A stretch of 64,000 bases of DNA from Leptolyngbya sp. SIOISBB (GTDB lineage: Bacteria; Cyanobacteriota; Cyanobacteriia; Phormidesmidales; Phormidesmidaceae), in NCBI GenBank assembly GCA_010671905.1, contig JAAHII010000001.1, forward strand, positions 4,650,001 to 4,714,000, read 5' to 3'. The translations under genes and the position numbers were made by a program. The number at the start of each line of letters is the position of its first letter. The first letter of the stretch is position 1. Under the pieces are notes generated by a model. It was given only the letters and a program-made list of their open reading frames with translations, searched no databases and was not told the DNA's origin. Below are positions 1 to 64,000 of this stretch, piece by piece.

Positions 1-194
1 TAAAAACTTTAACTTTCTTCCTTCACTAGTGCGTTGATTGTGTGAATCTCCCGCTAGGATGACCGCCTGTGGTTTATCGCTGCATTTCTGCAGCAGGACA
101 CTCTTTCATCATCAAGTCAGAGATATTGTGTCTTGACAGGCGTGCGAAATTTTGAAGATAATGGTCATTTGTGTGAACGGAAGACCTAAAGACA

Positions 195-1532
195 TTGGCT
201 AACGTCGTAGTGATTGGGGCCCAGTGGGGCGACGAAGGGAAAGGCAAAATAACTGACCTCTTGAGCCGGTCGGCTCATGTAGTCGTGCGCTACCAAGGCG
301 GCGTTAATGCAGGTCATACCGTTGTAGTTCAGGATCAGATTTTTAAGCTGCATCTGATTCCTTCTGGAATTTTGTATCCCGATACCGAGTGCGTGATCGG
401 TAGCGGTACGGTGATTGATCCTCGCGAGATCATTAAAGAACTCGACATGCTTGAGGGGTTGGGCATCTCAACTCAGAAGTTATTTATTTCTGAGTCGGCC
501 CATGTGACCATGCCCTATCACCGCTTGTTGGATGAGGCCTCGGAAGATCGTCGGGGGAGTAAGAAAATTGGCACCACCCGTCGTGGTATTGGTCCCACTT
601 ATGCCGATAAATCTGAGCGTATCGGCATTCGCATGGTTGATCTGCTCGATATGGAAGATCTGGCAGAACAGTTGGAGTGGACGATTCAGTACAAAAATTT
701 TGTGCTTGAAAAGCTGTACGGTTTAGAGCCCCTAGACCCGAAAGTCGTGCTAGAGGAATATCGGGTCTACGCCAATCGCCTCCGTTCTCACGTTGTGGAT
801 AGTTCGCTGCTGATTGATCGAGCCATCCGTCAGCGCAAGAATATTTTGTTCGAGGGCGCTCAAGGTACCCTCCTCGATCTGGATCATGGTACCTATCCCT
901 ATGTCACGTCATCTAACCCTGTCGCGGGGGGTGCTTGTATTGGCTCCGGTGTTGGTCCGACGATGATTGACCGCGTCATTGGGGTCGCCAAAGCCTATAC
1001 CACTCGGGTGGGCGAAGGGCCATTCCCAACGGAACTGGTTGGCGGCTTGGGCGATAAATTATGTGAGTTGGGTTCCGAATTCGGTACGACTACCGGGCGG
1101 CGGCGGCGCTGTGGCTGGTTTGATGCGGTGATTGGTCGCTATGCTGTGCGCATCAATGGGATCGACTGTCTGGCAATTACTAAGCTCGACGTGCTTGATG
1201 CCCTGGATGAGGTCCAGGTTTGTACGGCCTATAAAATTGACGGTGAAATTCATAAGGAATTGCCGAGCAGCGGACGGTTGTTTGCACAGTGCGAACCGAT
1301 CTACACTACTCTTCCAGGTTGGAAGCAATCTACTGCTGATTGCCGGTCTTTGGAAGACTTGCCGCCCCAAGCGCTGGATTATCTCAAGTTTTTGGCTGAG
1401 TTAATGGAGGTTCCGATCGCGATCGTGTCGCTCGGAGCCAGTCGTGACCAGACCATCATCGTGGAAGACCCCATCCACGGCCCCAAGCGAGCACTGCTTT
1501 ATGAAAACGGTAGTGCGTCTCAAGTTGCTTGA
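195..1532 (+). CDS. purA: Adenylosuccinate synthetase
   Basis: Catalyses the GTP-dependent joining of IMP and aspartate to adenylosuccinate, the first committed step to AMP, in the cytoplasm. The 445-residue product has the family's N-terminal glycine-rich signature [11 protein letters not shown] (about residues 8-18), NAGHT soon after, and GTTRRGIGP in the IMP-binding region; length and collinearity are normal for bacterial PurA. The start is a TTG: the protein then begins [13 protein letters not shown], exactly where the family begins, and no in-frame ATG lies just upstream. A purine stretch (ggaag) precedes it. rplY follows 46 bases later on the same strand, so the two may be co-transcribed. 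Confidence 0.97.
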
Positions 1533-1578
1533 TTGTTTGTTTGCCCGCAGAAATTCTTTTGAGTTGTAAGTAAGTCCT

Positions 1579-2190
1579 ATGGAACTGTCGATTGAATGTC
1601 AAAAACGCGATGGCAGCGTTAACCCCAGAGCGCTCCGTCGAGAGGGCCAAATTCCCGCAGTCCTGTACGGACATGACGGTGATGCCTCAGTTTCGCTCAC
1701 GGTGGATCAGCGCTCAGCCGAGCGTCTAGTACGGAGTGCCTCGATTAATAACACGCTCATCAGCGTGAATGTGCCTGAAATGCCTTGGAATGGCCAAGCC
1801 CTGCTACGTGAGGTGCAAACCCATCCTTGGAAAGACCAGCTTTATCATTTGAGCTTCTTTTCGATCGCCAGCCAGTCTAGCGTTGACGTGGTGGTCTCGA
1901 TCAACTACGTCGGTACTGCCAAAGGGGTCAAAGACGAAGGCGGCACCCTCGACATCATGGTGTCTGAATTAGCGATTCGCTGTGCGCCGGGTGCGATTCC
2001 TGAGACGGTGGAGATTGATGTTTCCGATCTGGCGGTTGGTGAAAACCTGCACATTAGCGACCTGAAACTACCGGCAGGTGTGGAAGCGATCGCCGACACG
2101 GATAAAACTCTGGTGAATGTGGCTGCTCCACGTACAGCAACGAGTGAAGAGTCCACAGACGCTGCAGTGGTAGAAACCGCCGCAGAATAA
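1579..2190 (+). CDS. rplY: 50S ribosomal protein bL25 (Ctc/TL5 type)
   Basis: Binds 5S rRNA in the large ribosomal subunit. The 203-residue product has the long two-domain form (L25 beta barrel, about residues 1-90, plus the Ctc/TL5 C-terminal domain) rather than the short E. coli form. The opening (MELSIECQKRDG, then RALRREGQIPAVLYG) is the classic N-terminal signature. The last 25 residues are acidic and Ala/Thr-rich and probably disordered. It lies just behind purA and ends in a clear hairpin terminator. Confidence 0.95.
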   Translation: MELSIECQKRDGSVNPRALRREGQIPAVLYGHDGDASVSLTVDQRSAERLVRSASINNTLISVNVPEMPWNGQALLREVQTHPWKDQLYHLSFFSIASQSSVDVVVSINYVGTAKGVKDEGGTLDIMVSELAIRCAPGAIPETVEIDVSDLAVGENLHISDLKLPAGVEAIADTDKTLVNVAAPRTATSEESTDAAVVETAAE

Positions 2191-2210
2191 TTCCGACTGA
2201 TCTGACCAAG

Positions 2211-2236
2211 CCAGGGATATCCATCCCTGGTTTTTT
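2211..2236 (+). terminator. Intrinsic terminator after rplY
   Basis: An 8-bp perfect stem (CCAGGGAT / ATCCCTGG) with a 4-base loop is followed directly by six T. It lies 20 bases after the rplY stop and before the next gene, so it closes the purA-rplY unit. Confidence 0.85.
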
Positions 2237-2257
2237 ATTGCCAAAACCCAGGTATTC

Positions 2258-3796
2258 ATGGCTAACGCATCCCTTCCCCCGTTAATTGAGCAGATGCTCC
2301 AACCGGAGTTTTACCCCCATGATGTGCAAACGCCGATTCAGCTGATGCAGACGCATGTTTCTTACGTGCTTCTGACGGGGGAATTTGCCTACAAAGTGAA
2401 AAAGCCGGTTGACTTTGGATTTCTTAATTACGCCACTCTAGAAAAGCGGCAGCATTTTTGTGAAGAGGAGCTGCGCCTCAATCAACGCGCTGCTGCGCCG
2501 CTCTATTTAGAGACCGTCTCTATTGCACAGCAGGGCGATCGCTATGTGCTGGGGGATGCCGGGGAGATTGTGGAATATGCCGTGAAGATGCAGCAGTTTC
2601 CGCAATCGACTCTGTTGAGCCACTTGTTTGAGCAAGGCGACTTGACGGAAGATCTGCTGCGGCAACTGGCGGAGGCGATCTCAGACTTTCACCTCCAGGC
2701 AGAAACTAACGACTACATTCGCAACTTTGGTACGGTGGCCAATGTCCGCCAGTCCATTGATGAGAACTATGAACAGACGGCTGGTTTTATTGGTGGGCCC
2801 CAAACCCAACAGCAGTTTGATGAAACCAAAGCCTACACCGATCAGTTTTTCGCCACTCAACAATCGCTGCTCCAACAACGGATGGATCAGGGCATGATTC
2901 GTGCTTGTCATGGCGATCTTCATCTCAACAACATCTGCTATTGGCAAGATCAGCTGCTGCTGTTTGATTGCATCGAATTCAATGAGCCGTTTCGCTTGGT
3001 CGATGTCATGTTTGACATCGCTTACATCATCATGGATTTGACGGTGCAAGGACGTCGCGATCTGGCCGCTGTTTTCCTCAGTCACTATGTCGAATGCACA
3101 GGTGATTGGGAAGGTTTATCAGTGCTGCCGCTCTATGTCAGTCGCCAGTCCTACGTGAGAGCCAAGGTGACTTCCTTCTTGTTAGGTGATCCCTCGATTG
3201 ATGAGGCCACTAAACAGGCCGCCTCAGAGAAAGCTGCCAAGTACTACACCCTGGCTTGGTCTTATGTGCAGCCGCAGCCGGGCCGATTACTCGTCATGTC
3301 TGGCCTATCTGGTGCGGGCAAAAGTACTGTCGCCAAAGAATTGAGTCGTCAATTAGGGGCCGTTTACCTGCGCTCAGACGCAGTTCGCAAGCATTTGGCG
3401 AGGGTGTCCCTGCAATCGCGGGGCGATGACAGCCTATACACTGCCGAAATGTCTGAGAAAACCTACACTCGACTGGCAGCACTCGGGGGCATGCTGGCCA
3501 ACCAAGGTTATACCGCCATTTTGGATGCCAAGTTTGACCGTGTCGCCACCCGACAACTCGCGATCGCTCAAGCCCAGCAATACAATCTGCCCCTTACCAT
3601 CGTGAACTGTCAGGCCCCGGCAGCTGTCTTGGCGCAGCGGGTGCGCGATCGTCAGGGCGATATCGCTGATGCGACCGTTGCCGTACTTGCCAACCAGCAG
3701 TTCGAACCCTTTACCGTGCCAGAAAAGTCGTATGTGAAAAGGGTTGACACAACTCAGCCCCTCACAACCCAATTGGCGACTATAGTAGAGGCGTGA
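2258..3796 (+). CDS. Bifunctional aminoglycoside-phosphotransferase-like / AAA kinase-like protein
   Basis: A fusion of two phosphotransfer folds in 512 residues. The N-terminal about 340 residues look like an APH/choline-kinase-type kinase: the catalytic loop CHGDLHLNNI and the metal-binding segment LFDCIEFNE are both present. The C-terminal about 170 residues form a P-loop kinase with Walker A GLSGAGKST (about residue 350), like gluconate or zeta-toxin-type kinases. This architecture is widespread in bacteria and normally annotated as APH-family protein/ATP-binding protein; the substrate is unknown, and drug resistance should not be assumed. It starts at ATG 22 bases after the preceding terminator's T-run, so it has its own transcription unit. 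Confidence 0.85.
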   Translation: MANASLPPLIEQMLQPEFYPHDVQTPIQLMQTHVSYVLLTGEFAYKVKKPVDFGFLNYATLEKRQHFCEEELRLNQRAAAPLYLETVSIAQQGDRYVLGDAGEIVEYAVKMQQFPQSTLLSHLFEQGDLTEDLLRQLAEAISDFHLQAETNDYIRNFGTVANVRQSIDENYEQTAGFIGGPQTQQQFDETKAYTDQFFATQQSLLQQRMDQGMIRACHGDLHLNNICYWQDQLLLFDCIEFNEPFRLVDVMFDIAYIIMDLTVQGRRDLAAVFLSHYVECTGDWEGLSVLPLYVSRQSYVRAKVTSFLLGDPSIDEATKQAASEKAAKYYTLAWSYVQPQPGRLLVMSGLSGAGKSTVAKELSRQLGAVYLRSDAVRKHLARVSLQSRGDDSLYTAEMSEKTYTRLAALGGMLANQGYTAILDAKFDRVATRQLAIAQAQQYNLPLTIVNCQAPAAVLAQRVRDRQGDIADATVAVLANQQFEPFTVPEKSYVKRVDTTQPLTTQLATIVEA

Positions 3797-3866
3797 ATGC
3801 TCAGATAGATGTGCGCAGAACTACTAGAGAACGTATCGTCTGAACAGCCGGTCGATTTGCGGGTGA

Positions 3867-4166
3867 ATGGTGACTGATAAAATTTTTCCCGTTGCTTTAA
3901 AGCTGTGGCTAGTCTTTCTGCTGGCGTTTTTGCTGCTGGGCTATGAAATTGCTCCGAGCATTCTATTGGGGGCGATCGCTGGGTTCGCTGGTGGTACCGT
4001 ATCAGCATGGTGGCAGACCCCTGGTGGTGAACCGGCTCCTCCGAGTCCAGAACCGACTGCACTCGACAAACTCGGCGAAAAGTTGAAGCCGCGTGGCATG
4101 CAAAATCGTTTACCGTTTCTAAAATTATTTACCCGACGCGATCGCCGTTATCCTGGTCCTCGTTAA
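3867..4166 (+). CDS. Small membrane protein, unknown function
   Basis: 99 residues. A hydrophobic hairpin (about residues 8-45, two predicted membrane spans) ends in a Trp-rich edge and is followed by a Pro-rich linker and a basic C-terminal tail with many Arg and Lys. This suggests a cytoplasmic or membrane-surface tail. No family was recognised. It lies between the kinase-like gene and the acetyltransferase on the same strand, 12 bases before the latter, and could be co-transcribed with it. ATG 3867 and GTG 3870 are both possible starts. Confidence 0.6.
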   Translation: MVTDKIFPVALKLWLVFLLAFLLLGYEIAPSILLGAIAGFAGGTVSAWWQTPGGEPAPPSPEPTALDKLGEKLKPRGMQNRLPFLKLFTRRDRRYPGPR

Positions 4167-4178
4167 TCGACTGTTGCC

Positions 4179-4733
4179 ATGACGTTTGAGATTCGTGAGA
4201 TTCGCCCTCAGGACGATGCTTCCATCGCGACAATTATTCGTCAAGTCTTAGCCGAGTTTGGGGCCAATCGCCCCGGCTTCGCTTGGGCTGACCCTGAGTT
4301 AGATCATCTGTCGGCGGCCTATCAGGGTGAACGAGCGATTTATTATGTGGTGACCCATTATGAGCAGGTCATTGGCGGTGGTGGTGTAGCGCCTTTTCCC
4401 TGCGAATACGAGCAGATGTGTGAGCTGCAAAAAATGTACCTATTGCCAGCATTTCGTGGTGCAGGATTAGGGGTAAGGTTGATGCAGCGACTGCTCAGCA
4501 TCGCCGCAGACTATGGCTATCGCGGCTGCTATCTGGAAACATTTGACGCGATGAAAAGTGCCATCCGCCTGTATCAGAAGTCTGGCTTTAAGACCCTCAC
4601 AGCTCCTCTAGGCGACTCTGGACACAATAGTTGTAATCGATTCTTAGTGCGCTGGTTTGACACGCCAGGCAAAACTTCCATGTCCAAGAATGTGAATCGT
4701 CGCGAAACCAGTCAAAAGTCATCCTCACAATAG
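4179..4733 (+). CDS. GNAT-family N-acetyltransferase
   Basis: Transfers an acetyl group from acetyl-CoA to an unknown amine. The 184-residue product carries the GNAT core: the acetyl-CoA-binding motif A appears as LPAFRGAGLGVRLMQ (about residues 88-102, the R/Q-x-x-G-x-G/A pattern), followed by the YQKSGF motif near residue 128. The last about 25 residues (Ser/Lys/Gln-rich) lie beyond the fold and look like a disordered tail. It directly follows the small membrane protein gene. Confidence 0.88.
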   Translation: MTFEIREIRPQDDASIATIIRQVLAEFGANRPGFAWADPELDHLSAAYQGERAIYYVVTHYEQVIGGGGVAPFPCEYEQMCELQKMYLLPAFRGAGLGVRLMQRLLSIAADYGYRGCYLETFDAMKSAIRLYQKSGFKTLTAPLGDSGHNSCNRFLVRWFDTPGKTSMSKNVNRRETSQKSSSQ

Positions 4734-4822
4734 TTGATAACTAGTGACGCTATGGGGGGCGTCGTAAAACCCCTTCGCTCTCCGTTCCCTGCTCCAATAC
4801 CATGGCATGTTTCTGGCGTCGG

Positions 4823-5833
4823 TTAATCGGCAAACTTGAAATAATCGACTCGGGCTAAATCGGGAACCGTCGTGATTTCTTGGTCAGAAAATACCAGTGT
4901 GATACTAAATCCTGGATTTTGGACTGTGTGTCGATTTCCTCGCACTAGACGATTAGTCCCTAGCAAATAGTTCAGGCCAATACCAGGATCGTACGCACCT
5001 GACTCACATATGAGCCGATTGGGCAACGACCTCAAACTCTCTGTGGCTTCTAGAGGCAATGGGTGATGGGTTGACCCAAAACAAATAGTCAAATTGCCTG
5101 CTTCAGAAGTAAAGGCAGAATGCAGCGATAAGTCATATCTCTGAGCTGGCACATTCGGAAAATCAGGGCATTCTACCGTCTCGTCCCAGGTCTCCCAGAA
5201 ATATTCAGTCATTTGTCCACGCTCAAACAACCGATATGCGACAGAGTCATTACTAAAGGTCAACGTCACGACAGGTTGCTGTAGACTTTCTGAAAGTTGG
5301 GCTTCCTTGGGAATCAGAATCTCTGCCGCTAGATTGGGGAGAACGGTATGATCCCAAATCATCATCGACCAGTCATGCCCCGTTAGCTGATAGGCAAATC
5401 CGAACAGGCCCGATAGCTCGATCTCATTTCCCAATACATCACGCTGAGTTTCAACAGCCCTAGTCGCCAGGAAATCAGAGAGCTGATCTAGAGGAACTCG
5501 CACTAACGTGACTGTGTCGTTGCGATCGAAATGCTCAATCCCCCGTCGCTCAGACCATGGGCGGGTGAAGTGTGCTTCGGACTCTTGTAGCCAGGCTTCG
5601 ATGTCAACTCCGCGACTCCTCAAATAGGTGTCTGGATCCCTCAAATACTCTTCTGGATTCCTTAGGAGTTCTTCTCGATCAAGATGACTCAGCTGCCTGT
5701 GCAATGAATATTCTTCTGGATCCCGACATTCATTGCTAGCTTCGGGCAGTGCATTCGCATCATCGTGGCCACTCATCACTAAAGGAATGAGTAAAATCAT
5801 CCACCCAAGTTTTCTAATCATGCTGTAGAACAC
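4823..5833 (-). CDS. Secreted protein of unknown function
   Basis: 336 residues with a basic N-terminus and hydrophobic core (MIRKLGWMILLIPLVMSG from the second Met, about residue 5), so probably exported. A short repeat of the type NPEEYL/DPDTYL lies near residues 60-75. No catalytic motif or known domain was recognised; there are few cysteines. It is transcribed towards the GNAT gene (convergent) and begins 79 bases beyond the larB stop. Confidence 0.6.
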   Translation of the reverse strand: MFYSMIRKLGWMILLIPLVMSGHDDANALPEASNECRDPEEYSLHRQLSHLDREELLRNPEEYLRDPDTYLRSRGVDIEAWLQESEAHFTRPWSERRGIEHFDRNDTVTLVRVPLDQLSDFLATRAVETQRDVLGNEIELSGLFGFAYQLTGHDWSMMIWDHTVLPNLAAEILIPKEAQLSESLQQPVVTLTFSNDSVAYRLFERGQMTEYFWETWDETVECPDFPNVPAQRYDLSLHSAFTSEAGNLTICFGSTHHPLPLEATESLRSLPNRLICESGAYDPGIGLNYLLGTNRLVRGNRHTVQNPGFSITLVFSDQEITTVPDLARVDYFKFAD

Positions 5834-5911
5834 TCTCCAAAAGGTTGGAACGTATAGATGCCATCTTTGATCTGGGCAATTGTGGTCATTGCTAATCCCG
5901 GTAGCGAATGG

Positions 5912-6709
5912 TTAGAGGGGCTGTGTGCGATCGCTCCTTCCCTGGACACGCTCTGCCGTCCGTAAAATTTGCCCTGCTAGCATTGCTGCCCCGAAGCCAT
6001 TATCGATATTCACCACACCAATGCCCGTCGCACAAGAATTGAGCATGGTTAGTAGCGCCGAGACGCCGCCAAAACTGGCTCCATAGCCAATACTGGTCGG
6101 TACCGCCACAATAGGACAGTCCGAGAATCCAGCGACGACACTGGGCAATGCCCCTTCCATGCCCGCAACCACGATCAGCACATCCGCTTGTGCCACCACA
6201 TCTCGGTGCCGCAACAGTCGGTGGATACCCGCTACTCCGACATCCCATAGGCGTAGAACTTTAAACCCTGATAGTTCAGCCGTCACGGCTGCTTCTTCGG
6301 CCACGGGTAAATCTGCTGTCCCGGCTGTGAGGATGCCAATCATCCCGGGATGCTGAGGCTGCAAATTCATCGGCACTAGCGCACAAATCTTAGCGGTCTC
6401 AAAATACATGGCTGCTGGCAAGGCCACTCGAATCTGTTGAGCAATCTCTGGCGCAATCCGGGTCGCCATGACGACGGGGGTGCGATCGCGCATCGCTCGC
6501 ATAATCGCCACAATCTGGTCAACCGTTTTACCTGGTCCCCAAATCACTTCTGGAAAGCCTGTGCGGAGCGATCGATGATGATCCACTTTGGCAAACTCAT
6601 CGATCGGCTCAAATTCTAAATACTTCAGCTTGTCAAATGCTGATTGAGGACTCATCCGTCCCTGGGCGATCGCTTCTAATAACTGCCGCAACTCCTCTGG
6701 CTGGGTCAC
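5912..6709 (-). CDS. larB: Nickel pincer cofactor biosynthesis protein LarB
   Basis: LarB carboxylates nicotinic acid adenine dinucleotide and hydrolyses its phosphoanhydride, giving the precursor of the nickel pincer nucleotide used by lactate racemase-type enzymes. The 265-residue product has the short helical N-terminus typical of LarB (LKYLEFEPIDEFAKVDHHRSLR region) and an AIR-carboxylase (PurE-like) C-terminal domain with VAGMEGALPSVVAG and the GYGASFGGV loop. No larC or larE is visible nearby. The degenerate IS lies just upstream of its start. Confidence 0.9.
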   Translation of the reverse strand: MTQPEELRQLLEAIAQGRMSPQSAFDKLKYLEFEPIDEFAKVDHHRSLRTGFPEVIWGPGKTVDQIVAIMRAMRDRTPVVMATRIAPEIAQQIRVALPAAMYFETAKICALVPMNLQPQHPGMIGILTAGTADLPVAEEAAVTAELSGFKVLRLWDVGVAGIHRLLRHRDVVAQADVLIVVAGMEGALPSVVAGFSDCPIVAVPTSIGYGASFGGVSALLTMLNSCATGIGVVNIDNGFGAAMLAGQILRTAERVQGRSDRTQPL

Positions 6710-6762
6710 GCAACGTTCCTAATGGCAACCTGTCTAGCCTATCGCGTTGGGAATTGGGTAGA

Positions 6763-8002
6763 CTGACATCTTGCAGCAATCTCATCCAAATCTCATGCTG
6801 CGACAGGAACCCGGTAGACGTTTGCCTCCAGGCCCAGTTTCGCTAAGAGCGGACGAATGTGGGCCAAATCCTGTAGAAAGCAGGCCAGCACTGCTTGTGG
6901 AAACCACTGCTGCCGAGCTTGGTCAGCAGCTTGCCGCCAGTCGAGAGTGGACTGTTCAGCGGCGAGAAACTGCCAATGCGCCAGCAGATAACTAAGGAAG
7001 GCGAGTATCCACCAGCGATACATGCCGAGCCGTGTGCCTTGCCCAAAAGCATCCCAGCCAAATTGCTGCTTGAGGACTTTGAAACAAGCTTCAATCGCCC
7101 ACCGACGTTTGCCCAACCGCACCAGCTAGGCCCCGCTTAACGCCTCGGTGGCGACCACAAAATGCTGCCGCCGTTCCCCGATCTCTTCATGCTTTCGCCA
7201 AAACCAGGCTAGCGTCACAGGTATATCGAGGTCTTTGAGGGTGACTTGTTGGCCGCGCTGACGCCTGTCTTTGACCGCTTGCCCATCCGCTAATCGGCGG
7301 TCACCGCAAAGGCTCATCAGGACCTCAAACCCCAGCGTTTGTGCTCCCGGAATCAAAGCTGTCGTGCTGAAACCCGCATCGGCCACCACCCGAATTTTGA
7401 AGCGTTCGCGCCAAGACACCGGGATTTGAGCCAACAGCTTCAAAGCGAGTTGGGTCGGGGTCGTCGTCCCTTTGCCCCGATAGACCCGAAAGCTCCAGGG
7501 AAAGCGAAAGGGACCCATGGCCAAATACAGCAAGGCCACATGGACGCCCCGTTTGCCGTTGTAACGGCGTACTAGTCCTTGGAGTTCCTGATACTTCCCG
7601 GTCTTCTCCAAGCAGGTCAAGTCCACTACCGCATAGACTATCGGCAAGCGTCCTCGATGAGACTTCAAGTAGCTGTTAATTAAACGTTTTAAGCTTTGCC
7701 GGGTGGCTCGGATCGCCTTGCCCGTGGGCCAACCATAGCGATTCAGAAAGCGACTCAAGGCTGCCGCAGACTTCGTTTGGCTGCGCTGGGGACGCGGACA
7801 CGATGACGTCAAAAATAGCGCTAATAGGCATTGCAAACTGGAGCGCATGTAAGCACTCGGCATCAATTGCACGAGACGATAGACTAACGCTTGGGCGTGG
7901 GATGCAACCATCATTTGGGCCGTTGGTTTTCCACGCCTGTTTTCTCAGAGAATCTGATATTTTGGAACCCCTGTCTCACTTGAGACTGGTGCAAGATCTG
8001 AG
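6763..8002. mobile_element. Degenerate IS4-superfamily insertion sequence
   Basis: Imperfect terminal inverted repeats enclose a broken transposase: left end at about 6763-6784 and right end at about 7981-8002 match at 18 of 22 positions (both contain ATCTTGCA followed by TCTCA when read inwards). The element is about 1.24 kb. No convincing target duplication was found in the flanks. It sits between larB and the membrane HExxH gene. Confidence 0.7.
6793..7914 (-). pseudogene. IS4-family DDE transposase, interrupted by an in-frame TAG
   Basis: The reading frame runs from 7914 to 6793 and is broken by one TAG at 7126-7128. The N-terminal 262 residues hold the first two catalytic aspartates (VVDLTCLEK and VVADAGFST). 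The part after the stop begins LVRLGKRRWAIEACFK, the Y-(2)-R-(3)-E block with the catalytic Glu. The two halves are in the same frame, so a single substitution (a Tyr codon would fit the family there) would restore a protein of about 373 residues. It is probably inactive, unless TAG is suppressed. Confidence 0.85.
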
Positions 8003-8163
8003 TTGTATAGGTTAGAGAGTGGTTGAAGTAGATGATTAGGGGCGGTAGATGAGGCGTACAGGTAGGGAGTGCTTGAGTAGCTGGGTAATTGAGTAAAAAT
8101 AAATCAGCAATAGTAAAGCTTTTACCCTTCCACCCTCATACTTTCCACTGACTCCACTAACCC

Positions 8164-9204
8164 TCATACCCGCTGCCGCTGATTCATCTTTTGCTGATGC
8201 CGATAGGCGACATAAACTCCAGCGATGACTGACGCTAAATACAGTAAAACCCCTATCCAGTGGGTGATTCCGGCGATTGATTCGGCTTGGTTCATGCAGT
8301 TCATCATGTTGAAAAGTTGCCACCAATCGTGGGCGTCAATGTTGGGATTGGTGAGTGGTAGCAGGCGATAAGGAGCATCGGCCATGTAGACTGCAACATC
8401 CATGAAGTTTTGCCCTGTCCAAAACAGGGTCAGCGCACTCGAAAAATATTGCTGCGTGAAATAAAAATAACCAGTAAATACTGCCGGAAAGGCAATCTGG
8501 GTCAGGGAACCGCCCAAGACCATGAGGAAATGGCCAAATGGCATGAATAATAGGTGACCCGTTTCATGGATGGCGAGGTCAGGATAATGTAACCAGATAA
8601 AAGGGCCATCGTAGCTAGGATTACGGGCACCAAGGAACCCATAAATAGCAACGAATCCAATAATGGCCAGCATCATGGGCTCAAAGTCTGACCATTTCAG
8701 AACAAAAGGTTGAGAGTAATGGCGGGTACCTGATGGATGAGATTGTTGGTAGGCGTACAATCTCTGGTTGTTGGATACCAATGCCGGTGTTGGGTGTTCC
8801 GAAGCTGGCGAATCGGCTAACGTTGCTGGCTCATGAGAACTGGCGGCCATGGGTGCTGGAAGCGTTATAGGGAGAGGCGATCGCATCGCCGCCGGACGAT
8901 TTTGTTCTACCGGCGTGAGGTGGAACTGCTGAGTCCAAGTGGGTTCGATGTGGCCCAGCTCAAATCCTTGCATGACGACGTACGAGAGGCCTTGCGGTTT
9001 TAACTTTTCCAGGCCTACGCGCAGGCGCTGTGCTATTGCAGCTGCGGGTGGCAGTTGGGGAGACTCCAAGACGATCCGAATCCCCTGATCGAGCAGCTCG
9101 ACTCGCGCCCAAATACCCTGGGGTTGTAGCGAGAGATTTAGCAATTCAGAAATCGCAATGGGGTTGCCCTTTCGGGCTTGGGCTAACAACTGCGGATCAG
9201 TCAT
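8164..9204 (-). CDS. Membrane protein with HExxH motif (metallopeptidase-like)
   Basis: 346 residues. The N-terminal about 110 residues are a soluble domain, followed by a Pro/Ser/Ala-rich linker to about residue 165. The C-terminal half has several hydrophobic spans and the motif HETGHLL, which matches the HExxH zinc-binding pattern of membrane metallopeptidases such as M50. No second metal ligand was identified with certainty, so activity is unproven. The N-terminal domain resembles conserved cyanobacterial proteins that I know only as hypothetical. It reads away from psaA and towards the IS. Confidence 0.6.
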   Translation of the reverse strand: MTDPQLLAQARKGNPIAISELLNLSLQPQGIWARVELLDQGIRIVLESPQLPPAAAIAQRLRVGLEKLKPQGLSYVVMQGFELGHIEPTWTQQFHLTPVEQNRPAAMRSPLPITLPAPMAASSHEPATLADSPASEHPTPALVSNNQRLYAYQQSHPSGTRHYSQPFVLKWSDFEPMMLAIIGFVAIYGFLGARNPSYDGPFIWLHYPDLAIHETGHLLFMPFGHFLMVLGGSLTQIAFPAVFTGYFYFTQQYFSSALTLFWTGQNFMDVAVYMADAPYRLLPLTNPNIDAHDWWQLFNMMNCMNQAESIAGITHWIGVLLYLASVIAGVYVAYRHQQKMNQRQRV

Positions 9205-9291
9205 GGCGGCCTCCGGGCTGAGCCAACGCTAACCACAGCTTGCCCGATTGAGGGCGATCGCTGAACTAGAAAACCGATTTAGCAAGTTTCT

Positions 9292-10971
9292 TTAAATCAG
9301 ATCGGCATTGTCTTCCAAAGTTTTGAGGTTGGTTTGGGGTGCTTCCGCCTCGGCAGTGATATCGGTATCATCTGGCTCATCCCAGCGATCGATAGCGGCG
9401 GCTGGGGTTTGCTCTTCCTCTAGCGTCAATGATGCTTCAGGCAAGGCGTCGGTCTCTTGAGCTGCTCCTAGTGGGGCAGAATCTGTCAGGTCATCGGCCT
9501 CAATTTGGCTCTGATCGCCTGAGGACGTCGCCGATGTTGTCTCATCAGCGCTAGGTAGCGTTTCCGTCGCCTCAACCATTTCTCTAGGCTCGCTTTCTAG
9601 CATGTCCTCGTTTAGGACTGCCTCTGTCGCGACCTCGGGGGGCATGTCTGTCGTCGGAGCCGTGTTGTCCAAGGCGTCGGAGTCCTCACCACTGGCTGGG
9701 GGCTCAAGCGCGTCAGATGCTCTGTCCATGGCGGCGGGTTGGTCAACTGCCGGGATGGATTGGAGGCGATCGCTGTTGATTGCGGCGGCGGCCTCGTCTT
9801 CACCAGACATCGTATTGGCGGCAGCAGGTTGACTTGGGGGCGTACCGTTATCCAGGTTTGCTGCTGGGGAAGTCTTTTCCGCCTGAGTGACAGAGAATGG
9901 TGGCTCTGTGTCCTCGGACTGGGTGTCGGGTACGGTCAATGCATCAGTGACGGGTGTGTTTGAAGTCTCACCGGTGACTGTCACAGATTCGGAGTCCGAA
10001 GCCGGAGCGATCGGCTCTATGGGCTCTTCAAGGGTGAGCGTGGGCGGTTCATAATCTGGGTCAATCAGGACCTTGGCTTGCGCCAGCGGAATCTCACCTC
10101 GTACCAGCTTAGACAGGCTGTCTTCACCCCCTGGTTGATAGTCAATCACGCGGATGCTGGTGTTAAGGGCGTCGCCGATGAGGTTACCGTTTTCGTCGAT
10201 CAGTTCTAGCTTGACCCAGTTTTTCCCCGGCTTGAAGCCCTTGAGATAGATGGATTGCCAGCGATCGAAGACAAATGATTCGCCATTCACCGTACAGCGA
10301 ATGCGCCAGTCATCAATCGTTTCGTCAGCTTGGGCGACTAAATGTGGTGGGGCATTACTGAGATAGAAATCGAGCAAAATCGGCTCGGCTCCATAACGCT
10401 CTTGGGGTTGGTTGTAAGTGAGAAGTGGCCGGCTATCGTCCGGTTTGTTGTGTGGAGAGGCCGCGAACACATTGAAGGTGATCTGGTCATAGGCTCCCTC
10501 ATTTTTAAAGCTTTCACCCCATGGGCGTACGGCTAGGAGGCGCAGCGTGTGTGTCCCTGGGGCCAAATCTTCCAAAGTGATGGGGGCATCGGCATCATAA
10601 ATAGCTTGATAGGGTTGATCATCCAAGAAGAGATGCAGATGGGGGCCAGAATCCAAGGACTGATCCTTATATATAAGAAAATCTCTAACTTGCAGTCTGA
10701 TCGTCACAGTCGTCTTAGTCAGTGTTGTGTCTGGGTCTGGGCTGGCAATGCGAACTTGAGGGGCATATACGTCTAGATAGGGTTTGAGTTGCTGAATGCG
10801 CTCGGGCGGAGACACTTCAGAGAGTGCTCCAGTGAGAGGGTTATCGGCTTGTGTGGTTTCGTCTGCTGCTAACAGCACCACTGGCACGTCGCGATCACCG
10901 CCGCAACTGGTCACTCCTAAGGCAATCACAATCAGCAATAATGCGATCGCTCGTCGCAATGTCGCTATCAT
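9292..10971 (-). CDS. Acidic lipoprotein of unknown function
   Basis: 559 residues from the chosen ATG at 10971, which has a Shine-Dalgarno-like AAGGGAG seven bases upstream; an upstream in-frame start would add 15 residues in front of the signal. The product begins with a lipoprotein signal peptide ending VTSC (lipobox, about residues 19-22). Residues about 30-330 appear folded (beta-rich). The last about 230 residues are low-complexity and rich in Glu, Asp, Ala, Ser, Thr and Pro, so likely disordered. It is expected on the periplasmic side of a membrane. Its function is not recognised. Confidence 0.7.
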   Translation of the reverse strand: MIATLRRAIALLLIVIALGVTSCGGDRDVPVVLLAADETTQADNPLTGALSEVSPPERIQQLKPYLDVYAPQVRIASPDPDTTLTKTTVTIRLQVRDFLIYKDQSLDSGPHLHLFLDDQPYQAIYDADAPITLEDLAPGTHTLRLLAVRPWGESFKNEGAYDQITFNVFAASPHNKPDDSRPLLTYNQPQERYGAEPILLDFYLSNAPPHLVAQADETIDDWRIRCTVNGESFVFDRWQSIYLKGFKPGKNWVKLELIDENGNLIGDALNTSIRVIDYQPGGEDSLSKLVRGEIPLAQAKVLIDPDYEPPTLTLEEPIEPIAPASDSESVTVTGETSNTPVTDALTVPDTQSEDTEPPFSVTQAEKTSPAANLDNGTPPSQPAAANTMSGEDEAAAAINSDRLQSIPAVDQPAAMDRASDALEPPASGEDSDALDNTAPTTDMPPEVATEAVLNEDMLESEPREMVEATETLPSADETTSATSSGDQSQIEADDLTDSAPLGAAQETDALPEASLTLEEEQTPAAAIDRWDEPDDTDITAEAEAPQTNLKTLEDNADLI

Positions 10972-11520
10972 CCCCACACTCCCTTCTTGGTGTACCCGTT
11001 TCAGATTTTCCCCCACGTTGGAGCATGACGGAAGCAGGTCAAGGAGAATTGCTTATCTTCAATCATGAAGATCATGCGAATTGAAGATTTCAATCATGCC
11101 AATAGGCAGTCAGGCATTTGAAAATCACAAAACCTGAGAAATGAGCTTGCCAAGTCTCAAAAAGACAGCTTTTTTACAATGAAATTTACTCTTCTTAACA
11201 AAAGCTGGGCGTAATCTCTGGGATCCTGTGAAACTCGTCGATATGTTTGATTGAGAATCATTAATAATGCAGTTTTTGAGGACGATTTCTGTTGCTTGTC
11301 GCTGCCTGAAAGTCAAGCAGGGAGACTGTTTTCCTAGGTTGAAATATTGTTAACTTGATCTCGGTTACGTAAAACATGCCGTCTATAATGCTCAAAAGCG
11401 ACTGTAGTCCGAGTTCTAAAGAAGTCTAAAGTTTTCTGATCTTTAGATAAATTCCTGATTATCGGTATACAGTACCTACAACTTGCAACTGCTCGTTTGT
11501 CTAGAGAGAGGAGAGTCTCC
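10972..11520. other. Long leader between the lipoprotein gene and psaA
   Basis: About 550 bases without a gene. It contains an 18-base hairpin (ATCTTC / GAAGAT, 11055-11072) followed by a second copy of TTCAATCATG, and AT-rich DNA further on. A long untranslated leader is usual for psaA. I did not find a convincing RpaB-type (HLR1) repeat. Confidence 0.5.
11442..11471 (+). promoter_or_regulatory. Possible psaA promoter
   Basis: TTTAGA (11442-11447) and TATACA (11466-11471) are separated by 18 bases and would start transcription about 45 bases before psaA. Other starts further upstream are likely, as psaA commonly has more than one. This rests on the sequence match only. Confidence 0.3.
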
Positions 11521-13785
11521 ATGACAACTACCCCACGCGAGCGTGAGGCAAATGTGAAGGTGACCGTGGATAAGGATCCCGTTCCTACTTCTTTTGAGAA
11601 GTGGGCCAAGCCGGGACACTTTGACCGCACCCTTGCACGAGGACCTAAGACCACTACGTGGATTTGGAATCTTCACGCCGACGCTCACGATTTTGATAGT
11701 CATTCCAGTGACTTAGAAGACATTTCGCGCAAGATCTTTAGCGCGCATTTCGGTCATCTGGCCGTTATTTTCATCTGGCTTAGCGGCATGTATTTTCACG
11801 GCGCTAAGTTCTCTAATTACGAAGCCTGGATGGCCGATCCGTTAGCCATTAAGCCCAGTGCTCAGGTTGTTTGGCCGATCTTTGGTCAGGAGATCCTGAA
11901 CGCTGATGTGGGCGGTGGTTTCCAGGGGATTCAAATTACCTCTGGTTTCTTCCAGCTTTGGCGGGCTTCAGGAATTACCAACAGCTACCAGCTTTACTGC
12001 ACTGCCATTGGCGGGCTCGTGATGGCTGGTCTGATGCTGTTTGCTGGCTGGTTCCACTACCACAAAGCGGCTCCGAAGCTTGAGTGGTTCCAAAATGTGG
12101 AATCCATGATGAACCACCACTTGGCTGGTTTGCTGGGCTTGGGCTGTTTGAGTTGGGCTGGACACCAAATTCACGTGTCCTTGCCCGTCAACGCCCTGCT
12201 GGATGCCGGTGTGGCTCCTCAGGATATTCCGCTCCCCCATGAGTTCTTGTTTGACAAGAGCTTCATGGCTGAGCTGTACCCTAGTTTTGCTCAGGGTTTG
12301 ACCCCATTCTTTACCCTGAACTGGTCTGCATATTCTGACTTCCTTACCTTTAAGGGTGGTTTGAACCCGGTAACAGGTGGCCTCTGGTTGTCTGATACGG
12401 CCCACCACCACTTGGCTTTGGCTGTCCTCTTTATTGTTGCGGGACACATGTACCGCACCAACTGGGGCATTGGCCACAGCATGAAGGAGATTCTGGAAGG
12501 CCATAAAGGCGATCCCCTATTGTTCGGTGGCAAAGGTCATGATGGTTTGTATGAAAACCTGACGACTTCTTGGCATGCACAGCTCGCTGTGAACCTGGCA
12601 ATTTTGGGTTCGTTGACCATCATCGTGGCGCATCATATGTATGCGATGCCTCCTTATCCGTACATTGCGACGGATTACCCCACGCAGTTGTCCCTATTCA
12701 CTCACCACATGTGGATTGGCGGCTTCATTATTGTGGGTGCTGGGGCACACGCTGCCATCTTTATGGTGCGTGACTACGATCCGGAAGTGAACTTTGACAA
12801 CGCTCTGGATCGCATGCTGCGCTCTCGCGATGCCATTATTTCTCACCTGAACTGGGTTTGTATTTTCCTCGGCTTCCATAGCTTTGGTCTGTACATTCAT
12901 AACGACACGATGCGGGCTCTGGGACGTCCTCAGGACATGTTCTCTGACTCTGCTATCCAGCTACAGCCGATCTTTGCCCAGTGGGTGCAAGGTCTGCACG
13001 CAGCGGCGGCAGGTGCAACGGCTCCTAATGCTTTGGCGAGTGTCAGCCCAGCCTTTGGTGGCGATGTCGTAGCGGTCGGTGGCAAAGTTGCCATGATGCC
13101 TATCACATTGGGTACGGCTGACTTTATGGTGCACCACATCCATGCTTTTACGATTCACGTAACGGCATTGATTCTCTTGAAAGGTGTGCTGTATGCCCGC
13201 AGTTCTCGACTCATTCCTGATAAGGGTGAGCTGGGCTTCCGCTTCCCTTGCGATGGTCCTGGTCGTGGCGGTACCTGTCAGGTATCGGGTTGGGATCACG
13301 TCTTCCTCGGTCTGTTCTGGATGTACAACTCGTTGTCCATTGTGATTTTCCACTTCAGTTGGAAAATGCAGTCTGATGTCTGGGGGACTGTGTCCGATAG
13401 TGGAGCGGTTTCACACATCACGGCTGGTAACTTTGCCAACAGCGCGATCACCATCAATGGTTGGCTGCGTGACTTCTTGTGGGCACAAGCTTCTCAAGTT
13501 ATTGGTTCCTATGGTTCGGCTTTGTCCGCCTATGGCCTGATGTTCTTGGGCGCTCACTTCATCTGGGCATTTAGCCTGATGTTCTTGTTTAGTGGTCGCG
13601 GCTACTGGCAAGAGTTGATTGAGTCTATTGTCTGGGCTCATAACAAACTGAAAGTTGCTCCGGCGATTCAACCTCGTGCTCTGAGCATCACTCAGGGTCG
13701 GGCTGTTGGGGTAGCTCATTACCTCCTAGGAGGAATTGCCACAACCTGGGCATTCTTCTTGGCTCGCATAATTGCTGTTGGATAG
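11521..13785 (+). CDS. psaA: Photosystem I P700 chlorophyll a apoprotein A1
   Basis: One half of the photosystem I reaction-centre heterodimer in the thylakoid membrane; it binds P700, antenna chlorophylls, a phylloquinone and, with PsaB, the 4Fe-4S cluster FX. The product is 754 residues with eleven hydrophobic spans, many His in helices, and [12 protein letters not shown] (about residues 575-586) carrying the two FX cysteine ligands. The ATG at 11521 was chosen over an in-frame ATG eight codons earlier because a strong AGGAGAG lies before it and the protein then has the normal PsaA start. psaB follows 25 bases after the stop. Confidence 0.98.
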
Positions 13786-13810
13786 GGCACGGAGGACTCA
13801 TTAACAAGCT

Positions 13811-16018
13811 ATGGCAACTAAATTTCCAAAATTTAGTCAAGCACTTGCCCAAGATCCGACGACTCGTCGGATCTGGTACGGGATTGCCACGGCCCACGAC
13901 TTTGAAAGCCACGATGGCATGACAGAGGAGAATCTTTATCAAAAGATCTTCGCTTCTCACTTTGGTCATTTGGCAATCATCTTTTTGTGGACTTCCGGTA
14001 ACCTCTTCCACGTTGCTTGGCAAGGTAATTTCGAACAGTGGATTAAAGATCCACTGAACATTCGTCCCATCGCCCACGCGATTTGGGATCCGCACTTTGG
14101 TCAACCTGCAGTGGATGCATTCACTCAGGCTGGCGCTTCAAACCCGGTTAATATTGCTTTTTCCGGTGTATATCACTGGTGGTACACCATTGGTATGCGC
14201 ACTAATGCTGACCTGTACACCGGTGCAGTGTTCTTGCTGATTCTGTCGGCGATCTTCTTGTTCGCTGGTTGGCTGCATCTGCAGCCTAAGTTCCGTCCCA
14301 GCTTGTCCTGGTTTAAGAATGCTGAATCTCGCCTGAACCACCACTTGGCTGGTCTCTTTGGCGTCAGCTCTTTGGCTTGGACTGGTCACCTCGTGCACGT
14401 GGCGATTCCTGAATCCCGTGGTCAGCATGTGGGCTGGGGCAATTTCTTGTCTACCCCTCCTCATCCGGCGGGCCTAGCGCCTTTCTTTACGGGTAACTGG
14501 GGGGTTTATGCGCAGGATCCTGATACTGTGAGTCATGCTTTTGGCACGGCTGATGGTGCCGGAACTGCAATCCTGACCTTCTTGGGCGGCTTCCATCCGC
14601 AGACGGAGTCTCTCTGGCTGACGGATATGGCTCACCACCATTTGGCGATCGCGGTAGTTTTCATTGTGGCTGGCCACATGTACCGCACCAACTTTGGGAT
14701 TGGTCACAGCATTAAGGAAATCCTGAATGCTCACAATCCCCCTTCGGGTACGCCGGGTGATTTGGGTGAAGGCCACAAGGGGCTGTACGACACGCTGAAT
14801 AATTCCCTGCACTTCCAGTTGGCTTTGGCTCTGGCAAGTCTCGGTGTGGTGACCTCTCTGGTTGCTCAGCACATGTACGCTCTGCCTCCCTATGCCTTTA
14901 TGGCTAAGGATTACACCACTCAGGCAGCGCTTTACACTCACCACCAGTACATTGCTGGCTTCATCATGGTGGGGGCGTTTGCTCACGGTGCGATCTTCCT
15001 GATTCGGGACTACGATCCCGTTGCTAATAAGGACAACGTTCTCGACCGCGTTCTGGAGCATAAGGAAGCCATCATCTCTCACTTGAGCTGGGTATCCTTG
15101 TTCCTCGGTTTCCACACTCTCGGTCTTTACGTTCACAACGATGTGGTTGTGGCGTTCGGGACTCCTGAGAAGCAAATCCTGGTTGAGCCGGTGTTTGCTC
15201 AGTGGGTACAAGCGGCTTCCGGCAAGATGATCTATGGGTTTGACACCTTACTGTCTAATCCCGATAGTCTTGCTCAAACTGGTAGCATCTGGCTACCAGG
15301 TTGGATGGATGCCATCAACAGTGGTTCGAACTCTTTGTTCTTGGCCATTGGCCCTGGTGACTTCTTAGTCCACCATGCGATCGCATTAGGTCTGCACACC
15401 ACCACTTTGATCTTGGTCAAGGGTGCGTTGGATGCGCGGGGTTCTAAGCTGATGCCCGACAAGAAGGACTTTGGCTATAGCTTCCCTTGCGACGGTCCTG
15501 GTCGTGGCGGTACTTGTGACATCTCTGCTTGGGATGCCTTCTACCTCGCCATGTTCTGGATGCTGAACACCATTGGTTGGACCACCTTCTACTGGCATTG
15601 GAAGCACTTGAGCATCTGGTCTGGTAACGTGGCTCAGTTCAACGAGAACTCAAACTACTTGATGGGCTGGCTGCGGGATTATCTGTGGCTCAACTCCTCT
15701 CAGTTGATTAACGGCTACAACCCCTATGGAATGAACAACTTAGCTGTCTGGGCTTGGATGTTCCTCTTCGGGCACTTAATCTGGGCAACTGGATTCATGT
15801 TCCTGATCTCTTGGCGGGGTTACTGGCAAGAGCTGATTGAGACCATCGTTTGGGCGCACGAGCGGACGCCTCTGGCAAACCTGGTTCGCTGGAAGGACAA
15901 GCCCGTTGCACTGTCCATTGTTCAGGCTCGAGTCGTCGGTTTGGCTCACTTCACGGTGGGTTACATCGTCACCTACGCGGCTTTCCTAATTGCCTCAACC
16001 TCAAGCCGATTTGGCTAA
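13811..16018 (+). CDS. psaB: Photosystem I P700 chlorophyll a apoprotein A2
   Basis: Partner of PsaA in the photosystem I core. At 735 residues it has the standard length, starts [10 protein letters not shown] as in other cyanobacteria, and carries [12 protein letters not shown] (about residues 558-569) for cluster FX. A GGAGGAC-like ribosome site lies in the short psaA-psaB spacer, so the two are one operon. A hairpin terminator follows. Confidence 0.98.
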
Positions 16019-16045
16019 CGGTTCCTAGCTGTTAGGTAGATAATG

Positions 16046-16086
16046 CAAAACTCCTCGGTGCATTGTGCCGGGGAGTTTTGTTTTAT
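16046..16086 (+). terminator. Intrinsic terminator of psaAB
   Basis: A 13-bp stem with one G-T wobble (CAAAACTCC... paired with ...GGAGTTTTG), a 9-base loop and a T-rich tail, 28 bases after the psaB stop. Confidence 0.9.
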
Positions 16087-16157
16087 ATGTGTAGTTGCGC
16101 TTTGACAAACTTCTGACAAAGTTAGAATGTGCAAAAGCCTACTCTTAGGCGGTATTC

Positions 16158-16457
16158 ATGCACGTAATATCCATCCGCAAATTGCGGGATGATGCGGCTA
16201 GTTATGCTGATGCAACACAAGCGATTGCAGCTTGGTACACTGTAGTCCGCAAGGTGTGTTGGAACAATCTGGAAGAAGTCAGGGCGATTTACCGAGATGC
16301 AGAAGCCGATGGCAACTTTACCGTTTTCAACATCAAGGGCAACAAATATCGTCTAATTGTGAGGGTTGATTACGAAAGCCAGACTATTTTCTATAAGTAT
16401 TTTCTGACTCACGCAGAATACGACAAGGATAAGTGGAAAAATGACCCTTACTTTTGA
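16158..16457 (+). CDS. higB: HigB-type mRNA interferase toxin
   Basis: Type II toxin of the HigB family (the Pfam HigB_toxin type), which cleaves ribosome-associated mRNA. 99 residues; the family's opening (MHVISIRKL), the WNNLEEVRAIYRDA block, VFNIKGNKYRLIVRVDY and the C-terminal TH-(A)EYDK are all present, so the toxin looks intact. Its last 17 bases overlap the antitoxin frame, the usual higBA order for this family. Confidence 0.9.
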   Translation: MHVISIRKLRDDAASYADATQAIAAWYTVVRKVCWNNLEEVRAIYRDAEADGNFTVFNIKGNKYRLIVRVDYESQTIFYKYFLTHAEYDKDKWKNDPYF

Positions 16458-16841
16458 TCGAGCTACCTACTCTGACTTACTTATGGAAATGACGCCGAAG
16501 GTCATCGAAACTGAAGCAGAGTACGAAAAAGTGCTGGTCGAAGTAGAAGCCCTAGCGTTTAATCAAAATCGAACGATTGAAGAAACGGCTCTTTATAAGT
16601 TACTTGTCTTGCTAGTCGAAGCTTACGAAGCAGACAACTACTCCATGCCAGAGGTTTCACCAATAGAGGTCCTAAATCATATTTAGAAGCGAGTGATTCT
16701 ACTGCTGCTGACCTAGTAGGGTTGGTCGGCTCTAGCTATGTCGTCGCGGAGTTTCTTGCAGGAAGGCAAGCCATTACTAAAGTCCAAGCGCAAATTCTGG
16801 GCGATCGCTTCAAAATTTCTCCTAGTCTATTTATCGGTTAG
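16441..16841 (+). pseudogene. higA: HigA-type antitoxin, frameshifted before its helix-turn-helix
   Basis: The first frame gives 81 residues and stops at 16684-16686. A second frame, entered near 16676, continues without a break to TAG at 16839-16841 and reads LVGLVGSSYVVAEFLAGRQA and QILGDRFKISPSLFIG, the HigA helix-turn-helix and tail. Loss of one base (or gain of two) around 16676-16685 separates the halves. The DNA-binding and probably antitoxin function should be lost, while the toxin gene looks intact. Confidence 0.8.
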
Positions 16842-16856
16842 ACCGGGCTTGAAGTC

Positions 16857-17474
16857 TTGGTGCAATTGAACTATCTAAGGATGACTGCTTCTAAAATGGA
16901 AAAGTTTGATTGGACAAAGTTTCTACACGAGTTCAATTCGGTACTTTTTGAGCTGTATAAACTTGAACAACTTGAGCAAGGTGAAGATGTTCTTGACATC
17001 AGTTATCTTCGACCAGGGGCAGCCGTAGAAGAGATTGCCGCCGCAGAAGATCGATTAGGAATCCAATTGCCGCCCTCGTATAAAGCTTTCCTTCGAGTGA
17101 GTAAGGGGTTTGGGTGGCAATCGGAGAGCGCGCAGGTTGGTGCGCTACTATCAACCAACAAAATTGAGTGGCTAAGCTCATATGACCCCGAATGGATCGA
17201 GATATACGGAGGCGATGAGATCTCTCATGAAGAGCATTTGAAAAATCAAGACTAAGGTATGTCGCGATTTAATGGTAGATATCTGGAAAAATGCTTGACA
17301 ATTAGTGGACACGGTGATGCGTGTCTTGCTCTACTCTGCCCTGAAGTTGTTACCCCAGAGGGTGAATGGGAGTTCTGGCGGCTAGGGAGCTGGTGTGGAG
17401 CTGATCGATGGCCCAGTTTTCAAGATTGGATGACTCGCAACTATCAGAGGTACTATCGCGAGGCCTATGCTTGA
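16857..17474 (+). pseudogene. SMI1/KNR4-family protein, split by an in-frame TAA
   Basis: SMI1/KNR4 (SUKH) domains are common in immunity proteins of contact-dependent toxins and in regulatory proteins. Part one (16857-17255) has the family core LGIQLPPSYKAFLRVSKGFGW. Part two (17259-17474) is in the same frame and holds the typical ending ISGHGDA, GEWEFWRL, RWPSFQDWM. Only the TAA at 17253-17255 separates them. ATG 17259 could restart translation, but would give only the C-terminal third. Confidence 0.75.
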
Positions 17475-17663
17475 AGGGATTGATAGCGCTGCGATACCAC
17501 TATTTTTTTCTGATAGGCGACAGGATCGTCGGTGTTCACGAATTCTCAATGTGATGTTGGCTAGGCTTAGGTATGAAGGAGGCGATTGCTGATAATAGAG
17601 ATCGCGATCTCCAGTCATTATCATCTTCCGCCATGATGGAACGGGCGTTACTGTAAGTAGACT

Positions 17664-18878
17664 ATGGCCGATCGCTCAAATCGTTTGCCGTGGCGATTTT
17701 GGATTGTCACGCTAGTCGCATTTATCAATGCGGTTAGCTTTACCATCATCATTCCGGTGCTGTATCCCTATGCGAAGCAGTTTGGCTTGAGCGACTTTCA
17801 GGCGAGCTTGTTGACGACTGCCTATGCGGCGGCGCAGTTCATCGGGACGCCAATTTTGGGACGGCTGTCTGATCGCCTAGGGCGTAAGCCACTACTGATT
17901 TTGAGTTTGCTGGGCACAGTAATTGCGAATGTGATGGCGAGTCTGGCTCCCTTTGCCTGGGTTCTGTTTTTGGCCAGGGTATTGGATGGAGTGACAGGAG
18001 GCAATAACTCTATTGCTCAAGCGATTATCAGCGACATTACCACGCCTGCCCAGCGCACTCAGGCGTTCGGTATTTTTGGCGCTACGTTTCGACTCGGATT
18101 CGTTGCCGGGCCACCGTTGAGCTATCTCGCTCAAATTGTGTCGCCGCTACCAGGTATTTCATCATTGGGCATGAGCTTCATCGTGTCGGCGGCGATCGCC
18201 CTCATCGCCGCCATCCTCTGTGCAGTTGGCCTGCCGGAAACTCATGAAGTGTGTGAACAACTTGAGCTGAGTTGGTCAGAGTTCAAAATTGGGAGGATTT
18301 CCCGATCGCTCCAGCATCCCCGTTTTGGCCGCACTTTTCTGGTGACGTTTCTCAGTGGTTTTACCTTCACCATTTTTACCTTTGCATTCCAGCCCTTTTT
18401 CCTCAATGTTCTTGACCAAACCCCTGGGCGGCTGGCCCTAGTTTTTGCCGTTTTTGGCATCATTTGCTTTATGTCTCAGGTTTTTGCACTGGAGCCACTA
18501 CGCAAGCGGTTTAACGTCGTCAGTATTTTGGCGTTTATGTTGGCAGCGCGAGGCGTTTGCTTTTTGCTGCTTCCGGCCTTTCCGTCGATGCCGATGTTTG
18601 TCTTAATTACGGTGGTGTTTGCCGCCGTCAATTCCTTCCCGCTGCCGTTGCTGAAATCTATTTTGTCGCTATGCAGTGGGCCGCAAGAACAAGGGGAAGT
18701 TTTGGGGACTAATTCTTCATTTCTAAGCTTGTCTAATGCCATTGGTCCCGCGATCGCTGGGATCTTGGTCAGTGTTGGCTATGGCTTCCCATTTTGGATT
18801 ACAGGTGTCCTCACCTTAGGTGTGGCTTGGTTTTCGTTGAGTCTGCGAGAAGCGTCTCCCATGCCTGCGGCTGAGTGA
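17664..18878 (+). CDS. MFS transporter, TetA/multidrug-efflux-like
   Basis: A 404-residue inner-membrane carrier with about 12 hydrophobic spans. The loop 2-3 signature is seen as GRLSDRLGRKPLL (about residues 60-75), the MFS motif A, followed by LARVLDGVTGGNNSIAQAIISD, characteristic of TetA/DHA1-type exporters. The substrate cannot be predicted. It stands alone, 189 bases after the SMI1 pseudogene. Confidence 0.85.
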   Translation: MADRSNRLPWRFWIVTLVAFINAVSFTIIIPVLYPYAKQFGLSDFQASLLTTAYAAAQFIGTPILGRLSDRLGRKPLLILSLLGTVIANVMASLAPFAWVLFLARVLDGVTGGNNSIAQAIISDITTPAQRTQAFGIFGATFRLGFVAGPPLSYLAQIVSPLPGISSLGMSFIVSAAIALIAAILCAVGLPETHEVCEQLELSWSEFKIGRISRSLQHPRFGRTFLVTFLSGFTFTIFTFAFQPFFLNVLDQTPGRLALVFAVFGIICFMSQVFALEPLRKRFNVVSILAFMLAARGVCFLLLPAFPSMPMFVLITVVFAAVNSFPLPLLKSILSLCSGPQEQGEVLGTNSSFLSLSNAIGPAIAGILVSVGYGFPFWITGVLTLGVAWFSLSLREASPMPAAE

Positions 18879-19102
18879 GTTGAGTCCTCACACTGGAGAA
18901 GCGTCTTCGAATGCTTTGTAGGGCAAGGTTTGACCGGCGAAATACATGATCGCATCGTCACCATACGTCAGTAGAGAGAGCCTGAGCAGGATGATCGATA
19001 GTTGTCACTAGATACCGCAAAACCGCTCCGCTGGCTGATCTGCCTCACCATCCAGTAGGCTGGATTAACGGTTGCTTAAACTTTGATCAGGACATTGCAT
19101 TT

Positions 19103-22100
19103 ATGAGCCCAGCGATATCCTCTTTCGTCACACTGACTGACCAACTCAACGAGTACTACGGTCAGGTGAAGAAGCTGATACTTGCACGTCAACATCCTGT
19201 GAGTGGTTTGCTGCCGGCCAGTACTGCAGTCACAACCCATGGCGACTACACCGATGCTTGGGTGCGTGATAACGTCTACAGCATCTTGGCAGTTTGGGGT
19301 TTGGCGCTGGCCTACCGCAAGATTGACGAAAATCAGGGGCGTACCTACGAGCTGCAGCAAAGCGTGACTAAACTCATGCGGGGGTTGCTGTTTGCCATGA
19401 TGCAGCAAGCTGTCAAAGTCGAGCAGTTTAAAGATGCTCAAGAACCGTTAGCGGCCTTGCACGCTAAGTACGATACGGCAACTGGCAGCACCGTCGTGGC
19501 AGATGATGAGTGGGGCCATCTGCAAATTGATGCGACGTCGGTGTTTCTGCTCATGCTGGCGCAGATGACAGCATCTGGCCTGCAGATCATTTTTACCCTG
19601 GATGAGGTGAACTTCATCCAAAATCTGATCTACTACGTGGCGCGGGCATACCGGACGCCCGACTATGGTATTTGGGAGCGCGGCAATAAACTGAATCATG
19701 GTAAACCCGAACTTAATGCCAGCTCGGTGGGGATGGCCAAAGCCGCGTTAGAGGCCATGGATGGTTTGAATCTGTTTGGCATCCAGGGGGGGCAAGCATC
19801 CGTCATTCACGTGTTGCCTGATGAGATTTCCCGTGCCCGTCTCACTTTAGACTCTCTATTGCCTCGGGAATCAGGCTCTAAAGAAGTGGACGCAGCGGTA
19901 CTCAGCATCATTGGCTATCCGGCATTTGCGATCGAAGATGCGGAACTGGTTACCCGCACCCGCACCAAAATCATCGATAAGCTGCAAGGGCGCTATGGCT
20001 GCAAGCGATTTTTGCGCGATGGTCATCAAACCGTTATTGAAGATACGACCCGGCTGCATTATGAATCGGCGGAACTGCAGCAGTTTGAACATATCGAATG
20101 TGAATGGCCGCTGTTTTTTACCTACCTCTATTTGGATGGGCTGTTTCGGAATGATTTGGCGGCGATGCAATTTTATCGGCAACGGCTGGAGGCGATCGCC
20201 GTGCCTAAAGATGGCCTGAAATTGTTGCCAGAGTTGTACTACGTTCCAGAGGAGGCGATCGCCGCCGAACGGGAAAATCCCGGTAGCCAAAGCCGCCAGC
20301 CCAATGACAATGTGCCGCTCATCTGGGCCCAGAGTCTCTTTTTATTGGGACAGTTGATCGAAGATCAGCTGATTACCCCAGGTGACATTGATCCACTAAG
20401 CAGACACTCACAAGTAGGGCGCAAACGGCAGTCCACCGTGCAGATTGCTCTTATTGCCGAAAATGTCGCCTTGCAAGAAGAACTAGCCGATTATGGTATT
20501 GAAACTCAAGTACCAGAGCAGGTGAAGCCAGTGTCGGTTTACCCCTCTGGGGAACTGTCGGCGATCTATGCCCAAATTGGGATGAACGACAAACTGGGGC
20601 TGACGGGGCGGCCCATTCGGCGGCTGCGAGGACTCACCACCGCGCAGGTGTTTCGTATTCGGGGAGAAACAGCGGTCTTTTTACCCTCGTTTCTTGATCC
20701 TCAAAAGTTTTACATCACCCTGGACTACCACTTTTTGGTGGCTCAAATTCGGAGTGAGTTGTCCTACATCCACGCTCACTGGAAGGCGATCGGTCGACCG
20801 ACCATCACCCTGTTGCTCACGCATGAAATGTTTGAGTTGGGACATCGCCCCATTCATGAGTCGCCCCTACTGCAGCTGATGCAAGAACTGAAAACAGGCC
20901 GCTGTGGTGGGGTGCCCGTGATCTTGGGGCCGCTGCATCAACTACTGCTGACGGCTGGTTCTGAGCGCATTGACGACATTGGCGTTTATGCCTTTCACCC
21001 GCCTACTTTGCGATACATGGTCCGTCGCTCGGCCTACCTCTCGATGGTGCCCGAAGATGCGGTGCCTCTAGATGTGTGGCACCTTTTCCGCATTGAGCGA
21101 GAAACTGATGTGGGTCACCTCATCGATAATCTCCAGCGATCGACCAACCTCTATGAACAGGTAGAATTGCTGGCTCGGCTGCAATCGCTAGAAGGGCTAG
21201 GATTTGCAACGGGCATCGGTCAAGATGGCAACATGACCGTCCGCGACTTATTGGAAGAGGTGTACGTCAAAGCCGGTCGACAGGAACTCTGGCTGATTGT
21301 GCGTCGCACAGCGGGCTTGCTGAACAAAATGGATGTGAATTTGTCCGATGCCGTGACGGAACTGCTGGTGCGCCAGAAATACGTCACGGTGGGTAAAGCG
21401 TACTCCGATGGGTCGTTGATTCGGGATCCGATGCCCCATTCCGAAATTATGGAAAAAATCGTTGAGTTTTGCGGAGAAGACGATCGCGATCGCGCCTTAA
21501 CTCAAGAAGTCATCGTTTATCTCAGTGTGCTGATCAAGTCGGAACGCGACCTCTTTGAAGGTTTGCTAACGCTACGGGTGGGATACCTCATTCTGTTGCT
21601 CACGAGTGAGATGGCGCGCGAGCATCACATTCCCCGTGACGAAGCTTACGATCGCCTCACCGCCCTCAGCCCTTACGAAGTCAAAATGCTGTTGCGCCAG
21701 GTCTTGGCAGGCTACAGCGGCATCAATCGTAATCTCTTCCAGCAAGAGTCGTTGCATATCAAAACCTCTGCCCCTGTGACCTGGAGTGTCATCCCTGAGC
21801 AAGTTGAGGCGATTGATTTGCAAGTTGATGACTGGTGGCGCAAGCGCCAAATTGACGGCGAACTGACCCGCTTGCCTGAGGAGTTTTATCTCAAAGTGTG
21901 GGATCTGCTGCACCACTGTCGCGGTGTGATCATTGGCGATAAGCTTGATCGCCGCAACCGCATTGATAGCGAGTCTGTCCTGTCTGAGATGACGCCAGGG
22001 GAAGCCAACTTTGCCCGACGGCTAGATCATCTGCTCACCAAGATTCATGCCCCCGAATATCGCCACCTCACTATCGAGGCACTGCGAGAGCTGGCAGCCA

Positions 22101-22375
22101 TTTTTCAAGGGAACCCTGATTTACAGTTGGATGACTACATCGCCTTAGACGTCCTGGTCGGCCATGCCGTGCGTATTGCCTGGGTCGAAGACCGCCCGGA
22201 TCGTGTGGGTCAATATGATGCTCAAAAAGGAGCCGCGTGGTCGGCATTTTATGGGCGATCGCCGAAAGATTGCGCTATCTATATCTCGAAAGCACTACAG
22301 TTTCTGGTGGAATTGGCAGAAGCCGCCGCCGCTGCGAAACAAACCGCAGTGGAAGATGCTGCCGAAATTGTTTGA
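19103..22375 (+). CDS. GH15-like / phosphorylase b kinase regulatory-like protein
   Basis: A 1090-residue protein with an (alpha/alpha)6-type glycoside hydrolase family 15 region in its N-terminal half, of the kind related to phosphorylase kinase alpha/beta subunits. Recognisable are GDYTDAWVRDNVYSILAVWGLALAYRK-type blocks near residues 45-75 (the segment DAWVRDNVY is typical) and NDNVPLIWAQSL near residue 400. Such long proteins are conserved in cyanobacteria and annotated as glycoside hydrolase family 15; the physiological substrate is unknown. No signal peptide, so cytoplasmic. The gene stands alone. Confidence 0.8.
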   Translation: MSPAISSFVTLTDQLNEYYGQVKKLILARQHPVSGLLPASTAVTTHGDYTDAWVRDNVYSILAVWGLALAYRKIDENQGRTYELQQSVTKLMRGLLFAMMQQAVKVEQFKDAQEPLAALHAKYDTATGSTVVADDEWGHLQIDATSVFLLMLAQMTASGLQIIFTLDEVNFIQNLIYYVARAYRTPDYGIWERGNKLNHGKPELNASSVGMAKAALEAMDGLNLFGIQGGQASVIHVLPDEISRARLTLDSLLPRESGSKEVDAAVLSIIGYPAFAIEDAELVTRTRTKIIDKLQGRYGCKRFLRDGHQTVIEDTTRLHYESAELQQFEHIECEWPLFFTYLYLDGLFRNDLAAMQFYRQRLEAIAVPKDGLKLLPELYYVPEEAIAAERENPGSQSRQPNDNVPLIWAQSLFLLGQLIEDQLITPGDIDPLSRHSQVGRKRQSTVQIALIAENVALQEELADYGIETQVPEQVKPVSVYPSGELSAIYAQIGMNDKLGLTGRPIRRLRGLTTAQVFRIRGETAVFLPSFLDPQKFYITLDYHFLVAQIRSELSYIHAHWKAIGRPTITLLLTHEMFELGHRPIHESPLLQLMQELKTGRCGGVPVILGPLHQLLLTAGSERIDDIGVYAFHPPTLRYMVRRSAYLSMVPEDAVPLDVWHLFRIERETDVGHLIDNLQRSTNLYEQVELLARLQSLEGLGFATGIGQDGNMTVRDLLEEVYVKAGRQELWLIVRRTAGLLNKMDVNLSDAVTELLVRQKYVTVGKAYSDGSLIRDPMPHSEIMEKIVEFCGEDDRDRALTQEVIVYLSVLIKSERDLFEGLLTLRVGYLILLLTSEMAREHHIPRDEAYDRLTALSPYEVKMLLRQVLAGYSGINRNLFQQESLHIKTSAPVTWSVIPEQVEAIDLQVDDWWRKRQIDGELTRLPEEFYLKVWDLLHHCRGVIIGDKLDRRNRIDSESVLSEMTPGEANFARRLDHLLTKIHAPEYRHLTIEALRELAAIFQGNPDLQLDDYIALDVLVGHAVRIAWVEDRPDRVGQYDAQKGAAWSAFYGRSPKDCAIYISKALQFLVELAEAAAAAKQTAVEDAAEIV

Positions 22376-22408
22376 GCGTTGCATCCCTAAACCGTTAATG
22401 AATGCTGG

Positions 22409-22711
22409 CTAATCGCTGGAACATTCAATAACCTGCTGATCGCGATAGGCGGCACTGAAGAACAGCAGTAGTCGATCTCCCACCAGCTGCATTTTTGCCC
22501 AGGTTTGAGGCTCTAGGGTAGCCTTGAGCAGCAGCAACTAATGGACTAATTCGTTAGCAATATCTGGCGAGATGTGCGGGGCTGAGTAATAGTTTTGCCA
22601 AAGTTCGTTCAAATGCGGGAACCGTGCATCCTCAACTACAAAACTGAAGATGAATTCTTCAAAGGGGGCGATCGCCGCCTGTCGGTTGCCGCAGTACAAA
22701 TCAAAGCTCAT
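22409..22711 (-). pseudogene. Small gene interrupted by an in-frame TAG
   Basis: From ATG 22711 the frame reads MSFDLYCGNRQAA and runs 57 residues to TAG at 22538-22540, then continues in the same frame for another 42 residues (LLLLKATLEPQTW then GDRLLLFFSAAYRD) to TAG at 22409-22411. The protein-like character continues across the stop, so a nonsense mutation in a gene of about 100 residues is the simplest reading. Family not recognised. It begins 35 bases before the end of the DUF900 hydrolase frame. Confidence 0.55.
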
Positions 22712-22745
22712 TGTTGTCTCTGCCAGTTGTACTGCCTCAAAGGAT

Positions 22746-23726
22746 CTACCGCCCGAGCTTGAACTTGTTGGCGTGCTCAATATAGCGCCGTGCCGAAAAA
22801 GCTTCAGGACTCTGTCCTTGCAAAACCGCAATCACATCTCTGACCACATGGTCGTTGGTCACATGATATGAGTGCTCTTTCAACGTCGAGACCAAATCGC
22901 TCACATCGACCAAGACAACTTTGTAAGGTAGCTGTCGCGGCTGGCTCGGACCGCTCTGACCCAGACGATCAGGGTTGCCTTTCGTCACATCACTAATCAT
23001 CAGTGCTTGATCTTCGGTGTTGAAATAGACGGTGACTTGCTTACCTAGCTCTGGCAATCTGGCTAGCTTATGCTCATGCTCAAAGGCATCATTATCTTCG
23101 TCAGCTGCAGTCAGAATAATGTTGTCAAAGAGCCGAGGTAAGGTGCGAGTGCCACCGATTTTTTGCGTTTCTTGCAAAGCATGTCTAAGGACATATGTGC
23201 CCATACTGTGGGCAATTAAGTTGACCCGTTGCTGGCACGCCTCACCTTCACTGGTCGAGCGTAAAAATCGCGTCAGCTTTTCTAACCCCCGAGCAAAAGC
23301 ATAACCAGAGGTTTGGGCATCATGGCGATCGTCCTTGTATTCAAATAACTTGCCATTCGAAGGCCATGAAAAGACAAAAATATTGGGCGTATATTGCTGA
23401 TTAGAAAGTTGAGCTAATCGTGTTTGCAGTTGAACCGCCGACTCGATCGCGTCTTTAAAGGTCACGTTGAAACCGTGAATCAAAATAATTGAATCACGCG
23501 ATTGCGATCGCATGTTCTGACGAAGTTCTCTAAAGAGGGCTGTCGACCCTTGGGCTGCATCATCCGGTAATAACTGAATGCTGCTACTGTCCAGCGTTTC
23601 GTCATCGACCTCAACTTGACCAAACCGTAAATCTCCCAAATCAGTCTGAGAAAAGTTGCTGCCAAAGCTAATGACACCAGAGTCGTCAATCAGATTCCGA
23701 TTAGTTGCAAAATAAACAGTCACCAT
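22746..23726 (-). CDS. Alpha/beta hydrolase, DUF900 type
   Basis: 326 residues from ATG 23726, chosen because TTGGAGAA lies just upstream; an in-frame ATG eight codons earlier is less likely. The protein begins MVTVYFATNRN, a hallmark of DUF900 esterase-like proteins, has IILIHGFNVTF (about residue 75, beta strand plus oxyanion region) and the nucleophile elbow AHSMGT (G-x-S-x-G variant, about residue 160). Asp/His partners are expected further on. Substrate unknown; likely cytoplasmic. Confidence 0.85.
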   Translation of the reverse strand: MVTVYFATNRNLIDDSGVISFGSNFSQTDLGDLRFGQVEVDDETLDSSSIQLLPDDAAQGSTALFRELRQNMRSQSRDSIILIHGFNVTFKDAIESAVQLQTRLAQLSNQQYTPNIFVFSWPSNGKLFEYKDDRHDAQTSGYAFARGLEKLTRFLRSTSEGEACQQRVNLIAHSMGTYVLRHALQETQKIGGTRTLPRLFDNIILTAADEDNDAFEHEHKLARLPELGKQVTVYFNTEDQALMISDVTKGNPDRLGQSGPSQPRQLPYKVVLVDVSDLVSTLKEHSYHVTNDHVVRDVIAVLQGQSPEAFSARRYIEHANKFKLGR

Positions 23727-24052
23727 AAGAGTTCTCCAAGGAGCAATCATCCAGGTGTGTTCTCAACACCTCCCTCAGCAAGAAAGCTAAAGGCTGTTTC
23801 AAAATATGCCTTTTGGTTTACTGACGAGTCCTAGATGCTATGAGGCTTCAGTACTGCAAACCTAAATCACGGAAAAAGTCGATATCTTCAATTTTAAGTA
23901 CCTGGTCAAGCCCCAAGCGCATCGGCTATGGTCACTCTAAACCATGCTCTATTCCTTACTGGGTATTTGCTTCACATGCATCGAGAAGTTTTGATAAGCA
24001 CTCCAGACTTTTCGATGCACGAGGCGATATGAGCTGAATGCCTGCCAATTCA
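23727..24052. other. Intergenic stretch without recognised features
   Basis: About 325 bases between the hydrolase and the OFA transporter. It contains short random frames only; I see no RNA gene, repeat or strong promoter. Confidence 0.4.
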
Positions 24053-25300
24053 TTATTCCAGAGCCCGATCGCGTCTGAGGGTGAAATGGGCTAATACAAT
24101 TCCCAATATGGCCAATGCCGCCATGGGATAGAACGCATAGGTATAGGTGCCCAACCAATCGCGAATTTGCCCGGTGACGAGGGTGCCGATGAGCGCGCCG
24201 ATTCCGTAGGCTGTGAAGACAATGCCGTAGTTTTGCGCATAGTGATTGGGGTCAAAGAAGCGCAGCGTTGTCGTTGGTGCTAGGGCTAGCCAGCCGCCTA
24301 AGCAAAACCAAAACAGACAAAAGGCTACTAGATAGGTGACGACTTGCCCCTGTTGAGCGTTAATCATAAGCACACAGGCTACCAAGATGATTGAATAGGA
24401 GCCGATCGCCACATAACGTGGCTTAAAGCGATCGCTCAACCAGCCAAATAAGGGGCGACTGAAGCCGTTAAACAGGGCGAATAAGGCCACACTGCTAGCG
24501 GCCAGACTGGGATCAATCTGAATGATTTCTTCTCCGACTGGGCTAGAAATGCCAATGGCACTAAGTCCAATCAGTGTGCCAATGGCATAGCAAACCCAGA
24601 GTCCATAAAAGGAGCGACTTTTGAGCAGGCTAGGTGGATATGCAATGGTGCGAGTTTTCGCTGCTTTCTCGGCATAGTGCTGCGGATGCCAATCTTGAGG
24701 CGGTAGTTTGAGGGCGATCGCGATCCCTAGAATGAGCACTGCAAATGCCATGCCGAGAATTCGCAGTGTCGGTCGCACGCCATACAGACCAATTAAATAG
24801 TTATCCAATGGGGCCATAATTAGCGGCGATAACCCAAAGCCGATAATCGTTAACCCTACTGCTAAGCCCTTTTTATCCGGAAACCAGCGTGCCGCGACCA
24901 CCATGGGCACCCCATAGGCAATGCCTACCCCTGTACCGGCAATCACGCCGTAGGTAAACACAATCATCCCAATCTGAGTGGCAAAGCTAGAGAGCACGTA
25001 ACCCAAGCCCACGACGATGCCACCCAATGCCGTCATGAGACGAGTGCCAATACGAGGAATATAAAACCCTGCGATCGGCATGACTGTCGCGTAGAAAACT
25101 AATGCCAGCGTGTAAGGCAACAGGCTGCCTGTGGCACTAATCCCGAGTTCAATTTCTAAAGGCTTGCGAAAAATACTCCAGGAATAAACACTGCCCAGGC
25201 ATAGCAAAACCATCATTCCGAGCGGTAAGAGTAACCATCGGCCTTGTTCTGCTGGGAGACCCAGCACAGTCAACTCAGACTGTTGCTCATGCAGTTCCAT
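24053..25300 (-). CDS. MFS transporter, OFA (oxalate/formate antiporter-like) type
   Basis: 415 residues with 12 hydrophobic spans. The segment GSVYSWSIFRKPLE near residues 37-50 and GVGIAYGVPMVVAARWFPDKKGLAVG near residues 125-150 are characteristic of the OxlT/OFA branch of MFS. The real substrate may be another organic anion. ATG 25300 gives a short N-terminal tail before span 1. It is the last intact host gene before comM. Confidence 0.88.
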   Translation of the reverse strand: MELHEQQSELTVLGLPAEQGRWLLLPLGMMVLLCLGSVYSWSIFRKPLEIELGISATGSLLPYTLALVFYATVMPIAGFYIPRIGTRLMTALGGIVVGLGYVLSSFATQIGMIVFTYGVIAGTGVGIAYGVPMVVAARWFPDKKGLAVGLTIIGFGLSPLIMAPLDNYLIGLYGVRPTLRILGMAFAVLILGIAIALKLPPQDWHPQHYAEKAAKTRTIAYPPSLLKSRSFYGLWVCYAIGTLIGLSAIGISSPVGEEIIQIDPSLAASSVALFALFNGFSRPLFGWLSDRFKPRYVAIGSYSIILVACVLMINAQQGQVVTYLVAFCLFWFCLGGWLALAPTTTLRFFDPNHYAQNYGIVFTAYGIGALIGTLVTGQIRDWLGTYTYAFYPMAALAILGIVLAHFTLRRDRALE

Positions 25301-25467
25301 GGGCGATCTCTGCCGTAACAGCCCTCAGTCACGTGGATAATTGGTTCGATTATTGATTGTATGACTTAACAGAAGTGTATTCTCAGTGGCGATCTATAGC
25401 GCTACAACCATCCCATTTCCTATAGTTATCCCAGCTATTTCTCAAAGGACTGACCTGAGATCATGAC

Positions 25468-25935
25468 TTACTGCATGCGATCAATGGTGCGGTATTGAAT
25501 GGCTTCGGCGACGTGTTGGGCTTGTAGGGTGTCGGAGTTGTCGAGGTCGGCGATCGTGCGGCCCACTTTGAGGATGCGATCGGTGGCGCGAGCGGAGAGA
25601 CCGAGTTTGCGGACGGCATTTTCCAATAGTCCTTGGGTGGTGTCGTCGAGGGGGCACCAGTGGCGCAGGTGGCGGCTCTGCATGTCGGCATTACACTGCA
25701 GCGCTGTTTCGGATTGAAACCGGGCGTGAGCGCGATCTCGGGCCTGCTCAACTCGAACTCTGACCTGTTCAGACGGTTCGCCTTCCGTAATCTGGGTCAT
25801 CTCTTCGGGTTTCAGCCTACCCACCACCACTTGTAGATCAATGCGATCCATCAGGGGACCAGATAGGCGCGCCCAATATTGCTCACGGCTGCGTGGGCTA
25901 CAGGTACAGGGCTGCACTGGGTCGCCGCAGTAATA
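25468..25935 (-). pseudogene. comM: comM (YifB) Mg-chelatase-like AAA protein, 3' fragment cut by the mobile element
   Basis: ComM is a hexameric AAA+ branch-migration helicase that helps integrate DNA in natural transformation. Only about 155 C-terminal codons are present: GDPVQPCTCSPRSREQYW, SGPLMDRIDLQVVV (sensor region) and the C-terminal helical ALGLSARA-like block (KLGLSARATDRILKVGRTIADL). Upstream of GDPVQPC the family's NPCPCGY segment is missing and the frame meets TAG at 25945-25947, the stop of the first element gene. The 5' part should lie at the other end of the element, beyond this window. Confidence 0.9.
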
Positions 25936-25944
25936 TCCATAGAA

Positions 25945-26151
25945 CTATGCTGCTACCTCTTGATTCATGCTCGCAATCCGCTCCTGCACCAGCAACCGCT
26001 CCACGCGAAACAGGTTGTTGAGCCGCCCCACCTCGATCTCTGCCTCGGTGGCCGCGTCCTTGGCCGTCAGCAGGCTTTCCTGCAGGGCTAGGTGGTTTGT
26101 ATCAGTGAGTTCCAGCTCAGCCCGTGCGGCTTTATGTGGGGTACTCAACAA
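25945..26151 (-). CDS. Small coiled-coil phage protein
   Basis: 68 residues with a heptad-like pattern rich in Leu, Glu and Ala throughout, predicted to form one long helix. It starts inside the end of the preceding gene (20-base overlap), so it closes the leftward tail operon. It ends 10 codons from the comM remnant, in the same frame. Function unknown. Confidence 0.55.
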   Translation of the reverse strand: MLSTPHKAARAELELTDTNHLALQESLLTAKDAATEAEIEVGRLNNLFRVERLLVQERIASMNQEVAA

Positions 26152-26737
26152 AACCTTCCGAGAAATCCGTTGTTTGGTAATCGAAAAACCATCCAGGATA
26201 AGTGCCGCAAGGGACTTCTTCGGAGAGGGGAAAGTTTTTTAGGATGCTACAAATTTGGACACCGGGCGGGTTGGGAGGGCTTAGGTACCCTACGCTGACG
26301 CCGCCTCTAAGAACCGGGCTCCCTGAAAGTGAGAAGACCTGAACAGAAGATCCGTTGCCGACCCCGTCTGGAACAACTCCGTAGACTACGTTGCCGGAGA
26401 AGCCTATAAAACCATTGCCCGTAAATTCAATTTGTAAATCCTCTTGTCTAGATTGTGTTTGGGTACCGTCGTTGGTAAAAATTTGCCCCCTATATTCAGT
26501 CGCCTGGAAGCTTGTTAGATCAGGCTTTTGAACCGTCACCGTCGAAACATTTAACCAAGGCAGGTTGTTGATATTTCCACCGACGCTCTGAAAATTCACC
26601 TGAATGGACGATTGAGCATAGAAAAACAATTGAGACGAGCCAGGAACACCCGACGATCCTGGTGAATGCAGGATCCGAATAGTCCTAACGATCGTGGGCT
26701 GTGCCGTCGCGGGAAAATGAATCCACCTGCGTCGCAT
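26132..26737 (-). CDS. Tail-operon protein, beta-rich, unknown function
   Basis: 201 residues rich in Gly, Ser, Thr, Val and aromatic residues with few charged ones, a composition usual for beta-structured virion appendage proteins. No signal peptide. It lies two bases behind the 194-residue protein in the tail operon, so a tail tip or fibre role is likely by position only. Confidence 0.5.
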   Translation of the reverse strand: MRRRWIHFPATAQPTIVRTIRILHSPGSSGVPGSSQLFFYAQSSIQVNFQSVGGNINNLPWLNVSTVTVQKPDLTSFQATEYRGQIFTNDGTQTQSRQEDLQIEFTGNGFIGFSGNVVYGVVPDGVGNGSSVQVFSLSGSPVLRGGVSVGYLSPPNPPGVQICSILKNFPLSEEVPCGTYPGWFFDYQTTDFSEGFVEYPT

Positions 26738-26739
26738 CT

Positions 26740-27324
26740 CTACAACCTCCGACGCAGTCTAATCGTGGCGCTCCAGCGGGTATCGTCATTGCCCGCTAGC
26801 GTCAGGTTGAGGGTGCCCCCCACCGCAATCTCACCGCCAACAGTAGGCGAGAGCGTCCCTGTCCCGGTGCCGTTGCTGGTGATAGCCAGGACGGTATAGC
26901 GAACGCTGCTGCTGGTGATGAGCGGATAGGTGTCATTGCCGGTGTCGACGACCACGTCATAGTCTTCAATGACCAACGCCCTGACCGCATCCACAACGAT
27001 CGCTTTCAGGTTCCGGATCGCCTGCCCCAGGTTTGCCCCGCTGCTCCCGACTCTCGGCGTCGCCTGCACCAGCCCCTCTTGTTCGGCCACGCGATCGCCT
27101 ATCCCCAGCGGGGCTGTGCTCTGAAAACCCCGTGGTCGAATCGGGCCGTTCGCCCCCAGCGACTTAACTTTGTTGCGACCGTCGTAGTAAACGGGTGCTT
27201 TCTTTTGTGATTGCTCACCTTGATATGCGGCGCGGTTCTCCGCTGCCTGCAAAAGCTTCGCACGGGCGGCGCTGATGCCCTGGTCTATCTGCTCGGCCTC
27301 AGCCTGAAAATCAAAGTTAGTCAT
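26740..27324 (-). CDS. Tail-operon protein, unknown function
   Basis: 194 residues: a helical, Ala/Gln-rich N-terminus of about 70 residues and a beta-rich C-terminal part with Gly/Thr repeats. Its first base overlaps the last base of the 609-residue gene, so the two are translationally coupled. Position at the end of a tail operon suggests a virion appendage; family not recognised. Confidence 0.5.
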   Translation of the reverse strand: MTNFDFQAEAEQIDQGISAARAKLLQAAENRAAYQGEQSQKKAPVYYDGRNKVKSLGANGPIRPRGFQSTAPLGIGDRVAEQEGLVQATPRVGSSGANLGQAIRNLKAIVVDAVRALVIEDYDVVVDTGNDTYPLITSSSVRYTVLAITSNGTGTGTLSPTVGGEIAVGGTLNLTLAGNDDTRWSATIRLRRRL

Positions 27325-29153
27325 TACGGGTAATTGCTATCTGCGATGAGGATGCCTAGACACTCGACATAGGCGGTCCGGGGTTGGTGCTCCCACGTCA
27401 CGGCATCGCACAGGAAATCCACCACGCGCCCACTCGGCTCAGTCACTCGTAGCTGGAATAGTGGCCTATCCAGGGCTAGCAGTGCATCACTGATGGGGAG
27501 TTTGATGATGTAGCCCCGCTTCCGCCCGTCTAGTAGGTCGCGAATCTTGCCCGCGATCGCTTGGCATTGAGCGACCGAGAACGCGAGCCCTTGAGGGAGC
27601 TGGTACGGTGGCCGGGTGCGATTGCGCCCCGTAGCGCCGCCGCGATGCACCCAGGTCGCCTCGCCCTCGTAGGTCACCTCAACTTCGTTGTAAGGCCCGT
27701 CCCATTCCTCGGTCGCTGGGGGCGCATTCTCTCCAGGGGTGCGAGCGGGACTGCGTTCGGCGCGCACGGTCTTGAGGTTCCATTTGTTGGAATCGGGACT
27801 GTATTCGCCATCAGGGTTGCTGACGATCGCCGCCTCTCGCTCTAGTAGCTGATACTCCCATAAGTCCGGTGCGACTTCCGTCCACGCTTCGATGCGCTCA
27901 AATACTTTGCGCCATGCCAGCGACGTGCCCCCCTCAAATTCTTTTTCTCGTCGCCACTCGGACTCGACAATCTTGGAGATTCGCCCTTGTGCATCGTGAG
28001 TGTAGTTGACGGAGCGCTCAGCATAGCGTTCTACGATCGCCGAATCACCGCCGTCAATCAGCCCCGCTGCTCGCTCTGAGTAGGCAAAGGAGTAGTAAAG
28101 GCGGTACGGAAAGATACCCGGATCAAGTTCGGTGTCGTTGGTGGCCTGGTAGTAGAGGAATTCGGTGGTGTCGTCAGTCACGACCCGGGTGGAGGTACCC
28201 AATCCATCCTCAAAGACCTGCTCACCGGGTTCTTTGGTCTGATAACGCGATCGCCTGGAAGCATGGCGAGTGGGGTCTACAGGAGTAACCACACCGCGCC
28301 CGATTACCTCATCCTCTGCTAGGTCATAGCTGCTCTCTACGAGAGTTTCGAGGTCGCCCTCGGTGGTTGAGTCACTCTGCGGGGTTACTTCGGTAGTGAC
28401 ATCGATACCATTGCCCACGACCCGGATGGTCTCGAACGGTTCTTGCCCATCGGGATAGCGAATGTAGCCGTCCTCTAGTTCCTCTGTCGATAGGTCGAGG
28501 GTGATGTCTGGGGTGCCAGCCACCGTGTCTAGTTCAAATGTCCTCACAGTGCCCGCAGAATCGCAGTACAGCAGCCGATAGTCGCTGGCGTAGGCACATG
28601 CCCCCGCCGTATCTACATAGGGTGTGCTGTCGCTCTTAGAGACGGGTGTGGCGATGCTATAGGGCCAGGTGCCTAGATCGAGGGCACTGGGGGCAATGTC
28701 GGCGGCTTCTAGGTACCGTTGGGCGCATGTCGCCAAATTGATAGGCGTGCCCAATACGACCGCGCTTACGTCGTCCGCTGGCTCAGCGCTGCGCGCCCAG
28801 GCGAGTTGGCAGCCCACTTGTAGGGTGAGGATTCTGGATGTCTCGTCAAAGTCGGGCTCTGACAGGATGAACAGTGCCCCTTGCGGGTGGTCGACGAATG
28901 CGCCGCTGTCGTTTTCGATCTGCACCGCGATCGCGACGCCGGGATGCCACCGCTCGGCATTGTCGATGGGGGTGATGCTTTCGGGATTGCTGGCATTCTG
29001 TTGCAGTGTGAGCGTGCCAGTACCGAGGATGAAGCCGTTCTCAGCTACGGAATCGTAGCCCACGACCAGCGTACCGACTGCGGTAGACCAGTTCTGAGAG
29101 TCACCACCCACAAAGACCCTGAGTAGGCGTGATGAGGTGTCGGTAAGGGGCAT
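27324..29153 (-). CDS. Large tail/baseplate-like protein
   Basis: 609 residues following the tape measure and the 163-residue protein, the position where siphophages usually encode the baseplate hub or tail-tip protein. The sequence is beta-rich with many Asp and Thr, no signal peptide and no obvious peptidase motif. The opening residues VFVGGDSQNWSTAVGTLVVGYDS read like a structural domain. The role is inferred from order and size. Confidence 0.5.
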   Translation of the reverse strand: MPLTDTSSRLLRVFVGGDSQNWSTAVGTLVVGYDSVAENGFILGTGTLTLQQNASNPESITPIDNAERWHPGVAIAVQIENDSGAFVDHPQGALFILSEPDFDETSRILTLQVGCQLAWARSAEPADDVSAVVLGTPINLATCAQRYLEAADIAPSALDLGTWPYSIATPVSKSDSTPYVDTAGACAYASDYRLLYCDSAGTVRTFELDTVAGTPDITLDLSTEELEDGYIRYPDGQEPFETIRVVGNGIDVTTEVTPQSDSTTEGDLETLVESSYDLAEDEVIGRGVVTPVDPTRHASRRSRYQTKEPGEQVFEDGLGTSTRVVTDDTTEFLYYQATNDTELDPGIFPYRLYYSFAYSERAAGLIDGGDSAIVERYAERSVNYTHDAQGRISKIVESEWRREKEFEGGTSLAWRKVFERIEAWTEVAPDLWEYQLLEREAAIVSNPDGEYSPDSNKWNLKTVRAERSPARTPGENAPPATEEWDGPYNEVEVTYEGEATWVHRGGATGRNRTRPPYQLPQGLAFSVAQCQAIAGKIRDLLDGRKRGYIIKLPISDALLALDRPLFQLRVTEPSGRVVDFLCDAVTWEHQPRTAYVECLGILIADSNYP

Positions 29154-29156
29154 TGC

Positions 29157-29648
29157 TCACACCTCCTGATACGCCACGGTGATCGTCTCAGCCCATTCGC
29201 CGCCGAGACCGCCCGCCCATGCCCTGTGGGTACCGTCGATCACGGGACGCACCGTGAAGACACCAAAGCCGTATTCCCATGAGCCCGTATAGCCTGCCGG
29301 GGTAAGCGCCTGAACCAGTGTTCGACTATGGGGCGCGGGTTCCGGGTCAAGGTACAGGTTTTCGTCTGTCAGGGTCAGAACGCGACTCTTGTCCACTTCA
29401 CACCACTTGAGCATCGCCCCGACGGTGAGCGATATTGTTTCGCGGTACAGAAATGCCAAGTCCCATCGATAGCGGGTGCCATAGGCGGGGCCATCCACTT
29501 GAGCCACCCCGTTATTGCTGTAGGCCGAAATGGATGACCAGCCAAGCTCCGAACGGCTGTATATCCCCCCGTCGGCGTCGAAGTCGGTCAGGGTGAGTGT
29601 GGGGATACCTGATCCGGGCGCTGCCAGCGTGATTTCGCCTCGTGCCAT
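29157..29648 (-). CDS. Putative distal tail protein
   Basis: 163 residues, beta-rich, with a terminal pattern (GGEWAETITVAYQEV) of a structural protein. It directly follows the tape-measure gene (start and stop overlap at 29648), which is the usual place of the distal tail (Dit-like) protein. Assignment by position only. Confidence 0.5.
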   Translation of the reverse strand: MARGEITLAAPGSGIPTLTLTDFDADGGIYSRSELGWSSISAYSNNGVAQVDGPAYGTRYRWDLAFLYRETISLTVGAMLKWCEVDKSRVLTLTDENLYLDPEPAPHSRTLVQALTPAGYTGSWEYGFGVFTVRPVIDGTHRAWAGGLGGEWAETITVAYQEV

Positions 29649-32600
29649 CAGCCCAGCCCCCGATACCTTGCCATATTGCGGAGTTTGCCCGCCGAAATCT
29701 TTGCCGCGTCTTGTGTCGGTGTCCGGGTGTTCAGTACATAGGTGTCGCGACTTTGGGTGGCTGGCCGACTCTTGATCACGCTGGTGAGGTGCTGGATATC
29801 ACGCCTCAGAGACGCCACGCTGTCGCCGCTGCCAAACGACATTCTTTGAGCGGTCTGCGCTGCGTTGTACACGTAGCCGCTGGTCTGGGGCTGGATGAGG
29901 GCCGGATTCTGAAACAGGTACTCCCGTGCCCCAATGCGGGCTACTTCCGGGCCGCGCTCGGCAATGCTGTACAGCCCGCCTGCTGTGAGGGGGCCACCTG
30001 TGAAGCGGGGGATGGGGTTTGCCGCTTCAGCCTGGGCAAGGATGCCGCGCACTCGTTCGGCGGTCTGGATATCGAGTTGCCGTTGCTCTTCTTTGAATGC
30101 CCTTTCTTTCGCGAGTTCAGCATCTTTGAAAGCTTGCTCAGTCAAGCGCTCTTGCTCCTCAAATGCTCGCTGTTGAGCCTGTAAGTCCTCTTGCAATTGC
30201 CGTTCGAGGTCAGCGATCGCCTGTTCGTTGGCTCGCTCCTGGGCCTGCTGTTGCTCCTCAAAGGCCACCGCCTCAGCACGCTGTTGCTCTTCAAACGCCG
30301 ATCGCTTGGCTTCAATCTGCTCCTCAAGGTCTAACCGCGCTTGCTCGACTGGGGTCAGGTCGGGTGCTTCATCAACCGTGCGGAGTGCTTTGACCTGCTC
30401 CTCTGCGAGGATCTCGGCCCTTTCCTTGGCCCGTTCCCGCTCATCCTGTAGTTGTTGCCGTTCGGCGTCATCTTGAGCCAGTCGTAGAGCCGTTTGGAAT
30501 TCAGCCTCAGCCGCCGCCGCGTCAATAACGGCAGTGCCTTGGCTGAGTTCATCTTGCAGTCCTTTTTCAAAAGCTTCTTGCTCCCGCTGCTGACGCTGCT
30601 GAAATGCTTCAGCCTGGCGCTCTAGTACATCCTGGGAGTTTTGGCGAATGGCCTCAATTCGTTGTTGCCCCGCTTCACGTTGAGCCTGTAGGTTATCCTC
30701 AAAGCTCTCTGCTCGCTGCCTAGCGCCGCCCTCAAAATCCCGCTCACGGCCCGTCGCCGCGTCTCCAAAAGACTGCTCAGCTAACCGCTCCGCTTCATCG
30801 CGAGCCTCTTTCAGGGCATCCCCTTGTTCTTTGGCGGCCTCGACTGCAGCGTCTCTGGCTTGTTTGGCTGCCTCAATTTGAGCGTCGCGCACGGATTCGG
30901 CAACTTCTAAGCGATCGCCTGCGATATCCGCCTCAGTGTCCGCAATTTCCTTGGCTAATTTTTCTTGCTCATCAGCGCTCAGGCTGTCGGCATTGACAGC
31001 CTGCAGCTCAGATAGTTTCTGCTGACTTTGGGCAATGCGTTGATCAAGGGCATCAGATTCGATTTTGGCGATTTCCTCAGCGCTGGCCCCTTGCTCTAAT
31101 GCGGAGGTTTTAAGGTTGTCGGTTGCTGTTTTGGCATTGTCGGCTAGTTCATCGTATTTGTCACTGATATCCTTGACGGTGCCGTCGAGCTCTTCTGCGT
31201 TGGCATTGTTTAGCGACTCCTGAGTTTGGCTTAACGCCCCGGTTAATTGGTCGCTGGCAGCCTGTAAATCATCGACGGAACCGCCAAGTGCTTGAATCGG
31301 GGCAGGGTCAATTAGTCCTAGCTGCGCTCGGACACTGTTGATCGCATCACCAAGCGAACCGAAGGCGTCCCTAAGCCCTGTGATGACCGCCACTGACGGA
31401 GCGAGGACGTTAATTACAGGTCTGAACTCCTTGCCTAGATTGATAATTCCATCGGTTAGAGCAATGACGAACCGCGCTGCACCACCCAGTAATTGAACAG
31501 TATCCGCCAAATCTTCGATGGAATTAGCGATGGCCTCAATATTGTTCTCTTTGCTGACAAACTCTGTAATTCCATCAATAAGGCCCGCTATTTGATTAAC
31601 CGCCTCATCAAACAAAACTGCGAAGGCTTCACCCAGCCGCTCAGCAATTTCTGGAGAGGCTTCGAGTTCTAGCCTTAACCGCTCTGAGGCATCCGTGATT
31701 GCATCAAGGCCCGCGCTATTGTTGGCAATTTCCTCAAAAATGTCGCTTAGGGTTTGTAGTCCACCAGCAACAGCGGGTGAGAAGGCGTTAAACACCGACT
31801 CCTGAAACCGAACAAAAGAATCTTCAATGTTGCTGATCTGACCCGGTATCGTTCGACTCTGGGCTTCCATCAGCCCGCCAAACTGAGCACCCTCAGCAGT
31901 GAGATCGAAGAATGCTTGCTCCAGTTGTTCAAACCCGACTTGCCCTGATCTAACCAGCTCCCTTACTTCGGACTCGGCTACCCCAAACTGCTCAGCTAAC
32001 GCCGCGACCAACGGAATACCGCGCCCTGTGAACTGGTTTAAGTCCTCAGCGAACAATCGCCCCTGAGTTCTGGCTTTTCCGTAGATTTCAGCCAGCTCAT
32101 CAAATGGTTGATTAGTGCCTGCTGCCACGTCACCGACCGCAGTCAGGGTCGGGATGAGTTCATCTGCTGTAAATCCAAAAGCTAAAAGCTGTTGCCCTGC
32201 TTGCCTTACACCTGGCAGGTCGAAGGGTGTGGTAGCCGCAAAATCTGATAGATTCCCCAGTACCCGCTCGGCCTCCTCGGCAGAGCCAAGAATGGTTGTA
32301 AAAGCGACATTTGCCTGCTCTGCGGCTCCCCCTACTTCAAGGGTGCTTGTGATGAACTGACCGATCAACTCAGTGGCTCGGCTAAATGCCTCGACGAGCA
32401 CATCCACTAGCTTGGTTTTAATGGCGATGCCAAGGGCTGAGAGATCGTCACCGGCTGCGGTCGCCCGCTTAGTTTGTTGTTCTAATTTCTTTAGCTCATC
32501 GACTAGCTGGTCTACTTCCGCGTCCGAAAGATTGTAGGCATCTCGCAAAGCCTGAGCCGTATTGGCTACCCGTTCGTTTTGCTTCTGTAGCTCTTTTACG

Positions 32601-32695
32601 GCCTGATCGATTTTGCGAATTTCCTTGACCGTCTGGGGGCCACCAGACGCATTGATGCGAACGCCCAAAAGTAAATCTGTCAAAGCCCAGACCAA
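29648..32695 (-). CDS. Phage tail tape measure protein
   Basis: A 1015-residue protein that sets tail length. The N-terminal about 300 residues carry the conserved tape-measure domain (AEQANVAFTTILGSAEEAERV and FDLPGVRQAGQQLLAFGF blocks). Residues about 480-900 are an extreme Glu/Ala/Gln/Arg coiled coil with repeats such as FEEQQRAEAVAFEEQQQ. The C-terminus is Gly/Thr-rich. If tail length scales at about 1.5 angstrom per residue, a tail of about 150 nm is expected. It heads the leftward tail operon. Confidence 0.88.
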   Translation of the reverse strand: MVWALTDLLLGVRINASGGPQTVKEIRKIDQAVKELQKQNERVANTAQALRDAYNLSDAEVDQLVDELKKLEQQTKRATAAGDDLSALGIAIKTKLVDVLVEAFSRATELIGQFITSTLEVGGAAEQANVAFTTILGSAEEAERVLGNLSDFAATTPFDLPGVRQAGQQLLAFGFTADELIPTLTAVGDVAAGTNQPFDELAEIYGKARTQGRLFAEDLNQFTGRGIPLVAALAEQFGVAESEVRELVRSGQVGFEQLEQAFFDLTAEGAQFGGLMEAQSRTIPGQISNIEDSFVRFQESVFNAFSPAVAGGLQTLSDIFEEIANNSAGLDAITDASERLRLELEASPEIAERLGEAFAVLFDEAVNQIAGLIDGITEFVSKENNIEAIANSIEDLADTVQLLGGAARFVIALTDGIINLGKEFRPVINVLAPSVAVITGLRDAFGSLGDAINSVRAQLGLIDPAPIQALGGSVDDLQAASDQLTGALSQTQESLNNANAEELDGTVKDISDKYDELADNAKTATDNLKTSALEQGASAEEIAKIESDALDQRIAQSQQKLSELQAVNADSLSADEQEKLAKEIADTEADIAGDRLEVAESVRDAQIEAAKQARDAAVEAAKEQGDALKEARDEAERLAEQSFGDAATGRERDFEGGARQRAESFEDNLQAQREAGQQRIEAIRQNSQDVLERQAEAFQQRQQREQEAFEKGLQDELSQGTAVIDAAAAEAEFQTALRLAQDDAERQQLQDERERAKERAEILAEEQVKALRTVDEAPDLTPVEQARLDLEEQIEAKRSAFEEQQRAEAVAFEEQQQAQERANEQAIADLERQLQEDLQAQQRAFEEQERLTEQAFKDAELAKERAFKEEQRQLDIQTAERVRGILAQAEAANPIPRFTGGPLTAGGLYSIAERGPEVARIGAREYLFQNPALIQPQTSGYVYNAAQTAQRMSFGSGDSVASLRRDIQHLTSVIKSRPATQSRDTYVLNTRTPTQDAAKISAGKLRNMARYRGLG

Positions 32696-32821
32696 ACGCT
32701 AGGCTGAGCTTTCCTTGCTATGGATTCCTACCCTTAGCAGATGCGAGTGCAGCAGCGATCGCCTCGTTACACTACTCGATGGGATGAGCTATTGCAGGTG
32801 CTTTGAAGCCACTGAATGCAA

Positions 32822-33055
32822 CTAGTCTTTATCACCTGTTCCAAACTCCAACATAATCAATCGGTCTTCATGCAACTCGCATTTATGTTTCTTGGACTGA
32901 GCATCTTCATAAGCCGCACGGGCTTCCTCTTCTGTGGCGAAAAGCAAGATCATGCCGCGGTTCGTCATCGTATAGCCTATGGGTTTATGTTTTGGCTCAT
33001 CAAGGCTGGCTTTGAGGTTGGCTAGATGAGCTGCAAGTCTGTCTTCAGAGGTCAT
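32822..33055 (-). CDS. Small hypothetical protein
   Basis: 77 residues, charged, with an alpha-beta pattern (MTNRGMILLFATEEEARAAYEDAQ in the middle). No family recognised. It lies upstream of the tape-measure gene on the same strand, 126 bases away, and divergently from the pentapeptide gene. Confidence 0.5.
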   Translation of the reverse strand: MTSEDRLAAHLANLKASLDEPKHKPIGYTMTNRGMILLFATEEEARAAYEDAQSKKHKCELHEDRLIMLEFGTGDKD

Positions 33056-33173
33056 TTAGAACACCGATTGCTTACGCGGTTAGAGTGCCCTGCACTACCC
33101 CTGAGTGACTATCTTCACGAGAAATCAGGCTGGCAAAGTGTGAAACTAATGCTAGTTGAGAACATGGTTGGCA

Positions 33174-33926
33174 ATGGCATCCTGGTTTCGCAGACGTACT
33201 CTCCGGAAAGACAGAAGACCCTTCAACAAGATCGAAAGACAGCTCGAAGCGATTCCCACATGGCGACTCATTACAGAGGTGGTTGTCATTCTGGCTGGGC
33301 TTGCGATCATTCTGGAGCCTGACAAATCGATCAATCCTGCAAAAGTGATTTTTGACAGTTCCGAGTCAATTGCGATTGCCTCAGCAGTCATCCTTTACTT
33401 CAAAGAGATCCCGGAACGTAAGAAGCAGAAGCATTATGAAGCGTGGCAGGTGATTGATAGTGCCCGGGAAATTCAAACTAGCTATGCTCGCAGAACAGCA
33501 ATTGAGGATTTACACAAAGATGGTGTGTCTTTCTATGAAATAGACCTGCCATGGGCAGACTTGCAAGGCATTGACCTCAGCGATACCAACCTCAGCCGTG
33601 CCTACCTCAGCGGTGCCAACCTCAGCCGTGCCAAGCTTAGCGATGCCAACCTCAGCCGTGCCAAGCTCTACGAAGCCGACCTCAGCGGTGCCAAGCTCAG
33701 CGGTGCCAACCTCAGCCGTGCCAAGCTTAGCGATGCCAACCTCAGCCGTGCCAACCTCTACGAAGCCGACCTCAGCGGTGCCAAGCTCAGCCGTGCCAAC
33801 CTCAGCCGTGCCTACCTCACCAACATCAAATGGGATGAGGGCACCCAATGGCCCGCCCCTGAAGAAGTCGCCAAAGCACGAAACATCCCTGAAGAACTGA
33901 AACGACAACTCGGCATTATTGAATAA
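33174..33926 (+). CDS. Membrane-anchored pentapeptide-repeat protein
   Basis: About 250 residues. The N-terminal third has two hydrophobic segments (near LITEVVVILAGLAIIL and SESIAIASAVILYF). The middle to C-terminal part consists of about 20 pentapeptides of the A(D/N)LSx type, which fold as a right-handed quadrilateral beta-helix. Such proteins are abundant in cyanobacteria; roles are mostly unknown. ATG 33174 is preferred over a TTG six codons upstream. It is the only rightward gene among leftward ones here, so it looks like a moron. A long antisense frame is a by-product of its repeats. Confidence 0.8.
   Translation: MASWFRRRTLRKDRRPFNKIERQLEAIPTWRLITEVVVILAGLAIILEPDKSINPAKVIFDSSESIAIASAVILYFKEIPERKKQKHYEAWQVIDSAREIQTSYARRTAIEDLHKDGVSFYEIDLPWADLQGIDLSDTNLSRAYLSGANLSRAKLSDANLSRAKLYEADLSGAKLSGANLSRAKLSDANLSRANLYEADLSGAKLSRANLSRAYLTNIKWDEGTQWPAPEEVAKARNIPEELKRQLGIIE
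33611..33790 (+). repeat. Two 90-bp tandem copies inside the pentapeptide gene
   Basis: 33611-33700 and 33701-33790 are identical except for one base (33665 G, 33755 C). The unit encodes six pentapeptides, so the duplication adds a whole number of repeats and keeps the frame. Confidence 0.95.
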
Positions 33927-33954
33927 CCCCAGACCAAACGACCTGGGGTTATTC
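33921..33954. terminator. Bidirectional hairpin after the pentapeptide gene
   Basis: A perfect 12-bp stem (33921-33932 with 33943-33954) and a 10-base loop. The stem contains the TAA of the pentapeptide gene and lies between it and the convergent leftward gene. There is an AT-rich but not poly-T tail. Confidence 0.7.
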
Positions 33955-33972
33955 AGCACTTCAAAAAACAGT

Positions 33973-34161
33973 TCAACTCTCCCGGCAATGCAGCCTCACG
34001 AACGCCCGATACGCTTGCTCCACTTCTGGCAACTGTTCATTACGCCACAGCAGCCATGCAGCGGGACTGCGCTCGATACCTTGCTCTGAGCACCATTCCT
34101 GATAACACCCTTGCATGGCAGGAACCGCGTCATCGACGGTCAAGGGAATAAACGTTTTCAT
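33973..34161 (-). CDS. Small early-region protein
   Basis: 62 residues, helical and aromatic-rich (PAAWLLWRNEQLPEVEQAYRAF). Its start overlaps the stop of the 107-residue gene by four bases (ATGA), so the two are translationally coupled. Function unknown. Confidence 0.5.
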   Translation of the reverse strand: MKTFIPLTVDDAVPAMQGCYQEWCSEQGIERSPAAWLLWRNEQLPEVEQAYRAFVRLHCRES

Positions 34162-34481
34162 GACGCTACTCCCTCCAATGCAGTGAGATCGGATTCGGGC
34201 AACATGACTTGCTCGGGGTTAGCGCCAATCAATTCCTTTAGATCGGTGACGCCATAGACGCGACTTACTTGGTAGTGCCAACCGGGTTCGACGCGACCCA
34301 GCTCTAGCACTGCGGTATTGACATCAATCCAATACCGGCCAACCACATGGCCCTTGGTCGTTCCGCGATAGTCCTCCCATCTCACCGGCTGGAATAGGTC
34401 GAACGCTGGCAGCGGCATACCGGGCGGTAATTGCGTGATAATCTGTCGCCCCTCACGGAGCGTGGACTGTAAAGTATTCAT
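34158..34481 (-). CDS. Early-region protein
   Basis: 107 residues with a beta-rich core (FQPVRWEDYRGTTKGHVVGRYW). No known domain. It is the middle gene of a leftward three-gene set that starts at the operator-like region 34880-34929, and overlaps the downstream gene by four bases. Confidence 0.55.
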   Translation of the reverse strand: MNTLQSTLREGRQIITQLPPGMPLPAFDLFQPVRWEDYRGTTKGHVVGRYWIDVNTAVLELGRVEPGWHYQVSRVYGVTDLKELIGANPEQVMLPESDLTALEGVAS

Positions 34482-34557
34482 GGTTCACCTTCTGGGGTTT
34501 ATCGGTAGGTGGACTGAGGGCGATCGCGAAACTTTCCACGGCGACGCGATCGCCTTT

Positions 34558-34863
34558 CTAATCCTCTTTTTCTGTCGTGATGTCGTCGTAAGTCACCTTC
34601 TTCCCTGTCCATCGAGAGCAAAGCTCAAGCAACTTATCAATGGTGTCCACATCAGCGCCAGTCAGGTCTCCGCTTTTTGCCTTTTCCAGTGTGTAGCGCG
34701 TCATCTGAAGCGGAGTCTTCATCAGATCGGTCACTACGCTATTGATGCTTTGCGGCTCTCCATCCTCACCGGCAGGCCAAAAACCAGAAATATCAATCAC
34801 TCGCTTCGCCATTACAGCAGCACTCAATCTCATCACCTCCCAATTGTCCTTGATTGACTGCAA
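34558..34863 (-). CDS. Early-region protein, first gene left of the operator
   Basis: 101 residues, mostly helical, with a charged tail. The first gene of the leftward set, its start is about 16 bases from the inverted repeat. A repressor role would suit the position, but I do not see a clear helix-turn-helix, so it is left as unknown. Confidence 0.5.
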   Translation of the reverse strand: MQSIKDNWEVMRLSAAVMAKRVIDISGFWPAGEDGEPQSINSVVTDLMKTPLQMTRYTLEKAKSGDLTGADVDTIDKLLELCSRWTGKKVTYDDITTEKED

Positions 34864-34879
34864 TACGAAATTATTAGCA

Positions 34880-34952
34880 TGTCAACCATAGGCTGTCAAC
34901 ACAACACTGTCTACTGTTTATGGTTGACAGTAAATAGTCAACGTGCAATAAT
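34880..34952. promoter_or_regulatory. Promoter with flanking operator repeats
   Basis: TGTCAACCATA (34880-34890) and TATGGTTGACA (34919-34929) are perfect inverted copies; two extra GTCAAC half sites lie at 34895 and 34937. Within the right arm TTGACA (34924-34929) and AATAAT (34947-34952) form a near-consensus rightward promoter with a 17-base spacer. The region separates leftward from rightward genes, so a phage switch operator is a fair inference. Confidence 0.65.
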
Positions 34953-34981
34953 AGACCCATAAGCAACCAACACCGAGAGCC

Positions 34982-35212
34982 ATGGAACTCACCGCCGCCG
35001 CCACAATCAACGAATTGCGCCAAGCGATTTACGTAGCGTGTGGCGTTGCCGGGTACAGCAAGGGCTATCGCACCCGCAAGTTGCGTAAAGTCTGCCCCTT
35101 CGCACGGGGTCTTGACCTACGCCGCAAGCAAGACGTGGTGGCACTCGCGACGTACCTGGGGCTGATTCAGTCCAACGTGATTCACGTCGATTTCGGTCAA
35201 AAGGCTGCTTAA
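34982..35212 (+). CDS. Small basic protein, first rightward early gene
   Basis: 76 residues: helical N-terminus (TINELRQAIYVACGVAGYSKGYRTRKLRKVC), net positive charge, so possibly nucleic-acid binding. It starts 30 bases after the promoter described at 34924-34952 and so should be the first gene transcribed from it. Family not recognised. Confidence 0.5.
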   Translation: MELTAAATINELRQAIYVACGVAGYSKGYRTRKLRKVCPFARGLDLRRKQDVVALATYLGLIQSNVIHVDFGQKAA

Positions 35213-35301
35213 GGGCATCTGCCAAGGCTCTGGCATCTCGGAGTACACCCTTAGTCAAGAGTTCGGATTTACCTCAGACCGCTAATAAATAAGGGCGATG
35301 A

Positions 35302-35483
35302 GGGTAACTAGGTAATTAGCCCAAACGGAAACACTAACGGGTCGAAATTCAGGCGATAACCCAGTACCGGGGAACCGGGAATGCGGCTTAAGCAAACCGC
35401 AGTGGCGACAAGCGTTCGAAGCGTAGCAAGCGGGTCAATGAGGTAGAGGGTTCTACCAACGCCGAAGGGAAGTAAGTCCAGAG
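35302..35483 (+). ncRNA. Candidate HEARO / omega RNA without its IscB gene
   Basis: A GC-rich non-coding stretch following ATGA (35298-35301). It can form several stems: CCGG-GGAA-CCGG (35368-35379), GCGG...CCGC (35383-35400), GGTAGA...TCTACC (35441-35457) enclosed by a GGCG...CGCC pairing, plus GGG...CCC near the 5' end. The order, the ATGA boundary and blocks such as GGCGATAACCCAGTACC match my memory of HEARO RNAs, now known as IscB omega RNAs. No IscB gene is adjacent, so this would be a solo or non-autonomous copy. Recognition is from memory, not from a covariance search. Confidence 0.6.
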
Positions 35484-35503
35484 CATCTACCACCAGACAG
35501 CAA

Positions 35504-35547
35504 AAAGGGCACCGCCTCTCCGACCAAAGATCCGCGAATGCCCTTTC
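35504..35547 (+). other. Hairpin after the structured RNA
   Basis: AAAGGGC (35504-35510) pairs with GCCCTTT (35540-35546) around a 29-base loop. It ends just before the next gene and may be the 3' boundary of the RNA element or an attenuator. Confidence 0.4.
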
Positions 35548-35576
35548 CGTAAACCCAACAAAAGGTTATTGACCCT

Positions 35577-35942
35577 ATGTTATCCGAATTGCTTTCACCC
35601 GCACAGGTATGCGATCGCCAAGGCCGGACAATTGCGGCCCAGCTACGCCATGAGGCCGAGGCGCGGCAGCCTGCACAGACCAGCGCATCTTCGCTCACTG
35701 ACGCCGATCTTGAATTCATCGAATTCACTCGCAACGAACTCAGGAGTCTGGGCTCACATGCCGCGCTCTTTGGCGAGCCCGCCGAGTATCCCAAGAGTGC
35801 CACTTACATGGACGCTTATCGCCGTCGTCAAAACCGAATGGTGGATGCGGGCGAGGAGCCACGTTGCCCCCTGAGCCATGCCGGTGGCCCTAAGCCGCTG
35901 TATTGGGGCGAGCATTTTCAGTGTCAGTCCGACTTGCACTGA
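35577..35942 (+). CDS. Hypothetical early protein
   Basis: 121 residues, helical N-terminal half with Gln/Ala/Glu, and a C-terminal part with Cys and His (EPRCPLSHAGGPKPLYWGEHFQC abbreviated: C at about 98 and 117, H at 101 and 113) that could bind a metal ion. It precedes the RAD52-like gene, separated by a hairpin. Family not recognised. Confidence 0.5.
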   Translation: MLSELLSPAQVCDRQGRTIAAQLRHEAEARQPAQTSASSLTDADLEFIEFTRNELRSLGSHAALFGEPAEYPKSATYMDAYRRRQNRMVDAGEEPRCPLSHAGGPKPLYWGEHFQCQSDLH

Positions 35943-35954
35943 TTAGGTTTTCCC

Positions 35955-35988
35955 GGCGATCGCTTGCGACAGAGCGATCGCCTTTCTT
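35955..35988 (+). terminator. Hairpin terminator made of two HIP1 copies
   Basis: A perfect 10-bp stem GGCGATCGCT / AGCGATCGCC with an 8-base loop, followed by TTTCTT. Each arm contains the cyanobacterial HIP1 octamer GCGATCGC or most of it. Confidence 0.6.
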
Positions 35989-36012
35989 GTGAGCAACATT
36001 CCAGGTAATGAC

Positions 36013-36462
36013 ATGACCGCCGCAAACGTAGCCGACTTCAAACGACCTGAGAAACCAGGAAAGCCCGAAAGCATTGGCGCTTGGTCAATCAAGCAAATTG
36101 AATCTGCCTTGTCCCGTCCTCTGCCTCAGCAACTTTTGGGTAGTAAGCCGCGCAAAAACAAGAAGACTGGCGAAACGGTTCATCTGCCCTATGTGCCTTG
36201 GCATCAGGCTAATCGAGTGCTGAGTAAATATGCCCCTGGCTGGCAGGGTCGCGTCACTGATACCAAGCAGATTGGCGATGAATTGGTGTTGACCTACGCC
36301 CTCACTATTCCGACCAGTGAGGGGGATGTGACCCGTGAGGCGACGGGTTCCGAAAAGCTGAACTGTGGCAGCTATGGCGAAACCGCTGCTAATGCTGAAT
36401 CTCAAGCATTCCGCAGGGCTGCGGCTCGCTTTGGGCTGGGACTGTATCTATACGACAAGTAG
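36013..36462 (+). CDS. RAD52-family single-strand annealing protein
   Basis: About 149 residues; anneals complementary single strands in phage recombination and replication. Typical blocks of the bacterial/phage RAD52 family are present: [18 protein letters not shown] near the N-terminus, [21 protein letters not shown] and [18 protein letters not shown] at the end (the RRAA-x-x-FGLG-x-x-LY signature). ATG 36013 follows AGGT and is preferred over GTG 35989. It heads a rightward cluster with an HNH nuclease and a DEDD nuclease. Confidence 0.85.
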
Positions 36463-36470
36463 GAGTGGGC

Positions 36471-36977
36471 ATGCCTCGACACAATAAGACCATCGAAGAA
36501 ATGTTCTGGGAGCGCGTGCATCCGTCTGAAGGTTGCTGGATATGGGAAGGAAGTCGCGTCGATTCTGGTTATGGCCGTATGAAATACAAAGGGCGAACCT
36601 ATCGCGCCCATCGCCTTTCATGGCTCTTGAATAAGGGAGAGATAGCTGACGGACTAATAGTTTGCCACCATTGCGATAACCCTATTTGCGTGAATCCAGA
36701 ACACTTGTTTCTAGGGACAAACGCAGACAACGCTAAAGACATGGTCCAGAAAGGGAGACAAGCCAAAGGCGATACTCACGGATCTGCTCAAAACCCTCAA
36801 AGCATTTTGAAAAGAGAGCAGCATCCGAGGGCGAAATTGGACTGGGCAGCGGTGACAAAAATCAAGGAGTTGTCTAGTCAAGGGATATCGGCAGTCAAAA
36901 TATCGGAACTGTATATGGTTTCGTCTACCACTATTGACCGGGTTTTGAAGGGTGAGACTTGGAGGCCGATTTCATGA
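36471..36977 (+). CDS. HNH endonuclease, homing-type
   Basis: About 168 residues. HNH core: [13 protein letters not shown], then [23 protein letters not shown] (cysteines, His and Asn of the HNH_3 type), followed by GR-rich and helix-turn-helix-like C-terminal residues ([22 protein letters not shown]). This arrangement is that of free-standing phage homing nucleases. ATG 36471 has AGGAG five bases upstream. It sits between the RAD52-like and DEDD genes and may have invaded the module. Confidence 0.88.
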
Positions 36978-37090
36978 ACACGACACCACTAGCAATAAGT
37001 TGCTTTGTTTGTTCAAGCAACGCTGAAGCGATGGCTCTGCGTCGCTGCTGCGCCAAGTTTGGGCTTTCACTGGACTTGTGGGTGAAGTGA
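36974..37090 (+). CDS. Very small Cys-rich reading frame
   Basis: 38 residues beginning [16 protein letters not shown], with a CFVC pair and a second CC pair. It starts within the HNH stop (ATGA overlap), so re-initiation is likely. No family. It may be a real peptide or a remnant. Confidence 0.3.
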
Positions 37091-37143
37091 CCCTAGTCAC
37101 CCATCAAGGCATCTACCGCACACACTACAGAGACGACCTTGAC

Positions 37144-37740
37144 ATGAGATATCTGATTTACGACTGCGAGATTATTAAGTGCATTCCAGATCGTGACGGC
37201 ACGCGCTTTGATGACTATGAATACTGTGACGGCTGGAGCGACCACGCCAACATGGGAATTAGCTGCGTGGGATTTGCCGCCAGCAATGGCGACGTTTGTG
37301 TTTGTCGGTGGGATGATCCAGGCGACAAAGCTTGGGGGCTTTCACTACTAAATAACGCTGACATCATTGTCGGCTTCAACTCGCGTCGCTTCGATGACGC
37401 CCTGATGGCGGCTAACGGAGTTGCCGTATCAACCGCCTACGACTTGCTGGAACAGGTTCGCATCGCCGCCTACGACTCACCTGACTGGGAAGATCAGCCC
37501 CCAGGTTGCAGCTATGCACTGGGCGCGATCGGTGAGGCGAATGGATTTCCGAAAACGGGTAGTGGAGTACTGGCTCCGCAGCTCTGGCAGCAAGGTAAGC
37601 ATCAGGAGGTGATCGACTATTGCCTAAACGATGTCAAAATCACCAAAGCACTGCTAGACCTGGGATTGAAGGGCGAACTGATAGACCCAAACACGAGTCA
37701 AAAATTGCAGCTGCGCCCCCTGGATAACGGAGAGGGTTGA
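37144..37740 (+). CDS. DEDD (DnaQ/RNase H-like) 3'-5' exonuclease-like protein
   Basis: About 198 residues. The segments YLIYDCEIIK (first acidic pair), IIVGFNSRRFDDALM (N-x-x-x-F/Y-D block) and YCLNDVKITKALLDLG (third block, Y-x-x-x-D) are the three motifs of the RNase H-like exonuclease fold. Similar small exonucleases accompany phage recombinases. ATG 37144 begins exactly at the first strand; a GTG 22 codons earlier is an alternative. Confidence 0.75.
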   Translation: MRYLIYDCEIIKCIPDRDGTRFDDYEYCDGWSDHANMGISCVGFAASNGDVCVCRWDDPGDKAWGLSLLNNADIIVGFNSRRFDDALMAANGVAVSTAYDLLEQVRIAAYDSPDWEDQPPGCSYALGAIGEANGFPKTGSGVLAPQLWQQGKHQEVIDYCLNDVKITKALLDLGLKGELIDPNTSQKLQLRPLDNGEG

Positions 37741-37744
37741 GGCA

Positions 37745-37930
37745 GTGAACAACGCAGAGCAGATGATCGAAAAGCTACAAGAGGCCGTGGCAGACCTCTA
37801 CGAGTGCGATTACTCGGAACAGGAGTACCAACGGATTCGCTCGCTTCTGCAGTCAGTCGATAGGGACGTCACAAGTGCCATCGAGACGCTGAAAAAACTC
37901 ACGGACGTAGAGCAAACCGCAAGGAGATGA
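37745..37930 (+). CDS. Small helical protein
   Basis: 61 residues, almost entirely helical and acidic, with GTG start four bases after the exonuclease stop and a GAGG upstream. Its last four bases overlap the next gene. Function unknown. Confidence 0.5.
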   Translation: MNNAEQMIEKLQEAVADLYECDYSEQEYQRIRSLLQSVDRDVTSAIETLKKLTDVEQTARR

Positions 37931-37935
37931 GAGGC

Positions 37936-38421
37936 ATGAAACCACTGACAGAGAAGCTAGATATCTACATTCCAGAGAATGACGAAGTGGCGATCTCGGA
38001 AGTTGAGGCATTGCTGGTAAAGCTTAGTTGCTTTACCTCAGCTCGGGTGGGCTTAAACCTAGGCTATGCCATGCACTACAAAAACTTGTTTGGTCGTATT
38101 GAGTCACATACCCAGGGCGACATTGATATCGCAGTCCAGAAGCTGCGCGGCATTGATGGCGTCTACGTCAACGAACATCCACCAGAGATAAAGGTTGCAC
38201 TCCTGACTGAGCAACTAGAAGACGCTCAAGACGCGCTGCAAACCTTGGGTGATAACCACAACGCATTTGCCACACTGTTGGCTCAGCTATGCCGCACGCT
38301 GCGCCCCGATATTGCCGCGATCGCTCCCCAAGGCGATGCAGAGATGGCGCTATGGTTGATCGTCGAATATGGCAACGATGCTCACGACGAATTGCTTGCT
38401 GGCGCAATACCCTGCGGCTAA
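37936..38421 (+). CDS. Hypothetical phage protein
   Basis: About 161 residues, alpha-helical and acidic, with a middle coiled-coil segment (LTEQLEDAQDALQTLGD). ATG 37936 follows GAGAGG; ATG 37927 three codons earlier overlaps the preceding gene. No family recognised. Last gene of this rightward cluster before a terminator. Confidence 0.5.
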   Translation: MKPLTEKLDIYIPENDEVAISEVEALLVKLSCFTSARVGLNLGYAMHYKNLFGRIESHTQGDIDIAVQKLRGIDGVYVNEHPPEIKVALLTEQLEDAQDALQTLGDNHNAFATLLAQLCRTLRPDIAAIAPQGDAEMALWLIVEYGNDAHDELLAGAIPCG

Positions 38422-38447
38422 CCCAGTCCGCAATTGCAGACCCCGCG

Positions 38448-38478
38448 AACCCCTGGCTACGGTCGGGGGTTTTGTTTT
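38448..38478 (+). terminator. Intrinsic terminator of the recombination cluster
   Basis: AACCCC (38448-38453) pairs with GGGGTT (38466-38471), followed by TTGTTTT. It lies between this cluster and the convergent ribbon-helix-helix gene. Confidence 0.7.
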
Positions 38479-38480
38479 GG

Positions 38481-38723
38481 TTAGTCACCCTTATAGCTGC
38501 CATCGTAGGTCTCGCCCCGCTGCCATGCCTTGGCTCGCTTCACTAAGTTGCCGTAGGCAGGGGTTTCGTGATGGTCTTCGAGGATATTGGCGATGTGGCT
38601 AGCCAAAGGAATTCCCTTTTGCTCAGCGACCAACGACATCTCTTCGTAAGTTTTGGCGCTAAGCGTGATTGTGACGCGGGGGTTCTTGTTCGGTGCCACG
38701 TTGCTGCCTTGGTTGGTTTCCAA
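38481..38723 (-). CDS. Ribbon-helix-helix DNA-binding protein
   Basis: 80 residues. The central segment PRVTITLSAKTYEEMSLVAEQKGIPLASHIANIL has the strand-helix-helix pattern of CopG/Arc/omega-type proteins (strand VTITL, then two helices). The basic N-terminal tail could contact DNA. It reads away from the iteron array 100-300 bases to its right, so it probably binds the array as a repressor, partition or replication-control protein; that link is inference. Confidence 0.65.
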   Translation of the reverse strand: METNQGSNVAPNKNPRVTITLSAKTYEEMSLVAEQKGIPLASHIANILEDHHETPAYGNLVKRAKAWQRGETYDGSYKGD

Positions 38724-38830
38724 AATATTGCCTCACCTAACGTATTGCAGCAATAGTAACGCGCATTTCATGCAGAGCAGATGCATATCTGTTGCAGTTC
38801 TGCAAAAACATGCTAACTTAGTTCGCATGA

Positions 38831-39030
38831 TCGAACCTGAATCGAACCAAAAACCGAACCAAGGATCGAACCAGGATGAATCGAGCCAAATGCATTGCTA
38901 GGCAAAGGAGAAAAGCTATGGGCTTTGATGGGGCACCCCCCAACTCGAACCAAAAACCGAACCCAGATCGAACCGAAACCGAACCTGAGTCGAACCCAGT
39001 ACGTTCGACCATCCGAACCACAGTCGAACC
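38831..39030 (+). repeat. Iteron array of YCGAACC
   Basis: At least eleven copies of (T/C)CGAACC in direct orientation in two clusters: 38831, 38842, 38854, 38866 (with TCGAGCC at 38881), then 38945, 38957, 38968, 38979, 38990, 39013, 39024. Most neighbours are 11 or 12 bases apart, about one helical turn. A small frame (38827-38901) and the start of the next gene run through them. Such phased arrays are typical of replication origins, partition sites or repressor operators. Confidence 0.9.
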
Positions 39031-39559
39031 GATTCTCAAGAATTCCGATACATCGAGCGGGAAATACACCGCCGTGGCCGTTTCCAAGGTGATCGGCAAG
39101 ACCGATACCGCTGTTCGCAAAGCGCAAAAAGCCCTAAAGCAGGCCATTGATGAGTCCTTATTGGTGATTGATGGTCGATACACCGAACTCTGCAAAAGCC
39201 TTATGGTTGCTTATTTTCAGCGTCCAGACTCTATGAATGGGGCGGAATGGATTAATGAGCTAACTCAGATAGCTGGGGCTGTCCCTGAGGCGTCCGTCGC
39301 TTCCCCACTGAACCCATCTATCGGATGGGACGAGCGAAAGCGCGATGAAACGCGCCAAAGCAGCGCGATCGCTACGCGCTCACAGGCTTTGCTTGCTCAA
39401 GTGCGCGAATTTCAGGATTTAGACGATATCGGCGATGACGAAGCGTTTGAGGCCGAGAAAAATCGCCGCGAAGAGTTGGCCTATGAGCGTGAGCTGCAGT
39501 TGCAGCTCGCAACTATCAAGGGCCGTGCCCGTGCTCGCCAAGACGTGCGCCGAGCCTAG
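38918..39559 (+). CDS. Protein encoded across the iterons, possible replication or DNA-binding protein
   Basis: 213 residues from ATG 38918, chosen for AAAGGAG seven bases upstream. The first about 40 residues are simply the translated iterons (Asn/Pro/Glu/Thr-rich). Residues about 45-95 (YTAVAVSKVIGKTDTAVRKAQKAL) look like a helix-turn-helix. The rest is helical and charged. Position over its own putative origin resembles plasmid initiators, but no Rep family was recognised. Confidence 0.55.
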   Translation: MGFDGAPPNSNQKPNPDRTETEPESNPVRSTIRTTVEPILKNSDTSSGKYTAVAVSKVIGKTDTAVRKAQKALKQAIDESLLVIDGRYTELCKSLMVAYFQRPDSMNGAEWINELTQIAGAVPEASVASPLNPSIGWDERKRDETRQSSAIATRSQALLAQVREFQDLDDIGDDEAFEAEKNRREELAYERELQLQLATIKGRARARQDVRRA

Positions 39560-39622
39560 CCCCCGCCCCAAGTCCCCCGCCCTATGCGGTGGGGGCGTTG
39601 TACGTGATTTAGAGGGAATGAG

Positions 39623-39973
39623 ATGAAACCAGACTGGATCAACCTCCACAAACTCGCCCTATTAGCGGTGATTTCAGTTGCCCTAACGGGCATCTCAGCT
39701 CTGCCCAGTACAGGCTCCGAAGTCAAATCTGTCGATTTATACGGGACTGAAGTGCTTGATATGCGAGACGCACTTGATTCAAGGAACGAGCAAGTGATGG
39801 GCGACATTCTCTGCGATCGATACTTTTCCGACTGGGACTATCAGACTTACCAAGACTTTGTAGAAGGACGTGGCCTCGCAACTCTGTATTGCCGGGTCGC
39901 TAACGGCGGGTGCGATCGCCCTGTCGATACTGCTGATTTGAAGACAGCTCTTTATTTACCAGGCTTCTTATGA
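39623..39973 (+). CDS. Small exported protein
   Basis: 116 residues with a signal-like N-terminus (LALLAVISVALTGISAL, about residues 11-27) and four cysteines in the mature part, which could form disulphides. First of a run of overlapping rightward genes for membrane or exported proteins; overlaps the next by four bases. Function unknown. Confidence 0.55.
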   Translation: MKPDWINLHKLALLAVISVALTGISALPSTGSEVKSVDLYGTEVLDMRDALDSRNEQVMGDILCDRYFSDWDYQTYQDFVEGRGLATLYCRVANGGCDRPVDTADLKTALYLPGFL

Positions 39974-40263
39974 ACATTCGCGGACAAAAATTCAAACTGC
40001 TTGACCTGGTTGAACTAGTGTTTTTCATCGGTTTTATTGTTGTCGCAATTAGTCAAACCCATCGCATTGCTCAACTCAACAAAACCGTTCATGAGCAGCT
40101 AATTGTTATCGATGGGCTTTGCCTGATAGCTCACCCAGAACCTTGGGCGGGCAAGGGTGGAACCATTACTTTTCGGGATGATGATCACCAGGTAATAGAA
40201 ACAATCACAGTCAAAGAACTCTGTGCCCGGTACTGGGCCAAGCTCGATAAATTGACCCCCTAG
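39970..40263 (+). CDS. Small single-span membrane protein
   Basis: 97 residues with one membrane span (LVELVFFIGFIVVAIS, residues about 12-27), then a soluble domain with two Cys. Overlaps the gene before it (ATGA-type). Part of the envelope set. Function unknown. Confidence 0.55.
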   Translation: MNIRGQKFKLLDLVELVFFIGFIVVAISQTHRIAQLNKTVHEQLIVIDGLCLIAHPEPWAGKGGTITFRDDDHQVIETITVKELCARYWAKLDKLTP

Positions 40264-40301
40264 CTTTCGTTGATCACACGAAGCCCAGCTAACGCCGTGA
40301 A

Positions 40302-40438
40302 ATTTTCACACAATCGCTGGGAACCGCATTCTATAGGGGCTGTGAAAAAACTTGTCACTCACAACACAGGCGTTGCCACTCACAGCTCCCCCCGCTTTCA
40401 CAGCCATTTGTCACAGAATTACCCACGTTTCACAGGGG
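40302..40438. repeat. TTTCACAG-type repeats before the ATPase operon
   Basis: Variants of TTTCACAG or its inverse occur at least five times (TTTTCACAC, CTGTGAAA, TTTCACAG, TGTCACAG, TTTCACAG) in about 140 bases of otherwise non-coding DNA. Together with CACTCACA blocks this looks like a binding region for a regulator of the downstream genes or a second origin-type element. Confidence 0.55.
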
Positions 40439-40446
40439 CATAACTG

Positions 40447-41253
40447 ATGAAAATTCCCCGTTATCTATTCCCGATACTCTGGAAAGTTGGATTCGCAGCA
40501 CTGTCTATTGGCGTTATCGTGGCGCTGACCCGAAGCTTTAATCAGCGGGCTCAACTTAACCAATCAGTTCCTTATGATGTGGTTAAGTTGGCCGTTGAAG
40601 AAGTCATCAGTGAACTGCATGGTGAGTCTGAATTAACAAACCAGAAATCAAATCTGACTCGCGATACTGCCAATTTAAGTCGGGCTCATGCGGCAGTGCT
40701 CACGGCTATTACGAACTTTGAAAACGCTTACAGTTCGATTGATTGTGCCCGCCGTAATGACATGGCGAAAACAGTTGGAGAACTGCAAGAAGGTGGACTT
40801 TCTTTTGAGGATGCCATTACTCAGATCGCCTCCTACAACTTAGGCGAATGGCAGAAATGGCAAGCCGATACCAAGGGTTCAATTAATGGCGATGCCGAAC
40901 TGATCAGCAAGCCTCGTGCGCTGGTGAGCGACAGCATTGCGTTACTTCAGTTAATTGAGTCCCATTATTCCGGCATCAGCATGCCCATTTGCGACACCGA
41001 GCTAGCTATTGAGGTGGCTGAGTTCGGGACAGCTTATCAATTGGTGCTAGCCAACTTCGATCTAAAGGCGGATCACTATGCCGCCTTTGAGCATCGCCAA
41101 GCGCTTGATGTGCATTGGCGCAACTATCAGGCCACGGGTTCAGAACAATCCCGTCAGGCCATTGAAGCGATCGCCGAAGCCCATAGCATCAACCTGCTGG
41201 AGTTAGGCATCGACCTGGACTCTATCACTGCTGGAGCGAATGACGATGACTAA
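40447..41253 (+). CDS. Membrane-anchored periplasmic/helical protein
   Basis: 268 residues: one N-terminal span (WKVGFAALSIGVIVAL, about residues 12-27) and a long mostly helical soluble domain. It ends inside the start of the ATPase gene (14-base overlap), so the two are likely made together. A structural partner of the ATPase is a reasonable guess. No known family. Confidence 0.55.
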   Translation: MKIPRYLFPILWKVGFAALSIGVIVALTRSFNQRAQLNQSVPYDVVKLAVEEVISELHGESELTNQKSNLTRDTANLSRAHAAVLTAITNFENAYSSIDCARRNDMAKTVGELQEGGLSFEDAITQIASYNLGEWQKWQADTKGSINGDAELISKPRALVSDSIALLQLIESHYSGISMPICDTELAIEVAEFGTAYQLVLANFDLKADHYAAFEHRQALDVHWRNYQATGSEQSRQAIEAIAEAHSINLLELGIDLDSITAGANDDD

Positions 41254-42505
41254 TATCAATTTCACCCCCTATGACATTCGCTTAGCAGGTCACCTAGCAG
41301 TAGGTACTTTGGTCGGTGGCATCATGACGCTGCTTACCATGTTCCCGTTCCCTCGTGCCTTTATCCCAGTCCCGGCAGTGCTCTATGCCGGTGCCAATGT
41401 GCAAGTGTTGCGCCGACTGATGGAAACTCGTGGCCTGACCATTGCCGATGTCATTGTCGGAACCATGGAAGCCACTATCGAGTATGGACGATCTCTTGAT
41501 GACATTCCCACCAACATGATGCCTGTCGAGTTGGAATCCCTAGCTCCTGCTGATCCGGTGGTGGATGTCGAGAATACCAAGTGGCTCACCAAAGAAGTCG
41601 CCGCCAGCAACATTGCGCTGATTGGTCCCGGTGGGTCTGGTAAGTCAGCCAATGCCCGCCAAATCCTCGACGTCATCGTGGAGCATTTCGGGCTTGATTC
41701 GCTGTACGGCATCCTCTCAACTCACTATGAGAGCGAACCCGATTCTCACATTGAGAAATGGTTGGTTGGCATTCCCCATAGCCAAATGAGCCATAAGGTT
41801 AGCCGGTCTAAGTCAGACAACTTCAAACGGTTGCTCGACTTTCACGCCCTGCTCGAACGTCGGCGCGATGCTGAGCAAACCAAGGAGCCGTTTAAGTTCC
41901 TGGTGGTCGATGACTTTCAGTACCAGTTCAACAAGGACGACAAAGAGCGAGCTGCTGAGATCATCGAATCGATCATTGATGAAGGCCGTAAGTACAACAC
42001 TCGCATTGTGCTGGTGTTGCACTCTATCAAAACCAAGCAGATTCTATTCGATAGCGGAGTGCTCAACTCCATGACTATCGCGCTATTCCCTGGCTTATTG
42101 GATGACGGCAACTCGCAAAGCATCTTACCGCCCAAGGTCAAGAAGTCGCTCGATGAGATGGAAGTCGACCTAACGACTGAGGCTAATCGCCTCGGTGAAC
42201 ATGGTCGCAAGCTGGTGGCGATCGTTTGCCCTGGCTCCCTCGTTTCGGCTTGGGATACGCCGATGATCCGGCAGTTTCCCAACCGGGCCAAGCAAGCCAT
42301 CACGTTCAATCTGAAGGATAAAACCTGGCTCGAATCAGCCAAGGAGAAAGTGTTGGCGGCGATGGAGTCTGAGGAAGTCACCAGCTTTAGCGGAGCGATG
42401 GATTTGCTTAGACTCAGCGATCGCCATAAGGACGATGAGGGCAAATACCGCAATCCGAAAACTGCTGCTCTCTGGCAGTGGTGGTCTACCGAAATTGATT
42501 TATAG
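41240..42505 (+). CDS. Membrane-anchored P-loop ATPase
   Basis: 421 residues. Two hydrophobic spans at the N-terminus (about residues 18-55), then Walker A GPGGSGKS (about 129-136) and Walker B FKFLVVDDFQ (about 218-227). The arrangement resembles coupling-protein, VirB4/TraD-like or Zot-like ATPases that move DNA or protein through the membrane; FtsK-type packaging ATPases are another option. No terminase features. It overlaps its neighbour and is followed by three small envelope genes. Confidence 0.7.
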   Translation: MTMTNINFTPYDIRLAGHLAVGTLVGGIMTLLTMFPFPRAFIPVPAVLYAGANVQVLRRLMETRGLTIADVIVGTMEATIEYGRSLDDIPTNMMPVELESLAPADPVVDVENTKWLTKEVAASNIALIGPGGSGKSANARQILDVIVEHFGLDSLYGILSTHYESEPDSHIEKWLVGIPHSQMSHKVSRSKSDNFKRLLDFHALLERRRDAEQTKEPFKFLVVDDFQYQFNKDDKERAAEIIESIIDEGRKYNTRIVLVLHSIKTKQILFDSGVLNSMTIALFPGLLDDGNSQSILPPKVKKSLDEMEVDLTTEANRLGEHGRKLVAIVCPGSLVSAWDTPMIRQFPNRAKQAITFNLKDKTWLESAKEKVLAAMESEEVTSFSGAMDLLRLSDRHKDDEGKYRNPKTAALWQWWSTEIDL

Positions 42506-42514
42506 GAACTCATC

Positions 42515-42718
42515 ATGCCTAAGTCTGTTGCTGAAGCTATTGGCTCTCTAACCCTTGCCCTCATTGTGATCCTCATGCTGGCTGGCGGCATGTTCGTAGA
42601 TGAAATCGTGATGGCGGCTCGCATGTTGACGGGGGGCTGGGATGGCATTCGCAGCAATGCCCCCGACCAAAGCGAAGAAGTGATCTGCGGGCCAGACGGT
42701 TGCAATCCTGCCCCTTAG
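42515..42718 (+). CDS. Small membrane protein
   Basis: 67 residues with one hydrophobic span (GSLTLALIVILMLAGGMFVDEIV, about residues 10-32). Ends with a CGPDGC pair. Nine bases after the ATPase stop, same operon. Function unknown. Confidence 0.55.
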   Translation: MPKSVAEAIGSLTLALIVILMLAGGMFVDEIVMAARMLTGGWDGIRSNAPDQSEEVICGPDGCNPAP

Positions 42719-42722
42719 CGCC

Positions 42723-43121
42723 ATGAGCACCATTAACAACCTACTCAAAGCTTTCATCTTGCTGCTGTGTGTAGCGGTGCTCACCCAGGCGTTGGGGCAG
42801 AAGATTCCCATCGTGGATCAATTGCTCAACTTTGCGGGTTCATTGACTGGGCTCAACCAATACAGCAGCGCTCCCAATATCGACGGGGCTGGAGATGAAC
42901 CCGCTGATGCAACGGCCCCGGCTGGTTCTGAATTGATGCGAACGGTACCCACGACACCCGATGCCAGCCAGTTTGATTATCAGCCACCCAGCCTACTGGA
43001 CATCAACCCACCCCCCCGACCGTATGAACAGACTTTGCCGCCCCCGGCTGTTGGCGGCGATGAACCCCCAACGCTAACGACCGAGCAGAAACTACAGCAG
43101 CTTATTGAAAATGGTCAATAA
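42723..43121 (+). CDS. Exported or anchored Pro-rich protein
   Basis: 132 residues: a hydrophobic start (LLKAFILLLCVAVLTQAL, residues about 7-24) acting as signal or anchor, then a Pro/Thr/Ala-rich disordered region that could span the periplasm. Four bases behind the 67-residue gene, overlapping the M23 gene. Fits a component reaching across the envelope. Confidence 0.55.
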   Translation: MSTINNLLKAFILLLCVAVLTQALGQKIPIVDQLLNFAGSLTGLNQYSSAPNIDGAGDEPADATAPAGSELMRTVPTTPDASQFDYQPPSLLDINPPPRPYEQTLPPPAVGGDEPPTLTTEQKLQQLIENGQ

Positions 43122-44292
43122 TCCCAAGCGCCAGCGCAAACCGGCGTCGGTCGAAGAAGTCATGGCCGATATTCTGATCGAAATGATCAGAGAGCGGAAG
43201 CGAGCAGATCGTGGGCGTGATGCTGTTGAAAAAACCAGCAAACCACCGTCTACGCTCACCTGCGTCATGCTCACTATGACGACCATCGCGTTGACGCAAT
43301 TGATCAGCTTTGTGCAGACGGTAGACGATATTGCCAATTTTATGGCCAACCCGGTCGGCACTGTTGGCGGTGCAGTAATGAATCGAGTGTCGTTCGGCGG
43401 GTTTCCCACGGGCGGCAAGGTGCTCGAAAAAGGCGATAGAATCGGCGACCGCTTTGTGGTTACCAGTCCGGTTGGCAATCGCATTCATCCCATTTATTTC
43501 GATGTTCGGTTTCACTACGGCATTGACTTAGCTCCTGCAAGTGGCGTCAGTGGTGACCCGCTGCACAACCCAGCCCCCGGCAAGACGACTTGGACGTGTA
43601 GCTATTCCAGCGGCGGCGGCAACATTGCCGAGGGTACCGTTGACGGCTACCTAATCCGACTTCTGCACTTGCAGACTTGTACGGGTGGCGATAGCGAGGT
43701 GATTGGCAAGCTAGGCAACACGGGCGGCAGCACTGGGCCTCACCTTCACATGGAGGTGTACCGCAATGGCACTGAGCTGGTGACCGACATTACCCACGAT
43801 ATGGTGGCCAGCATCCTCGCCCCCGAGCTGCTTCAAAATAAGCTCAACCCGTTGAACTGGTTTAGCAATGGCGGTGGCAAGGTTGCCCCCCAGGCCATCT
43901 ATCAAGGTTTGCAGCAACGTGGTATGAGTTCGATTGTTGCAGCTGGCTTTGTGGGCAACATTGGCCAAGAGTCTGGATTCAAGCCCGACATCGAAAACGG
44001 TATCGGTGCCTATGGCCTGGTGCAGTGGCTGGATGGTCGGCGCACTCGACTTGAACAGTTTTCGGCCAGTACCGGGCGAGCTCCGAGCGACCTCGAGGCT
44101 CAACTAGATTTCATCATCCATGAATTGCAGGGTACTGAGTCGGCTGCGTGGAAGGCTATCAAACAAGCTGAAGCGACGGGTGACTTGGCCTATGTAACAG
44201 AAGTGATCGCCCGCCGTTATGAACGCATGGGTGAACATGAGATTGCTTTGGACAATCGAATTGCTTACGCCGAAGAGGTTTATGGAAGGTAA
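43105..44292 (+). CDS. M23 metallopeptidase fused to a phage lysozyme-type domain
   Basis: 395 residues. A charged N-terminus and one span near residue 55; then an M23 domain with HYGIDLAP and GPHLHMEV (zinc ligands and catalytic His) at about residues 135-215; then a Phage_lysozyme2-like domain with FVGNIGQESGFKPD (catalytic Glu) and YGLVQWLDGRRTRL at about 275-310. Together they cut peptide and glycan parts of peptidoglycan. Found in virion or conjugation machines that drill the wall. Last gene of the envelope operon. Confidence 0.8.
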   Translation: MKMVNNPKRQRKPASVEEVMADILIEMIRERKRADRGRDAVEKTSKPPSTLTCVMLTMTTIALTQLISFVQTVDDIANFMANPVGTVGGAVMNRVSFGGFPTGGKVLEKGDRIGDRFVVTSPVGNRIHPIYFDVRFHYGIDLAPASGVSGDPLHNPAPGKTTWTCSYSSGGGNIAEGTVDGYLIRLLHLQTCTGGDSEVIGKLGNTGGSTGPHLHMEVYRNGTELVTDITHDMVASILAPELLQNKLNPLNWFSNGGGKVAPQAIYQGLQQRGMSSIVAAGFVGNIGQESGFKPDIENGIGAYGLVQWLDGRRTRLEQFSASTGRAPSDLEAQLDFIIHELQGTESAAWKAIKQAEATGDLAYVTEVIARRYERMGEHEIALDNRIAYAEEVYGR

Positions 44293-44298
44293 CCTTAC

Positions 44299-44484
44299 TC
44301 AGAACCACCAACCCCGCCGATCCTTTGGTGGCCGCTGCTTCATGCGCGGGTCAGTGAAGGCTAGCCACAGTCCAAACACACACATGGCAACGAACGCGAT
44401 CGCCACGACCCAGTCCGTCCATTGCCAGCAGGCAACGCTATTGCAAATGTCGCCGTACTCAAACCACGCTTCACCACTGGTCAT
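44299..44484 (-). CDS. Small membrane protein
   Basis: 61 residues with one span (WVVAIAFVAMCVFGLWLAF, about residues 25-43) and a basic C-terminus. Last gene of the leftward sigma-headed operon, convergent with the M23/lysozyme gene. Could be a holin or spanin-type helper, but nothing proves this. Confidence 0.5.
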   Translation of the reverse strand: MTSGEAWFEYGDICNSVACWQWTDWVVAIAFVAMCVFGLWLAFTDPRMKQRPPKDRRGWWF

Positions 44485-44509
44485 TGCCGCACTCTATTTC
44501 CCTGCGTCG

Positions 44510-44971
44510 CTAGGGTGCCCACAGCTCGCAGTACCGCGACACCAAGGCGCTGAACCAAAACAGATACGCGAGCCCCCCAGGGTTGCAGTACTCCCACGTC
44601 TTAGGCCACGGCACCTGCTGATGATCATCCTGATAGAGTAAAAATTCAAAGAACCCACAAATCGCCTCGGCCTGCTGGTCGGGCGTTTTTTGTTGCGGCG
44701 CTTGCCCCAATAACCGCACATCCATCACCACGATCGTGCTTGCATGACCATTGACCAGACGCTGCAAATGAAACCGATGGGTTGCAGGCTGGCGGGTGAT
44801 CAGGCGTCCGGCTGAACGTCGTTCCGGGCGTTGTTCAACTGCAGAAAAGTCGTCAGCCGCTTCTCTAAATAGCCGTGCATGAGCAAGGCTGACGACTCGG
44901 CTGGGGCGATCGCAGGTGAGCTGCCAGGTGGCGTTTGGCTCGGCAAAAGGGCCGGAATAGCTAAGGGGCAC
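44510..44971 (-). CDS. Hypothetical protein of the sigma operon
   Basis: 153 residues with no recognised domain. The middle is basic (QRPERRSAGRLITRQPATHRF) and the end aromatic and hydrophobic. Six bases separate it from the 87-residue membrane gene, so the same transcript is likely. Confidence 0.45.
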   Translation of the reverse strand: MPLSYSGPFAEPNATWQLTCDRPSRVVSLAHARLFREAADDFSAVEQRPERRSAGRLITRQPATHRFHLQRLVNGHASTIVVMDVRLLGQAPQQKTPDQQAEAICGFFEFLLYQDDHQQVPWPKTWEYCNPGGLAYLFWFSALVSRYCELWAP

Positions 44972-44977
44972 TGCATT

Positions 44978-45241
44978 TTAATCCTCTGCATCTTTTTTGC
45001 GACCCTGATAGAGCGCCGCGATCGCACCGACAGCCGAGGCAATCCCTACGAAATCTGCGTCACCGCTTTGATACGAACCCCAGCGCGTCTCGATAGACTT
45101 GGGACTGAGGATGAATACCGCCGCGATCGCTGCGAGAGCCAGGGCAATCTGGCGATACTCCGAACCTTTGCGATTAGCCGATCGCATCTCTAGTGCTTCA
45201 ATTCGCGCCTCAAGTTGCTGTAGCTGCCCTAGGGTCATCAA
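44978..45241 (-). CDS. Small coiled-coil membrane protein, holin-like layout
   Basis: 87 residues: an N-terminal heptad helix (LGQLQQLEARIEALEMR), then two hydrophobic segments (QIALALAAIAAVFIL and FVGIASAVGAIAALY) and a charged tail. The layout is compatible with a holin, but also with other small phage membrane proteins. It overlaps the upstream gene by four bases. Confidence 0.5.
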   Translation of the reverse strand: MMTLGQLQQLEARIEALEMRSANRKGSEYRQIALALAAIAAVFILSPKSIETRWGSYQSGDADFVGIASAVGAIAALYQGRKKDAED

Positions 45242-45597
45242 GGTCGCTGCTCCTTAGCCACTGCTACCCCACTAAGCCGTGGGCCACTCATCACGGGCTC
45301 AGGCTGCAACGCGGCTCTGATGCCCTGTACGCCGCGTCTCACGCAACCAATCGTTTGCCGTCGTTGCTGGGCTTTCAGAGTCAAGCTCTTGACGGTTCGC
45401 AACGATGCCTTCTCAAGCTCTGACAATGCCTTTCTGCCAGAGTTCAAATCCAGAACCAGGTCCAGCAGTTCGATCAGCACATTAGGAGAGAGTAACGGCG
45501 CTAAATCAACTGCGCTGTCGCTACCATCCGCTAGCGCTTCCTCCAGGTTGGCTAGATATGCGTCAAGCTTCTTCTGATGGTCGTCGGTGAGGGCCAT
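45238..45597 (-). CDS. Hypothetical helical protein
   Basis: 119 residues, helical and Leu-rich N-terminal two thirds (KKLDAYLANLEEALAD), basic C-terminal third. It overlaps the membrane gene below. Function unknown. Confidence 0.5.
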   Translation of the reverse strand: MALTDDHQKKLDAYLANLEEALADGSDSAVDLAPLLSPNVLIELLDLVLDLNSGRKALSELEKASLRTVKSLTLKAQQRRQTIGCVRRGVQGIRAALQPEPVMSGPRLSGVAVAKEQRP

Positions 45598-45630
45598 GAC
45601 GATGATCGAAATGCATCGCCCTGAGGTTTC

Positions 45631-46371
45631 CTAGGACAGAGACTGGCGAATGCGTTGCTTTAGTTCAGGGGGTACATGGTCAAGGCATTCCAGCAGCAGC
45701 CCCTTGAGCTGCCGGATGCGATCGCTGGCAGTTGGCTTGGGCACGACGGCGACAGGGGTTGGCTTGGGTGCTGTGTCGACTAGCTCTAATTCGGTTGGCA
45801 TGTACGGATAGCCGTGCTCCATGTCGGTTGCTAGATTGCCGTCCACCTGAGTAATTGTGATGACCTTTCCAGTATGCGGCGTGGCCTCGCCCACAACCCG
45901 ATATTGCCTGCCAGCGATAGGAGTGACGGGTTTGCGTTTGGGAGTGGGATCTACGATTTCCTTAGCCTGTCGGATTGATCCTGCCGTAGGCTTGCCGCCT
46001 GTGATTTGCTGGGCCGTATGAATGACCTCAACTCGCAAAGGTTCATCAACATCCTTGAGTTCAAGTAGCTGAGACGTTGGCTCTGGAGGTTGCTGCCCTG
46101 ACTGCAGCATCTGCAATTCTACTCGCCCCGCTTCAATACGTTGATAGATGGTGCGCTCCGCTCGCTTCCAGCGAAGGCGACAGTACGAATCGAAGCTTTC
46201 ATAAAGGGCATAGCCTTCGCTGTCAATCGCAAACCGCCAAAGCTGCTGGTCGAAAACTTCCAGCAATGCCTGCCGGATCTCCCTCTCGCCTTGCTCAATC
46301 AGGCTAAACCCTGACTGAATGGAGACTTCCAACTCTTTAAGGCGCTGATGCTGCGGTGTGAGTTCGCTCAT
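45631..46371 (-). CDS. Putative DNA-binding protein of plasmid/phage type
   Basis: 246 residues. The N-terminal part has the element LEVFDQQLWRFA...YESFDSYCRLRWKRAERTIYQRIEAGRV (abbreviated), a helical unit common in plasmid and phage proteins next to ParB-like or methyltransferase functions. The middle (RQYRVVGEATPHTGKVITI) may be a small beta domain; the end is Pro-rich then helical. Encoded between the sigma factor and small membrane proteins. Confidence 0.55.
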   Translation of the reverse strand: MSELTPQHQRLKELEVSIQSGFSLIEQGEREIRQALLEVFDQQLWRFAIDSEGYALYESFDSYCRLRWKRAERTIYQRIEAGRVELQMLQSGQQPPEPTSQLLELKDVDEPLRVEVIHTAQQITGGKPTAGSIRQAKEIVDPTPKRKPVTPIAGRQYRVVGEATPHTGKVITITQVDGNLATDMEHGYPYMPTELELVDTAPKPTPVAVVPKPTASDRIRQLKGLLLECLDHVPPELKQRIRQSLS

Positions 46372-46416
46372 GCTTGTGCCGATTTGTGTGACGATTTTGC
46401 GGAATTCCGCACAGAT

Positions 46417-47115
46417 TCAAGCCGACTGTTCCTTGATCCAATCCAAACCCTCCTCAATCAGGGAAGTGATAGTTTCTGGGGGGGCTCTGCGGCTAGCGGC
46501 CAAGTCGGCCACTGATACTCCATTCATCACGTGTGCCCGAATCAGCGAAACCTTCAGTTCTGGTAGTGCCCCTAACTGCTCAAGTAAAGACGGCCCTTCT
46601 GCTGGGCGATCGTCTTCAATGTCGAAATTCTCAAGAGCGTCGATTGACGCTGGCGCTGGCCGCTCGCGAGCCTCGCGAATGTAGGTCCATTCCTCTTTGG
46701 TGAAACCCAACCCGATCGCCACCTCCTCTAACGTCACCTCACGACCTTTGGCAATCAGCTTCTCCCATGTTCTAAGTACCCGTGGGTATTGCTCCGTCAC
46801 CGTGCGCTGAATCCTAAGCAGCCCCCACCCGTGATCACGAATGTAGTGGAGAATTTCACCCCGAATATAGGGCACAGCCAGACTACTGAAAGCATTTCCC
46901 TCGCTGGGCTTAAACTTGTCGATCGCTTTTAGCAGCCCAAACGCCCCGACCTGGCACAAGTCTTCAAAATTCTCAGAACACTGATGCGTCCACCGCCTCG
47001 CCTGTTGCTCTACCAAGCCCCAATTCGCGGCGGCAATTCTATCCCGAAGGCGACGGCTGGGGCGACGAATGTACGCGGCAAAAAGCGCTGCGTTGTCTGC
47101 GTGGGTAGGCGGCAT
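46417..47115 (-). CDS. Sigma-70 family RNA polymerase sigma factor
   Basis: 232 residues (a start 13 codons upstream is possible). Region 2 is clear: FEDLCQVGAFGLLKAIDKF, FSSLAVPYIRGEILHYIRD, matching group 3 cyanobacterial sigma factors of the SigF/SigB kind. Region 3 follows. Region 4 (VSLIRAHVMNGVSVADLAASRRAPPETIT) keeps the helix-turn-helix pattern but is divergent. First gene of the leftward operon, divergent from the recombinase. A role in redirecting host polymerase to element promoters is likely but untested. Confidence 0.85.
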   Translation of the reverse strand: MPPTHADNAALFAAYIRRPSRRLRDRIAAANWGLVEQQARRWTHQCSENFEDLCQVGAFGLLKAIDKFKPSEGNAFSSLAVPYIRGEILHYIRDHGWGLLRIQRTVTEQYPRVLRTWEKLIAKGREVTLEEVAIGLGFTKEEWTYIREARERPAPASIDALENFDIEDDRPAEGPSLLEQLGALPELKVSLIRAHVMNGVSVADLAASRRAPPETITSLIEEGLDWIKEQSA

Positions 47116-47207
47116 AGTTTTGGTGTAATTGCCAACGTGAGATGCCGTGAACAAGAATGTAGACGCCTTGATTCAATTGTACTGATTTCTCAAGGAATTA
47201 TCCTTTC

Positions 47208-48080
47208 ATGGATAGTTCTGTTGTGCACACTCAGGTATCGCCTTTAACTGGGCTGCCGCAGGCCAGTAGTGATGATCACCTGGTCGAGATGTGGCTGAGC
47301 AAATCTGAGTCGGACTGCACTCGCAAGGTCTACAGTCGGGTGATTAAGCGGTTCCGGCTGTGGTTAGGCACTAAGCGACTGCAGCAAGTTACAGCGCTCG
47401 ATCTGCTGGCCTATCAGGAGACTTTTAAGTCCACATGGGCAGATGCCACTTGCAATCAGCACAAGGCCGCTATCAAAAGCCTATGGACCTATGGGTGTGA
47501 ACTGCAGTATTTTTCGTTCAATATCCCCCACGCCTGCTACAAGCTGCGAAAACCCCGTCCCGTCACCGCTGAACGCATCCTGACTGAAGAGCAAATGCAG
47601 AGTGCCATTGATGCGGAGCCCAACCCGAAGGCAAAACTTTTCTTGAGGTTCCTTTATTCGACAGCGTTACGGGTATCAGAGGCGCTCGCACTGCAATGGA
47701 AGGATTTCGTCATCCTGGGCGATCGCGTATTTGTCCAGGTTCACCACGGCAAAGGAGATAAATTCCGGGAAGTGGGCTGCTCGGCTTTGGTGTATATGGA
47801 CCTATGGGACACCAAGCCGGACAGCACCACGCCGGACGATAAGGTGTTCAAAATCGCCTATGTCACTGCATGGCGCTGGGTCAAGGCGTCTCTGAAGCGC
47901 ATTAACCGCCCAGAAGGCTCACCTCACTGGGCCAGGCACGCCCACGCGGTCGCCAGCCATCGGAATGGGGCTGACTGGCACTCAATATCACAGCAATTGG
48001 GCCACGCAAACGCCAGTTTCACAATGGATCGATACGGTCACTTCACTGGCGACCATTCGAGTGACTTTATCGAGTGCTAA
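47208..48080 (+). CDS. Tyrosine recombinase / integrase
   Basis: 290 residues. SAM-like N-terminal domain (about residues 20-110), then the catalytic set: Arg in YSTALRVSEALAL, Lys in HGKGDKFRE, H-x-x-R in PHWARHAHA, His in LGHANASF, Tyr in DRYGHF. All look intact. Xer-like length. It lies in the middle of the element and not at the comM junction. A compound inverted repeat follows it. Confidence 0.9.
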   Translation: MDSSVVHTQVSPLTGLPQASSDDHLVEMWLSKSESDCTRKVYSRVIKRFRLWLGTKRLQQVTALDLLAYQETFKSTWADATCNQHKAAIKSLWTYGCELQYFSFNIPHACYKLRKPRPVTAERILTEEQMQSAIDAEPNPKAKLFLRFLYSTALRVSEALALQWKDFVILGDRVFVQVHHGKGDKFREVGCSALVYMDLWDTKPDSTTPDDKVFKIAYVTAWRWVKASLKRINRPEGSPHWARHAHAVASHRNGADWHSISQQLGHANASFTMDRYGHFTGDHSSDFIEC

Positions 48081-48081
48081 C

Positions 48082-48131
48082 GGCTCGCGTGAGCCAGGGG
48101 GGATGAAAGAATAATTACCCTTTTCTTTCAT
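48082..48131 (+). terminator. Double hairpin behind the recombinase
   Basis: GGCTC/GAGCC (48082-48095) and ATGAAAGAA/TTCTTTCAT (48103-48131, 9 bp) in tandem; an outer GCTCGC/GCGAGC pair (48083-48088, 48135-48140) could enclose both. It may be a terminator or a recombinase binding site. Confidence 0.5.
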
Positions 48132-48213
48132 GAGGCGAGCACCCTGGACGTTTGCCCCTGAGCTATTACTGCATAAGGCTTTTGGCTCTTTAAGTGCGCT
48201 ACAGGCGATACCC

Positions 48214-48618
48214 TTAATACTCCACTTCGATCTTGAGTAACGCGGCCACAGCTATCTCGACCAGCTCCACTTGTGGCTTGCCAGTTCTGTTTGACTCAGC
48301 CTCTAACGCGTCAGCCAAGCTCTGTCGAATGCCAAACTTCTTCTGGACAAGCGGTTCACCATGCTCTTTGGCGCGGTTCGCTCGCTGATAACCATAGGCG
48401 ACAATCCTCCGGTGCTGCTTGACCTTGCAGATAAGGGGATTGCTCTCAAGGAAGTCCTTAGAGGTAATTTTGTTCGACTTGAAGAAGACTGCTTTGGGTA
48501 ACCGAATCGCTTCATAGCCGTCCCACAACTTAATCGACTCGTGGAGCTTGCGATCGCTTTCTGTGTTCAACTCGACAGATGGCGGAATGGTGAACTCTAT
48601 TGGGGGGCTGCTAGCCAT
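48214..48618 (-). CDS. Hypothetical protein, possible DNA-binding C-terminus
   Basis: 134 residues from ATG 48618; longer starts would run into the region upstream of the terminase genes. The C-terminal SLADALEAESNRTGKPQVELVEIAVAALL resembles a helix-helix unit of ribbon-helix-helix type but lacks a clear strand. Convergent with the recombinase and divergent from the terminase genes, so a regulator of the late operon is possible. Confidence 0.5.
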   Translation of the reverse strand: MASSPPIEFTIPPSVELNTESDRKLHESIKLWDGYEAIRLPKAVFFKSNKITSKDFLESNPLICKVKQHRRIVAYGYQRANRAKEHGEPLVQKKFGIRQSLADALEAESNRTGKPQVELVEIAVAALLKIEVEY

Positions 48619-48817
48619 CGCTATAAGGTACCTATTAGGGTGCGCGGTGATGGTTCCTGGTAGCAGTGTTCTATAGGTGTACGGAGCACAAACCCCGCCC
48701 ATCAGCCCGATCTCCCTTCCCTGTGGGAGGTGTAGTGCGTGTAGTGGTCCTTGCAATCCCTGCTGTACGGGAATCCTGGTGATAGACAGGGTGAATTTTC
48801 GACACCGTAATATTACG

Positions 48818-49327
48818 ATGACCAAGAAGCCTGATAAGCGACAGCAAGCCTATACGATGTGGGTCCAAGGCACCCCCATTACAAAAATTGCTGCCAGACT
48901 GAAGGTTCACAGGACCACCGTTCAGGTCTGGAAAAAAGCGAGTAAATGGGACGAACTCAAAGACTCAATCCCTGAGCCACCACAAGAACCCCGCCGCCCT
49001 AAGTTGTTGAGCTTCGAGGGTGGCAAGAGTTCACGAGATGATAACTCCCAGCCGATATTTGATGTAGGCGACTTAAGCACAATCGAAGGGCAAACGGCAT
49101 TGATTGACCGGCTTATCAGTTTCGCGATGGGTCAAGTGCAACGTCCAGAAGGACCGCAAACCTACGCCAGCAGCATGAACGCGGTGCCCAAGCTGTTGGC
49201 AGAACGACGGGCGATCGCGCCCCTCGATAGAACAGCGTTACTATTGCTCTTGATGGACAAGTATCGCGACCCAGCGGACTTGCTCGAAGACTTGAAGGCC
49301 CAAGGATGGGGGCGTAAAGCGTCGTGA
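48818..49327 (+). CDS. Terminase small subunit-like protein
   Basis: 169 residues. N-terminal helix-turn-helix (RQQAYTMWVQGTPITKIAARL, then VHRTTVQVWKKASKWDEL), typical of small terminase and phage DNA-recognition proteins. Immediately upstream of terminase large subunit genes. It overlaps the next gene by four bases. ATG 48818 gives the natural start; a longer upstream frame is not needed. Confidence 0.75.
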   Translation: MTKKPDKRQQAYTMWVQGTPITKIAARLKVHRTTVQVWKKASKWDELKDSIPEPPQEPRRPKLLSFEGGKSSRDDNSQPIFDVGDLSTIEGQTALIDRLISFAMGQVQRPEGPQTYASSMNAVPKLLAERRAIAPLDRTALLLLLMDKYRDPADLLEDLKAQGWGRKAS

Positions 49328-49536
49328 AAATAACTACCGTCAAACCCATCAATAAAGCGCAAACCACGGAAGAAAAGATCGCGGCAACCACAGCCAATTT
49401 AATCCGTGAGGCCCAGGTTAAACGAGAGCTGGAGGCTGTTGAGCGCTGGGAAGCAAAACTCGCAGAACGTAAGCGACAACTGCGGGCAGAGTTAGCCGAG
49501 ATGAACTACGAATCACTGCTTGGGGTGTTGTTCTGA
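49324..49536 (+). CDS. Small coiled-coil protein between terminase genes
   Basis: 70 residues, fully helical and charged (EAVERWEAKLAERKRQLRAEL). GTG start overlapping the small terminase stop; ends two bases before the likely GTG start of the large subunit. Possibly a terminase accessory. Confidence 0.55.
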   Translation: MKITTVKPINKAQTTEEKIAATTANLIREAQVKRELEAVERWEAKLAERKRQLRAELAEMNYESLLGVLF

Positions 49537-49537
49537 T

Positions 49538-52500
49538 GTGGGCAGAGCCGAGCGCCTGGATAAGTTCACAGCGCTGCTAGAGGCGGAGTTTCAGATCTCT
49601 GGCGATCTCCCTTTTGCCGAGTACCGCGATCGCCCCGTCGAATTCATTCAGAATGAGCTGGGCTACTCACTGACGGTAGAGCAGCGGCAAATCTGCGAAT
49701 CCTTGAGGGACGACCGAGAGACCAATGTGCAGGCGTCTCATGGGTGCGGGAAATGCTTGGCGAAGAATGATACAATTATACTATCAAGCGGAGTTGAGGC
49801 CCCTGCTCAAAGTCTTGTAGGGCAGTGGTTTGAGACTGTGACTCTGATTGACGGGATTGTGTCTCCGGTCAAAGCATTTGCAGATTGGAATATGAGAGAG
49901 CCTGTTTACGAGGTTGTGACCGAAACAGGGAAGCGGATTGTACGCAATGCGCAGCATCCCTTGTTTGTGGCGATCAAGTGGAGCCGTGACGGAGCTCACC
50001 CAATTGTAGACGTCAAGGAATGGCAGGGCGTTGCGAGGCTTCAGCAGTGGCTATCTTCGCCTCCTGAGTACAAACCGTCGAAATTCATGCCCGACGATTG
50101 GTGTGTTGAGACAGAACGCAAGCATGCTGTCCTTTGTGCGATGCCTATTGAGGTGCCTGTTTTTGGCGACGTCGCCATGCAAGAGCACGAAATTAAGCTG
50201 TTGGCTTATCTGATTGGTGATGGTGGTCTGTCTGGTGCAAGCCCGGTCTTCTCTCAGCAAGAGAACAAACAGCTTCAAGAGGTGAGAGAGGCAGCGGCAA
50301 AAATGGGCTGCATTTTGATTCAGAAAAACAGATATGACTATGTTATTGCCCGACCTAAGGGGGGATCGACATACGCATAGAGTGTCAAACCTTAATGGGC
50401 TAGGAGAGAATGGCGATTTCTCGTGTGAGTTGCATACGTCAACCCGAAAATTGAGGGGACGCTATGGAATTAAAGAATGTGCTTTTTACGATCGCCTCAA
50501 GGTTTTATGGCTTGAGCCAGTTAAATTTTATGGCCGCTCTTACCTGAGCGCTTGCCAGATAAGGCTTTTAGATTTCTTTGATAGTTGTCTTGAAGAAACA
50601 AAGTCCTTGGGTAATGGGGCTGAGGCAACTGGCAGCTACTCAATGGCGATTGATTTGATGGTTGAAAGGGGCGTAGATATGTGCCCTTGCCCTCCTAATG
50701 AGCAGTATTTACAGAAACAAAAGGATGCGGCCATTAGTCGCTCTAAGGCCGATCAAGGCGTTTGCGAAGGGGTAAGGCGCAACGGAGTTAAAGCTAACCC
50801 TGTAACCGAATTGATGAGATGTCACGGGTTAATGGGTAAAACATCAGAGGATAAGCTCATCCCCGACTGCATCTTTGAGCTTCCCAAAAGCCAGCTAGCA
50901 TTGTTTCTGAGTCGATTATTTGCGACAGATGGATGGGCTAGCGTCGGGAATTCAAGTCGCGCTTCCGTCGAAATTGGATTTTGTAGCGCTTCAAGATTGC
51001 TTGTCGAACAGATACAGCGCCTTCTGTTGAGGTTTGGTATTAACGGTTCAGTCAGTCGAAAAAACAAGGTCAATGCTTGGGTGTACTCAATTCGCGTAAG
51101 TTCTATGATCCTCAAGTTTGCTGAGGAGATTGGTATTTACGGAAAAGAAGAGGCTCTACAAAAAGTTGTCAAGGTCGCTGAGCAACGAGCGACGTCAAAG
51201 CAGGTTCCAAAGTGGAGAACTAAGGATGCACCTGAAGGCACGGCGTGGGAAAAGGTTGTATCTGTCCGTCGCCTTGAGGATGAAGACGATACCGTTGCTA
51301 TTGAGGTCCCCGGACACAATACCTTTCTGACGTCTTTCTATGAGCACAACACCTTCCTTGCCGCCTGCCTGGTGCTGTGGTGGGTCTTAGCCGTGGGCGG
51401 ACTGGCGATCACGACTGCCCCAACCAAGCGCCAAGTTATTGAGCTGCTGTGGGGAGAAATCCGTCGCACCCACAAACGCCTCGACCTACCTGGCGAACTC
51501 ATCCAAACTAAGCTCACGCTAACTGAGGAAGCCCGCGCATTTGGTTTCACTGCGTCAGATACCAACAGCAACGCTTTTCAGGGTGTTCACCATCCGCGAT
51601 TGCTGGTGATTGAGGACGAGGCGTGCGGCATTTCCCAAGATATTGACGAGGGGGCGAGTAGTTGTGCGACGGGGGCGCAGAACCGCTTTTTGCGGATTGG
51701 CAACCCCATTGAGCCAGGGGGAGCCTTCGAGAAAGCCTGCAAGCAGAAACACATCCGCATACCGGTGTGGAATCACCCCAACGTGGCATGGGCCTATGAA
51801 CAGGAGCCCGATGGAGAACACCGCCTAAAGCCAGCCGTACGACCTCAGATCATTGGCGAGGACGGCGAAGTGTTGCCTCCCGACCAATGGCCCGATAGTT
51901 GCCCCCGCGACGCGATTCCCGGAGCTGTATCGATCACCTGGATTGAGGAGGCCCGCGCTAAATATGGCGAAGGCTCAGCCTACTGGCAGTCGCGAGTCTG
52001 TGGCCTATTCCCTGAAGACAGCACACAGTCAATCGTCCCTCGCACTTGGTTTATGGCTGCCCGTGCCCGCTACGATGCCGATCCGGAGCATTGGCAAAAA
52101 CAGTCAATCGCTCACTCGTTCCGCTTGGGCCTTGACGTGGGCGATGGAGCTGATTCCCATGCACTCAGTCGCTGGCAAGGCCCGCTGCTGTGGAGTGCTC
52201 GCAGCATTCCAACCAAAGGCGATCAGGAAGATGTGACCCGCGCGGCTGGATTGGCGATCGCGGTGCTAAAAGACATCAAGACTCGGAGCGTAGCCGCTCA
52301 GCTAAATAGACTGAATCCTGACAAACCACATCAGGGGAGCGTGACTGTAGACCGGGGCGGCGTGGGTGCCGGCGCTCATGCTCTGCTCAAAGAACAGGGT
52401 TACCCATCTACGGGTGTTCATTGGGGAGAGGCGGCACGGGATTCAGCGCAGTTCCTCAATGCCAAGGCCGAGGATTACTGGGCCTTGAGAGAAGCCTGTC

Positions 52501-52736
52501 GCAAAAATGAAATAGCGATCGCCCCCCTTGGGCAGTACGAAGATGAGCTGATGGAAGACCTTGCGGGTACCTACTGGGAGATGACCAGCGTCGGCAAAAT
52601 CAAGATTGAGGACAAGGCTAAGACCCGTAAGCGACTGAAGCGATCGCCTGACTTGGGCGATGCTGTGGCGCTGGGCTTCAGGCAGCCGAGGCTCAGAGAC
52701 GGCAGCTTCTCTCATACACCCATTAGCTATGCATAG
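49538..52736 (+). CDS. Terminase large subunit, interrupted by an intein and a one-base frame change
   Basis: TerL powers DNA packaging with an N-terminal ATPase and cuts DNA with a C-terminal RNase H-like nuclease. The N-extein (about 72 residues from GTG 49538) ends SHGCGK, the Walker A loop; the C-extein resumes TFLAACLVLWWVLA at 51351, so the intein splits GxGK-T. Walker B is LLVIEDEACG; the nuclease region includes LGLDVGDGADSHAL. The spliced protein would be about 533 residues. The upstream frame stops at 50378-50380 and the downstream frame is +1 relative to it, so splicing needs a frame fix or two polypeptides. Confidence 0.85.
49754..51350 (+). mobile_element. LAGLIDADG intein in the terminase Walker A loop, frame broken near 50359-50364
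   Basis: Starts with Cys (CLAKNDTII), block B is RNAQHPLFV, LAGLIDADG motif 1 is LLAYLIGDGGL and motif 2 FLSRLFATDGWAS (preceded by LIPDCIFELPKSQ), block F is GHNTFLTS and it ends EHN before Thr. All splicing and homing blocks are present in order. Its length is 1597 bases, 3n+1. The frame changes at a run of six G (50359-50364): with five G the two frames join. Between the motifs lies an unusually long segment (about 120 residues). Confidence 0.85.
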
Positions 52737-52744
52737 GAAATCTT

Positions 52745-54250
52745 ATGGCAGCGTTGTTCCTTGTTGCCGTGCAGAATCCCGCCGATCTCCCCAATTACGA
52801 GCACCCCACTCTCAAGAAGCTGACACCGGCTCTAAGGCTTTTGCTGGACTGCTACGAAGGGCTGTATGGCAAGAAGGATCAGTATCTACCTAAGGCACAG
52901 AAGGAACCTGATGAAGCCTATAAGAAGCGGGTAGAGCGAGCAGTTTTCAACAACAAGCTACGACCCATGATCGACAGTAACGGGGGGTTGCTAACAGCTT
53001 GGGATGCTAGTGGTTTGCCACCCACGCTGGAGGCTGCCAAGGAGAACGTTGATAACCAAGGGGCATCGTTCAAGAGCTTTGTGTACGCCGCTAATGTGGC
53101 GGGACTGCGTGACCATTGCTGCTATGTACTCACGATGATGGAGCCCAGCAGTGGAGATCGCACCCAGGCCGATGAGCAAGCATCACCTCGACGCCCGTAC
53201 TGGAAGATTATCGATCGCCGCAACATTCTGAACTGGCGGGTTCGATATGAGGGCGGACGCCCCATCATTGAGCAAGTCACGATCCAGATGCTTGAAGCCG
53301 TCTCTGATGGTAAGTACGGCAGCAAGACAGAGCCGCGATACCACGTGCTCACTCGTGCTGAGGCGGGCGTCACCCACGCGGTCTATACCATCAACGAGAA
53401 GGGTGAGGTGATAGATGTTGGGACAACTCAAACCATCCCGATTCCTCGCATTCCCTTGGTGGCTTACCCCGACCCAGGCGATCCGTTTCCTGGTGCCATC
53501 CCCAGCTTTTATAAGGCGGCTACGCTCAACATCAAGCTATTCCGCGAGGAAGCCACTCTTGGCAATATCCAATACCGCGTAAATGCCCCAACCTTTTGGC
53601 GACGCTCGTCCCTTCCCATTGGCAAGGGTAAAGACGGGAAACCCCAGCGTCCCCCGTTCGTTGTGGGCGAAAGCTACGTGATTGAGTTGCTGGCGGCAGA
53701 TAACGTGAACGGGCCGGATGAAGTGGGGGTTTTGGAAATCGACGGGGCGGGCATTGAAGCGCTCATGAAGTCGGTCGAGGAAACCAAAAACGATATTGAA
53801 TCGGAGTCATTGAGCTTCTTGTCTGGCAGTGCTGTGATGCGAACTGCGACGGAAGCCTATTTGTCCGGGGCTCAAATGAGTGCGTCTCTTAACGGTAAAG
53901 CTCGCCAGATGTCCGCAGCTCTCAAGCGCATGGTTGAAGACTGGTGCATGTTCACAAAGGAAGATCCCAGCGCCTTTGATATCCAGATGGATCACAGCTT
54001 ACTTGAGCAGCCATTAGACGCTCAGGAGATGGTAGGGCTTCTCAAACTATGGAATGACGACGCGATCGACCACAGGACATTACTGGAACTGCTGAGGATG
54101 GGCCGACAGTTGCCGCCCAGTGCAGATATCGACGAAATCCTGGAGCGGGTGGAAGCACAGCGACAGCGGCAGACGGCAGCGCCCGCCGTGCCAAATGGGC
54201 TAACTAATCCATTGCAGGCTTTACAGGAAAACTTGCCTCGTAATTCATAG
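52745..54250 (+). CDS. Portal protein, DUF4055-like
   Basis: 501 residues, the dodecameric ring at the capsid vertex through which DNA is packaged. It carries the pattern KIIDRRNILNWRVRYEGG seen in DUF4055-type portal proteins, followed by helical and clip-like regions, and a Gln/Arg-rich C-terminus. It starts eight bases after the terminase stop, which supports the assignment. Confidence 0.8.
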   Translation: MAALFLVAVQNPADLPNYEHPTLKKLTPALRLLLDCYEGLYGKKDQYLPKAQKEPDEAYKKRVERAVFNNKLRPMIDSNGGLLTAWDASGLPPTLEAAKENVDNQGASFKSFVYAANVAGLRDHCCYVLTMMEPSSGDRTQADEQASPRRPYWKIIDRRNILNWRVRYEGGRPIIEQVTIQMLEAVSDGKYGSKTEPRYHVLTRAEAGVTHAVYTINEKGEVIDVGTTQTIPIPRIPLVAYPDPGDPFPGAIPSFYKAATLNIKLFREEATLGNIQYRVNAPTFWRRSSLPIGKGKDGKPQRPPFVVGESYVIELLAADNVNGPDEVGVLEIDGAGIEALMKSVEETKNDIESESLSFLSGSAVMRTATEAYLSGAQMSASLNGKARQMSAALKRMVEDWCMFTKEDPSAFDIQMDHSLLEQPLDAQEMVGLLKLWNDDAIDHRTLLELLRMGRQLPPSADIDEILERVEAQRQRQTAAPAVPNGLTNPLQALQENLPRNS

Positions 54251-54259
54251 GCGATCGCC

Positions 54260-54667
54260 ATGCCACTTGGAGCCGCAGACCTTACCAGAATCGTCAAATA
54301 TCGAGCGTTTCAGTTAGGCACTACGGCAGGCAACGCCTTGACCTATAACGAAATGGTGACGCTGATTAACCAGCAGATCAGCAATATCAACGATGTCGAT
54401 GCCGCGCAGGGAACAACGTTTGCGGCAGAAATTCAAGTTGATTTAGATAGGCTAGACACCCTGGACGCCGCTCGCAACACCACTGCCAGAGAGGGCAGTG
54501 GCTCTATTAAAGTGTTGGGTCGAAAGGACGGTATTGAATATTTCAAAGGGGGGCCGCAAGCTGGCTTCACCCAGGAAATGGAACTACTACGGCAGCGTGT
54601 AGCACGAGTGCTGAGCCAGAGCTACGAGGATGTGGACAGCGGCGTGAGTATGGCCTATCGAGGATAG
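54260..54667 (+). CDS. Small head-operon protein
   Basis: 135 residues, helical, with LTRIVKYRAFQLGTTAGNALTYNEMV at the start. Directly behind the portal gene (9 bases). No known family; a head-completion protein is possible. Confidence 0.5.
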   Translation: MPLGAADLTRIVKYRAFQLGTTAGNALTYNEMVTLINQQISNINDVDAAQGTTFAAEIQVDLDRLDTLDAARNTTAREGSGSIKVLGRKDGIEYFKGGPQAGFTQEMELLRQRVARVLSQSYEDVDSGVSMAYRG

Positions 54668-54685
54668 GAAGTCTCACCGCGTACC

Positions 54686-54713
54686 GGGCGCGATGCCCAC
54701 ACTAGCGCGATGC
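54686..54713 (+). repeat. Spacer repeat GGGCGCGATGCCC...AGCGCGATGC, copy 1
   Basis: A short hairpin GGGC-GCGAT-GCCC (54686-54698) and a second GCGCGATGC (54704-54713) directly before the scaffold gene. A near-identical unit stands before the capsid gene. Confidence 0.7.
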
Positions 54714-54714
54714 T

Positions 54715-55515
54715 ATGAAATTTCAGCTACAGCAAAAATCCTTCCAAGTTCCTAGCGCGATCGCTCGCCACCAGAAACAGTGGGGATTTTGGAATGAGAT
54801 TAACCACGTTGACCCAGAGCCGCCATCTGCACCACCCCCAGAACCCACACCGCCGAATCCATCTCCCACTGCACCCCTGCAGCAGCCGGGATTAGACGCA
54901 CTTAAAGCCGAACGAGAACAAGTAAAACAGCTACAGCAACAGCTCAAAGCTTTTGAAGGAATCGATCCAGCTAAATATGCTGAAGCTATGCAGATTGCTC
55001 AGCAGCAAACTGAATGGGCTCAACAAAAGTCTGAGCTAGAAACCCAATACAAAAATCAGTACGAGCCGCAGATTAAGCAGCGAGACACGGAAATCACCCA
55101 GCACAAATCAGCCCTGGCAAACTATTACGCTGATGTAGCAGCCGAGCAAGCGTTTCTTTCTGCTGATGGCATCGCTGGGGAATTCACCGCGATCTCTCCC
55201 GCTGTACAGCAACGGATGCAAGTCAGTACCGAAAAACTGGAGTTTGACGAGTCAGGGAGATTAAAGCCAGGCTCTGTAAGCATTCAAATCCTTGATGAAC
55301 TAGGCCAACCTATGTTTGTGGATGGCAAGCCAGCCACGATGACCGATCTCATTAAAGATCTCGCCAAAAAGAACACTTGGATCGCTCGCCACTTCAAGGG
55401 CAATAACACACCAGGCTTTCAACTTGGTGGCAAAAGCGACTTCTCCTCTACGAACCCCAGTCTGTCCGGCGTTTCGGCTTGGGATCGGGTGAACATGAGC
55501 CGCCAAGGCGGATAG
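54715..55515 (+). CDS. Scaffold protein-like
   Basis: 266 residues located just before the capsid gene. A Pro-rich stretch (residues 30-50), then a Gln/Glu/Lys-rich coiled coil (residues about 60-135), then a C-terminal domain (QILDELGQPMFVDG). Capsid scaffolds have this layout and position. Assignment is from composition and order. Confidence 0.65.
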   Translation: MKFQLQQKSFQVPSAIARHQKQWGFWNEINHVDPEPPSAPPPEPTPPNPSPTAPLQQPGLDALKAEREQVKQLQQQLKAFEGIDPAKYAEAMQIAQQQTEWAQQKSELETQYKNQYEPQIKQRDTEITQHKSALANYYADVAAEQAFLSADGIAGEFTAISPAVQQRMQVSTEKLEFDESGRLKPGSVSIQILDELGQPMFVDGKPATMTDLIKDLAKKNTWIARHFKGNNTPGFQLGGKSDFSSTNPSLSGVSAWDRVNMSRQGG

Positions 55516-55539
55516 GAACCCTCAGAACCGAATAGGCAG

Positions 55540-55570
55540 GGGCGCGATGCCCTTAGATTCAGCGCGATGC
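55540..55570 (+). repeat. Spacer repeat GGGCGCGATGCCC...AGCGCGATGC, copy 2
   Basis: Hairpin GGGC-GCGAT-GCCC (55540-55552) and AGCGCGATGC (55561-55570) upstream of the capsid gene. Preceded by the same GGATAGGAA context as copy 1, so the spacer has been duplicated or kept in two places. Confidence 0.7.
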
Positions 55571-55609
55571 GGATCGATGCCGAGTAAACCGTTTTAGGAG
55601 GTGCCTTAA

Positions 55610-56554
55610 ATGGCATTAACTCTAGTAGAAGCGGCCAAACTTGCCAAAGATCCGCTAAAAGAAGCGGTCATCAATGAGTTTGCTGCTGGCGACATCTTAG
55701 GCGCGATTCCCTTTGAAAATGAAGATGGGACCGGCGTCCACTACAACAAGGTAGACAAACTTCCTGGCATTGGCTTCCGTGGCCTAAACGAAGCGTTTAA
55801 CGAGTCCACTGGTGTTATCAACCCTGAATCTGAAGCATTCCGCATTTTTGGCGGTGATGTCGATGTAGACGGCGCACTGGTTGCCATGAAGGGTCAGCAG
55901 GTTCGCTCTCAGCACGAGCAATTAAAAGTTGAGGCCAGCCGGATCAACTGGGAATACCAATTTATCAAAGGCGACTCAGCAGACAGTAATGGCCGTGGCT
56001 TTGACGGTTTACAAAAGCGTGTCACGGGCCGACAACGGATCAGCAATGTGGATGCGGGTGGGGCGCTGTCCCTAGCCAAGCTGGACGAAGTATTGAGCCA
56101 GGTCAAGCGTAGCGGTGGCCGTACTGTCGCGATCATGAGCCGCAAGCTCCGAGACGTGCGACTAACAGCAGCTTCTCGGGCTACTGGTGTCGGCGGGTTC
56201 CTGACTTCTACCCAAGATGATTTTGGGCGCACAATCACCAGCTACAGCGGCATTCCGTTGCTAGTAGATGATTTGAGCAACCCAATCCTACCGTTCACTG
56301 AAACAAGCCCCGATGGTACGTCTAGCACCGAATGTACGTCCATCTATGTGGTCACCTTTGGTCCCATGATGTGTACTGGCATTCAGGGACGTAACAACAG
56401 CGGGGGCTATGGTATCGACGTGCGCGACCTTGGAGAAATCGACTCCAAAAATGTCTACCGTACTCGAATCGACTGGAATTGCTCGTTTGCTATCTACAAC
56501 GGCTATTCCGTGGCTCGCTTGTACGGGATTACCGATGCGCCTGTAGTGGCCTAG
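55610..56554 (+). CDS. Major capsid protein
   Basis: 314 residues. Order (terminase, portal, scaffold, this) and the strong GGAGGT ribosome site fit a highly expressed HK97-fold capsid protein. Residues about 70-115 (EAFRIFGGDVDVDGALV) and the later NNSGGYGIDVRDLGEIDSK are typical structural blocks. No protease domain is fused. Confidence 0.8.
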   Translation: MALTLVEAAKLAKDPLKEAVINEFAAGDILGAIPFENEDGTGVHYNKVDKLPGIGFRGLNEAFNESTGVINPESEAFRIFGGDVDVDGALVAMKGQQVRSQHEQLKVEASRINWEYQFIKGDSADSNGRGFDGLQKRVTGRQRISNVDAGGALSLAKLDEVLSQVKRSGGRTVAIMSRKLRDVRLTAASRATGVGGFLTSTQDDFGRTITSYSGIPLLVDDLSNPILPFTETSPDGTSSTECTSIYVVTFGPMMCTGIQGRNNSGGYGIDVRDLGEIDSKNVYRTRIDWNCSFAIYNGYSVARLYGITDAPVVA

Positions 56555-56613
56555 ACCAATGGGGCACCTAGCCCCAGCTCTCACTCTGGACATTTGATTT
56601 AGGAGATAGACCA

Positions 56614-57069
56614 ATGGCTGCTGTAAGCGCAGTAAACCCTAACCTAGCCTCCGCTGATGCGGAAACTCGTCGGGCGGACATGCTCGATACCTTGCTTCTC
56701 CTGCGAGATATCGCAGACGGGGCGGAAACTTCCGATGTTGCCGAAACCGCTGTAGCGCTCGAAGTTGAAAAGCTGTCTATGGCAGCAATCAAAATCGATG
56801 GCTCATGCGCTGGTACTGTAGACGGTTCCAATTTCTGGACACTTACAATCAATGTTGCTGACAACGTGGGGATGAGTGACCCGACCGCGATCCATACCCA
56901 GGTGTTACCGGCTAGCTTCGATTACTACGTCCCTATCGACGGCAAGCAGATCGAGGCCATCCGTACCGCTGGGCAAGATGAAAGCCTGTACATTCAGGCG
57001 TCAATCGCCGAAACAGGCACTACTGCTACATCTTGCACCTATGGCGCGTATGTGACTAGCCAATGCTAG
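56614..57069 (+). CDS. Virion-type protein behind the capsid gene
   Basis: 151 residues; helical start (ADAETRRADMLDTLLLLRDIADG), then a beta-rich half with several Thr and Cys. An AGGAGA site lies before ATG. The position fits a decoration or head-stabilising protein. No family recognised. Confidence 0.55.
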   Translation: MAAVSAVNPNLASADAETRRADMLDTLLLLRDIADGAETSDVAETAVALEVEKLSMAAIKIDGSCAGTVDGSNFWTLTINVADNVGMSDPTAIHTQVLPASFDYYVPIDGKQIEAIRTAGQDESLYIQASIAETGTTATSCTYGAYVTSQC

Positions 57070-57077
57070 ACCCGAAA

Positions 57078-57108
57078 AGTGCGATCTCCAACTTCTGGAG
57101 ATCGCACT
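57078..57108 (+). terminator. Strong hairpin after the capsid gene pair
   Basis: A perfect 13-bp stem (57078-57090 with 57096-57108) and 5-base loop, nine bases past a stop codon. It has no T-run, so partial termination or RNA stability is possible. Confidence 0.6.
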
Positions 57109-57166
57109 ACCTAACTCCTTTTGTATCAATGCTTTCCCGTTCGCCAACCTCGCAGCGGTCGCACCC

Positions 57167-57508
57167 ATGAAGATTTACCACCCCACCAAAGGCTCCCGTG
57201 AGATTCCCGCCATTGACTTCACCGACCTGTGGCGTAAACAGGGATGGCAAGCGGAACCGTTCTCAGGTGATCACACCGCCCCTGCAAACCCCGCCCCCAA
57301 ACTGCTAGAACCGCCCCCCACTGAGCCCGCACTACATGACCCCGTAGCCGTGCGTATAGCCGAGCTTGAGGCATTGGAGAAAGAGAAGGGTTGGGACGCT
57401 ATCAGAGACATTGCTGATAGCTTTGACCCACCAGTCCCCAAGGGTGACACGTGGGTCAAGACAATTCCCGCGATCGTTGCTCGTGAACAGGCAGACGGCA
57501 AGCTATAG
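57167..57508 (+). CDS. Head-operon protein
   Basis: 113 residues: a short N-terminal beta part, a Pro-rich linker and a helical C-terminal half (VAIRIAELEALEKEKGWDAIR-like). Such two-part small proteins often link capsid and connector, but there is no direct evidence here. Confidence 0.5.
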   Translation: MKIYHPTKGSREIPAIDFTDLWRKQGWQAEPFSGDHTAPANPAPKLLEPPPTEPALHDPVAVRIAELEALEKEKGWDAIRDIADSFDPPVPKGDTWVKTIPAIVAREQADGKL

Positions 57509-57567
57509 CCTAGGTACACATGTACGAAAGATCGGGTGTATCATAGCGGAAACTTGGCGAGGGCGTG

Positions 57568-57681
57568 GTGACGGCTGCTGTTTTGAGTTTCGCTTCAGTG
57601 CTCGTGATCGTAGGTGCGGTAATCGCTTTGTTTACCGAGATGGGGCTGCGTGACGCACATACCAAGAGAATCCGTTCGTGA
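57568..57681 (+). CDS. Very small membrane peptide
   Basis: 37 residues: MTAAVLSFASVLVIVGAVIA is a membrane span, then a basic tail. GTG start (another GTG one codon earlier) with GAGG upstream. Unlikely to be chance because of its clean span; function unknown. Confidence 0.4.
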   Translation: MTAAVLSFASVLVIVGAVIALFTEMGLRDAHTKRIRS

Positions 57682-57757
57682 TTGCCTGCCTTGATATAGC
57701 TTTGCTCCCTCAACACACCAAAGGAACCCTTGACCCGTATGGTTCAGGGGTTTTTCT

Positions 57758-58687
57758 TTGGCCGACTATGCCCAAATCCTCGCTCTAGTTGAGCGCTACG
57801 ATCGCGCCATCGATGGCCTTGAGCAACAGGTCATCGACCGGGTGAACGCCGCCCTGGATGCCTCGTTTCGGGAGCTTGAGCAGGAGTTACGGCGTACTTA
57901 TCCCCAGCTGCAGGATGAAGGCGGTCTCTACAACTTCGTCCTCAAAACCGAGAAATTCAACCAACTGAAGGGGCTGCTTGACGAAATTCTGCCCCCAAGG
58001 TGGCAAGCCGACATTGAGGCGCTGTACACCGAAGCGTTTCAGCTCGCCTCTGATACGGGTATTGACCTAGCTGGCAACCTGGTCGAACAAATCGACCCGG
58101 CCTATCCACTAGACCCATTCAGCGGCATTCCCGTCGAAGCGATCGCGGCGCAGGCACGGGACGGGGTGAAGCGACTCTATCGCTATAACGACACGTTTGC
58201 TCAACGGGCCAGCGCGATCGTGGAGCTGGGACTCGCCCAAGGTCACGGTACCGCGAAGGTTGCCGCAGAGCTGGGGCGAGAGCTGGGGCTAGCGAAATCC
58301 AAGGCTGAGACCATTGCCCGCACTGAAATCATCTCCGTATTCAGCGATTCAGCAGACGCCCGTTATCTCGCGGCTGATATCGGCTTTTTCCAATGGCTTG
58401 TAAATCCGAGTGAAGGAACCTGCATCCTCTGTTACGCCAGGAATGGCAGGGTTTACAAGGTTGGGGCTGTACGAATCCCCGCGCACCCTCGCGGACGGTG
58501 TTTTAAACTCCCTTGGCGACGGGAGTGGCAACAGAAGGGGCTCACAGATGACAAGTGGCTTCGAGAGTATCGACAGCGCGGGCTTGAAGAACTAAAAACC
58601 GAGGGATTTAAGCCGGATTACGGGCCTACTTATTGGGAAAAGAAAGCAGGCATGGACAAAGCGCCAGAGGTCATATGGTCACCATGA
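57758..58687 (+). CDS. SPP1 gp7 / Mu F-like head morphogenesis protein
   Basis: 309 residues from a TTG start. The C-terminal domain has TCILCYARNGRVYK (Cys-x-x-Cys) and PAHPRGRCF, the minor capsid motif CxxC...HPxCRC in degenerate form (Arg-Gly replaces the middle Cys pattern). The N-terminal part is helical. These proteins act early in head assembly or DNA ejection. Confidence 0.75.
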   Translation: MADYAQILALVERYDRAIDGLEQQVIDRVNAALDASFRELEQELRRTYPQLQDEGGLYNFVLKTEKFNQLKGLLDEILPPRWQADIEALYTEAFQLASDTGIDLAGNLVEQIDPAYPLDPFSGIPVEAIAAQARDGVKRLYRYNDTFAQRASAIVELGLAQGHGTAKVAAELGRELGLAKSKAETIARTEIISVFSDSADARYLAADIGFFQWLVNPSEGTCILCYARNGRVYKVGAVRIPAHPRGRCFKLPWRREWQQKGLTDDKWLREYRQRGLEELKTEGFKPDYGPTYWEKKAGMDKAPEVIWSP

Positions 58688-58782
58688 TCGACTTGACCAA
58701 TCACACCTGGGACATTTCAAAACTAAATTCGCATCAGATAGATCTATTCCAATCCGAGCTAGTATTCTTCATCAAAGTTTAA
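58684..58782 (+). CDS. Small frame carrying the first copy of the cassette repeat
   Basis: 32 residues beginning MIDLTNHTWDISKLNSHQI. ATGA overlap with the gp7-like stop suggests translation, and the repeat starting at 58708 encodes WDISKLN here. It may be the cut end of a longer gene. Confidence 0.35.
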   Translation: MIDLTNHTWDISKLNSHQIDLFQSELVFFIKV

Positions 58783-59473
58783 TGATCATGCCGTTGATTT
58801 TGAATTGCGCATTCATAGTAAATATATAAATATAGGCTTCAGTAAGCGGGCAACTTATTAATCAGCACTTAAAGCTTAAATTATTTGATTAAAGTCATGA
58901 GAAAAAACAAATTACTTCTTGCATTCTCTATCGCACTCATAGGTATTGGCAGCATTCATGCAAGCGTCCAAGGGAAGGAAAATCCTGCAGAAAATCTTCA
59001 GAACAAAAATGCAGCAGCAATTTTCTGGCGAATTTTTGTACCTGCTGTGATAACTGGGGCGGGCGACGAAACAGGAAGAATTATTATTGATAGAATTTTA
59101 GGGCCAGGAGTTGAAAGCACCTCAGATCCCATCACCTGTGTAGTTGAGGATCCGACAGGTACACCGCTAAACGTCCGATCTACGCCTAACGGACCGGAGA
59201 TTGTAGGCACTCTAGAAAATGGAAGTCAGGTAATTCCCTACGACATCGCCATTGATGAGAATGAAAGACATTTTCTTTTGATAGGAAATAAATCTGACAG
59301 ATGGGGGTGGGTCTTTGGCCCATATATGTCTTGTTTCAAGGGCTGAAAACGCTTTCTTATACGATTTTAGTTTTGAAATGTCACATATCCAAAGTTCAGA
59401 AATTTCGGGTAGCTTTCTAGCGGCTTCCAAGGCAGGCGAATTTCTCGCAGAATCTATGTGGGACATTTCAAAA
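58708..59473. mobile_element. Cassette bounded by repeats TGGGACATTTCAAAA
   Basis: The 15-mer occurs directly at 58708-58722 and 59459-59473; an inverted copy of GACATTTCAAAACTAAA (17 bases shared with 58711-58727) is at 59364-59382. The enclosed DNA is AT-richer than its surroundings and holds one exported protein gene. It looks like an inserted moron. Confidence 0.6.
58885..59346 (+). CDS. Exported SH3-like protein in the cassette
   Basis: 153 residues. Signal peptide (MRKNKLLLAFSIALIGIGSIHA), a linker, then an SH3b-type domain (NVRSTPNGPEIVGTLENGSQV, WGWVFGPYMSC). SH3b domains bind cell-wall or other ligands. Base composition is AT-rich compared with neighbours, so it was likely acquired separately. 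The ATG at 58897 was preferred by signal start; 58885 adds four residues. Confidence 0.6.
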   Translation: MIKVMRKNKLLLAFSIALIGIGSIHASVQGKENPAENLQNKNAAAIFWRIFVPAVITGAGDETGRIIIDRILGPGVESTSDPITCVVEDPTGTPLNVRSTPNGPEIVGTLENGSQVIPYDIAIDENERHFLLIGNKSDRWGWVFGPYMSCFKG

Positions 59474-59909
59474 GCAAATTGATATCACACCACCCACCGA
59501 GCGCAAACGTGGGACTTATGCAAGTGCGTCCATCGCCTGCACCTATGGCATGGTGACTGGCTGAGGGGTCGTTTTGAGATTTGGCAGCGTCAGCAGGGTG
59601 GTTATATGGCGATCGCCAAAGCAGTCAGCAAGGCGTTATGATACGCACGTACTTTATCGGAGCCTTGTGAAGCCGATAAAGGGGCTAAATAACCCTGCCC
59701 CTTGTTTTGGCGATGTCATGGCGAGGGGTTTTAGTTTGACTGGTGGGCAAATCAAGGCCAAGGACGATCACCTTGAGGACCAATAGGTTTTGCGGTTTCA
59801 AATCGCAAAACTCCAAACCCTTGCTCCATCTGGGTTTAGTTGTCTAGAGTGACCAAAGCTAAATCCCTTCGGCTAGATTGGGGCTGTCGATACTTGTTGA
59901 GGGTTGGTG
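59347..59909. other. Non-coding stretch with hairpins
   Basis: About 560 bases. Contains the right repeats of the cassette, a hairpin AAGGGGC / GCCCCTT near 59676-59702, and GTTTTGCG / CGCAAAAC at 59787-59811. Only weak frames (59574-59786 +) are present; I do not support a gene here. Confidence 0.45.
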
Positions 59910-60206
59910 ATGGCACAGCTACAGAGCAATGGTACGTATCGCTTTGAATACACAGAACTGGCAAAAGCTCAAAGAGACTCCAGGGTTGGGGGAGACATGA
60001 ACAGGACTACTGTTTTTGGTGGGCCAGCGCCATCCTATGAAGCGACAGTGACGGAAGTCGCGGACGGAATATTCGTTGACGAGCAGGGACGGAAATACTG
60101 TGAGTTCAAAACCAGCGCCATGCCAGACTTTTTTGCTTACGTCGTTGTAGACGCTAATGGAGTAGTTCTTCAAATCGCCAAAGCAATGCTCAAAGACGCT
60201 CAATAA
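59910..60206 (+). CDS. Hypothetical protein
   Basis: 98 residues, beta-rich with a small helical end. GAGGG six bases before ATG 59910. No recognised family. It stands alone between non-coding stretches of the late region. Confidence 0.5.
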   Translation: MAQLQSNGTYRFEYTELAKAQRDSRVGGDMNRTTVFGGPAPSYEATVTEVADGIFVDEQGRKYCEFKTSAMPDFFAYVVVDANGVVLQIAKAMLKDAQ

Positions 60207-60318
60207 CTCCCTCATATTCGAGTGAGTAAAAATTGGTACGCCGTGAAACATTTACAGAGTAAGGCTTGCAGTCACTCTTAACCAATTTTGGTACGGCGTC
60301 AAGTATATAAATGCCAAT

Positions 60319-60344
60319 CTAAAAGCCGGAATTCCGGCTTTTAG
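60319..60344. repeat. Perfect 26-bp palindrome
   Basis: A fully self-complementary 26-mer centred on GGAATTCC with 11-bp arms. It lies in a 260-base gap that also has TGGTACGCCGT and TGGTACGGCGT (near copies). Might be a terminator or protein site. Confidence 0.75.
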
Positions 60345-60465
60345 AAAGTCCTCGGAAGCCTAGCTAGGCCCTTGGGCGCGGCTTGCCACTGATGCAAAAC
60401 ACAGCTCTATAACACAGCTCTATTTTATCCGGGCATCCTCCCAGCGACACATGAGGAGGGCTCCC

Positions 60466-60789
60466 ATGCTCAAAAACCCTACGATTTTGCTCGAACTGTA
60501 CGGATTAATTCAGTTCTACAACCAGCAGTTAGAGGCGGCTAAGGCCATCCAATCAGACGGCGGCGCCAAGGTCACGGCGAACGAAATGCTCGGTATCGCT
60601 TTGGCGGTATTTGTGCCGGCGCTGGAAAAGTTTCTATTGCCCACCATCCCCCGTGACACCATTCAAGCCATTGCGGCAGCGCTGGAAGTTGCAGGCGATC
60701 GCCTTGAGGATATCCGCGAGCAGGCCGCTGGCATTCTGAACAAAGCGGAGTCGGTCGGCGAGTCTGTGCTTCAGGTTTTGGAAGAGTAA
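60466..60789 (+). CDS. Hypothetical helical protein
   Basis: 107 residues from ATG 60466 (AGGAGGG five bases upstream). Amphipathic helices, with one hydrophobic stretch (EMLGIALAVFVPALEKFLL). Not a clear holin. Function unknown. Confidence 0.5.
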   Translation: MLKNPTILLELYGLIQFYNQQLEAAKAIQSDGGAKVTANEMLGIALAVFVPALEKFLLPTIPRDTIQAIAAALEVAGDRLEDIREQAAGILNKAESVGESVLQVLEE

Positions 60790-61500
60790 GTTGTGGTATA
60801 AATGATCTAGAGGCTTCCGGGGATTGGGCTAGACCGGAATAATGAGGGATACCAAAGCTCCGTGAGACAGGACAAAACAATTAACGTAGCTCCCCAACTC
60901 CCGCTGCTGAGACTAATGGCAGCAACTCAGCTTTTAGAGGTGAAGCGCTTCCGTCTCTCATCACCATTCCCTAAAGGGAAATTCAGGAGGTACAAGATAA
61001 TATCTGTTCCTTTCTGACATCTGCTACAGGATGAACCTGTAGTCCGAATCCATCGGGCCATGGACGTTACCGAGCAAACGATAAGAGGCCACAATATAGT
61101 TAACCTGGCCTCTGCTCATTATTGTTAGCCGCGCAGTAGTGCTAGGAGTTGCGCCCTGGTAATCCCCATGGCTTCGGCTGTTGGGATTCGTTTTATCCAC
61201 CCCTTGCTTGAGACAGCCGTGAGACACGGGAAATCAGGCGAGGGGTTTTTGATTGGCTGCGCCGCAGGCAACTACTCCATTAGAGTTGAAGCACTTAAAC
61301 CCTTGCATGGTAAACATTTCAGGGATTGCGGCCGCTTTTTGGGTGGACTACGTGAAATAGAGGGTTAGCGGCAACTGGCACACACCTTTTTCGGAAGCGG
61401 AAAGTCCAGGTTTAGGCCGACGATTCTACTCAACTGGCACACAGGTATAAACACTCATGTCTCATCAGTCTCATGGCGAGCAAGTCCATTTGACATTGTG
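60790..61500. other. Long non-coding stretch with several hairpins
   Basis: About 710 bases. Hairpins at 61025-61043 (CTACAGG/CCTGTAG) and 61084-61113 (AGAGGCCA/TGGCCTCT). Repeats of CAACTGGCACAC near 61373 and 61431. The first part is described separately as a possible TnpB guide-RNA end. No credible gene. Confidence 0.5.
60845..61010 (+). ncRNA. Possible IS605/TnpB right-end omega RNA remnant
   Basis: The order of blocks (GCTGCTGAG...CAGCAACTCAGC hairpin, AGAGGTGAAGCG, then CCATTCCC-TAAAGGGAA-type hairpin and TTCAGGAGG) resembles the 3' non-coding end of cyanobacterial IS605 TnpB genes. No TnpB is present. This rests on resemblance only. Confidence 0.3.
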
Positions 61501-62289
61501 TTAAATTGCCTCGGTATAAATATGCCAGCCAATATCGCGAGCTTGGCCAGACTGATTCTGGATCTCGATCAACATGGACGTCGTGCAAGCGTAGCCGGAT
61601 GGAATGAACTTGATATCGAACAAGTTGCCAGCGGCGTCATCACCAGACGAGAGGGCGTCATAGGTTAATGGTGTGCCGCCATCGATAGTGATGCGGATGC
61701 CCATTGTGGTCCCCATGCAAATTCCCCCACGGAGAACATGAGCTCCAGACAGGTTGACTGCGGTGGTGAAGTTCCCGGCAGCAGTATTTACCTGAGTGCC
61801 CGCATGTTCAGTGAGAGCTCCAGCGATGAAGCCCACCTTGCCATCAAGGGCTTGCTGCTGGGCTGTACTCACCGGCTTGTCGACGTCAGCAGTGTTGTCT
61901 GCGTTACCCAGCCCCACGGCTTCGGGTGAGTCGGGGATAGATGAGGCTAAGGCGTAAGTGCTTGATAAGTCGGGGATGTCGTCAGCGACCAAAGCCCTTT
62001 GTTGATAGCTGTCGGTGCCGATCGCCACAACGAAGCCTGCGCCTGTCAGTCCCGTTAGGGCATCAAGGGTGTCGTCAGCGGCCTGAGCCCCTAAGTCTGA
62101 GGGAGTTTTGGCTGCGAACGCAGCATCAAAGCGGTTCTGTGTGTAGTAAAGATTAGTGCCCCCTTCAAGGAGATCGTCGGTGGTTTCGGGGCCGATGCCG
62201 CCATTACCCTGAGGCGGATACCCATGGCCCACGCTCAACCGAGTCACCTGGGGCTGCACGTTGATGCTGACTTTCTGGTCCATCGTCAA
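61501..62289 (-). CDS. Tail-fibre-like protein
   Basis: 262 residues. The middle has GLGNADNTADVDKPVSTAQQ, the repeated-shaft motif (L-x-N-x-D-N-T-x-D-x-x-K-P-V-S) of phage tail fibres and similar appendages; the first third has TTDDLLEGGTNLYYTQNRF, another fibre block. The C-terminal about 110 residues would be the receptor-binding tip. Overlaps the upstream gene by four bases. Confidence 0.75.
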   Translation of the reverse strand: MTMDQKVSINVQPQVTRLSVGHGYPPQGNGGIGPETTDDLLEGGTNLYYTQNRFDAAFAAKTPSDLGAQAADDTLDALTGLTGAGFVVAIGTDSYQQRALVADDIPDLSSTYALASSIPDSPEAVGLGNADNTADVDKPVSTAQQQALDGKVGFIAGALTEHAGTQVNTAAGNFTTAVNLSGAHVLRGGICMGTTMGIRITIDGGTPLTYDALSSGDDAAGNLFDIKFIPSGYACTTSMLIEIQNQSGQARDIGWHIYTEAI

Positions 62290-62867
62290 GCCCCTTTCTG
62301 ACTCACGACCACGAAACCTTCGACGGGGCGCAGGATCAGCGAGTTAGTGTCGGTGAGGTGTAGCTGCCAGATGTAATGCGAGCCTTGCTCGGTGATGGCT
62401 TGTAGCTCGGCTTCGGTGAGAAACTCCGATGTCGTGGAAGGCAATGGGCCACTGGTGGCATTGGCCATCGTCAAGATCAGCTTGCCTTCAGTCGGCGCGG
62501 TGTCTACATCGGCGGTGAGTTGCGCGATTGACGCCTCAGAAAGGTTGCGATAAATCGGGGCGATCGCCGTAAACCCAGTCAGGTTGAGGCATTTCTCACC
62601 AGTCACGCGCTCTAACTTGAACCCCAGCGGCTCAACCGTCAGCGTCTTGGTGCCGACAGTGGCTGGTGCTGCGAGGGTAGCGATCGCCCCTTCAAAATTT
62701 ACTTTATCGCCAGTCGCCAGGGCGGTTCGGAGTGGTGCGACTAGGGGAATTGAGGAAGCCCCAACTGCCGCGCCGGTTGTGCGAAAGCTCGGCCCTTCGG
62801 TCAGCGTCAAGGTCAGGGCATAGTCAGTACCCTGAGGGATCAACAAGTTGTACTGAGCTGGGTTCAC
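62286..62867 (-). CDS. Protein upstream of the tail fibre, baseplate-like
   Basis: 193 residues, beta-rich (NLLIPQGTDYALTLTLTEG at the start). Proteins of this type often precede fibres in cyanobacterial and other siphophages. Four-base overlap with the fibre gene indicates co-expression. On the opposite strand to the surrounding head genes. Confidence 0.6.
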   Translation of the reverse strand: MNPAQYNLLIPQGTDYALTLTLTEGPSFRTTGAAVGASSIPLVAPLRTALATGDKVNFEGAIATLAAPATVGTKTLTVEPLGFKLERVTGEKCLNLTGFTAIAPIYRNLSEASIAQLTADVDTAPTEGKLILTMANATSGPLPSTTSEFLTEAELQAITEQGSHYIWQLHLTDTNSLILRPVEGFVVVSQKGA

Positions 62868-62920
62868 GGCAATCGCTCAAAACTGCCGGGAATGTTCCCG
62901 ACGTGGCTTAAACGGGCGCT

Positions 62921-63328
62921 ATGGCAGGCTTTCCAGCAAACGCAACACTGACTTTTGAGGTCTCTAGCGGTGAGCAGGAGATTGACGAGAACGGGGTAAC
63001 TCGGGTCGTGACCGAAACGCTGACCGTAAAGGCATTTCTCAACGAAGCTAGTAGCAACACTTCCAGCAGTGTCGACGACTATGAGCCCATTGGAGAGCGC
63101 CACAGTCTGTTCATGGAAGGGCGCTGCCTCGACCCGAAATCATTGCCGCCGTCGTTAGGGGTGGGCAGTGAGGCTAAAGCAGTGATTGGTGGCCAGGTGG
63201 GCAAGATCACCGGCACATTTTCGCTGGCAGCGGTCGCACAATCGCCTTTTGAAAAAGTGCCAAAAGCATTGGGGCAAAAGATTCGAGGTGAACTGGTCGT
63301 CAGTTCTCAATATGTGGGGCAGGGCTGA
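62921..63328 (+). CDS. Head-tail joining region protein
   Basis: 135 residues, beta-rich (ANATLTFEVSSGEQEIDENGV). Overlaps the gp10-like gene by one base. The position among connector genes suggests a neck or head-closure protein. Confidence 0.55.
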   Translation: MAGFPANATLTFEVSSGEQEIDENGVTRVVTETLTVKAFLNEASSNTSSSVDDYEPIGERHSLFMEGRCLDPKSLPPSLGVGSEAKAVIGGQVGKITGTFSLAAVAQSPFEKVPKALGQKIRGELVVSSQYVGQG

Positions 63329-63846
63329 TGGTCGCCAACTTCGAAACGGTCACCAGTGGCGTCAATCTCAACCAGTACGCCGGTCGGCTGGAGCAGCTAG
63401 GGCCAGCGCTGGACGGCATTGGGGCGTATGCCGAGCGGCAGGTAAAGCTAGCGATCGCGCAGGGACGGAAGCTGAGCGGTGAGCGGCTGGCTCCGTTGAG
63501 CCCCAATACTGTTGCCGAAAAGCGCCGTAGTCGAAAGGCGCGGGGGATACTGCGGCGGGATGGCGGACTCTTGGCGAGCATCCAGTTTCAGCGCACCCGT
63601 GCCAATGAGGTGCAAGTGGGCTCCAATCTGAAATACGCGCCGTGGGTCATTCTGGGCACTCGCCCGTACAAAATACGGCCCAAACGGAAACCAACCCTAC
63701 GGTTTTACACGGCGGATGGGTGGCGATCTGCAACGGAAATAAACCACCCTGGCTTACCAGAACGCAACATTTTCGAGGGAGCGGAGAAGGCGATCGGGCC
63801 GTTCGCCACCGCGACCATTGCAGCGCACTTGGAGGGGGATTTGTAA
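63328..63846 (+). CDS. HK97 gp10 / Mu gpG-like virion morphogenesis protein
   Basis: 172 residues. Contains YAERQVKLAIAQGRKLSGERLAPLSPNTV, then VGSNLKYAPWVILGT and PERNIFEGAEKAI, an arrangement seen in gpG/gp10-type tail completion proteins (helix with conserved Gly/Pro and YAxWVxxGT block). Starts within the stop of the preceding gene. Confidence 0.7.
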   Translation: MVANFETVTSGVNLNQYAGRLEQLGPALDGIGAYAERQVKLAIAQGRKLSGERLAPLSPNTVAEKRRSRKARGILRRDGGLLASIQFQRTRANEVQVGSNLKYAPWVILGTRPYKIRPKRKPTLRFYTADGWRSATEINHPGLPERNIFEGAEKAIGPFATATIAAHLEGDL

Positions 63847-64000
63847 TGCCAACGATTCCGTTTTGGCTACGCTGGGCCACGTCTGGGTGGCAGTCAATCA
63901 AGATGCAAGTTGATGCCAAGGCTGAGGCGATGGGCCTTGAGACCTACTCTGAAGCGCCTGACCTGTATCGGTTTCACGGGTGGGGATTGGTGGGCATTAA
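63846..64000 (+). CDS. Partial gene at the window edge
   Basis: 51 codons from ATG 63846 to the edge without a stop, beginning MPTIPFWLRWATSGWQS. Overlaps the preceding stop by one base, so it is the next gene of the head-tail operon. Function unknown. Confidence 0.6.
   Translation, partial: MPTIPFWLRWATSGWQSIKMQVDAKAEAMGLETYSEAPDLYRFHGWGLVGI

What the first reader, a model, noticed from the sequence alone, without database searches (positions are those of the whole stretch)
49538..52736. Terminase large subunit gene holding an intein whose frame is broken at a G6 run
The intein sits exactly between GK and T of the Walker A loop, and all splicing and LAGLIDADG blocks can be read. Yet N-part and C-part are in different frames and the intein is 3n+1 bases long. 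Removing one G from 50359-50364 joins them. If the break is real, the packaging motor can be made only by slippage at G6, by a split-intein mechanism (two polypeptides with trans-splicing, each keeping one LAGLIDADG motif), or not at all. Natural split inteins with divided homing nucleases are known; a split at this point in TerL would be notable.
Basis: partly seen in the sequence, partly recalled or inferred. Interest (0 to 1): 0.85.

Follow-up and report, generated by a model that had tools for sequence, protein, structure and literature searches.

The report
Prophage packaging gene with misread intein
A virus DNA-packaging gene lying in a cyanobacterial chromosome carries a self-splicing, DNA-cutting insert (an intein); the one-base break in its reading frame is most likely a sequencing error, while an unusual extra DNA-binding-like domain inside the insert is real and modestly interesting.

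Summary
In detail: a prophage TerL gene (49538-52736) carries a LAGLIDADG intein (49754-51350, 1597 nt = 3n+1) between GK and T of Walker A, and its halves lie in different frames that meet at G6 (50359-50364). The proposed split intein or slippage is not supported.

(1) An intact relative, L208, has the same TerL intein in one 1058-aa ORF. It matches the window to 50353 in one frame and from 50415 in the other; the only run longer than three bases between is the G6.
(2) The assembly shows such faults elsewhere: 9 frameshifted coding places among 181 compared ORFs (8 net +1) against 1 of 164 in the reverse control, and an extra G in one of its two 23S copies (31 of 32 places found have four G).
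(3) The second half has no good start site; none of 18 viral intein loci is split here.

So the break is most likely one extra base in the assembly; a recent inactivating mutation is the main rival. DnaB inteins of cyanobacteria carry a different HTH in the same loop.

The parts
49538..49753 (+). TerL N-extein, up to GK of Walker A (start GTG 49538)
   Evidence: aligns with L004, L005, L007 and L208
49754..50362 (+). intein N part: Cys1, NAQH (block B position), first LAGLIDADG motif LAYLIGDG at 50201-50224
   Evidence: block names recalled
50359..50364 (+). G6 run where the reading frame changes
   Evidence: only run longer than 3 bases in the 61-nt interval 50354-50414 left between the two L208 alignments
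50378..50380 (+). TAG that closes the N-part frame as assembled
50365..50795 (+). extra domain inside the endonuclease, between the two LAGLIDADG motifs; HTH-like part about 50415-50600
   Evidence: absent from L012, L013, L014; similar over its residues 31-95 to ~200-aa free-standing proteins (matches in 62 of 388 genomes at E <= 0.01, G000 itself counted; best other E 5.9e-7) and to L208
50796..51350 (+). second LAGLIDADG half (FLSRLFATDG 50904-50933) and intein C part ending ...FYEHN
   Evidence: LAGLIDADG_3 PF14528 E 2.1e-14
51351..52736 (+). TerL C-extein beginning with Thr, 461 codons plus stop
   Evidence: phrog_2 terminase large subunit E 1.3e-18; 74% and 77% identical to L004 and L005, residues 1-446 matched
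48677..49327 (+). small-terminase-like gene
   Evidence: Terminase_5 PF06056 E 3.1e-8
52745..54250 (+). portal-like gene (DUF4055); 'portal' is my reading from gene order
   Evidence: PF13264 E 1e-7
55610..56554 (+). major capsid protein gene
   Evidence: GP7 PF20911 E 8.1e-9

Best explanation
In the organism the TerL gene very probably reads in one frame: N-extein, a bifunctional LAGLIDADG intein with an extra HTH-like domain, C-extein. The precursor would splice itself to restore GK-T of the Walker A loop, and the endonuclease would cut intein-free terL alleles so that the element can copy itself into them. The frame break is one extra base in the assembled sequence at or near the G6 run. 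Shown here: the anatomy, the empty sites, the intact relative, and the assembly's surplus of extra-base frameshifts. Inferred: splicing, homing, and that the true run has one G fewer.
For: Intact relative L208 in one ORF; it matches the window at 47% identity after the break and 41% before it (exteins included), extra domain included; 61 nt (3n+1) lie between the two alignments, and their only run over 3 bases is G6. Both halves, the splice-site residues and the C-extein are otherwise intact. Assembly quality: 1.264 Mb of this genome against 1.4 Mb of a same-genus genome; 181 ORFs with a match of at least 45% identity (57,169 aa) gave 11 frameshift rows = 10 places, 9 of them coding, net +1 in 8 and +2 in 1; the reverse control gave 1 (net -1) in 164 ORFs, 53,773 aa (Fisher p 0.02). 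Broken genes include ketopantoate hydroxymethyltransferase and a HhH-GPD/NUDIX glycosylase. Nucleotide alignment places the extra base in a homopolymer in 4 of the 9. In 23S rRNA, 28 of 95 genomes searched had the motif, at 32 places; 31 read GGGG, and the one GGGGG is one of this genome's two copies. At 9 per 167 kb, a 3.2-kb gene has a 16% chance of at least one such error.
Against: No reads were seen, so the G count itself is untested, and the sequencing platform is unknown. For 5 of the 9 coding places the nucleotide alignment does not put the extra base in a run, and L082 is net +2. In the long-read study consulted, homopolymer errors were mainly deletions, not the extra bases seen here (PMC12007338, passages). 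The Rfam bacterial 23S consensus aligns without a gap to the five-G copy, so that rRNA argument rests on the comparison within cyanobacteria and between the two copies. Only one relative genome served as control. Prophages do decay, so a real mutation is possible.
Confidence: 0.85

Rival explanations
1. The extra base is real: a recent frameshift mutation has killed the intein, and with it TerL, in a decaying prophage.
For: Single event, everything else in the gene intact, as expected of a recent mutation. An intein blocked from splicing inside Walker A would leave TerL dead (inference).
Against: The same genome shows 10 such places in 1.264 Mb, including a biosynthetic gene and one rRNA copy, so a mutation is not needed. 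In the window only one other same-strand pair of ORFs (110 codons or more) overlaps at a base run, and it looks like an ordinary gene overlap.
Confidence: 0.11
2. Programmed or spontaneous +1 frameshifting, or transcript slippage, at G6 makes a little full-length precursor.
For: The C frame is +1 of the N frame; codon GGG followed by G allows a P-site Gly tRNA to re-pair at +1 (recalled mechanism).
Against: The intact relative L208 has no frame change there, nor have the other viral intein loci examined; the run is only six bases.
Confidence: 0.02
3. Split intein: two polypeptides, each with one LAGLIDADG motif, joined by trans-splicing.
For: The C frame has start codons near the break (ATG 50334, 50340; GTG 50382 just after the TAG, with AAGGGGGG upstream).
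Against: No Shine-Dalgarno pairing at 50334, 50340 or 50346 and a weak one (-3.6 kcal/mol, spacing 12) at 50382, against -6.0 for the TerL start itself; N-frame homology runs up to the break; none of 18 viral intein loci is split there.
Confidence: 0.02

Closest known systems
TerL1-a inteins of mycobacteriophages (PMC5050341, passages read)
   Same: Intein between the invariant Lys and the Thr of the TerL P-loop. Five TerL or terminase-like inteins at other sites (b, c, e, f, g) spliced in that study and two (b, c) cut DNA.
   Different: Different phage lineage; here an extra HTH-like domain inside the endonuclease. Site a was not among the five tested for splicing.
Cyanophage Mic1 TerL inteins (PMC7156551, passages read)
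   Same: Cyanophage TerL with inteins, one of them in the ATPase domain; the large one has a homing endonuclease domain.
   Different: Mic1 TerL has two inteins; an extra domain is not mentioned in the passages read.
Intein of L208 (IMGVR_UViG_3300013026_000023)
   Same: Same TerL site (GK|S there), same motifs, same extra domain including PVKFYGRSY.
   Different: One continuous ORF; 43% identical over the HTH-like domain, second endonuclease half and intein C part.
Accessory domains of intein endonucleases, e.g. TliVMA and PI-TkoII (PMC8966425, passages read)
   Same: HTH-type DNA-binding domain attached to an intein endonuclease; the authors hypothesise that such domains come from genes such as transcription factors.
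   Different: In the two VMA inteins described there the domain lies between the endonuclease and the C-terminal splicing part; here it lies between the two LAGLIDADG motifs.
Intein endonucleases of cyanobacterial genomes (L048, L052, L058, L065 and others; DnaB by my reading of the exteins of L048, L052, L058 and L071)
   Same: HTH in the same loop between the two LAGLIDADG motifs.
   Different: Cro/C1-type HTH there (one of four tested reaches Pfam's own cut-off); a different HTH-like family here.

Membership tests
Phage terminase large subunit | match to a TerL family; Walker A restored when the intein is left out | tested here: met
   phrog_2 E 1.3e-18 for the C-extein; GK...T flanks the intein and L004/L005 read GKT. 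No Pfam match for the C-extein or for L004 and L005
LAGLIDADG-bearing intein | Cys or Ser at position 1, His in block B, terminal His-Asn followed by Cys, Ser or Thr | tested here: met
   Cys 49754; NAQH; FYEHN|T; the Pfam Intein_splicing model itself is below its cut-off for both halves
LAGLIDADG-bearing intein | two LAGLIDADG motifs | tested here: met
   LAYLIGDG 50201-50224 and FLSRLFATDG 50904-50933; PF14528 E 2.1e-14
LAGLIDADG-bearing intein | in frame with both exteins | tested here: not met
   as assembled the intein is 3n+1; judged an assembly error
LAGLIDADG-bearing intein | self-splicing and homing activity | not testable with these tools
   needs expression and a cleavage assay
TerL P-loop (GK|T) intein site | insertion between Lys and Thr of Walker A, with intein-free alleles known | tested here: met
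   L004 and L005 read GKTF without an intein; L012, L013 and L215 (GK|T) and L208 (GK|S) carry inteins at the same site
natural split intein | two separately started polypeptides | tested here: not met
   no good start site for the second half; 18 viral loci are single ORFs
natural split intein | trans-splicing | not testable with these tools
   needs expression of both halves
HTH accessory domain | sequence or fold similarity to an HTH family | tested here: inconclusive
   similar to ~200-aa cyanobacterial proteins, but Pfam HTH models match only at E about 0.03-0.04 and one of 12 members each, none for the window's own segment; best PDB match E 0.14; structure models not confident there

The most novel reading that the evidence does not exclude
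The G6 is real and the prophage makes its packaging motor from two polypeptides, or by +1 slippage, with the intein endonuclease divided between its two LAGLIDADG motifs.
Probability: 0.04. Interest if true: 0.85.

Novelty: new variant of a known kind. Interest (0 to 1): 0.22.

Why it matters
It removes a striking but probably false claim, a packaging motor that can be made only by slippage or trans-splicing, and flags this genome as one whose frameshifts should not be read as biology without reads. What remains is a small, testable point: in a TerL intein and in DnaB inteins of cyanobacteria, different HTH-type domains sit in the same loop between the two LAGLIDADG motifs, and in TerL the domain resembles free-standing cyanobacterial proteins. 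That fits the published hypothesis (PMC8966425, passages) that intein endonucleases pick up DNA-binding domains from other genes.

Tried and rejected
Intron inside the intein (an insert of non-triplet length at the break): rejected. Rfam gave no intron family at E up to 10, the insert is open in the C frame, and L208 carries it as protein in one ORF. Insert as a repeated mobile element in the host: no second copy; the best other DNA match in the genome had E 0.28, and there was no other protein match at E up to 1. Insert in phage records: no match at E up to 1; in plasmid records 7 weak matches, all from cyanobacteria, best E 2e-4. Structure of the insert: two AlphaFold jobs gave no confident fold there (mean pLDDT 58.2 and 49.5). 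Intein N part in viral contigs with one sequence: no relative; with an alignment, 4 loci, two of them contigs already held. A profile search of 386 genomes with the HTH-plus-endonuclease alignment found the whole arrangement only in the window's own genome; the other 29 genomes with a match cover the endonuclease part alone. The same alignment in viral contigs found it only in L208's contig. DNA nearly identical to 46000-64000 in phage records: none.

Counts and dropped rows: of 11 rows I merged two that hit the same place in L206 and set aside one over 23S rRNA, leaving 9 coding places. L206 rests on 46-59% identity. Three of 62 G/C runs of six in the compared coding DNA lie at frameshift places, but for L082 the nucleotide alignment does not put the extra base in its G6. 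An earlier run on less sequence gave 6 rows in 128 ORFs against 1 in 111. Of 29 genome loci L045-L073, my motif pattern found both LAGLIDADG motifs at a usable spacing in 16; the other 13 were not read further.

Papers: on HTH domains in intein endonucleases I searched; on TerL or split inteins. No passage I opened described an HTH between the LAGLIDADG motifs of a TerL intein; the library lacks most subscription journals. Only passages were read of any paper.

I also found that the long-read paper reports mainly deletions, and so lowered the artefact reading from 0.86 to 0.85 and raised the real-mutation rival from 0.10 to 0.11.

Full report
What is there. The window lies in a 7.87-Mb contig of a cyanobacterial genome (that it is a cyanobacterium I read from its photosystem genes and its relatives) and contains a prophage: integrase 47208-48080, a small-terminase-like gene, TerL, a DUF4055 portal-like gene and a major capsid gene. 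TerL runs from GTG 49538 to 52736; its C-extein matches the PHROG terminase large subunit family at E 1.3e-18 but no Pfam family. An intein occupies 49754-51350, from Cys1 to the final Asn, and is followed by Thr; intein-free relatives L004 and L005 show the empty site as HGCGKTF.

Between the two LAGLIDADG motifs the window has about 234 residues (arithmetic on the motif positions), against 96-101 in the viral inteins L012-L018. The excess begins at the break. It is open in the C frame and resembles, mainly over its residues 31-95, free-standing proteins of about 200 aa; 62 of 388 genomes of the class, this one counted, match at E <= 0.01, the best other at 5.9e-7. The resemblance to helix-turn-helix proteins is by pattern; Pfam support is weak, no solved structure matched below E 0.14 and two structure predictions were not confident there. 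In intein endonucleases of cyanobacterial genomes the same loop often holds some 75-85 further residues: 11 of the 16 in which my pattern found both motifs, out of 29 loci. Four of these tested match Pfam HTH families at best E values of 7e-6, 0.0067, 6.3e-8 and 0.00031, one of them above Pfam's cut-off.

An intact relative. L208, from a metagenomic viral contig, has TerL with an intein at the same site in one 1058-aa ORF, including the same extra domain with the shared stretch PVKFYGRSY. It aligns to the window in the N frame up to 50353 and in the C frame from 50415. The 61 nt between are 3n+1 and hold one run longer than three bases, the G6. The simplest reading is that the ancestral state is one frame and that the change is net one base near G6. 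A scan of viral contigs with the HTH-plus-endonuclease alignment found this arrangement only in that contig, and a search of 386 genomes only in the window's genome. None of 18 viral intein loci shows a frame break; L217 among them has no endonuclease, L015 is cut by its contig, and L015-L018 are one sequence type.

Is the break real? I compared 1.264 Mb of the window's genome with 1.4 Mb of a same-genus genome. Of 181 ORFs with a match of at least 45%, 11 rows showed a frame change: 10 places, 9 of them coding; 8 are net +1 and one net +2. The reverse comparison gave 1 of 164, net -1. Among the broken genes are ketopantoate hydroxymethyltransferase, an ABC transporter ATPase and a HhH-GPD/NUDIX glycosylase. 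Nucleotide alignment puts the extra base in a homopolymer for 4 of the 9 (L078, L086, L160 and the ketopantoate gene in L190); for the other 5 it is unclear or elsewhere. The 23S motif was found in 28 of 95 genomes, at 32 places; one of this genome's two copies has GGGGG, while its other copy and the 30 places in other genomes have GGGG. A difference between two rRNA copies at a base run is most simply an error, though the Rfam consensus, which is not cyanobacterial, is as long as the five-G copy. Long-read assemblies are known for homopolymer indels; the paper consulted found mainly deletions (PMC12007338, passages), whereas the surplus here is of extra bases. The platform used here is unknown to me.

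Mechanism. Most likely the gene is whole in the organism, the precursor splices, and the endonuclease spreads the element among terL alleles. In mycobacteriophages, TerL inteins at sites b, c, e, f and g spliced and those at b and c cut DNA; the Lys|Thr site is described there as TerL1-a (PMC5050341, passages). The HTH-like domain may add DNA contacts, as proposed for accessory domains in archaeal inteins (PMC8966425, passages). These steps are inference for the window's intein.

Verdict.

Noticed in passing
G000:C1:5267910-5267947 and C1:1796970-1797006 (L162 covers the first): The genome's two 23S rRNA copies differ by one G in a G run (five and four G); the 30 places found in other genomes have four.
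   Followed up: yes
L045-L073 (intein loci of cyanobacterial genomes): The loop between the LAGLIDADG motifs varies: of 16 loci measured, 11 have 175-184 residues between motifs (four tested carry an HTH), 3 have 85-107 and 2 have 125-130.
   Followed up: partly
window 46417-47154, strand -: A sigma-70 region 2 protein beside the integrase; relatives lie within a few kb of TerL in L004, L005 and L006 too, so it looks like part of the phage.
   Followed up: no
window 26132-32695, strand -: Long tail-like genes, including a 1015-aa protein, lie on the opposite strand about 15 kb upstream of the integrase; the prophage may extend there or be a second one ('tail-like' is my reading).
   Followed up: no
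L217 4800-6926: A viral TerL-like ORF with a P-loop intein that lacks the endonuclease altogether (GK|C...EHN|T).
   Followed up: no
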